Below, piece after piece: positions 1 through 20,439 of a DNA stretch of 20,439 nucleotides. The stretch covers positions 1 through 20,439 of the IMG/VR virus record IMGVR_UViG_3300035698_003997; one strand, 5' to 3'. Within the stretch, counting starts at the first letter, position 1, and every line of letters starts with the position of its first letter. The notes beneath the pieces were generated by a model, which was given only the letters and a program-made list of their open reading frames with translations, was not told where the DNA came from and searched no databases. Source of the stretch: a virus. A program made the position numbers and the translations under genes.

Positions 1-370
1 AAAGGTCTTCGGTACACGAGACGGAGTAACAAGCGAAATCGAGGGTGTTGATATAGTAACCGAAGGAGATGTTACAGTCGGTAAATCGGTTGTTTCATCT
101 AGTGGAAGTATATTATGGGATGAAGTTGATACTGTTTCTTATGTATTCATTTTTGATGATCAGCTTGGTGAAGGAAATATTCACTATGCTCTTTCTAATG
201 GAGTAATGTATAAGAACGGTATCATAACTGTTGATGCATTCCCTATTACAGTAACATCTACAGGTATTATTAACTTCACAGGTGATCTAACAAAAATCGA
301 GATATATGATTCAGTATTATCACCTACCTATATTAAATTCGATTATGAAAATGAGATTAGGTTCTGGTAA
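1..370 (+). CDS. C-terminal part of an unidentified, possibly structural phage protein (5' truncated)
   Basis: An open frame runs from the window edge (first full codon at base 2) to TAA at 368-370, giving the last 122 residues of a longer protein. It is rich in beta-forming residues, Gly, Thr and Val, with no Cys and no membrane segment, as is common in tail, fibre or decoration proteins. Near the end, a stretch reading DLTKIEIYDSVLSP resembles the closing strand of LamG/concanavalin-type domains ('evrIYdrvLSp'), which suggests a carbohydrate-binding or adhesin-like fold; this is a weak resemblance. It lies 3 bases upstream of a DUF1353 gene and a holin-like gene, which fits a late structural/lysis module. 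The start and total length are outside the window. Existence as a coding frame is secure; function is not. Confidence 0.6.
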   Translation, partial: KVFGTRDGVTSEIEGVDIVTEGDVTVGKSVVSSSGSILWDEVDTVSYVFIFDDQLGEGNIHYALSNGVMYKNGIITVDAFPITVTSTGIINFTGDLTKIEIYDSVLSPTYIKFDYENEIRFW

Positions 371-373
371 ATT

Positions 374-772
374 ATGAGTAGTTTTACAAAACCATTTAAG
401 GTTATCGTTCATAACGTGCCTCTTAAGGATAAACCATTTGAAATTAATGAACGTTTTGAGTTCTACTCCGAAGAGAATAATGGTTATACCATATATATAC
501 CTAAAGGATATAGAACCGATTTCGCTACAGTACCTAGATTCCTATGGTCTCTAGTGCCCCCTGTTGGCCGCTGGAGCAAAGCTACTATTGTACATGATTG
601 GTTAATTGATAATCCAACCGAACACAACCTGGGTATCAACCAGATCAACACAGTGCTAAACGAGTCTATGAAGGAACTAGACGTCAGATGGAGATATAGA
701 CAGCTGATATTTAGATCAGTTGATACGTATTGGCGCTTACGATCATTAATTGGATTCAAATGGAATAAATAA
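374..772 (+). CDS. DUF1353 family phage protein
   Basis: A 132-residue protein with the central signature of DUF1353: PKGYRTDFATVP around residues 43-54, then a W-S-L-V-P-P segment and KATIVHDWLID near residues 68-78. The D-F-A-S/T-V-P and H-D-W-L elements are the family's most conserved parts. DUF1353 proteins are about this length and occur in many tailed phages near tail and lysis genes; their biochemical role is not established. The C-terminus is basic (W-R-L-R-S-L-I-G-F-K-W). The ATG at 374 lies 3 bases after the previous stop with only a weak ribosome binding site, so translational coupling to the upstream gene is likely. An overlapping antisense frame inside it is a shadow. Confidence 0.8.
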   Translation: MSSFTKPFKVIVHNVPLKDKPFEINERFEFYSEENNGYTIYIPKGYRTDFATVPRFLWSLVPPVGRWSKATIVHDWLIDNPTEHNLGINQINTVLNESMKELDVRWRYRQLIFRSVDTYWRLRSLIGFKWNK

Positions 773-776
773 GATT

Positions 777-1208
777 ATGTTTGGAATACCTATAGAAACT
801 ATTACTTTGCTTGCTTCAACCGCCTTCTCTTATTGGATGAAGATGAACGCTCAGAAGCAGGCAGACTTAATAGGGCTCTTAAAACAGAAACAAGAGATAA
901 ACACTAACGAAAGTAAGCTGATGGACCAGGCGGCACAGAGGAGCACTCCTTGGGTTCGTAAGTTCTTAGCGATATTTGTTATGTGTATTGCCTTTGGTGG
1001 CTTGTTAATTGCCCCATTCTTTGATATCCCAGTTGAATATATTAAAGAAATTCCAAAGAACAGTATCCTCTTTGGTTTAGTTGAATGGGGTAAAGGATAT
1101 CAGATTATTTCATCTGATGGCTTTATGATTCCACCTTACGTACGCCATACAGTAATGGCTATCACTGGATTCTTCTTTGGACCAGGTTTCACTAAGGTTA
1201 AGTTCTAA
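777..1208 (+). CDS. Holin-like small membrane protein (3-TM, GTA-holin type, probable)
   Basis: I use the ATG at 777 (143 residues), 4 bases after the preceding stop. An in-frame TTG at 750 would lie inside the DUF1353 gene and is less likely. The chain has a hydrophobic N-terminal segment (about residues 3-19), a polar linker rich in K and Q, a strong central membrane segment (about 62-82, FLAIFVMCIAFGG...), and a final hydrophobic stretch with G-F-F-F-G-P-G (about 126-138). Three short membrane segments around a charged linker, a W-V-R-K element just before the middle segment and a Gly-rich C-terminus fit the 3-TM holins (GTA_holin_3TM type) that perforate the inner membrane at lysis. Its place beside a DUF1353 gene supports this. 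No endolysin is visible in the window, so lysis function is inferred. Its stop overlaps that of the convergent gene by 4 bases. Confidence 0.55.
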   Translation: MFGIPIETITLLASTAFSYWMKMNAQKQADLIGLLKQKQEINTNESKLMDQAAQRSTPWVRKFLAIFVMCIAFGGLLIAPFFDIPVEYIKEIPKNSILFGLVEWGKGYQIISSDGFMIPPYVRHTVMAITGFFFGPGFTKVKF

Positions 1209-1495
1209 ATAGAAGCACCTTCGAAGTGATCACACATTCCTTGAGGTGAAACTCTATTTTCATTTGCCCATTTATCCCATACTTCATATGAATCCCTTTC
1301 AATTTCTTCAATGGTATAATCCATATTAGTATGATGACATGAACACTCACCTAAAAACACGCTTCCACAAGGAGGCCTAGGTTTAGTTTCATCTGTACAA
1401 AAGTAATCATTCATATCGTCATGCTCTTGTAAAACAAAGCAATTAATACAATTAGAACAGACTATAGGGTTGTATGGTTCTCTATAATTTTTCAT
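1205..1495 (-). CDS. Small cysteine-rich protein, function unknown
   Basis: A 96-residue minus-strand protein. I do not recognise the family. Its N-terminal half holds spaced cysteines (C-S-N-C-I-N-C near residues 13-19, C at about 33, 43, 51, then C-H-H around 53-55) and a late C-D-H (about 88-90), so a zinc-binding fold is plausible. The C-terminal half is acidic and aromatic (E-I-E-R-D-S-Y-E-V-W-D-K-W). There is no signal peptide or membrane segment. It starts 4 bases inside the end of the upstream lipoprotein gene (overlapping start/stop), so the two are translated together. Its stop overlaps the convergent holin-like gene by 4 bases. Clean overlaps on both sides support a real gene; the role is open, host takeover or an accessory function being possible. 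Confidence 0.55.
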   Translation of the reverse strand: MKNYREPYNPIVCSNCINCFVLQEHDDMNDYFCTDETKPRPPCGSVFLGECSCHHTNMDYTIEEIERDSYEVWDKWANENRVSPQGMCDHFEGASI

Positions 1496-1731
1496 TTGCA
1501 GTCACATTCAGGACTATGGATTACACCAGGCCAAACATCTTTACCAGTAAAGTAAATCCACTGATGTCCATCTTTATTAAAATACTTAAAATCAATCTCC
1601 AACGTTTCACGGGCATTCTTCCTTGCACTTGATTGGGAAGGGCCCTGTTTATTAGTATAAGAGCATCCAATGATAGCACAGGATATAATAACAATTGATA
1701 AAGCTGATAGTACAGAAGTGGATATTCTCAT
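1492..1731 (-). CDS. Small predicted lipoprotein
   Basis: A 79-residue protein with a clear type II signal peptide: R at position 3, a hydrophobic core (VLSALSIVIISCAII, about 7-21) and a lipobox I-I-G-C with the lipidated Cys at residue 23. The mature part (about 57 residues) begins S-Y-T-N-K-Q and has an aromatic centre (HQWIYFTGKDVW) and a C-D-C-K end. The ribosome binding site AAGGAAA lies just upstream. It overlaps the Cys-rich gene at 1205-1495 by 4 bases. Phage lipoproteins of this size include Rz1-type outer spanins and superinfection-exclusion (Llp/Cor-like) proteins. It lacks the Pro-rich body of Rz1, and no inner-membrane spanin is adjacent, so I prefer an exclusion or unknown envelope role. 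The lipoprotein call is good; the function is not assigned. Confidence 0.7.
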   Translation of the reverse strand: MRISTSVLSALSIVIISCAIIGCSYTNKQGPSQSSARKNARETLEIDFKYFNKDGHQWIYFTGKDVWPGVIHSPECDCK

Positions 1732-1833
1732 AGTTTCCTTTATATTTCGGTTGAATTAGGCTTTTAAATCTAACAACTCAAATTTAATAATAAGCCAATT
1801 AATAATAGTACGTTTTTTTCTTAAACTTTTAAT

Positions 1834-1986
1834 TTAATATCCACCGGTCAGTTCAACAGATACGTTCGGGCCATCCTGATGTATCTTATAAGTTACACCT
1901 TCACGAACCAATTGAGCGAGATAGGTTGCCATTGCTTTAATTGAGTAATCTTGTTCAAGACTAAATTTAAGTTTTTGGTCGTTCAT
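1834..1986 (-). CDS. 50-residue small protein, function unknown
   Basis: Found by reading the minus strand upstream of the lipoprotein gene. ATG at 1986-1984 is preceded by GGAGAT at 7-base spacing, and the frame closes with TAA at 1836-1834. The product starts MNDQKLKFSLEQDYS and ends VSVELTGGY. It is soluble, mixed charge, probably a helix (residues 8-29, with A-M-A-T-Y-L-A-Q-L) followed by two strands. I recognise no family. The good ribosome binding site, lack of competing frames and position in the minus-strand accessory cluster support it as real. It lies divergent to the exonuclease gene, with an inverted repeat between the two starts that could regulate either. Confidence 0.55.
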   Translation of the reverse strand: MNDQKLKFSLEQDYSIKAMATYLAQLVREGVTYKIHQDGPNVSVELTGGY

Positions 1987-2009
1987 GTTGTATCTCCATT
2001 TGTTGAATG

Positions 2010-2026
2010 TGAGTAGAGTGTACTCA
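2010..2026. promoter_or_regulatory. Inverted repeat, possible operator between divergent genes
   Basis: TGAGTA and TACTCA form 6-base arms around a 5-base centre (GAGTG), between the minus-strand 50-residue gene (start 1986) and the plus-strand exonuclease gene (start 2079). A symmetric site in a divergent intergenic region could bind a dimeric repressor or form a short hairpin in the minus-strand leader. Six-base arms can arise by chance in AT-rich DNA, so this is only a candidate. Confidence 0.25.
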
Positions 2027-2066
2027 ATCGAATATCGTTTGTATATAAAAACTTTAATTTATTTTC

Positions 2067-2072
2067 TATAAT
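2067..2072 (+). promoter_or_regulatory. Possible -10 box (TATAAT) for the exonuclease gene
   Basis: A perfect TATAAT ends 6 bases before the ATG at 2079 (and directly abuts an in-frame GTG at 2073). If used, transcription would begin at or within a few bases of the ATG, giving a leaderless or near-leaderless mRNA; no Shine-Dalgarno is visible before this start. No good -35 hexamer sits at 16-18 bases; the nearest TTG-type element (TTGTAT, 2039-2044) is 22 bases away. A phage-modified polymerase could dispense with it. Moderate to low confidence. Confidence 0.35.
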
Positions 2073-2078
2073 GTGAAC

Positions 2079-2738
2079 ATGATCAAAAATGATAAAACTA
2101 AAGATATTAAGATAATGTATTTCGACCTTGAAACGGTGACGTTAGAGGATCCAGAAAATGCATGTACCTTCTGGCAGTTGTCAGGTACAATAGAGAAGAA
2201 TGGGATTGCCGTAGAGCATTTCAACTACTTTATTAATCCAGATCACACATGTGATTACAGCCCAGACACCCTCGCGTTCTGTGAAATTACAGAAGAGCAA
2301 ATCGAAAAGTGGCCTCATCACGAAGATGTGTATGAGCTCTTTATTGCATTACTCGACAGACATGTTGATAAGTTTGATAAGAATGATAAGCTTCATATTT
2401 GTGGCTTCAACAACATTAAGTTCGATAATGATAAGCTTCGCCAGTGGTTCTCATTGATGGATCAGATTAAAGAAAACAAATATGTAACGTTTGGTTCTTA
2501 TTTCTTGAATGATACTCTTGATGTGTTCCCATACCTATCTCTAGTCTTTATTAGATATAGAGGTCTATTCCCTAACTTCAGATTGCAGACCATCGCTGAA
2601 AAGCTGGCTGAAATGGGAGTTCTTGATAAAAAGTATCTTGTAAGTGAGAAATGGCATGATGCTGCATTTGATATCGAAGCAACACGAGATTTGTTACATT
2701 TTTGTATTAAAGCATTTTCTTTGAAAATATTTGAATAA
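2079..2738 (+). CDS. DEDDh-type 3'-5' exonuclease (DnaQ-like)
   Basis: A 219-residue protein from ATG 2079 (GTG 2073 adds two residues; ATG at 2115 would begin just before motif I). Exo I is Y-F-D-L-E-T (D16, E18). Exo II is in the G-F-N-N-I-K-F-D-N-D segment (near residues 105-114). Exo III reads W-H-D-A-A-F-D-I-E-A-T, with the H-x4-D spacing typical of the DEDDh branch (DnaQ/epsilon, RNase T). Length fits a single exonuclease domain. Likely activity is removal of 3' nucleotides from single-stranded or frayed DNA (or RNA) with two metal ions. It stands just upstream of a DNA polymerase that already has its own proofreading domain, so its job is probably not simple proofreading; repair, host DNA breakdown for nucleotides, or recombination end processing are options. 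No ribosome binding site is evident. Confidence 0.8.
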   Translation: MIKNDKTKDIKIMYFDLETVTLEDPENACTFWQLSGTIEKNGIAVEHFNYFINPDHTCDYSPDTLAFCEITEEQIEKWPHHEDVYELFIALLDRHVDKFDKNDKLHICGFNNIKFDNDKLRQWFSLMDQIKENKYVTFGSYFLNDTLDVFPYLSLVFIRYRGLFPNFRLQTIAEKLAEMGVLDKKYLVSEKWHDAAFDIEATRDLLHFCIKAFSLKIFE

Positions 2739-2758
2739 TTCAAAAAGTTATCTATAAT
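2731..2758 (+). promoter_or_regulatory. Sigma70-like promoter for the small basic protein gene
   Basis: TTGAAT (2731-2736), a 16-base spacer and TATAAT (2753-2758), followed about 50 bases later by AAAGGAG and the ATG at 2812. The -35 overlaps the last codons of the exonuclease gene. Together with the strong terminator at 3106-3135 this would make the 88-residue gene its own transcription unit. Match to the bacterial consensus is good at -10 and fair at -35; not tested. Confidence 0.5.
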
Positions 2759-2811
2759 AAATTTCTTAAGCAATACTAATGAGATTAACAAAATAACCAA
2801 AGGAGCCTAAT

Positions 2812-3078
2812 ATGGCAAACCCTAAGAACACAGTAATGCTCGGTCGCAAGATCGCAAAGCCTACCCTTCGTAAATTTAACGGTGGTGAAATCGTTAAAGC
2901 AAAAGCTAAAGGTGGACTTGGTCGCAACAAGAAATGGATTGTTGAAAACGATGGTCATGAGTCTGATGTCTGGACTAATACCCGCAAGCATTCCTATTAC
3001 CGTTGCCGACGTGGTGCCACAGTTGTAGCTTTCCGTTCTGACGAAATCTACAAAATCGGTCACCTGGCTGCAGCATAA
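2812..3078 (+). CDS. Small basic protein, function unknown (possible nucleic-acid binder)
   Basis: An 88-residue protein with a strong ribosome binding site (AAAGGAG) before the ATG. It is very basic: K and R are spread throughout, with a Gly/Lys-rich stretch (K-A-K-A-K-G-G-L-G-R-N-K-K, about 29-41) and R-C-R-R-G near residue 65. There is no membrane segment or signal. I do not recognise a named family. Basicity and size suggest binding to DNA, RNA or the ribosome. Codons lean toward forms with C in the third position, as in the uvsX and gp32 genes here, which points to high expression. It has its own promoter-like sequence and is closed by a strong terminator, so it is probably made in quantity and independently of its neighbours. 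Confidence 0.7.
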   Translation: MANPKNTVMLGRKIAKPTLRKFNGGEIVKAKAKGGLGRNKKWIVENDGHESDVWTNTRKHSYYRCRRGATVVAFRSDEIYKIGHLAAA

Positions 3079-3105
3079 TCATATAGCATTTAATAATGAA
3101 TTTGT

Positions 3106-3135
3106 AAAAGAGGTCTCAATTGAGACCTCTTTTTT
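3106..3135 (+). terminator. Rho-independent terminator after the small basic protein gene
   Basis: A perfect 30-base palindrome (arms 3106-3120 and 3121-3135) with GAGGTCTC at its core, flanked by A's on the left and a T run to 3135. In RNA it gives a stable GC-containing stem with a tight turn at TCAATTGA and a U tail. Its symmetry and flanking A/T runs mean it could also act on minus-strand transcripts. It separates the basic-protein unit from the DNA polymerase gene. Confidence 0.9.
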
Positions 3136-3161
3136 CTATATTACGATACGGAGGTTATTTA

Positions 3162-5846
3162 ATGTATAGTTATGTTCACTACAGGTGTGGCCGAAACGCA
3201 ACAGAGCCATGGAAAGGAGAAATCCTTTTAAGAACCTGGGATAATGATGGCAAGTCCATTATTAAAACGTTCCCTCATAAGTCAAAACTCTATCACGAAA
3301 ACGAACAAGGTGAATACACCAGTGTTTATGGTAACAGTTTAACGAAGAAGACATTTGACAACATCTTTGAAAAGAAACGTTGGAAAGATGATTATAATGT
3401 AAGAAAGACATATGGTGAATTTAATCCAGATATGGAATTCATCCAAGACACATACTATGGATACAACAAGGACCCAGAGTTCTTCGACACTAAACTTCGT
3501 ATCCAAGTAATCGATATTGAAACAGCTGTTCCACGCGGCGCAGGTCAAGAATCATTCGACTGTTCACTTACCCCTTATCCAATTACCCTAATTGGAATCT
3601 ACGACTCTCAAACTGATTGTAAATATATCTTTATGAATATCAGTGATGCTTGGTATGATAAGCCTAAAGAAGAATGGCCATGGAAAGATACTAAGAAAGT
3701 TAAGTACTTCATCTTTAAGGACAACTATGCTAAGATGTTGATTTCCTTCTTGCATTGGTGGAAGAACAATACACCAGACGTAGTTACAGGTTGGAACTCT
3801 AGATTGTTTGACTGGCCTTACGTTATTAATGAGTGTTATAAGCAGCTTGGTTTAGCGCCTGGTGGCGGTGACTTAGTAGCTGAATATCTTTCTCCAATGG
3901 GAGAACTAATTGAACGACAAGAAAGAACTGGGTTTGATGGTGAACATAAAGTTTATTATTTGATTGTTGGTGTAAACATCCTTGACTACAAAGAGCTTTA
4001 TAAAGAAGGCTATGGTGAAAAGTCATTACCAAACCATAAGCTTGAAACGGTATGTCAACACGAACTCAATATTGGTAAGACACCAAACCCTGAAACTTCA
4101 TTCCATGCCTTCTATACTAAGCATTGGGAATTGTTCGTAAGCTATCTCGAAACAGATATCCAACGTCCATGGGAACTTGAACAGAAGCTTAAGTTCATTG
4201 AGCTTGCTAAGACGGTAGCATATACCTCTTTGATTCCACTTGAAAAGGTACTTGTGACGACTCCAGTCGTAATTGGTGCATTGAATCAGCAAGTCAAAGA
4301 AGATGATCGCATCATGATTACTAATACTGGAATCGAAGATGTAGCTGAAGATTATGAAGGTGGTCACGTTATGGATCCTATTGCTGGTATTTATAATGAA
4401 GGTATTTTCTCTATTGACTTGAACTCTCTTTATCCAAACATTATCATTACGCTTAACCTTTCAAATGAAACTTACGTTGGTAAGATCACTGAAGAAGATG
4501 AAAGCTATGTAACGATCAATATCAATGGAACGATCAAACGACTTACTATTGTTCAGTTCAATCAGAAACTTAAGCCACGTGTAAATAGAGCAGCAAATGG
4601 AGCTCTATTCCTTAAGGCAACCGAAAAGGAAGGTGTAATTCCTAAGTTCCTTAAGAAAACGTATAATGCTCGTCGTGATACTAAAAACGAGATGCTTGCA
4701 ACATATCGTAAGATTGATGCACTTAAACAAGCCCTTAAGACATGTGAAGATAAGGACAAGAAAAAGCAGATCAGAGATGGAATTGAACTACTTGATTCTC
4801 AAGCTAAACAGCTTAATGCTAATCAGATGGCCTTCAAACTTCTTATGAACTCGCTATATGGCCTGTTCGCTTCACCTTATTCTCCTATCTACAATCTCGT
4901 TCTTGCTGAAGCTATTACGTTATGTGGGCAAGATATTATTAAGACTAGTGGTGAATATGTCAACGAGCTTGCAGTAGAAATGCTTGGTATTGATTATCCA
5001 GTGACTCTTTACTCTGATACTGACTCCGCTTATGTGAATGCAGAACCATTCCTTAAAGCTCAGTTTGGTGATAAACTCAAGTGGACTCGTGAATCTGTTC
5101 AAAAGTATTGTGATTATGTTGATGCTGCTATTGTTCCTAAGATTAATGAAAACTGTGCTCGTATCGTTAAAGATAACTATTGGTCTGATGATTCTCATAT
5201 TGAGTTCAAACGTGAAACTTTATGTTCACATGGTGCCTTTGTAGCTAAGAAGCGTAATTGCCTATTAGTTAGAGATGATGAAGGAACTCCATGTAAGAAA
5301 TGGAAGTACACTGGCTTAGATGTTAAGAAGAATGAGTATACCCAAGATACTAAGGATGCTATTTCAAATGTAATTGAAACGATGATCTTAGAGAACTGGG
5401 ATAACGCTCAATTCAGTTCAAATATCTATAAGCTATGGGAAGACTTCCAGACTCGCTCCCCTGAGTCCGTTGGTATCTATAAAGGATATAATACGTACAA
5501 AGAATACTATGGTGGCTTCAGGAGCGAACCTAGAACGTTAGCACACGTACGTGGACATCATTATCATAATGATATTATCAAACAGCGAAACATTGATATT
5601 GCTGAGTTACGCTTCCAAGAGAAGATGCAGTTCGTATACCTTAAGCCTACGCTTAATGAATATCAGATCGATGTAATTGCTTTTGACTTCGCTTGGCCTG
5701 AAGAATTCACTCCGATATTTGAAATTGACTATAAAGAAATGTTTAATCGTACTATAATTAAGCCTCTAGATAGATTCATTCAAATGAAGCACTATGTTGT
5801 GCCTAACGTTGAACAAAAAGAAGTGTTTGACATTAACGAGTTATAA
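3162..5846 (+). CDS. 43: Family B DNA polymerase (T4 gp43-like) with 3'-5' exonuclease
   Basis: Replicative DNA polymerase, 894 residues from ATG 3162 (T4 gp43 is 898). The ATG follows CGGAGG; an upstream TTG at 3120 lies inside the terminator and is rejected. Exonuclease motifs: D-I-E (D118, E120), N-S-R-L-F-D (D217) and L-E-T-D (D332). Polymerase motifs: A, D-L-N-S-L-Y-P (D419, SLYP 422-425); B, K-L-L-M-N-S-L-Y-G (from K559); C, Y-S-D-T-D-S (D619 and D621). All catalytic acids are present. The last residues, V-F-D-I-N-E-L, are a plausible clamp-binding tail. Motif A has N-S-L-Y-P-N where many relatives have x-S-L-Y-P-S. It would work with the clamp, gp32-like protein and helicase encoded later in the window. 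It heads the long plus-strand chain that includes the proposed base-modification genes. Confidence 0.97.
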   Translation: MYSYVHYRCGRNATEPWKGEILLRTWDNDGKSIIKTFPHKSKLYHENEQGEYTSVYGNSLTKKTFDNIFEKKRWKDDYNVRKTYGEFNPDMEFIQDTYYGYNKDPEFFDTKLRIQVIDIETAVPRGAGQESFDCSLTPYPITLIGIYDSQTDCKYIFMNISDAWYDKPKEEWPWKDTKKVKYFIFKDNYAKMLISFLHWWKNNTPDVVTGWNSRLFDWPYVINECYKQLGLAPGGGDLVAEYLSPMGELIERQERTGFDGEHKVYYLIVGVNILDYKELYKEGYGEKSLPNHKLETVCQHELNIGKTPNPETSFHAFYTKHWELFVSYLETDIQRPWELEQKLKFIELAKTVAYTSLIPLEKVLVTTPVVIGALNQQVKEDDRIMITNTGIEDVAEDYEGGHVMDPIAGIYNEGIFSIDLNSLYPNIIITLNLSNETYVGKITEEDESYVTININGTIKRLTIVQFNQKLKPRVNRAANGALFLKATEKEGVIPKFLKKTYNARRDTKNEMLATYRKIDALKQALKTCEDKDKKKQIRDGIELLDSQAKQLNANQMAFKLLMNSLYGLFASPYSPIYNLVLAEAITLCGQDIIKTSGEYVNELAVEMLGIDYPVTLYSDTDSAYVNAEPFLKAQFGDKLKWTRESVQKYCDYVDAAIVPKINENCARIVKDNYWSDDSHIEFKRETLCSHGAFVAKKRNCLLVRDDEGTPCKKWKYTGLDVKKNEYTQDTKDAISNVIETMILENWDNAQFSSNIYKLWEDFQTRSPESVGIYKGYNTYKEYYGGFRSEPRTLAHVRGHHYHNDIIKQRNIDIAELRFQEKMQFVYLKPTLNEYQIDVIAFDFAWPEEFTPIFEIDYKEMFNRTIIKPLDRFIQMKHYVVPNVEQKEVFDINEL

Positions 5847-5854
5847 GGAGTAAT

Positions 5855-6067
5855 ATGATAGGATATGTAATTAGTTATTTTGTTATAGGGATTATCTTTG
5901 GGTTGGCAACAACCTTTAATGTCTGGTCCCAATATATTAATGCAGACCCTATGTCTAAAGCAATGGCCCACATAGATGGATACGGATGGTGGCAAACTTA
6001 TGCCTTTATCTTTATTACAAGGTGTCTAGGGTGGCCTGTTTATTTAGTAATGAGGTTCATGGCCTAA
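5855..6067 (+). CDS. Small membrane protein, function unknown
   Basis: A 70-residue protein with a good ribosome binding site (AAGGAG) 8 bases after the polymerase gene. It has an N-terminal membrane segment (about residues 3-22, I-G-Y-V-I-S-Y-F-V-I-G-I-I-F-G) and a second one near the C-terminus (about 47-67, Y-A-F-I-F-I-T-R-C-L-G-W-P-V-Y-L-V). A short polar loop with a D-P-M-S-K and H-I-D-G-Y-G-W-W motif lies between them. I recognise no family; the pattern fits small phage inner-membrane proteins. Its stop shares one base with the start of the phosphatase gene (TAATG), so translation is coupled. Real gene likely; role unknown. Confidence 0.6.
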   Translation: MIGYVISYFVIGIIFGLATTFNVWSQYINADPMSKAMAHIDGYGWWQTYAFIFITRCLGWPVYLVMRFMA

Positions 6068-6639
6068 TGATTATATTCTGTAGACATTATAAGACACAAG
6101 CTAACGTTGATCATATTGTTCAGACTTATACTGACAATGGTATCCTTGATATGCCTAAGGAAGTTAAAGAAGCTTGGGACGAAAACATACCTCTCCAATT
6201 TGCTATGGATGAGGTATGGGTATCTCCACTAAAACGAACTCAACAGACTGCCGAAGCATTAGTAGGTAAATGGGATTACCTATCTCATTTTGTTACTGAG
6301 ACACCTTTGCGAGCCATTGAAGGTCAACCTGTAATCCTTGAGGATGATGATTTTCCAGACGATGATGAAACGATGCAAGACATTGAATATTCACGAGCTA
6401 ACGTGATTAAGTTCTGGGATGCTCTTGATAAAGATAAAGATATAATTGTCTTCTCACATGGTATCGTAATGAGGTTACTGTATTACCATGTAATGAATAT
6501 TCCGTTCCCTGATAACTTCCCTGACTCATTTAGGACGTACATAGCACCTATCTCTATGCTCGTCTTTGATAATCTTGATACTAAACCAACCTGTGAATTT
6601 ATTCATACAACTAAGGATCTAATCCAATATGAAAAGTAA
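6067..6639 (+). CDS. Histidine phosphatase superfamily protein
   Basis: A 190-residue protein from ATG 6067, which overlaps the previous stop by one base. A longer frame opening at 5986 runs through the neighbour and is rejected. Family marks: F-C-R-H-Y-K-T-Q-A-N (R6, phosphohistidine H7, T10, N13), V-S-P-L-K-R-T-Q-Q-T-A (R57), and F-S-H-G (H131). The canonical RHGET is RHYKT here, which still keeps the catalytic R-H pair. A D/E-rich insertion lies at about 92-106. Members hydrolyse phosphate esters of sugars, nucleotides or proteins through a phosphohistidine. Linked to sugar-activation genes, it may remove a sugar or nucleotide phosphate, for example arabinose-1,5-bisphosphate or a modified-base intermediate. 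The adjacent HAD protein is an equally good candidate, so I cannot choose the substrate. Confidence 0.85.
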   Translation: MIIFCRHYKTQANVDHIVQTYTDNGILDMPKEVKEAWDENIPLQFAMDEVWVSPLKRTQQTAEALVGKWDYLSHFVTETPLRAIEGQPVILEDDDFPDDDETMQDIEYSRANVIKFWDALDKDKDIIVFSHGIVMRLLYYHVMNIPFPDNFPDSFRTYIAPISMLVFDNLDTKPTCEFIHTTKDLIQYEK

Positions 6640-6982
6640 AATCGTCTACATAGCAGTTCCATTTTCTGACCCAAGTATGAAAGTGAAGCTTGAACGTTAT
6701 TCAATGGTCAATAAAGTATGTGCTAAGCTAATGAATGAAGGTGTAATTTTGTTTTCACCAGTAACTATGGGATGGTCTATTGCTGAAGCTACCCCAGATG
6801 GATTACCTACTGATTGGAAATATTGGCAGCGTACGTGTACCGAAATGGTACGTGCTTGCTATAAGATTATAGTCGTAATGATGCCAGGTTGGGAATCTTC
6901 TGTTGGGGTCCAGGCCGAAATATCTTTAGCTAAAGAATATGACCTCGAAGTTGAGTACATTGATCCTAAGGACTTCATTTAA
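6629..6982 (+). CDS. DUF1937 / nucleoside 2-deoxyribosyltransferase-like protein
   Basis: A 117-residue protein starting inside the end of the phosphatase gene. Features of the deoxyribosyltransferase-like fold: N-terminal strand Y-I-A-V-P-F-S-D (relatives read Y-x-A-G-P-Y/F-S), an F-S-P-V-T-M-G-W segment near residues 42-49, W-K-Y-W-Q-R-T-C, and the C-terminal M-M-P-G-W-E-S-S-V-G-V-Q-A-E-I (about 84-98), whose Glu is the expected nucleophile or acid. The MPGWExSxGxxxE pattern is typical of DUF1937/DUF4406-type phage proteins. Related enzymes cleave or transfer the base of deoxynucleosides or (d)NMPs; MilB-type members hydrolyse (hydroxymethyl-)CMP. Next to a dNMP kinase and glycosylation genes, a role in nucleotide-pool editing is plausible, such as removing unmodified dCMP. 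The family is likely; the activity is inferred. Confidence 0.7.
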   Translation: MKSKIVYIAVPFSDPSMKVKLERYSMVNKVCAKLMNEGVILFSPVTMGWSIAEATPDGLPTDWKYWQRTCTEMVRACYKIIVVMMPGWESSVGVQAEISLAKEYDLEVEYIDPKDFI

Positions 6983-7536
6983 TGTTCTACGATATCAACT
7001 ACGAAGTTGAAGCAACTGACGAACTAATTGAGGAAATTGAAAAAATGTTTTTTGATCACGGAATAGATATCAACTCACTAGACCCTAAGAAAACAATTGT
7101 GGTTGATGTAGATGATACTATCTTAACAACTGAAAATCGTGACTACCCTAACTCTGTACCTAATAAGCCTTTAATCGAAAAAATTAATAAGCTATTTAAT
7201 ACTGATTGGACCGTCATTTATTTTAGTGCACGAGGCCACGTAAGTTTTAACAATGATGCGTACCATGTTGAAGGTGAAGTTTACCCTATTATGGAACAGT
7301 GGATGGTTGATAACAATGTCCAGTATGACCATTTGATCCTTGGTAAGCCTATAGCTGCATATTACATCGATGATAAAGCAATTCGACCTGATGAGTTTCT
7401 AGAATTAAATCTTGATGAAGATAAAGAATACCCTTTCTGTCATATGACTAATGTAAATGATGACTGGGTTTATGTATGCCAATATTGTGGTGCTGAAAGC
7501 TGTCCAGACTGTGGCGGAAGATGTGGATGTGAATAA
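6982..7536 (+). CDS. HAD-superfamily phosphatase with Cys-rich C-terminal tail
   Basis: A 184-residue protein, start overlapping the previous stop by one base. HAD motifs: I, V-D-V-D-D-T (D42 and D44); II, Y-F-S-A-R-G (S82); III, G-K-P (K122); IV, Y-I-D-D-K-A (D130, D131). The layout resembles small capsular-polysaccharide-type phosphatases. A helical N-terminal extension of about 36 residues precedes the core. After residue 150 a compact tail carries six cysteines (166, 169, 174, 177, 181, 183: C-Q-Y-C, C-P-D-C, C-G-C), probably a zinc ribbon, which is unusual for this family and might contact DNA or a partner. By analogy with GmhB in heptose activation, it could convert arabinose-1,5-bisphosphate to arabinose-1-phosphate. 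That substrate is inference from neighbours. Confidence 0.8.
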   Translation: MFYDINYEVEATDELIEEIEKMFFDHGIDINSLDPKKTIVVDVDDTILTTENRDYPNSVPNKPLIEKINKLFNTDWTVIYFSARGHVSFNNDAYHVEGEVYPIMEQWMVDNNVQYDHLILGKPIAAYYIDDKAIRPDEFLELNLDEDKEYPFCHMTNVNDDWVYVCQYCGAESCPDCGGRCGCE

Positions 7537-7537
7537 G

Positions 7538-8089
7538 ATGAAGAATCGTAAAATTATAATTATTGAAGCACCTGATCGTTTAGGCAAAGATACTTTCCTT
7601 AAATACATGAAGTCACGTGATCCTGGTGAAGAAGCATATCACGTCTATTTTAAAGATGATGTGAAGCCGCCTGATTATCGTAAAGTCGATGAGTTTAATA
7701 CTTGGCTCAAGAATTACCTCAAGACTGAAATGGTTAATATGGCAGGTATTAATAACAACATCGTTATTGCTCGTCTGTTTACGTCTGACTACGTTTATTC
7801 AAATCTCTTTGATAGACAGTCATATGCTAACAACGTGTATGAATTCCTACGTTTAGAGGGCTTTGAGTTCTATCAGATCACCTTTGTTTATAAGTCATAT
7901 GAAGACTATAAGGAACGTTGTATTAAAAGTGGATCAGATGTTGAATATGATTGTATGGAATTTGCTGAATTGCAAGCACTCTATTACAATTCTATCTATA
8001 ATAAAGTCATCCCAACAACTATCGAACGTACCGATACGATAGACCACGAATTCACATATGAACAAATCGAGAACTTGATTTATGGTTAA
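7538..8089 (+). CDS. Thymidylate-kinase-like deoxynucleoside monophosphate kinase
   Basis: A 183-residue P-loop protein from ATG 7538, one base after the previous stop; an upstream in-frame ATG at 7457 is inside the HAD gene and rejected. The N-terminus is strand I-I-I-I followed by E-A-P-D-R-L-G-K-D-T (10-19), matching the E-G-x-D-x-x-G-K-S/T P-loop of dTMP kinases (Leu replaces the usual Gly/Ser before G-K). A segment V-I-A-R-L-F-T-S-D near residues 70-78 resembles the D-R-x/L-x-S-x substrate loop. Length is near the family's 200. It would phosphorylate a dNMP to dNDP; in T4, gp1 does this for hydroxymethyl-dCMP. In this chain it may act on a modified or ordinary dNMP for phage DNA synthesis. 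Specificity cannot be read from the sequence. Confidence 0.75.
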   Translation: MKNRKIIIIEAPDRLGKDTFLKYMKSRDPGEEAYHVYFKDDVKPPDYRKVDEFNTWLKNYLKTEMVNMAGINNNIVIARLFTSDYVYSNLFDRQSYANNVYEFLRLEGFEFYQITFVYKSYEDYKERCIKSGSDVEYDCMEFAELQALYYNSIYNKVIPTTIERTDTIDHEFTYEQIENLIYG

Positions 8090-9107
8090 TTTTGATTTAA
8101 ACACGAAGACGTTTCCAGCTTCTCTCCTTGATGGCAAACGTATTCTTTATATCCCAGTCGTAAGTATGCGATCACACGATACTGGGATATATGATTTAGC
8201 CTGCGATGGGAATGTTAATCGAATGATTGCATTCTTCAACCTCTATAATTACGAGCAGTTGACTATCACATTGCCTGAAGCAGTCGAGAACAGATCGTTC
8301 ATCGAAGACCGCCTAAGGTGTTCCTTTAGACATATTGATGCATATGGAAAAAACGCCAATGAAACCAGAAGCTCTAGGTTAGCTTGGTATAATTTCTTTT
8401 ATGATGACATCCCTTGGTTCAATTATGATGTGATTATATTCGAACCTAATATAATTGGCTCATTCTATATTCCTCCACGTATTGATGCTTATTTCTGGAG
8501 TCCAGTATCTCGTACAACTAAAGGATCACCTTCATTCATTACAGAGTTCGATATTCAAGATGTTAAAACTCATCTAAAGTATCCAATGATTGTTGCTTCT
8601 AATAATCAAGAAGCCTATTGGAATATGGTTCCTGGTTGTGAAGTATATCAACACAATTTGAATTGGATACCTGAAAAGGAAGAATTTAAAACTCCTACCC
8701 ATCTCGCTAAGAATCCTATTTTCTTACCATTCAGACTTACTGATACTGGATATCGTATCCCAGAGATAATGGATGCCTTAATTGAATTAGCTGATGAAGG
8801 TGAAGAATTCACTGTATATTACACTTCACCAAACGATGCTCCATTTGAATATGAAGTTCCTAATATAAAATGGCCTAAAGATCGTGATTATTATTATAAG
8901 ATGCTAACTGAGAAACCAATCATCATATACCTTGAAGACCCAGATGAAATCCTGCACACGAGCGTTCTAGAATTTATCGAATACGATTGTAGATTGATTT
9001 ATTTAGAGAATGAGTTGTTCAGACATAAAACCACCGAAGGTCAAATTGGTGATGTCTACGAAGATTTGAAATACCTTATAAGGAAAATGTTAAATGGAAA
9101 AAGTTAG
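8082..9107 (+). CDS. Putative GT-B-fold glycosyltransferase
   Basis: A 341-residue protein overlapping the kinase gene by 8 bases. I see no close named family, but the plan fits GT-B: an N-terminal Rossmann-like half to about residue 195, then N-P-I-F-L-P-F-R-L-T-D near 212-222 opening the second half (compare 'ilfvGRL...K'), F-T-V-Y-Y-T-S-P (about 244-251) as the next strand, I-K-W-P-K-D-R-D-Y-Y-Y-K-M-L before P-I-I-I-Y-L-E-D-P-D-E-I-L-H-T-S-V-L-E-F-I, which mirrors the 'PS..EgfG.svlEAma' donor-binding helix, and R-L-I-Y-L-E-N. No signal peptide or membrane helix, so it acts in the cytoplasm. Beside sugar-activation genes, transfer of the activated sugar to DNA bases is the best inference. 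Alternatives are transfer to a host glycan or a virion protein. Confidence 0.55.
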   Translation: MVNFDLNTKTFPASLLDGKRILYIPVVSMRSHDTGIYDLACDGNVNRMIAFFNLYNYEQLTITLPEAVENRSFIEDRLRCSFRHIDAYGKNANETRSSRLAWYNFFYDDIPWFNYDVIIFEPNIIGSFYIPPRIDAYFWSPVSRTTKGSPSFITEFDIQDVKTHLKYPMIVASNNQEAYWNMVPGCEVYQHNLNWIPEKEEFKTPTHLAKNPIFLPFRLTDTGYRIPEIMDALIELADEGEEFTVYYTSPNDAPFEYEVPNIKWPKDRDYYYKMLTEKPIIIYLEDPDEILHTSVLEFIEYDCRLIYLENELFRHKTTEGQIGDVYEDLKYLIRKMLNGKS

Positions 9108-9708
9108 TAAAATCATTAAAATGAACGAGTTGCTTTTAGAAGTACTCGCGACAAAGGATAACCAAGACACAATTGACAATATGGCTAGACGTTGGGATCG
9201 TGGCTTTGTATTCTGTGGAGTTGGTAAGAATTGGTACATCTGTGAAAAGGTTGCTAAGACCTTTATCTCAATGGGAATTCCCGCTCAGACACTTGATCCA
9301 ATCCATGCTCTTCATGGTGACATTGGTATGCTCAATGACCAGAACCTAGTCTTTATCAGTAAGTCTGGAACTACTGTCGAAATGGTAAACACAATGAAGT
9401 ATCTTATTCAGCTTCGTGAAAAGCATGTCATTGACTGTGCCTTCTTCAATATCAATCTTAATAAACATGCTGAGAGTAACGACTTATGTGATTATATTAT
9501 CACTAACGTACTTGATACAGAAGTCTATGAGATGGATGAGAAGAACATTATTCCATCATTATCTATTGATATGATCCAAATGCTTCTAGACTATATAGGA
9601 GTTGAGATATTTGAAACTCATTTACATTTACTTAAACGTTACCCATTCAATCATCCAGGTGGTTCAATAGGTGAACAGGTAGGATCAGGAGAACTATTGA
9701 ATGCGTAA
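9094..9708 (+). CDS. kpsF: SIS-domain D-arabinose 5-phosphate isomerase (KpsF/KdsD/GutQ type)
   Basis: A 204-residue single SIS domain, start overlapping the glycosyltransferase gene by 14 bases with AAGGAAA upstream. It matches KdsD/KpsF closely: F-C-G-V-G-K (K45, equivalent to KdsD K59), H-A-L-H-G-D-I-G-M-L (H74), V-F-I-S-K-S-G-T-T-V-E (S91, G92, E96) and the C-terminal N-H-P-G-G-S-I-G, whose His187 corresponds to the catalytic His193 of E. coli KdsD (H-P-G-G-A-L-G). The tandem CBS domains of the 328-residue bacterial enzymes are absent, as in short SIS-only isomerases. The reaction is ribulose-5-P to arabinose-5-P. T4-like phages with arabinosylated cytosine (RB69 type) are known to carry such a gene, which links this one to DNA arabinosylation. 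The other known use, Kdo synthesis, would need kdsA-type genes that are not here. Confidence 0.88.
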   Translation: MEKVSKIIKMNELLLEVLATKDNQDTIDNMARRWDRGFVFCGVGKNWYICEKVAKTFISMGIPAQTLDPIHALHGDIGMLNDQNLVFISKSGTTVEMVNTMKYLIQLREKHVIDCAFFNINLNKHAESNDLCDYIITNVLDTEVYEMDEKNIIPSLSIDMIQMLLDYIGVEIFETHLHLLKRYPFNHPGGSIGEQVGSGELLNA

Positions 9709-11230
9709 TGAAGAAAGCAAAACTAATCTAGTATTTGTTGCCGGTGGTTTAAATACAAGGTTCAATGAATATAACAGAATCCCAAAGTTGTTATTACCAT
9801 ATGAGGATAATGATTCTGTTCTTATCTGGAACCTTAAAATGATTGATCACTGTGATGCTAATATCATTATACATCGTCAGTACTACGAGATGGTCCAGAA
9901 TTACGTCAAGGTGAACAATCTTGAAGTATCTGTATTTCCTATTGATAATTCAGATGGATCGTACTGGGCTATCCATGAAGCTTCTCATGATGGTATGTTC
10001 CCCCAAGAAGATATTGTATTCGTTTGGTCTGATATCATATTCAAAGAACCTATTGCCTTCTCTCAAATGGATGAGGTAGTTATTGGTACTAGAGAAGGTG
10101 ATTATCGATACTTTGCTGATAGTGATCGAATTAGAAACATAAACAAAGCTCACATGGAAACTGGTAATGTTCCAGGTGTATATTACTTCCCCACGTTTGA
10201 AGGTTTCACTACAGCCGATATGAATAAAAACAACTATGACTTAGTTGACTTTATTAGAGATCATGTTCGTGAGTTCGATACATGGCCTTTACCTGAAATT
10301 ACTGAATTTAGAGACATCGATATTTATATTAAAGAAATGAACTTTGATCCTATTGGAACCTCTCCTAGGTTCTTCAATAAACTAATCTTTGATGGAAATC
10401 AGTTAACAAAGCACTGTGTTGATCCTAACTATATTAATCTTATTCAAACCGAAATGGAGTGGTATAAAACTGCTAAGCGACTTGAAATTAATGCTATTCC
10501 GGAAATTTATCATTATGGTCATGATTATATAATCATGGAATATCTTGAAGATTCTGAACCACTTGATACATATCTTCGACGTACTAAAGACTTTGATGTC
10601 TTTAATGAATTCGTTCTTCCTTCTGTTCAAGGAATTCATAGTCAATGGAAAGAATCAGTAGACTCAATGCGTATGCTCAAAGATACTAAGATTGAGTTCT
10701 ATGACAAAGTTCTTAATCGAGTTGGCTCTATTGATAAGATGATCCTTGATTTTGATTATAGTGAGTTTAATGAAGTAATCCATACAGCATACAAGATGCT
10801 TATCTCTAAGCTTGATATTCGTTATGGACATGAACCATTCTATGTGTTTACTCATGGTGACTTGAACGGCTCTAACACAATGATAAACCCTAAAACAGGT
10901 AAGGTGAAGTTCATTGATCCACGCGGGTACTATGGTGAAACTAAAATGCTTGGTCTTGCTGAATATGATATGGCCAAGCTTTACTATTTCTTGCATGGTT
11001 ATGATCACTTCAATAATGGATTCTATCTCTATGCAGATAAAGACAACTTCGATGCACCTGAATGCATTTATAAGCCATCTCGTCTTCAGGATCCTATTAT
11101 GGAAATCATGCTCGGATTTATCTATGTTAATCTATCATCATACATCAGTAATAATGTGATGAAGGCAAATATCGCATATCATCACGGTATGAATATCTTA
11201 AAGGAAGCAATTAATAATGAACAGTTTTAA
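9701..11230 (+). CDS. Bifunctional nucleotidyltransferase - APH-type sugar kinase
   Basis: A 509-residue fusion. The N-terminal domain (about 1-220) is a GT-A-type nucleotidyltransferase: V-A-G-G-L-N-T-R-F (G15, G16, R20) followed by P-K (P28, K29), and F-V-W-S-D (D111) as the metal/nucleotide Asp. The C-terminal domain (about 225-505) is an aminoglycoside-phosphotransferase/choline-kinase fold: hinge I-I-M-E-Y-L (277-282), catalytic T-H-G-D-L-N-G-S-N (H385, D387, N392) and metal-binding K-F-I-D-P-R-G (D406). Such fusions occur in capsule gene clusters, where kinase and transferase act in sequence on one sugar. Here the kinase would make arabinose-1,5-bisP from arabinose-5-P, and the transferase would make NDP-arabinose from arabinose-1-P after a phosphatase step. 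Domains are clear; substrates are inferred from the adjacent kpsF-type gene. Overlaps by 8 bases upstream and 14 downstream. Confidence 0.85.
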   Translation: MRNEESKTNLVFVAGGLNTRFNEYNRIPKLLLPYEDNDSVLIWNLKMIDHCDANIIIHRQYYEMVQNYVKVNNLEVSVFPIDNSDGSYWAIHEASHDGMFPQEDIVFVWSDIIFKEPIAFSQMDEVVIGTREGDYRYFADSDRIRNINKAHMETGNVPGVYYFPTFEGFTTADMNKNNYDLVDFIRDHVREFDTWPLPEITEFRDIDIYIKEMNFDPIGTSPRFFNKLIFDGNQLTKHCVDPNYINLIQTEMEWYKTAKRLEINAIPEIYHYGHDYIIMEYLEDSEPLDTYLRRTKDFDVFNEFVLPSVQGIHSQWKESVDSMRMLKDTKIEFYDKVLNRVGSIDKMILDFDYSEFNEVIHTAYKMLISKLDIRYGHEPFYVFTHGDLNGSNTMINPKTGKVKFIDPRGYYGETKMLGLAEYDMAKLYYFLHGYDHFNNGFYLYADKDNFDAPECIYKPSRLQDPIMEIMLGFIYVNLSSYISNNVMKANIAYHHGMNILKEAINNEQF

Positions 11231-12320
11231 AATTGGTTACAACTTCGAACCTGAGTTAATCAGAGCAATCGAATTTATGAATCGTAAATGGGGTGCTCAA
11301 TCTAAAGTAGTTGAAGTGTATAGTTCTGATCGTACTCATGCTTATGTAAGTGCTCGTCCAGATTTTCGAATTCAAGATGTAGGTACAGATGATCTTAAAT
11401 CACATGTACGTGCTCTTAAAGACATTGGCGTAACATTCAACTACACAATGAACACAATCAATCCTGGATCTAAAGCTACTCTTCAACATGAAGGACTTGC
11501 TGATGATATTAGAGCATGGGTTGATATACTTGTAAATGATATTGGAGTTGGACGTATTACTGTAGCTAACCCTATGGTACTTGAATTGATTCGTTCAGTT
11601 AGCGCTGATATCCCTATTGAAATTTCTACCATAGCTCACATCGATTCCCTCTCTCAGATTAAGTTCTATAAAGAGAAATACAATATCGATAAGATTTGTG
11701 GTAATCTAATGTTGAACCGGAACTTCACTAAACTTGAAGGTATGGCCACCTGGTGTAATGATAATGGTGTCGTCTTAGACCTGATGACTAACGAATTCTG
11801 TGGAGTGGGTTCCGGTTCATATGCTACCCATTGCATCTATCGAGATTCATGTTACATTGCGCATGCTTCAGACAAATCACAACATGATGCTGAATCTATG
11901 GATTGCTATCCTATGAAACGTTGCATGAACTCACGTGATATTGATGCTGCATGTTGGTTGAAAACTAGATTCATTAGACCTGAAGACCTTAAAGCTTATC
12001 GTGATATTGGTATCCATCACTTTAAAATTACTGGACGTACAGGGACAACAGAGTATATCAAGAGAGTTGTCGAAGCTTATATGGCTGAATCATACAAAGG
12101 TAACCTTCTCGGCCTCTGGAAGAACCTAGACACAATCTATAACGGTAAAGATGAAGATCAGACTGATAATGAAATATTTGTAGACAATTCTAAACTTGAT
12201 GGCTTCCTTGACCAATGGATCCATAATGATTGGCGTTGTGACGAGAAAAACTGTGGCGTTGCTGAAGGCCCAAATGCATGCAACTACTGTAATGACTTTT
12301 GGGAAAGGAAAATGAAATAA
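11217..12320 (+). CDS. U32 peptidase-family Fe-S protein (UbiU/UbiV/RlhA/TrhP-like)
   Basis: A 367-residue protein of the U32 family. The family's C-terminal core is present: W-L-K-T-R-F-I-R-P-E-D-L-K-A-Y-R-D-I-G-I followed by H-F-K-I-T-G-R (268-274) and V-V-E-A-Y (284-288), plus a TIM-barrel-like N-terminal half. Conserved-type cysteines for a [4Fe-4S] cluster lie at 195, 206, 212, 230, 236 and 246 (N-E-F-C-G, H-C-I-Y-R-D-S-C, D-C-Y-P-M-K-R-C). A C-terminal set (C341, C346, C355, C358) could bind a second metal. Characterised relatives hydroxylate ubiquinone precursors without O2 (UbiU-UbiV), C2501 of 23S rRNA (RlhA), or wobble uridine in tRNA (TrhP), using prephenate in the RNA cases. In a chain of sugar-activation genes it may hydroxylate a pyrimidine to create the acceptor for glycosylation; RNA modification is the main alternative. 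Confidence 0.82.
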   Translation: MNSFKIGYNFEPELIRAIEFMNRKWGAQSKVVEVYSSDRTHAYVSARPDFRIQDVGTDDLKSHVRALKDIGVTFNYTMNTINPGSKATLQHEGLADDIRAWVDILVNDIGVGRITVANPMVLELIRSVSADIPIEISTIAHIDSLSQIKFYKEKYNIDKICGNLMLNRNFTKLEGMATWCNDNGVVLDLMTNEFCGVGSGSYATHCIYRDSCYIAHASDKSQHDAESMDCYPMKRCMNSRDIDAACWLKTRFIRPEDLKAYRDIGIHHFKITGRTGTTEYIKRVVEAYMAESYKGNLLGLWKNLDTIYNGKDEDQTDNEIFVDNSKLDGFLDQWIHNDWRCDEKNCGVAEGPNACNYCNDFWERKMK

Positions 12321-12871
12321 TGAATTCAATGAACACAATCGAGCACTATACTGCTCCAGGAAACACCTTTATCGCTAAACCTATCTCTATGAAGAAGGAA
12401 TATGCAGGTATCATTTTACCAGATGAAGCCGTAGAGAAAAGCTTCTTTGAGATTATCGATCTTGGTAATCAGTTTGACCATAAAGAGTTCAAAATCGGTG
12501 ACGTTGTTCTCGTTAATGGTAAAGGTGGCGACCGTATCGATATTCAAAATGGTGAATATTGGATCTATCCGGTAACGATGGTTGCTGCAAAGATCATTGA
12601 TGATGAAGTAATCCCGATAAATAGATTCATCACCCTAGAAGTTAACGAGGAAGATGAAGTCAGTGACTATGGTGGTATTCTTCTCTATAAAGAGAAGACT
12701 GATACTGACATTGTTTTCTTGAAGGTCATCCGAGCTGGTAACGGTAACATTGACTTATTCCCAGGTATGAAAGTTGTACTTGAGAAGCAGCATTGTATTC
12801 CTGTTAAAACTAAAGAACATTCCATTCTCTTGACCTCTGAAGTAGTTGTTCTGGGGATAGTTGAGGATTAG
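12320..12871 (+). CDS. Tandem GroES-like co-chaperonin
   Basis: A 183-residue protein; ATG 12320 overlaps the previous stop by one base, and the in-frame TTG at 12299 is rejected. It reads as two Cpn10 domains in a row. Domain 1 (about 10-95) has F-I-A-K-P, a mobile-loop-like K-E-Y-A-G-I-I-L-P-D-E-A (about 25-36), E-I-I-D-L-G, and K-I-G-D-V-V-L-V-N with G-G-D-R (about 59-73). Domain 2 (about 100-183) repeats it more loosely: R-F-I-T-L, D-Y-G-G-I-L-L-Y-K-E, V-I-R-A-G, F-P-G-M-K-V-V-L and S-E-V-V-V-L-G-I. GroES is about 97 residues and T4 gp31 111. Phage co-chaperonins replace GroES on host GroEL to fold the major capsid protein; a duplicated subunit changes the symmetry with the seven-fold GroEL. 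Domain 1 is confident, domain 2 less so. Confidence 0.75.
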   Translation: MNSMNTIEHYTAPGNTFIAKPISMKKEYAGIILPDEAVEKSFFEIIDLGNQFDHKEFKIGDVVLVNGKGGDRIDIQNGEYWIYPVTMVAAKIIDDEVIPINRFITLEVNEEDEVSDYGGILLYKEKTDTDIVFLKVIRAGNGNIDLFPGMKVVLEKQHCIPVKTKEHSILLTSEVVVLGIVED

Positions 12872-12873
12872 AA

Positions 12874-13095
12874 ATGTTTTGGCCAGACTGTGATATAAAG
12901 ATTCGAATCACGGTAACTCTATCTAAAGTCTTCGCAATAGCCTTAATGGTTGCTGCGATTTCTTTGGATTTACATTACGAGTTACAAGCACAATTGTTTA
13001 TGTGGACAACTCCATTCGGAGTAGGTCTAATTGGTGGTAAGCAAGCTCTTGATACGATTAAAGCTGTAAAGGGTGCATTAACCAATAAAGATTAA
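12874..13095 (+). CDS. Small membrane protein, function unknown
   Basis: A 73-residue protein starting 2 bases after the GroES-like gene. An N-terminal polar stretch is followed by a membrane segment (about 17-30, V-F-A-I-A-L-M-V-A-A-I-S-L), a short loop, and a weaker hydrophobic segment (about 38-55, Q-L-F-M-W-T-T-P-F-G-V-G-L-I-G-G). The tail is amphipathic and basic (K-Q-A-L-D-T-I-K-A-V-K-G-A). Two short hydrophobic segments with a charged tail also describe small holins, but the gene sits among replication and modification genes, so I do not assign lysis. Its stop overlaps the convergent minus-strand gene by 4 bases. It closes the long plus-strand chain. Confidence 0.55.
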   Translation: MFWPDCDIKIRITVTLSKVFAIALMVAAISLDLHYELQAQLFMWTTPFGVGLIGGKQALDTIKAVKGALTNKD

Positions 13096-14051
13096 TTCCA
13101 TTCAGAACTAATAAAATTTTCTGGATCGATAGACTTAGTCCACTTCTCCCAAGTTTCTCCTGTTGCAGCTTTGATTACTCGAGCTGCAAAGCTTTTCACG
13201 GTAGGTGATGCATTATGAATAAGAGCGAATAACGATTTAGCATGCTTCTTATTTTCAAGAGCAAACCCAATCCAAGTATGTCTTCCCATACTATCACCAT
13301 AAGACTTAACTTTGTTCAATACAGAGTCAGTGTTATGTTGGAGGTCGAAGATGTGGTCGATGTATACGATTTGATCATCAAGACTTGAAGCCTTATCTAA
13401 TTTCTGATAACCTTTAGCTATGTTAGCCCATGCTCGTCCACCATAATCTCCCCAACGTCTTTTACCGGGTGTATTACGTGAAGTAGTTTTCCACATACTG
13501 TTACTAAAGACTTTCTCAGCAAGCTTAGCAAACTCTTTATCTGACCAAGTATCTTTAATTGCCGAATATGATACATCACGAGCATCTTTATCAAAGAAGA
13601 AATTCTCAGATAGTGCATCATCATTAAAATAAGATTCGGCATACGGATCAAATTGATCTATGACCATTTTAGCAAGCCAATCCTTTTGCATTATACCTAA
13701 TTTATCGACATATTTTTTAAGTTTAGATCTGCCAATTAACTTTTCTAATTCTGAGTATGTACTAAATGCTAGGGCATGTCTGAATTCAGACGCCATTGAA
13801 TAATGTACTGCATCAAGAAGATCTTTCTTTAAATACTTAACAACCTTTTTAGTAGCTTCAGTTGCAAGTTGTTTCATTGCAGGACCTTCAGCAACAGGTG
13901 CTTTAGAAGCATGACCATCTAAGAGCCAAACTGGGAGAGATACTAGGATATAGAAGTCATACATCAACTGCTCCTTATTTGAAGGAATCTTATAGTTGAA
14001 TGATATCTTCTCATTTATCATTGAGGCAAATTGTGTTGTTTTTAAGTTCAT
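13092..14051 (-). CDS. Conserved-looking phage protein of unknown function, lone minus-strand gene
   Basis: A 319-residue soluble protein, the only minus-strand gene after base 2000. The N-terminus is hydrophobic and helical (F-Y-I-L-V-S-L-P-V-W-L-L-D near 33-44) but probably not a membrane anchor. The second half contains Y-G-G-R-A-W-A-N-I-A-K-G-Y (about 208-220) and I-V-Y-I-D-H-I-F-D-L-Q-H-N-T-D-S-V-L-N-K-V (about 233-253), a conserved-looking pattern that I associate, from memory only, with uncharacterised proteins of large phages. No catalytic motif is evident; the H-x2-F-D-L-x-H-N-T element could be a metal or ligand site. Reversed orientation between tightly packed plus-strand genes suggests a separately controlled insertion. 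It overlaps its convergent neighbour by 4 bases and is divergent from uvsX with only 41 bases between starts. Confidence 0.65.
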   Translation of the reverse strand: MNLKTTQFASMINEKISFNYKIPSNKEQLMYDFYILVSLPVWLLDGHASKAPVAEGPAMKQLATEATKKVVKYLKKDLLDAVHYSMASEFRHALAFSTYSELEKLIGRSKLKKYVDKLGIMQKDWLAKMVIDQFDPYAESYFNDDALSENFFFDKDARDVSYSAIKDTWSDKEFAKLAEKVFSNSMWKTTSRNTPGKRRWGDYGGRAWANIAKGYQKLDKASSLDDQIVYIDHIFDLQHNTDSVLNKVKSYGDSMGRHTWIGFALENKKHAKSLFALIHNASPTVKSFAARVIKAATGETWEKWTKSIDPENFISSEWN

Positions 14052-14063
14052 AATTTCTATTAT
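14036..14063 (+). promoter_or_regulatory. Possible promoter for uvsX
   Basis: TTGTTT (14036-14041), a 16-base spacer and TATTAT (14058-14063), about 30 bases before the uvsX ATG and followed by AAAGGAG. A promoter is expected because the upstream gene is divergent. The -35 lies inside the first codons of the minus-strand gene, so the two transcription units would compete. On the minus strand, GATAAATA (14071-14064) differs by one base from the T4 late-promoter box but would leave a very short leader, so I do not call it. Confidence 0.35.
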
Positions 14064-14092
14064 TATTTATCATTTTACTTAAAGGAGTAACT

Positions 14093-15379
14093 ATGGCTAA
14101 GAAACCAAAATCACCTGCTGAATTGCTAAAAGAGCTACGAAAGAAAACAGGTGGTGTATCATTTAAAGAATCTAAGTGGGCAGTGCCAGATCACTATATT
14201 TCCACTGGGGACTTTGCAGTAAACCAAATGCTTACAGGATCTATCTTCAATGGCATTCCTGCAGGCAAAGTATCAGTATTCGCTGGTGAATCTGGATCAC
14301 TCAAAACAGTTCAGGTTGTACGTATTGCAGCTAACGCCCTTAATGACATGGATTACGATCTTGTTTATTACTTCGACTCAGAAGGTGGAGCTCCAGCTGA
14401 AATGTTTGACAACTTCGGATGTGACCTCGAAAAGATTGAGCATATTCTAGTTGAATCAACTGAAGATGCTACTGTAAAGATGATTCAGACTCTCCAGACT
14501 ATTTACGAGATTCAGAAATCAGATCCAAACTTCCGTGCGTTCGTTATTCTTGACTCGCTTGGTAACTTGGAAAACAATAAGACATTCAACGATATTGAAA
14601 AAGATCGATTGGCTGCCGACCAGGGAGCTGGCGCTAAAGTTAAGAATAAGCTTTGTCGTGCTATGACTATTCCTGCATTGAAAGCTCATGTGCCTGTATG
14701 TATCATTAACTGGGTCTATGAAGGTCCTTCAATGTTTACTGCTAAGATCCTCGATCAGCCGGGTGGTAAAGGTTCTGGATTCGTTGGGACTCTTAATGTT
14801 CAGTGCCGTAAGACGTTGATCAAATCTGAAGATACCGAAGATGGTAACTATTACGATGAATCAACCATTACGATGTTTACTGTAAAGAATCGTTTGATTA
14901 CCCCTTACCTTTCTGCACAGGTGCACGTATCATTTACTGAAGGGCTTAACTTGTACCCTTACTTGTCTCTGTTCGACTCAGCTATTGAGTTTGGATTCAT
15001 TGATAAGATTACATCCCAGACATTTAGTGTGCCATCCTGGGTCGACGTGAAACGTACTGAGACTGCTGCTTATATTGCTAAGTATCAAGAAGAAAATGAT
15101 GGTAAGAATCCTACGTTAAAACAACGTAAAGAAGACCTCGGTTATCTTGAACCTGATGAAGTTACCTTTAAGAAGAAAGCTCTTATTGGCCCAGACGCTA
15201 AAGAAGTATGGGATACCTTCATCTATGCTTATGACAAAGCTGCTGGTGATAAGTTGAAATATTCTAAAGTGACAGTTGATTCGATTCAGGAACTTGGTTT
15301 CTCTGAAGAAGAAGCTGAAGCTCTTATGGATGTAACCCTCGGCGAAGAAGTAGAGGTAGACGAAAATGCTGAAGTTTAA
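14093..15379 (+). CDS. uvsX: UvsX/RecA-like recombinase
   Basis: A 428-residue recombinase with a strong ribosome binding site (AAAGGAG). Walker A is A-G-E-S-G-S-L-K-T (G65-T72): as in T4 UvsX, the usual Gly before the Lys is replaced by a bulky residue (Leu here), so this is a variant P-loop. Y-Y-F-D-S-E (E97) supplies the RecA-type catalytic Glu, and Walker B is F-V-I-L-D-S-L-G-N (D154). L2-like Gly-rich residues G-G-K-G-S-G-F-V-G lie near 224-232. The C-terminus is long and acidic (E-E-A-E-A-L-M... E-V-E-V-D-E-N-A-E-V), which in this family regulates DNA binding. T4 UvsX has about 390 residues, so this one is longer. It coats single-stranded DNA for strand exchange, driving recombination-dependent replication with the gp32-like and helicase proteins encoded downstream. 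Confidence 0.95.
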   Translation: MAKKPKSPAELLKELRKKTGGVSFKESKWAVPDHYISTGDFAVNQMLTGSIFNGIPAGKVSVFAGESGSLKTVQVVRIAANALNDMDYDLVYYFDSEGGAPAEMFDNFGCDLEKIEHILVESTEDATVKMIQTLQTIYEIQKSDPNFRAFVILDSLGNLENNKTFNDIEKDRLAADQGAGAKVKNKLCRAMTIPALKAHVPVCIINWVYEGPSMFTAKILDQPGGKGSGFVGTLNVQCRKTLIKSEDTEDGNYYDESTITMFTVKNRLITPYLSAQVHVSFTEGLNLYPYLSLFDSAIEFGFIDKITSQTFSVPSWVDVKRTETAAYIAKYQEENDGKNPTLKQRKEDLGYLEPDEVTFKKKALIGPDAKEVWDTFIYAYDKAAGDKLKYSKVTVDSIQELGFSEEEAEALMDVTLGEEVEVDENAEV

Positions 15380-15572
15380 AGAAGATTTAGTTGAATATGA
15401 TCCTAAATCCGGTATCATTGATTGCCGCTTCAAAATGACTAAGGAATTCTATGATAAGATCAAAACCCCTGATCTTGTCCAGGACGTAGGCCTAGCGTTT
15501 CTAGCTGCAATTGATCGTACTATTAACGTTGATCTACTTGATACACCTGATACACCAAAAGTAGAGCTTTAA
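15366..15572 (+). CDS. Small protein overlapping the end of uvsX, function unknown
   Basis: A 68-residue frame whose ATG lies 14 bases inside uvsX, with GGTAGA upstream. It is soluble: M-L-K-F-K-E-D-L-V-E-Y-D-P-K-S-G at the start, a helix with F-Y-D-K-I-K in the middle, A-F-L-A-A-I-D-R near 42-50, and an acidic/Pro end (D-T-P-D-T-P-K-V-E-L). I recognise no family. It is transcribed with uvsX, and the frame ends 8 bases before a hairpin, so the two genes look like one unit. T4 carries uvsY and other small recombination factors elsewhere; nothing in this sequence identifies it as UvsY. The overlap and clean boundaries favour a real gene. Confidence 0.6.
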   Translation: MLKFKEDLVEYDPKSGIIDCRFKMTKEFYDKIKTPDLVQDVGLAFLAAIDRTINVDLLDTPDTPKVEL

Positions 15573-15580
15573 ACAACTAT

Positions 15581-15610
15581 GGCCACCTGCTTGAAATATA
15601 GCGGGTGGCC
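15581..15610 (+). terminator. GC-rich hairpin between uvsX unit and helicase gene (terminator without T tract, or RNA control element)
   Basis: GGCCACCTGC and GCGGGTGGCC form a 10-base stem with one G-U pair in the RNA and a 10-base A/T-rich loop. It is by far the most GC-rich patch in the area. The following bases are AATTCTCTTC, with no U run, so it is not a standard intrinsic terminator. It might pause polymerase, protect the 3' end of the uvsX transcript from exonucleases, or be bound by a phage protein. The structure is certain in sequence; the role is not. Confidence 0.6.
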
Positions 15611-15644
15611 AATTCTCTTCATGATTAAAATTCTAAGATAAACT

Positions 15645-17033
15645 ATGACCGAAAAAGACACAGAAACAGCTCAAAAGCATTTAGTTTTACCTGAAGAAAT
15701 CACTTTACGACTTATAGCTTCAAAGTTCATGACCGATGCTAGTTATCGGGATATGATTGTTGATACTTATGACCCTAAAATCTATTCAGAAAATATAAAT
15801 ATCGCCACTATTCTCGAATGTCAGATGATCTATCATGACAAATATGAGAATGCCCCTGACTTTGCAACCCTTAAAGCTTTACTTACACGATATAGCGAAA
15901 AGAAAACAAATGTAGATCTTACTCAGCTAATGATTGAGTTCGACCAGATGCAGAACAATAAAGATGAGTTCGACCATAAGGTTGTAAGTGATTCAGTTGT
16001 TGACCTCATTTCAAGTCGTATGACGTACTATGCGATTCTTGATAATTTTGAAATCATCAAGACCAAGAAAGACGTATCAAAACTATTAGGCGCCCTTGAG
16101 AAAGTATCAAACATCTCATTGGACTATGACCTTGGTTTCCTTTACTTCGAACACATCCTTGATCATATTGAAGAACTTAAAAAGCCTGAGCTCAAAATAA
16201 GCCTAGGATACTCAGAGATGGACTACGTTCTAAATGGTGGACTATATTCTGATGGTAAGTGCCTTTGTCTCTTCATCGCTCCCTCTCACGTTGGTAAGTC
16301 ATTAATGCTCTCCAATATTGCCGTCAACATGCTTACAGAAAACAAATTTGTAGCTATTATCTCATTAGAGATGTCAGAATTTGTTTATGGTACTCGATGT
16401 GATGCTCATATTTCCGAATTGAACATTAATGATCTTCCTAATAATACTGAAGCTCTTGAAGAACGAGTTACTGATTATGCTAAGATGTTCCCAGGTGCAA
16501 AGCTTGCTATTAAAGAATTTGCTCCTAACTCTGTCAACTCAAACAACTTACGCACATATCTTGAACGATTAGAGAAGCATTATGATAGAAAACTTGATGC
16601 TGTATTCATTGATTATGTTGACTTGTTGAACCCTATTCATGGCCTTAATAGAGCTACTTGGGAAAAGCTTGTTGATGTAGCTAAAGAAATGCGTGGTTTA
16701 AGTTATTACTTCAACTGCCCTATCATTTCTGCTGTCCAAACGACTCGTGAAGGATTTGATACCTCTGAAATTGACATGCAATCTACTGGTGGATCTATTG
16801 GTATTCCTCAGACTGCAGATGTAATGTTCAGTTTATATCAGCTTGAAGGTGATCGTGAAATGAGTATCCTTCGTTCCAAAGTTGTTAAGAATCGACTCGG
16901 TGGAAAGATTGGTGAAGCTATTGAATTTAAAGTTGACTATAATAACTTAAGAATCTACGATATGAAAGCGCAGAATTCTAGTATATCAGAAGATGCCGCA
17001 TCCATCGTTGATGACATTGCAAACAATCTATAA
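15645..17033 (+). CDS. 41: DnaB-like replicative helicase (T4 gp41-like)
   Basis: A 462-residue hexameric-type helicase (T4 gp41 is 475). The N-terminal domain to about residue 165 is helical. The RecA-like core has Walker A A-P-S-H-V-G-K-S (212-219), the DnaB motif I-S-L-E-M-S (239-244), Walker B V-F-I-D-Y-V-D-L-L (320-328), and A-V-Q-T-T-R-E near 365-371 where DnaB has Q-L-N-R. A C-terminal S-x-V-V-K-N-R-L-G-G region (about 413-422) matches the K-x-R-x-G motif. It unwinds the fork 5'-3' on the lagging strand and should be loaded by the gp59-like protein encoded four genes on. The ribosome binding site before the ATG is weak, so the 35-base gap after the hairpin may matter for its expression. 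No separate primase is visible in the window. Confidence 0.93.
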   Translation: MTEKDTETAQKHLVLPEEITLRLIASKFMTDASYRDMIVDTYDPKIYSENINIATILECQMIYHDKYENAPDFATLKALLTRYSEKKTNVDLTQLMIEFDQMQNNKDEFDHKVVSDSVVDLISSRMTYYAILDNFEIIKTKKDVSKLLGALEKVSNISLDYDLGFLYFEHILDHIEELKKPELKISLGYSEMDYVLNGGLYSDGKCLCLFIAPSHVGKSLMLSNIAVNMLTENKFVAIISLEMSEFVYGTRCDAHISELNINDLPNNTEALEERVTDYAKMFPGAKLAIKEFAPNSVNSNNLRTYLERLEKHYDRKLDAVFIDYVDLLNPIHGLNRATWEKLVDVAKEMRGLSYYFNCPIISAVQTTREGFDTSEIDMQSTGGSIGIPQTADVMFSLYQLEGDREMSILRSKVVKNRLGGKIGEAIEFKVDYNNLRIYDMKAQNSSISEDAASIVDDIANNL

Positions 17034-17040
17034 GGAATAA

Positions 17041-17322
17041 ATGATTTATAAATTAAACAACCACGCCGATAGTGTTCTAGATTTAGATATCGACTCAATA
17101 TATGAATTCATCTTAGTCAAATTCAATATTAAGGAATCAACTGAAGATGAAATAATCGAATCGTTTAAAGCTATTACTCGTGATCCTGTTCAGTTACATG
17201 AGATTGCAGTAGAAACACGAGTGCCTATTCATGAGATACTTAAAATAATTGTAAAGAAACGTCCTGACTTAGTTGACAAGCGTTTCTTAACCCGAATGAG
17301 GAAGTTATACAATACAAAATGA
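17041..17322 (+). CDS. Small protein between helicase and loader genes, function unknown
   Basis: A 93-residue protein with an AAGGAAT ribosome binding site 7 bases after the helicase gene. It is predicted all-helical: acidic at first (D-S-V-L-D-L-D-I-D-S-I-Y-E-F), with a V-Q-L-H-E-I-A-V-E-T-R-V-P-I-H-E-I-L segment (about 57-74) that reads like a helix-turn-helix, and a basic end (K-K-R-P-D-L-V-D-K-R-F-L-T-R-M-R-K-L-Y). Helices with an acidic front and basic back could suit a small transcription or replication accessory factor. T4 has gp33 just before gene 59, but I cannot align this protein to gp33 by eye. It overlaps the next gene by 4 bases (ATGA). Confidence 0.6.
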   Translation: MIYKLNNHADSVLDLDIDSIYEFILVKFNIKESTEDEIIESFKAITRDPVQLHEIAVETRVPIHEILKIIVKKRPDLVDKRFLTRMRKLYNTK

Positions 17323-17546
17323 GCTCACCATCAACAGCAGTATTCTATCTTGAAGGTATTGAAGTAAAACGTTTACATTGTAATGCAGGATGGTTTGGAT
17401 TCAGAGGTGATTGGTTCGATCTACTTGATTCTATGTGTAAATATGGACCAGGTGATGATTCACCAGAGAATCCTAACAATTTTGAATGGGATGAGGTTAA
17501 AGCTTATGGTGAATCTGAATTGCGACGTAACATAAAGGCGAAATAA
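17319..17546 (+). CDS. Small protein, function unknown
   Basis: A 75-residue protein starting at an ATGA overlap with the previous gene. Its first half is aromatic and Gly-rich (H-C-N-A-G-W-F-G-F-R-G-D-W-F-D-L-L, about 20-36), followed by C-K-Y-G-P-G-D-D-S-P-E-N-P and a helical end with E-S-E-L-R-R-N-I-K-A-K. There is no signal or membrane segment. I recognise no family. The alternating aromatic/Gly segment suggests a small beta-hairpin fold. The tight overlaps on both sides (4 bases and 1 base) make a real gene likely. Confidence 0.55.
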   Translation: MSSPSTAVFYLEGIEVKRLHCNAGWFGFRGDWFDLLDSMCKYGPGDDSPENPNNFEWDEVKAYGESELRRNIKAK

Positions 17547-17785
17547 TGAACCCGGGTGATACAATAGATCCAATATTTACAGGTTATGCAGAAACCAACT
17601 TTATTCAATGTCTCGATGCTGAAGCACAAGGTCACGTTGATGCTTTAGTTGATAAGCTTGGCCCTGAAGATTTATATTTTGCAGCTAATATATTAAAGAA
17701 AGCTGCAATGGATGACATTAATAGTTCTATGGCACAAATCGAAACTAATAACGAAGAAGAATTGATATGGGTTCAAACAAAGTAA
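17546..17785 (+). CDS. Small acidic protein, function unknown
   Basis: A 79-residue acidic protein starting at a TAATG overlap. It is probably helical throughout: C-L-D-A-E-A-Q-G-H-V-D-A-L-V-D-K-L (about 22-38), E-D-L-Y-F-A-A-N-I-L-K-K-A-A (about 41-54) and a Gln/Glu/Asn-rich tail. Its end overlaps the loader-like gene by 19 bases. No family is recognised. In position it matches T4 gene 33, which precedes gene 59, but no convincing sequence similarity to the late-transcription co-activator gp33 is visible. Confidence 0.5.
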   Translation: MNPGDTIDPIFTGYAETNFIQCLDAEAQGHVDALVDKLGPEDLYFAANILKKAAMDDINSSMAQIETNNEEELIWVQTK

Positions 17786-18435
17786 CAGCTGAAGATTGCT
17801 ACCAGATTTATCATCACGCTAAGACTTTCGCACAAAAGGGAGTTCATCCTAGATTAATTATTAAATGGGCACCTATTAAAGCCAGACCTAATTGGGTTTA
17901 CTTTGAGAAGTTAGCTGATATGCTTTATCGTTCAGCTGGACGTATTGATCCTAAGGAATATATAGAAGCAGTCGTTAATCATTTCCCTTTATCGGTTAAT
18001 CCAAAACTTCTCACTACCCCTAAAGGGATAAAGGTTTATAAGAGCGCACAGAAACGAGCAGCAAACGAAGGAACAGATGAATTCAAAATCGATACTATCA
18101 AGAACTCTATACGTTTTATTGTTACTTACTGTAACGATAACAATCTTAATAGCTTCAGGGACTACTTTCATGAACGAAGCGATATTTATCCTACCTTAGT
18201 AGCTCACATGGAATCATATAGGATAAGCCCCTATTTTGTACACTTGATTCCTAACCTTAAGGATCGAATTTTGTCATACCCTAGTGACGTTCGACATGAT
18301 ACTTTTACCGACAAGTTTTGGTCAGAAAATTCTATATTTCTTATAGCTGCTAATCATAGCAGTGAATTAAAGAAACTAAAGAACAACATTGAACAAGTTG
18401 TAAATACGCTAATAACTAAAGCAAAGGACATATAA
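17767..18435 (+). CDS. 59: Probable helicase-loading protein (T4 gp59-like)
   Basis: A 222-residue basic, mostly helical protein immediately before the gp32-like gene, as gene 59 (217 residues) is before gene 32 in T4. Recalled T4 gp59 lines up loosely: C-Y-Q-I-Y-H-H-A-K (11-19) with its V-Y-K-L-Y-L-M-I-K, W-V-Y-F-E-K-L-A-D (43-51) with Y-F-F-Q-K-L-S-E, I-K-N-S-I-R-F (about 110-116) with I-R-N-I-Y-Y-F, and L-N-S-F-R-D-Y-F (about 127-134) with V-S-A-F-K-E-I-F. gp59 binds fork DNA and gp32 and loads the gp41 helicase. Size, position, basic N-terminal half and these patterns agree, but overall identity is low, so this needs a profile search. A stop/start gap of one base separates it from the gp32-like gene. 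Confidence 0.62.
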   Translation: MGSNKVTAEDCYQIYHHAKTFAQKGVHPRLIIKWAPIKARPNWVYFEKLADMLYRSAGRIDPKEYIEAVVNHFPLSVNPKLLTTPKGIKVYKSAQKRAANEGTDEFKIDTIKNSIRFIVTYCNDNNLNSFRDYFHERSDIYPTLVAHMESYRISPYFVHLIPNLKDRILSYPSDVRHDTFTDKFWSENSIFLIAANHSSELKKLKNNIEQVVNTLITKAKDI

Positions 18436-18436
18436 G

Positions 18437-19408
18437 ATGGACATGGAAAAAATGTATGCGGCTCTTGAAGCTCAAGAAACCGAAAAACGTAAAGTAGATG
18501 AAGAAGCAGCTAAGGATTTCCAGAATCCTAATATGCTTACAATGAAAGCAGGCAACACGTATCGTGTTCGCTTGATGTACTGGTGCAATGATGTTCCAGG
18601 CGACCGTAAAGTTCCAATTATCGAAAAAACTGTTCACGCAGTTAAAACAGATACAGGTTATGTTGAAGTAACTTGCCCAGTGTCTGAATATTTGATGGGA
18701 CGTTCCGGATATCGTGCATGCCCTATTTGTGGTGAACTTTCCTCCCTCTGGGATCAGAAAGATAAAGGTTCAGCTTCTGCAGCTGAAGCATATAAGAAAT
18801 TTAAGCGTAAGTTTAAAGGATATGCAGTCGTTTATGTAGTAAACGATTCCGATAAAGGTGATGAAAACAACGGTGAATTCAAAATCGTTTATATCAACGC
18901 TATCATCAACAAATACCTTCGTAAGAAAATCAAAGGTGTTGATCATAAAGGCAATAAAATTGATGGTGCTGTAGCTCTCGGCTTCAAAGCTTTCAATCAG
19001 AAAGGCCGTGATCTTATTATCACTGTTACCCAAGGTGCAGAATTCAAAGAATACGAATGTGAATTCGATGAAGGTAATACCCTTGATATTACAGATGAAC
19101 AGATTGAAGCTGCTTATGATACACTTGACTTCGAATCGTTCTACACCAAGCACGATCCTGCTGCCCTCCAGTCTTTCTATGACGATATCGTTCTAGAAAA
19201 AGAAGCTGCTCCTGCCTCGGCAAATGCAGCAATAGATATGGCCGCAGAAGCTAAAGCTGAAAAGCCTGCTGAAAAAGCTGAAAAGAAGACTGCCAAAAAA
19301 GCTGAAAAGAAAGTAGAGAAACCTGCTGAAAAAGAAGCTGCACCTGAAGAAAAAACTACAGGTAAGTCAGTTGATGTTGATGCACTTTTAGCCGGACTTC
19401 CTGGTTAA
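18437..19408 (+). CDS. 32: Single-stranded DNA-binding protein (T4 gp32-like)
   Basis: A 323-residue protein (T4 gp32 has 301). The zinc site is intact: H67, C80, C95, C98 (H-x12-C-x14-C-x2-C, with C-P-I-C), paralleling H64, C77, C87, C90 in T4 with a slightly longer loop. An N-terminal K/R-rich section (E-K-R-K-V) would serve cooperative binding, the OB-fold core is aromatic and basic (F-K-R-K-F-K-G-Y-A-V-V-Y), and the C-terminus is acidic. Between core and end lies an extended A/E/K/P low-complexity linker (about 255-308). The final V-D-A-L-L-A-G-L-P-G may be the partner-binding tip. ATG 18437 is preceded by AAAGGA; ATG 18443 is an alternative. It coats single-stranded DNA for replication and recombination and binds the loader and helicase. 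Confidence 0.94.
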   Translation: MDMEKMYAALEAQETEKRKVDEEAAKDFQNPNMLTMKAGNTYRVRLMYWCNDVPGDRKVPIIEKTVHAVKTDTGYVEVTCPVSEYLMGRSGYRACPICGELSSLWDQKDKGSASAAEAYKKFKRKFKGYAVVYVVNDSDKGDENNGEFKIVYINAIINKYLRKKIKGVDHKGNKIDGAVALGFKAFNQKGRDLIITVTQGAEFKEYECEFDEGNTLDITDEQIEAAYDTLDFESFYTKHDPAALQSFYDDIVLEKEAAPASANAAIDMAAEAKAEKPAEKAEKKTAKKAEKKVEKPAEKEAAPEEKTTGKSVDVDALLAGLPG

Positions 19409-19432
19409 TCTGATCTATAATTAATCAACCAA

Positions 19433-19466
19433 ATGCAGGTATCCTTTTGGGTGCCTGCATTTTTTT
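19433..19466 (+). terminator. Rho-independent terminator after the gp32-like gene
   Basis: Arms ATGCAGGTATCC (19433-19444) and GGGTGCCTGCAT (19449-19460) pair along 12 bases, two of them G-U, around a TTTT loop, followed by six T's. It is a textbook intrinsic terminator 24 bases after the gp32-like stop. It implies that the clamp gene, 21 bases beyond the T run, is expressed by read-through or from a promoter not clearly visible; gp32 would then be made in excess over downstream proteins. Confidence 0.93.
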
Positions 19467-19487
19467 ATCTTAACCTCAAGGAATACT

Positions 19488-20270
19488 ATGAAATTGAAAA
19501 TTGAATCCGTAGAAGGATTTTATTCATTCATCCGAAGTATTAAACAGATTGCTCCGGGCGCTATCTTTTTAATCGGAGAAAATGGATGTGCAGTTAAAGC
19601 ACGTAATGAGTCAGCTTCTATCCGAGCTTTCTTTAAAACAAATGTAATTAAGATTGAAAAACCAAAAGCTTCTGATGATTTAGCTACATTACCACTCCTT
19701 GATTTGACTAAACTTATGCAAGCGGTCAAAATGGTAATTGAAACAAGTAAGAAGGATGAAGATACTGCTATCTTTAACGTAACTAAGCAATTCCTTACAT
19801 ATAATGGAAATGCAAAGTTTAAGCTAAAGCTATATAATGAAGCTCATCTTACCTTCCATACTACCGAAAACCTTAAAACAGCTACACAAGAAGTATTCAA
19901 ATTTGATATGAGTGCCGAACGTTACAAATATACACTCAAATATAAAGGTATCACTGGAGAGAAAGATCCTAAGGCCTACATTTATACCAAGGATGGCGGT
20001 GTAATGGTTGAACATGATGACAAGTGTCAAAACCTTATTGACTCCCTGGGGATCCCTGTAGCTGATGAATTTACTGGTGGTTTGCTGAATCCTATTTGTA
20101 TAAATATTAACAATAGCTATAGCAAATTCAACCCCCTCAGCAGTGACTCTGTTCAAGTTGCATTGCACGAATTGAACGGAAAGCCTGCATGTATAAAAGT
20201 TAATTCTAATACTGTTATTGGTTCTTGTATCAATGCGGTTGAAATTGTATCTAAAATTTTGGAGAAATAA
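19488..20270 (+). CDS. 45: Probable DNA polymerase sliding clamp (T4 gp45-like)
   Basis: A 260-residue protein with AAGGAA before its ATG. The two-domain plan fits a trimeric clamp (T4 gp45 has 228 residues). The first half runs F-Y-S-F-I-R-S-I, then P-G-A-I-F-L-I-G-E-N-G-C-A-V-K-A-R-N-E-S-A-S-I-R, like the 'I.l..G....AvN...yAea.i' front of clamps, and L-L-D-L-T-K-L-M-Q-A-V (about 68-78). The second half starts V-F-K-F-D-M-S-A-E-R-Y-K-Y-T-L (about 134-148) and has strands ending N-P-I-C-I-N-I-N-N-S-Y (about 202-212), like PCNA-type repeats. The gene lies directly after gp32 in a replisome block. No gp44/gp62 loader genes are visible before the window ends. Similarity is structural-pattern level only, so it is a moderate call. 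Confidence 0.55.
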   Translation: MKLKIESVEGFYSFIRSIKQIAPGAIFLIGENGCAVKARNESASIRAFFKTNVIKIEKPKASDDLATLPLLDLTKLMQAVKMVIETSKKDEDTAIFNVTKQFLTYNGNAKFKLKLYNEAHLTFHTTENLKTATQEVFKFDMSAERYKYTLKYKGITGEKDPKAYIYTKDGGVMVEHDDKCQNLIDSLGIPVADEFTGGLLNPICININNSYSKFNPLSSDSVQVALHELNGKPACIKVNSNTVIGSCINAVEIVSKILEK

Positions 20271-20439
20271 TGCGTAAGAATAATTTATATACAAAGTCGT
20301 ACTTTATCAAAAGGCTTCTAGAAGCCGGATATTTTGTAACCAGAGTAGTAGATCGTTATAATGACGATGATACTCGATACTGGTCCATTAGTGTAATGGA
20401 AAGAAATGAATGTAACCGTGCCATGATTACTTGTATAAA
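20270..20439 (+). CDS. N-terminal part of a protein of unknown function (3' truncated)
   Basis: ATG 20270 shares one base with the clamp-like stop (TAATG), and the frame stays open for 56 codons to the window edge. The visible part begins MRKNNLYTKSYFIKRLLEAG, then has strands with Y-F-V-T-R-V-V-D and R-Y-W-S-I-S-V-M-E-R and a C-N-R-A-M-I segment. It does not look like the P-loop start of a gp44 clamp loader. Coupled translation with the clamp-like gene supports it as real; no family can be assigned from this fragment. Confidence 0.55.
   Translation, partial: MRKNNLYTKSYFIKRLLEAGYFVTRVVDRYNDDDTRYWSISVMERNECNRAMITCI

Follow-up and report, generated by a model that had tools for sequence, protein, structure and literature searches.

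The core of a gene set in a 20-kb fragment of a T4-like phage genome (20,439 nucleotides, hereafter the window) is probably a diverged RB69-type cassette that arabinosylates hydroxylated cytosine in the DNA of the phage itself. This assignment of positions 6982-12320 rests on gene homology and synteny with phages whose 5-hydroxycytosine reportedly bears a pentose; RB69-like phages already provide a known example of such a system. Among relatives, presence of the U32-family gene of this core predicts a phage-encoded supply of prephenate, a strong association that is new here.

Gene content and proposed reactions

Each protein was subjected to profile searches, and eight closely packed genes were found at 6067-12320 between DNA polymerase and UvsX (Table 1), all of the families named in a preliminary description of this DNA. 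That description took them as one overlapping chain. The tight packing was upheld, but the overlap of the dNMP kinase with the HAD gene was not, as the corrected kinase start falls one base past the HAD stop. The histidine phosphatase start was likewise corrected, most likely to 6067. Packing runs past both ends of the set, into a 70-aa ORF on the left and a GroES-like gene on the right, the latter being the end of the overlapping chain and outside the modification pathway. T4-like phages are commonly tightly packed, and coupling alone is therefore weak evidence; that the set is not a chance grouping is indicated by its conservation in other phages rather than by its packing.

Table 1. Features of the window, with profile matches and E-values
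Feature	Coordinates	Strand	Evidence	Remark
Family B DNA polymerase (T4 gp43-like)	3120..5846	+	Pfam DNA_pol_B 1.6e-32	Left border of cassette
70-aa ORF	5855-6067			Left extension of packed chain
Histidine phosphatase	6067..6639	+	His_Phos_1 PF00300 1e-13	Probably peripheral
DUF1937 / nucleoside 2-deoxyribosyltransferase-like protein	6629..6982	+	PF09152 2e-15; phrog_355 1e-16	Probably peripheral
HAD phosphatase, EcbF/BcbF type	6982..7536	+	phrog_1238 4e-21; TIGR01689 (EcbF/BcbF) 2e-22, under that profile's curated cut-off	Core
dNMP (thymidylate-type) kinase	7538..8089	+	phrog_761 4e-8	Core; start corrected
GT-B-fold protein	8082..9107	+	phrog_3891 8e-18; AlphaFold pLDDT 87	Core
KpsF/KdsD-type arabinose-5-phosphate isomerase, SIS domain only	9094..9708	+	phrog_5670 3e-32; TIGR00393 1e-15	Core
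Sugar-1-phosphate nucleotidyltransferase (N-terminal) and APH-like kinase (C-terminal) fusion	9701..11230	+	phrog_4098 9e-67	Core
Peptidase_U32-family protein	11217..12320	+	PF01136 1.7e-12, above cut-off; phrog_5757 4e-117; AlphaFold pLDDT 87	Core
GroES/Cpn10-like co-chaperonin	12320..12871	+	PF00166 4e-7; phrog_3188 in two stretches	End of chain
UvsX/RecA-like recombinase	14093..15379	+	PF00154 3e-8	Right border
DnaB-like helicase	15645-17033		PF03796 1e-18	Right border, with UvsX

The histidine phosphatase and DUF1937, previously counted as island members, were set aside. In the related cassette loci examined, the histidine phosphatase gave zero tblastn matches at 1e-3, and DUF1937 gave a single weak match in L003, located outside the cassette, and none in the other loci. 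As neither has a counterpart in the related cassettes examined, the core was drawn at 6982-12320.

Within the sugar branch, the HAD phosphatase was 28-31% identical to HAD genes in Mosigvirus, Serratia, Marfa and Acj61 cassettes, with D42 and D44 invariant. The KpsF-type protein carries the SIS catalytic motifs of KdsD/KpsF isomerases (HGDxG, SxSG and HPGG, invariant in the alignment), its profile (A3) matched the arabinose-5-phosphate isomerase 2xhz at 5e-22, and ribulose-5-P is its predicted substrate. The N-terminus of the fusion gave PDB matches to RmlA/GlmU-type enzymes. Its motifs GxxxR/PK and HGDxxxxN/IDPRG are invariant, it aligned with the PhAPEC2 protein at 26% over 537 columns, and it is a homologue of RB69 ORF053_052c and Thanatos TH1_060. 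The dNMP kinase was 42% identical to that of G006 (L012), with further matches in L026, L035 and L097; a gene of this type is present in many related cassettes.

Sequence searches of the PDB with the GT-B and U32 profiles gave no match, and AlphaFold and Foldseek were therefore applied. Foldseek matches of the GT-B protein included glycosyltransferases, among them 9ir0 (phage HY126 glycosyltransferase) and 1y8z (T4 alpha-glucosyltransferase). The protein is a homologue of RB69ORF047c and Thanatos TH1_063, its family (phrog_3891) occurred in 31/50 records, and it is predicted to be a pentosyltransferase or a nucleotide-pentose enzyme. The scan of the cassette genes showed no second glycosyltransferase of the ORF003c type (phrog_8302, a kind with structures 9iqz/9ir0). 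A published report describes TH1_063 as a UDP-xylose pyrophosphorylase, and neither it nor TH1_060 moved xylose onto plasmid DNA, dCMP, dCTP or cytosine; both points count against the proposed pathway. None of the acceptors tried with these two proteins bears a 5-hydroxyl.

For this phage, we infer the reactions, the base and the sugar as follows. KpsF would convert ribulose-5-P to D-arabinose-5-P, the kinase half of the fusion would form arabinose-1,5-bisphosphate, the HAD phosphatase would release arabinose-1-phosphate, and the nucleotidyltransferase half would yield NDP-arabinose. The U32 Fe-S protein would hydroxylate C5 of a pyrimidine, most likely dCMP, with prephenate as the required metabolite, acting instead of or besides a thymidylate-synthase (TS) homologue elsewhere. 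The dNMP kinase would then phosphorylate 5-hydroxy-dCMP, feeding the product to DNA synthesis, and the GT-B protein would place the sugar on the 5-hydroxyl after U32 hydroxylation. The T4 hydroxymethylcytosine pathway (gp42, gp1 and glucosyltransferase) modifies dCMP, phosphorylates it, polymerises and glycosylates. Its general logic and genomic neighbourhood, polymerase to UvsX, resemble those of the window, but T4 uses a hydroxymethyl group and glucose, whereas a direct 5-hydroxyl, a pentose and phage-encoded sugar activation are predicted here.

Counterparts in related phages

In Mosigvirus PhAPEC2 (L003), the interval from DNA polymerase to UvsX/gp41 contains homologues of the HAD phosphatase, dNMP kinase, GT-B protein, KpsF, fusion and U32 protein; most of these six genes occupy the matching interval in Serratia 92A1, LC53, Marfa, Acj61 and Thanatos. 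The arabinose branch set out in the preliminary description (isomerase, kinase, HAD phosphatase and nucleotidyltransferase), together with the GT-B protein, matches the RB69-type cassette in both homology and synteny. DNA polymerase is the left neighbour also in L003, L004, L005, L095 and L096, and forms the left border in Mosigvirus, LC53 and Thanatos; on the right, RB69-type phages have UvsX and helicase, as in the window.

Mosigvirus DNA contains 5-ara-dC and ara-ara-dC, built on 5-hydroxy-dC (PMC13390438); according to the Durham study, the full Mosigvirus pathway is not yet characterised. The window shares with this system all six core genes and the polymerase-UvsX site. It differs in that the proteins are only about 25-47% identical (U32 closest), the gene order is different, the TS-type 5-hodCMP synthase is absent from the fragment, and the histidine phosphatase and DUF1937 are extra. 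Thanatos DNA carries a deoxypentose on 5-oxy-cytosine, for whose hydroxyl the authors offer no hypothesis (PMC12838424). Common to Thanatos and the window are the fusion (TH1_060), HAD phosphatase (TH1_061), GT-B protein (TH1_063), kinase (TH1_064) and U32 protein (TH1_065, 45% to the window's), whereas Thanatos has in addition a TS homologue and a chorismate mutase (TH1_066) directly after U32. KpsF gave no match in the entire Thanatos genome, consistent with the reported non-arabinose deoxypentose, which suggests that KpsF marks arabinose use and that phages without it use another pentose.

The U32 protein and prephenate supply

The U32 protein had been listed without a role. Its best Foldseek match was the U32 protein 5d88. 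In a comparison of 22 sequences restricted to IMG/VR loci, C195, C212 and C236, whose counterparts in E. coli U32 proteins are also cysteines, were invariant, as was C206; these four are candidate Fe-S cluster ligands, and C161 and C358 are conserved too. The bacterial U32 hydroxylases RlhA, TrhP and UbiU/UbiV share the U32 domain and aligned cysteines with the window protein at about 14-21% identity in the alignment, an insertion altering the spacing between the first cysteines. Close to their conserved Glu the window has Asp188, where Glu is almost invariant in the phage proteins; the position corresponds within one residue to the essential Glu162 of TrhP, the spacing to the cysteine differing by one. 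The bacterial proteins act on RNA or quinone, whereas a DNA precursor is the predicted substrate here. RlhA (ho5C in 23S rRNA) and TrhP require prephenate, and a PheA with chorismate mutase only rescues TrhP-dependent ho5U (PMC6599085).

Fifty records were chosen by U32, KpsF or fusion matches. Chorismate mutase and/or DAHP synthase occurred in 18/28 U32-positive vs. 0/22 U32-negative records. For records of at least 100 kb, either gene was present in 14/15 U32-positive and 0/17 U32-negative (Fisher 3e-8, ignoring relatedness; as the records are related, the statistic overstates independence). Ten U32-positive records showed neither gene, nine of them being shorter than 100 kb. Two DAHP-synthase types were found, AroF-like (PhAPEC2, 51% to E. 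coli AroF; G006, 36%) and B. subtilis-like (L002; also G019, G020 and G022, there fused to chorismate mutase near U32). Chorismate mutase or DAHP synthase adjoins U32 in L002, L025, LC53 and Thanatos: in L025 the U32 gene, a DAHP synthase-chorismate mutase fusion and the GT-B gene overlap head to tail, and in LC53 U32, chorismate mutase and TS are consecutive. U32 and GT-B genes also overlap in L013. In the stand-alone phage chorismate mutases, the residues equivalent to E. coli R11, R28, K39 and Q88 are retained and the one equivalent to R51 is not, and RB69ORF049c, at the chorismate-mutase position in Mosigvirus, had no Pfam match.

Because U32 phages very often encode prephenate-making genes, the U32 protein is predicted to hydroxylate with prephenate. 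Among the local genes it is the strongest candidate for the hydroxylation, as a predicted prephenate-dependent pyrimidine C5-hydroxylase; that it performs this step we rate at close to even. In the literature searched, no published U32-phage or prephenate-U32 link in phages was found; part of this may already be contained in Lee et al. 2025 (bioRxiv 2025.06.16.659550) or Mahler et al. 2025.

Source of the hydroxyl and implications

The pathway had been proposed to be self-contained, which was not borne out: no gene for a TS-homologous 5-hydroxy-dCMP synthase, for chorismate mutase or for DAHP synthase turned up in the 20-kb window. As this is a genome fragment, all three may sit elsewhere in the genome. 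The same arabinosylation could then draw its hydroxyl from a TS-type enzyme, U32 being a helper, a low-oxygen back-up or active on another substrate, which we consider possible but doubtful. Mosigvirus 5-hydroxylation has been assigned to a TS-superfamily enzyme, 5-hodCMP synthase (PMC13390438), the cassettes of PhAPEC2, 92A1, Marfa, Acj61, LC53 and Thanatos include TS homologues, and U32 is missing from Acinetobacter and JS98-type phages that encode a TS homologue, the fusion and the GT-B protein. These points count against U32 as hydroxylase, as do Asp188, the missing R51 equivalent and the ten U32-positive records with neither prephenate gene. On the other side, besides the lack of a TS homologue in the window, G006 (230 kb) encodes U32, DAHP synthase, KpsF, fusion, GT-B protein and dNMP kinase with a canonical thymidylate synthase as its sole TS, none was found on G019, G020 and G022, and chorismate mutase and DAHP synthase follow U32, not the TS homologue, in distribution. 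By eye, TS homologue active sites showed no obvious diagnostic difference between U32-positive and U32-negative phages. A rule of aerobic vs. anaerobic hosts, suggested by the absence of U32 from phages of the aerobe Acinetobacter, was rejected, as JS98-type E. coli phages also lack U32.

The nucleic-acid U32 proteins characterised so far act on rRNA and tRNA (PMC6599085). That the phage protein likewise hydroxylates RNA, of host or phage, its place beside sugar genes being incidental, is improbable given the overlaps in L013 and L025 and the presence of U32 in Thanatos and Mosigvirus, phages with 5-oxy-cytosine in DNA. KpsF, EcbF/BcbF-type and GlmU/RmlA-type enzymes also serve capsule and LPS, but an activated sugar destined for a cell-surface or virion glycan is very improbable in view of the polymerase-UvsX position, the dNMP kinase in the cassette and the homologues in phages with reported pentosylated cytosine. 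Least probable, with only a slight chance, is that phage-made prephenate feeds carboxy-SAM synthesis for a CmoA/CmoX-type carboxymethylcytosine route rather than a U32 hydroxylase: prephenate is a substrate of CmoA, which some phages encode (S-B43, for example; PMC12783734), but the cassette genes scanned included no recognisable carboxy-SAM synthase, and the prephenate genes adjoin U32 in the four phages named above.

We tentatively propose, at somewhat less than even confidence, that a T4-like/gut phage lineage including the window makes 5-hydroxycytosine free of TS-type enzymes and O2 through a prephenate-fed U32 protein, with DAHP synthase and chorismate mutase boosting prephenate, and that the window phage then adds arabinose. 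Sugar-bearing 5-hydroxycytosine shields phage DNA from host defences. The prediction names a concrete enzyme and metabolite (U32 and prephenate) for the 5-hydroxyl step and would account for the presence in these phages of DAHP synthase and chorismate mutase genes, which are puzzling without it. If true, DNA precursors would join RNA and quinones as substrates of U32 hydroxylation.

Gene content and borders of the window

Gene content over the 20,439 bases of this virus record was T4-like, and its polymerase shared only ~29% identity with the closest phage polymerases found. The reported gene chain was flanked by the polymerase and UvsX. The gene families that the preliminary description had assigned to this chain were borne out by profile searches, and the likely starts of two genes were corrected (see table). 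The cysteine-rich C-terminal tail of the HAD protein was not seen in its relatives in the HAD alignment. The phrog_3188 profile matched two stretches of the GroES-like gene, which suggests that its Cpn10 domain is duplicated in tandem. For the 319-aa ORF between the cassette and UvsX, a convincing family match was not found.

Positions of features in the window
Feature	Position	Remarks
Family B DNA polymerase	3120-5846	
Histidine phosphatase gene	from 6067	likely start, corrected
C-terminal tail of HAD protein	7477-7536	CQYCGAESCPDCGGRCGCE
dNMP kinase gene	from 7538	likely start, corrected
GroES-like gene	12320-12871	183 aa
319-aa ORF	13092-14051	minus strand, opposite to cassette
UvsX/RecA	14093-15379	
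DnaB-like helicase	15645-17033	
gp32-like protein	18437-19408	

Likeness to RB69-type cassettes and metagenomic relatives

The window's cassette is of the RB69 type. The polymerase-UvsX interval of Mosigvirus PhAPEC2 holds KpsF, the nucleotidyltransferase-kinase fusion, HAD, the Fe-S protein U32, a thymidylate synthase (TS) homologue, RB69ORF047c and a kinase. Identity to the PhAPEC2 counterparts was 25-45% for five of the window's proteins (HAD, the GT-B protein, KpsF, the fusion and U32); the kinase was matched only weakly. The GT-B protein is a member of the RB69ORF047c family, phrog_3891. Variants of the gene set occur in Serratia 92A1, Marfa, Acj61, LC53 and Thanatos; LC53 was reportedly placed by Mahler et al. 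2025 among the arabinosyl-hydroxycytosine phages. No match to the histidine phosphatase was found in the compared cassette loci (PhAPEC2 and other relatives), and DUF1937 had one weak match in the compared loci, outside the cassette. Mosigvirus DNA contains 5-hydroxy-dC with one or two arabinoses (PMC13390438), and Thanatos DNA 5-oxy-cytosine bearing deoxypentose (PMC12838424).

The closest relatives of the cassette were metagenomic. GT-B, KpsF and the fusion were found in the window's order in four contigs (G015, G020, G022 and G026; KpsF 41-49% and fusion 32-38% identical to the window's), and a KdsC-like HAD gene lay ahead of U32 in the first three, with a weak score in G015. In the G015 cassette a TnpB-like gene, recognised by eye, separates the HAD gene from U32 (L021:8689-9951). 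Another of these close relatives, G006, has GT-B, kinase, fusion and U32 together and KpsF at another place; an HD-domain-like ORF, also recognised by eye, lies between its GT-B gene and dNMP kinase (L107:8009-8560).

Three groups were distinguished by the TS homologue and U32: (a) TS homologue without U32, in Acinetobacter and JS98-type phages; (b) both, in enterobacterial phages and Thanatos; and (c) U32 without a non-canonical TS homologue, in G006 (230 kb, canonical thymidylate synthase only) and, within the extent of their contigs, G019, G020 and G022. The window looks like group (c), an assignment that is uncertain because the window is a fragment.

The GT-B model (pLDDT 87) had many glycosyltransferase matches, including T4 alpha-glucosyltransferase and 9ir0, which belongs to another GT family, phrog_8302. 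The best Foldseek match of the U32 model (pLDDT 87) was the U32 protein 5d88; C195, C212 and C236 had aligned cysteine counterparts in the U32 proteins of E. coli and were kept in 22/22 phage sequences.

U32 and prephenate supply

The bacterial U32 proteins RlhA and TrhP require prephenate, and PheA with chorismate-mutase activity alone restored TrhP-dependent hydroxylation (PMC6599085). In many phages a chorismate mutase gene directly follows U32, and at one locus (L002) a DAHP synthase gene does. Co-occurrence was assessed in 50 records chosen by U32, KpsF or fusion matches (28 with U32, 22 without). Chorismate mutase and DAHP synthase each exceeded the Pfam cut-off in 14 of the 50, all U32-positive, so that one or both were present in 18/28 U32-positive versus 0/22 U32-negative records. 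Among records of at least 100 kb the counts were 14/15 versus 0/17 (Fisher 3e-8, a descriptive value only, given how records were chosen and that many are related), the sole U32-positive exception being phiE142 (G017, 121 kb). In the phage collection, 209 records matched PhAPEC2 DAHP synthase and 218 matched U32, the leading genera of the two being similar, and 51 matched Serratia 92A1 chorismate mutase. Both AroF-like and B. subtilis-like DAHP synthases were present; in G019, G020 and G022 the B. subtilis-like type forms a fusion with chorismate mutase. These findings point to more than one acquisition.

The AroF-like gene of PhAPEC2 (L094:2343-3335), annotated hypothetical, adjoins the dCMP deaminase gene ~100 kb away from the cassette. 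RB69, which like LC53 and Thanatos is a cultured phage with U32, encodes a DAHP synthase, and a chorismate mutase was not recognised in it. In Phocaeicola faecalis (L099:3224-7137) and a Tannerella MAG (L098:5186-9080), a U32 relative, 41% identical to the phage U32 family, closes a similar gene row. The genes ahead of it in L099 encode a GP88-family protein, a fusion of guanylate kinase with a methyltransferase, and a product for which Pfam gave no match; the L098 row is similar in appearance (L099 genes alone were profiled).

Thanatos and the hydroxylation step

The Thanatos authors had no valid hypothesis for the origin of the hydroxyl (PMC12838424). TH1_065, annotated hypothetical, is a U32 protein 45% identical to the window's, and TH1_066 is a chorismate mutase above the Pfam cut-off. 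KpsF was not found in Thanatos, a result that fits a non-arabinose pentose. TH1_063 (L095:5460-6362) belongs to the GT-B family phrog_3891. The UDP-xylose pyrophosphorylase activity reported for it contrasts with the glycosyltransferase-like GT-B fold of that family.

Given the observed genes, synteny, motifs and co-occurrence, the window's cassette belongs, as judged from sequence, to the pentosyl-5-hydroxycytosine systems, in a diverged form. All of its reactions, and the base and sugar in the window's phage, are predicted. U32 with prephenate would carry out the hydroxylation step of the pentosyl-5-hydroxycytosine pathway, and this predicted, testable step would be the new element in the reading of the cassette.

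What the first reader, a model, noticed from the sequence alone, without database searches (positions are those of the whole stretch)
8082..9107. Unfamiliar GT-B-like protein as the candidate DNA glycosyltransferase
The two-lobed pattern and the donor-site-like C-terminal helix suggest GT-B, but I see no clear match to T4 alpha- or beta-glucosyltransferases. Its place between the dNMP kinase and the isomerase gene makes it the best candidate to transfer the activated sugar. It could be a divergent or new family of base-modifying transferase.
Basis: inference. Interest (0 to 1): 0.7.

Follow-up and report, generated by a model that had tools for sequence, protein, structure and literature searches.

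The report
Divergent phage DNA arabinosyltransferase candidate
This gene most likely encodes the phage enzyme that attaches a five-carbon sugar to hydroxylated cytosine in the phage's own DNA as a shield against bacterial defences; it is a very divergent member of a little-tested family already suspected of this role.

Summary
The ORF at 8082-9107 (+, 341 aa) is real, and its predicted fold is GT-B (best Z 18.2; pLDDT 75, pTM 0.76). It is not a new family: it is a remote (18-28% identity) member of phrog_3891, found by tblastn in 349 of 50,697 phage records and including RB69 ORF047c/046c. A 2026 paper places a putative first DNA arabinosyltransferase in that RB69-type sugar-gene cluster. The window encodes a matching donor pathway: KdsD/GutQ-like isomerase, HAD phosphatase, fused nucleotidyltransferase-sugar kinase; also a dNMP kinase and a U32 protein. 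I infer transfer of D-arabinose from NDP-arabinose to 5-hydroxycytosine. Two things stand out. In 51 of 51 other loci with upstream sequence a thymidylate-synthase homologue (the reported 5-hydroxy-dCMP synthase) lies just upstream; here it is absent from the 20 kb. And Thanatos-1 TH1_063, published as a UDP-xylose pyrophosphorylase, belongs to this family, while its neighbour TH1_060 carries the nucleotidyltransferase domain; that assay lacked a hydroxylated acceptor. No demonstrated transferase activity of a family member was found in the sources read.

The parts
8082..9107 (+). GT-B pentosyltransferase candidate, 341 aa, phrog_3891 family
   Evidence: phrog_3891 E 7.9e-18; predicted GT-B fold; family alignment
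8163..8213 (+). N-lobe signature, residues 28-44 (SMRS..T..Y....DGN): Y37, D42, G43, N44 invariant, S28-S31 in 26 of 27 clusters
   Evidence: loop after first strand and start of first helix in the model
8727..8753 (+). C-lobe signature P216-F-R218-L-T-D221-x-x-Y224 (P216, R218, D221, Y224 invariant)
   Evidence: after C-lobe strand 212-215
8823..8834 (+). C-lobe signature T248-S-P250-N251 (T248, P250, N251 invariant), after strand 244-247
8955..8972 (+).
   Evidence: H292 and E297 invariant in 27 of 27 clusters; helix in model
7538..8089 (+). dNMP (thymidylate-like) kinase; mechanical ORF 7457-8089, likely start at the Met codon 7538
   Evidence: phrog_761 E 3.8e-8; local profile
6982..7536 (+). 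HAD phosphatase of the capsule-biosynthesis EcbF/BcbF type; proposed to remove the 5-phosphate
   Evidence: TIGR01689 E 2.2e-22, below its cutoff; phrog_1238 E 4.2e-21
9094..9708 (+). SIS-domain arabinose-5-phosphate isomerase (KdsD/GutQ-like)
   Evidence: phrog_5670 E 2.9e-32; KpsF/GutQ E 1.4e-15, below cutoff; family profile hits solved A5P isomerase 2xhz
9701..11230 (+). Fused sugar-1-phosphate nucleotidyltransferase (about residues 5-215) and APH-fold sugar kinase (about 218-505)
   Evidence: phrog_4098 E 9.2e-67; model pLDDT 77; Z 19.2 LicC, Z 17.6 glucosamine kinase
11217..12320 (+). U32-family protein, proposed prephenate-linked pyrimidine C5-hydroxylase
   Evidence: PF01136 E 1.7e-12; phrog_5757 E 3.6e-117; 46-49% identical to phage relatives

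Best explanation
The protein is a GT-B glycosyltransferase that transfers a pentose, most likely D-arabinose, from a nucleotide sugar onto the 5-hydroxyl of 5-hydroxycytosine (the first sugar) in the phage's DNA. Proposed order, all inferred from gene content: ribulose-5-P to arabinose-5-P (isomerase, 9094-9708); phosphorylation at C1 (kinase half of 9701-11230); loss of the 5-phosphate (HAD, 6982-7536); activation to NDP-arabinose (nucleotidyltransferase half); transfer to the base (8082-9107). Shown here: ORF, family membership, predicted GT-B fold, predicted folds and families of the partners. Inferred: the sugar, the acceptor, the DNA (not nucleotide) level, the donor nucleotide, and that the hydroxylated base exists in this phage.
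For: Fold: best Z 18.2, 752 of 999 compared chains Z >= 8, the rows shown being glycosyltransferases of the GT-B kind, with one UDP-GlcNAc 2-epimerase. Family: P0001 alone against the other 29 members, 99.7% probability, E 4.7e-27. Partners in the window. Association: 14 of 14 phage loci that I chose and 37 of 37 IMG/VR loci with enough upstream sequence have the reported 5-hydroxy-dCMP synthase homologue just upstream. GT number against sugar number: RB69 has one family member plus one ORF003c-type gene, Acj61 one plus two; published DNA of an RB69 relative holds mono- and di-arabinosyl-dC and other phages up to three (PMC13390438, passages).
Against: The window has no TS homologue in 20 kb, so the acceptor's source is not seen. 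A family member, TH1_063, was reported to make UDP-xylose from UTP and xylose-1-P and not to transfer xylose to plasmid DNA, dCMP, dCTP or cytosine (PMC12838424 section 10). The family occurs without the donor genes: nucleotidyltransferase-kinase in 10 of 20 records, isomerase in 7 of 20, so the sugar cannot be read from family membership alone. Thanatos DNA was reported to carry a deoxypentose (PMC12838424). The first Glu of an EX7E motif is not conserved.
Confidence: 0.68

Rival explanations
1. Same sugar transfer, but on the mononucleotide: the enzyme glycosylates 5-hydroxy-dCMP before the dNMP kinase and polymerase use it, so the sugar enters DNA with the nucleotide.
For: In most relatives the gene lies between the 5-hydroxy-dCMP synthase homologue and a dNMP kinase; in the window it overlaps the dNMP kinase.
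Against: Operon order is weak evidence; T4 b-gt, whose enzyme acts on DNA, occupies the same place next to gene 42. PMC13390438 calls the enzymes DNA arabinosyltransferases (a hypothesis there too).
Confidence: 0.15
2. Sugar-1-phosphate nucleotidyltransferase (UDP-pentose pyrophosphorylase), as published for the family member TH1_063.
For: LC-MS and tandem MS of UDP-xylose made with purified TH1_063; TH1_060 was in the same screen and no product with it is reported (PMC12838424 section 10). TH1_063 is a family member: phrog_3891 E 2.6e-108, 18 of 18 invariant residues kept.
Against: Predicted fold is GT-B. The nucleotidyltransferase domain is in the neighbour gene: TH1_060 hits 21 NCBIfam models, mostly nucleotidyltransferases, TH1_063 none; the window's counterpart of TH1_060 folds as one, Z 19.2. 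The figure legend names a no-enzyme control only; an E. coli pyrophosphorylase carried along is possible (inference).
Confidence: 0.06
3. A GT-B transferase with another acceptor, such as a surface polysaccharide, protein or lipid of the host.
For: The nearest solved folds are mostly GT4-like enzymes with small-molecule, lipid or glycan acceptors. A fold says nothing of the acceptor.
Against: Constant pairing with a nucleotide-modifying TS homologue, usually a dNMP kinase, between polymerase and recombinase genes in the phage relatives.
Confidence: 0.05
4. Same enzyme, different sugar: ribose, deoxypentose or another pentose rather than arabinose.
For: Nucleotidyltransferase-kinase without isomerase in PSTCR6, JS98 and AmPh_EK29; Thanatos DNA reported to hold a deoxypentose (PMC12838424), and no isomerase hit among the nine Thanatos-2 cluster proteins scanned.
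Against: The window does carry the isomerase, whose family profile hits a solved arabinose-5-phosphate isomerase at E 1e-19.
Confidence: 0.15

Closest known systems
RB69 ORF047c/046c and phrog_3891 (Acj61 p079, LC53, 92A1, KARL-1 homologues)
   Same: Sequence family, predicted fold, operon partners (isomerase, nucleotidyltransferase-kinase, HAD, dNMP kinase, U32)
   Different: Only 18-28% identity to the window protein; relatives have the TS homologue directly upstream, the window does not
Shewanella phage Thanatos-1 TH1_063 (published as UDP-xylose pyrophosphorylase)
   Same: Same family, all 18 invariant residues, similar cluster context
   Different: 21.6% identity; published activity is not transfer; reported sugar a deoxypentose; no isomerase hit among the nine proteins scanned in its near-identical sister Thanatos-2
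RB69 ORF003c (phrog_8302), putative arabinosyltransferase of Thomas et al. 2018
   Same: Proposed role in DNA arabinosylation; GT-B predicted in that paper; a 366-aa protein of Shigella phage SSE1 is a Foldseek hit of the window model (that it is an ORF003c homologue is recalled)
   Different: No sequence link found (low power); different locus, two copies in Acj61, not seen in the window
T4 alpha- and beta-glucosyltransferases
   Same: GT-B enzymes that glycosylate modified cytosine in phage DNA; b-gt lies in the same genomic place
   Different: Separate PHROGs (phrog_2888, phrog_7922); no profile match (low power); sugar is glucose from host UDP-glucose

Membership tests
phrog_3891 / RB69 ORF047c family | Profile match over most of the length | tested here: met
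   E 7.9e-18, residues 20-304; hhalign 99.7%, E 4.7e-27 against the other 29 members
phrog_3891 / RB69 ORF047c family | Family-wide invariant residues | tested here: met
   18 invariant positions in 27 clusters that include the window protein
phrog_3891 / RB69 ORF047c family | TS homologue directly upstream (a usual context, not a defining feature of the protein family) | tested here: not met
   0 of 1 for the window against 51 of 51 others
phrog_3891 / RB69 ORF047c family | Sugar transfer to 5-hydroxycytosine | not testable with these tools
   Needs an assay; no demonstrated transfer found in the papers read
GT-B glycosyltransferase superfamily | Two Rossmann-like lobes with the active site between them | tested here: met
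   Predicted model; Z 18.2, rmsd 3.8, 299 residues to 6kih; 752 of 999 chains Z >= 8
GT-B glycosyltransferase superfamily | Donor-binding C-lobe motif (EX7E or equivalent) | tested here: inconclusive
   H292 and E297 invariant, but the first Glu of EX7E (E289) is not conserved
T4 alpha-/beta-glucosyltransferase families | Sequence-profile homology | tested here: inconclusive
   No signal, but the AGT-BGT pair gave none either, so the shallow profiles lack power
Sugar-1-phosphate nucleotidyltransferase (published label of TH1_063) | Nucleotidyltransferase fold and family match | tested here: not met
   Window model is GT-B; 0 NCBIfam families for P0001 and for TH1_063, while TH1_060 hits nucleotidyltransferases
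RB69 ORF003c-type second arabinosyltransferase (phrog_8302) | Profile match | tested here: inconclusive
   P0001 hits phrog_3891, ORF003c hits phrog_8302; hhalign none, low power

The most novel reading that the evidence does not exclude
This phage lineage makes its hydroxylated acceptor base without the thymidylate-synthase homologue: the U32 protein encoded in the same operon, related to the prephenate-linked pyrimidine C5-hydroxylation factors TrhP/RlhA, hydroxylates cytosine (in DNA or as nucleotide), and the GT then adds arabinose. It would be a second route to glycosylated 5-hydroxycytosine and a DNA role for the U32 family. L055 (U32 with a DAHP synthase and a dNMP kinase, no TS homologue in 16 kb) and the chorismate mutase beside U32 in LC53 and Thanatos fit this.
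Probability: 0.2. Interest if true: 0.8.

Novelty: new member of a known kind. Interest (0 to 1): 0.42.

Why it matters
Sugar-hypermodified cytosine protects phage DNA from restriction and some CRISPR systems, yet for 5-hydroxycytosine arabinosylation the enzyme adding the first sugar rests, in the sources I could read, on gene position. This remote member (18-28% identity) narrows the family to 18 invariant residues that can be mutated, extends it to a deep T4-like lineage (polymerase 29% identical at best), and shows that it can stand apart from the TS homologue. It also exposes a conflict worth a bench test: the published UDP-xylose pyrophosphorylase TH1_063 belongs to this transferase family, while the nucleotidyltransferase domain sits in its neighbour TH1_060.

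Tried and rejected
Close-relative scan of viral contigs with P0001 alone: 1 pattern match, none confirmed; with the window polymerase: no match, so no longer contig of this virus was found and the presence of a TS homologue elsewhere in its genome stays open. Scan of genome contigs with alignment A2: 23 stretches, none confirmed, so no bacterial relative was found. PDB sequences with profile A1: only a chance hit, E 0.61. hhalign against single T4 AGT, T4 BGT and ORF003c sequences and small profiles: no signal, and no power, since AGT-BGT and AGT-ORF003c gave none either. T4 AGT/BGT are not among the 50 rows shown; that absence excludes nothing. A simple GxGxxR...PK regex for nucleotidyltransferases found 6 of 7 fusion proteins, missed the window's own, and 0 of 30 GT members; I do not rest on it. 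PTm5, a Tenacibaculum phage with the nucleotidyltransferase-kinase and a TS homologue: no GT-family hit among the 7 proteins scanned. Considered and dropped: that the protein is a new fold or new family. Kept only as a weak rival: a transferase with a non-DNA acceptor.

Rows and limits: the 14 phage-collection loci in the adjacency count were picked by me out of 349 records; several IMG/VR loci are the same phages as these (for example L025 and L005, L026 and L008, L028 and L015, L042 and L007, L043 and L012), so 51 is not a number of independent genomes; one of 38 IMG/VR loci (L021) was left out of that count for lack of upstream sequence. Two of the nine unnamed virus records are only about 10 kb, and none of the nine is known to be complete.

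Full report
WHAT IS THERE. The ORF at 8082-9107 (+) encodes 341 aa. It lies in a tight same-strand run: HAD phosphatase 6982-7536, dNMP kinase ending 8089, this gene, SIS isomerase 9094-9708, a 509-aa fusion 9701-11230 and a U32 protein 11217-12320, most starts overlapping the previous stop. The surrounding genes are T4-like replication genes (polymerase 3120-5846; UvsX-, gp41-, gp32- and gp45-like ORFs are named by me from the translations, not searched). G000 is a 20,439-base virus record, so the rest of the genome is not seen.

FAMILY. P0001 hits no Pfam or NCBIfam model. It hits phrog_3891, function unknown, E 7.9e-18 over residues 20-304. tblastn finds 349 of 50,697 phage records at E <= 0.01, 276 covering at least 80% of it, all below 60% identity; those listed are mostly Straboviridae, with Rhizobium Pootjesviridae as well. 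Thirty sequences from the window and IMG/VR (27 clusters at 80% identity) share 18 invariant residues: Y37 D42 G43 N44 P65 Y88 N91 A92 R96 P216 R218 D221 Y224 T248 P250 N251 H292 E297. The window protein alone against the other 29 gives hhalign 99.7%, E 4.7e-27. In a tree it is a lone long branch. No bacterial relative was found.

FOLD. The model (A2, 30 sequences) has mean pLDDT 75.4 and pTM 0.76; residues 1-7, 143-152 and 315-322 are below 50. Foldseek gives 198 PDB chains at E <= 0.001; nearly all of the 50 shown are glycosyltransferases of the GT-B kind (one is the UDP-GlcNAc 2-epimerase MnaA). VIA-align: best Z 18.2 (6kih, rmsd 3.8, 299 residues), 752 of 999 chains with Z >= 8, model residues 14-341 spanned. 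In the viral library the best hit is the KARL-1 phage homologue, and RB69 ORF047c and ORF046c appear as well. The invariant residues fall mainly just after strands or at helix starts facing, by the usual GT-B plan, the cleft (inference from the element list; I had no coordinates).

NEIGHBOURS AND PATHWAY. The isomerase matches phage 'arabinose 5-phosphate isomerase' phrog_5670 (E 2.9e-32) and, below cutoff, KpsF/GutQ; its family profile finds the solved arabinose-5-phosphate isomerase 2xhz at E 1e-19. The 509-aa fusion (pLDDT 77.3) is a sugar-1-phosphate nucleotidyltransferase at about 5-215 (Z 19.2 to LicC; the profile hits HddC, a 6-deoxy-heptose pathway protein) joined to an APH-fold kinase at about 218-505 (Z 17.6-17.9 to glucosamine kinase and FN3K). 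The HAD protein resembles capsule-biosynthesis phosphatase EcbF/BcbF (E 2.2e-22, below cutoff). Together they resemble the logic of NDP-heptose synthesis (isomerase, C1 kinase, phosphatase, nucleotidyltransferase; recalled), here giving NDP-arabinose. This pathway is inferred; PMC13390438 also says the arabinose precursor is unclear (passages).

WHAT IS PUBLISHED. Thomas et al. 2018 (PMC6024577, abstract and passages) found arabinose in RB69 DNA and proposed ORF003c as transferase; ORF046c/047c are not named in the held main text. A 2021 survey lists RB69p047 with function n/a among genes presumed to act in this modification (PMC8056088, passages). PMC13390438 (2026, passages) reports 5-ara-dC and 5-ara-ara-dC in an RB69 relative, 5-hydroxy-dCMP made by a TS homologue, and two putative arabinosyltransferases, one inside the sugar-gene cluster, one between rIIA and the topoisomerase gene. 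ORF003c sits in the second place and the phrog_3891 gene in the first; that the paper's 'first' is ORF047c/046c is my inference, as its figure is not held. Two key works (Mahler et al. 2025; bioRxiv 2025.06.16.659550) are not held, so a demonstrated activity there cannot be excluded. PMC13216743 (passages) cites an arabinosyltransferase Aat in Bas46; I did not test which family Aat belongs to.

GENE COUNTS. Of 20 records behind my loci, 2 carry ORF003c-type genes (RB69 one, Acj61 two), 10 the fusion, 7 the isomerase, 5 U32. All 20 carry the GT by selection. The GT with its TS homologue thus occurs without the donor genes in some records (Rhizobium phages; unnamed, possibly partial records), where the sugar may be another or come from elsewhere. 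One family member plus zero, one or two ORF003c-type genes fits one, two or three sugars, but only the RB69 relative's di-sugar is tied to a genome in what I read.

THE MISSING PARTNER. With local profiles, the TS homologue lies within 1.2 kb upstream on the same strand in 14 of 14 chosen phage loci and 37 of 37 IMG/VR loci with at least 800 bases upstream; the window has none anywhere in 20 kb. So the acceptor-making enzyme is either elsewhere in the genome or replaced. The U32 protein is the most conserved member of the module (46-49% identity, against 25-29% for the fusion and the isomerase). U32 proteins TrhP and RlhA are needed for prephenate-linked C5-hydroxylation of uridine in tRNA and cytidine in rRNA (PMC6599085, abstract and passages; that paper says direct catalysis is unproven). 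In LC53 and Thanatos-1 a chorismate mutase gene directly follows U32, and in L055 a DAHP synthase does (E 1.5e-41). Searches joining chorismate mutase or U32 with hydroxycytosine and phages returned no paper that connects them. Against: U32 was not found in 15 of 20 GT records, so it is not generally needed.

THE THANATOS CONFLICT. TH1_063 (MT457552.1, 55459-56361, directly after TS homologue TH1_062) is 99.7% identical to TH2_066, which matches the GT family at E 6e-106; TH1_063 hits phrog_3891 at E 2.6e-108 and keeps 18 of 18 invariant residues. PMC12838424 (abstract, sections 9-10 and passages) reports UDP-xylose formation by TH1_063 and no transfer of xylose to plasmid DNA, dCMP, dCTP or cytosine. 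By sequence, TH1_060 is the nucleotidyltransferase. None of the acceptors tried is 5-hydroxylated and UDP-xylose may be the wrong donor, so the negative transfer result does not count strongly against the transferase reading. The positive pyrophosphorylase result is unexplained by my reading; a contaminating host enzyme or a side reaction are guesses.

VERDICT. GT-B: supported by prediction. DNA (or nucleotide) pentosyltransferase, arabinose in this phage: likely (0.68), not demonstrated. New family: no. The finding is a very divergent new member of a known but, in what I could read, biochemically unproven kind, with one unusual trait, the lost link to the TS homologue.

Noticed in passing
window 11217-12320; L010:4953-5297; L080:8601-8858; L055:9384-10130: The phage U32 'peptidase' keeps company with shikimate-pathway genes (chorismate mutase in LC53 and Thanatos-1, DAHP synthase in L055), which fits a prephenate-linked hydroxylase.
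   Followed up: partly
L080:6001-6903 and L080:3041-4726: Published UDP-xylose pyrophosphorylase TH1_063 belongs to the GT-B family of this finding; the sugar nucleotidyltransferase domain is in TH1_060.
   Followed up: yes
L055:6511-7782: A 423-aa protein with no Pfam or PHROG match lies between a nucleotide-sugar epimerase and a dNMP kinase next to U32; possibly another transferase.
   Followed up: no
window 5986-6639; L079:7412-8116: A histidine-phosphatase gene lies upstream of the module in the window, and one lies beside the fusion and TS homologue in Tenacibaculum phage PTm5.
   Followed up: no
window 6629-6982: DUF1937/DUF4406 protein resembling phage nucleoside 2-deoxyribosyltransferases, at the head of the module.
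   Followed up: no
window 12299-12871: Cpn10 (GroES-like) domain protein, PF00166 E 4.4e-7.
   Followed up: no
window 3120-5846: DNA polymerase about 29% identical to the best of 2,549 matching phage records: a deeply separate T4-like lineage.
   Followed up: partly
L004:24597-25497: In the RB69 reference record the family member is split into ORF047c and ORF046c, while IMG/VR L037 holds a homologue as one 299-aa frame.
   Followed up: no
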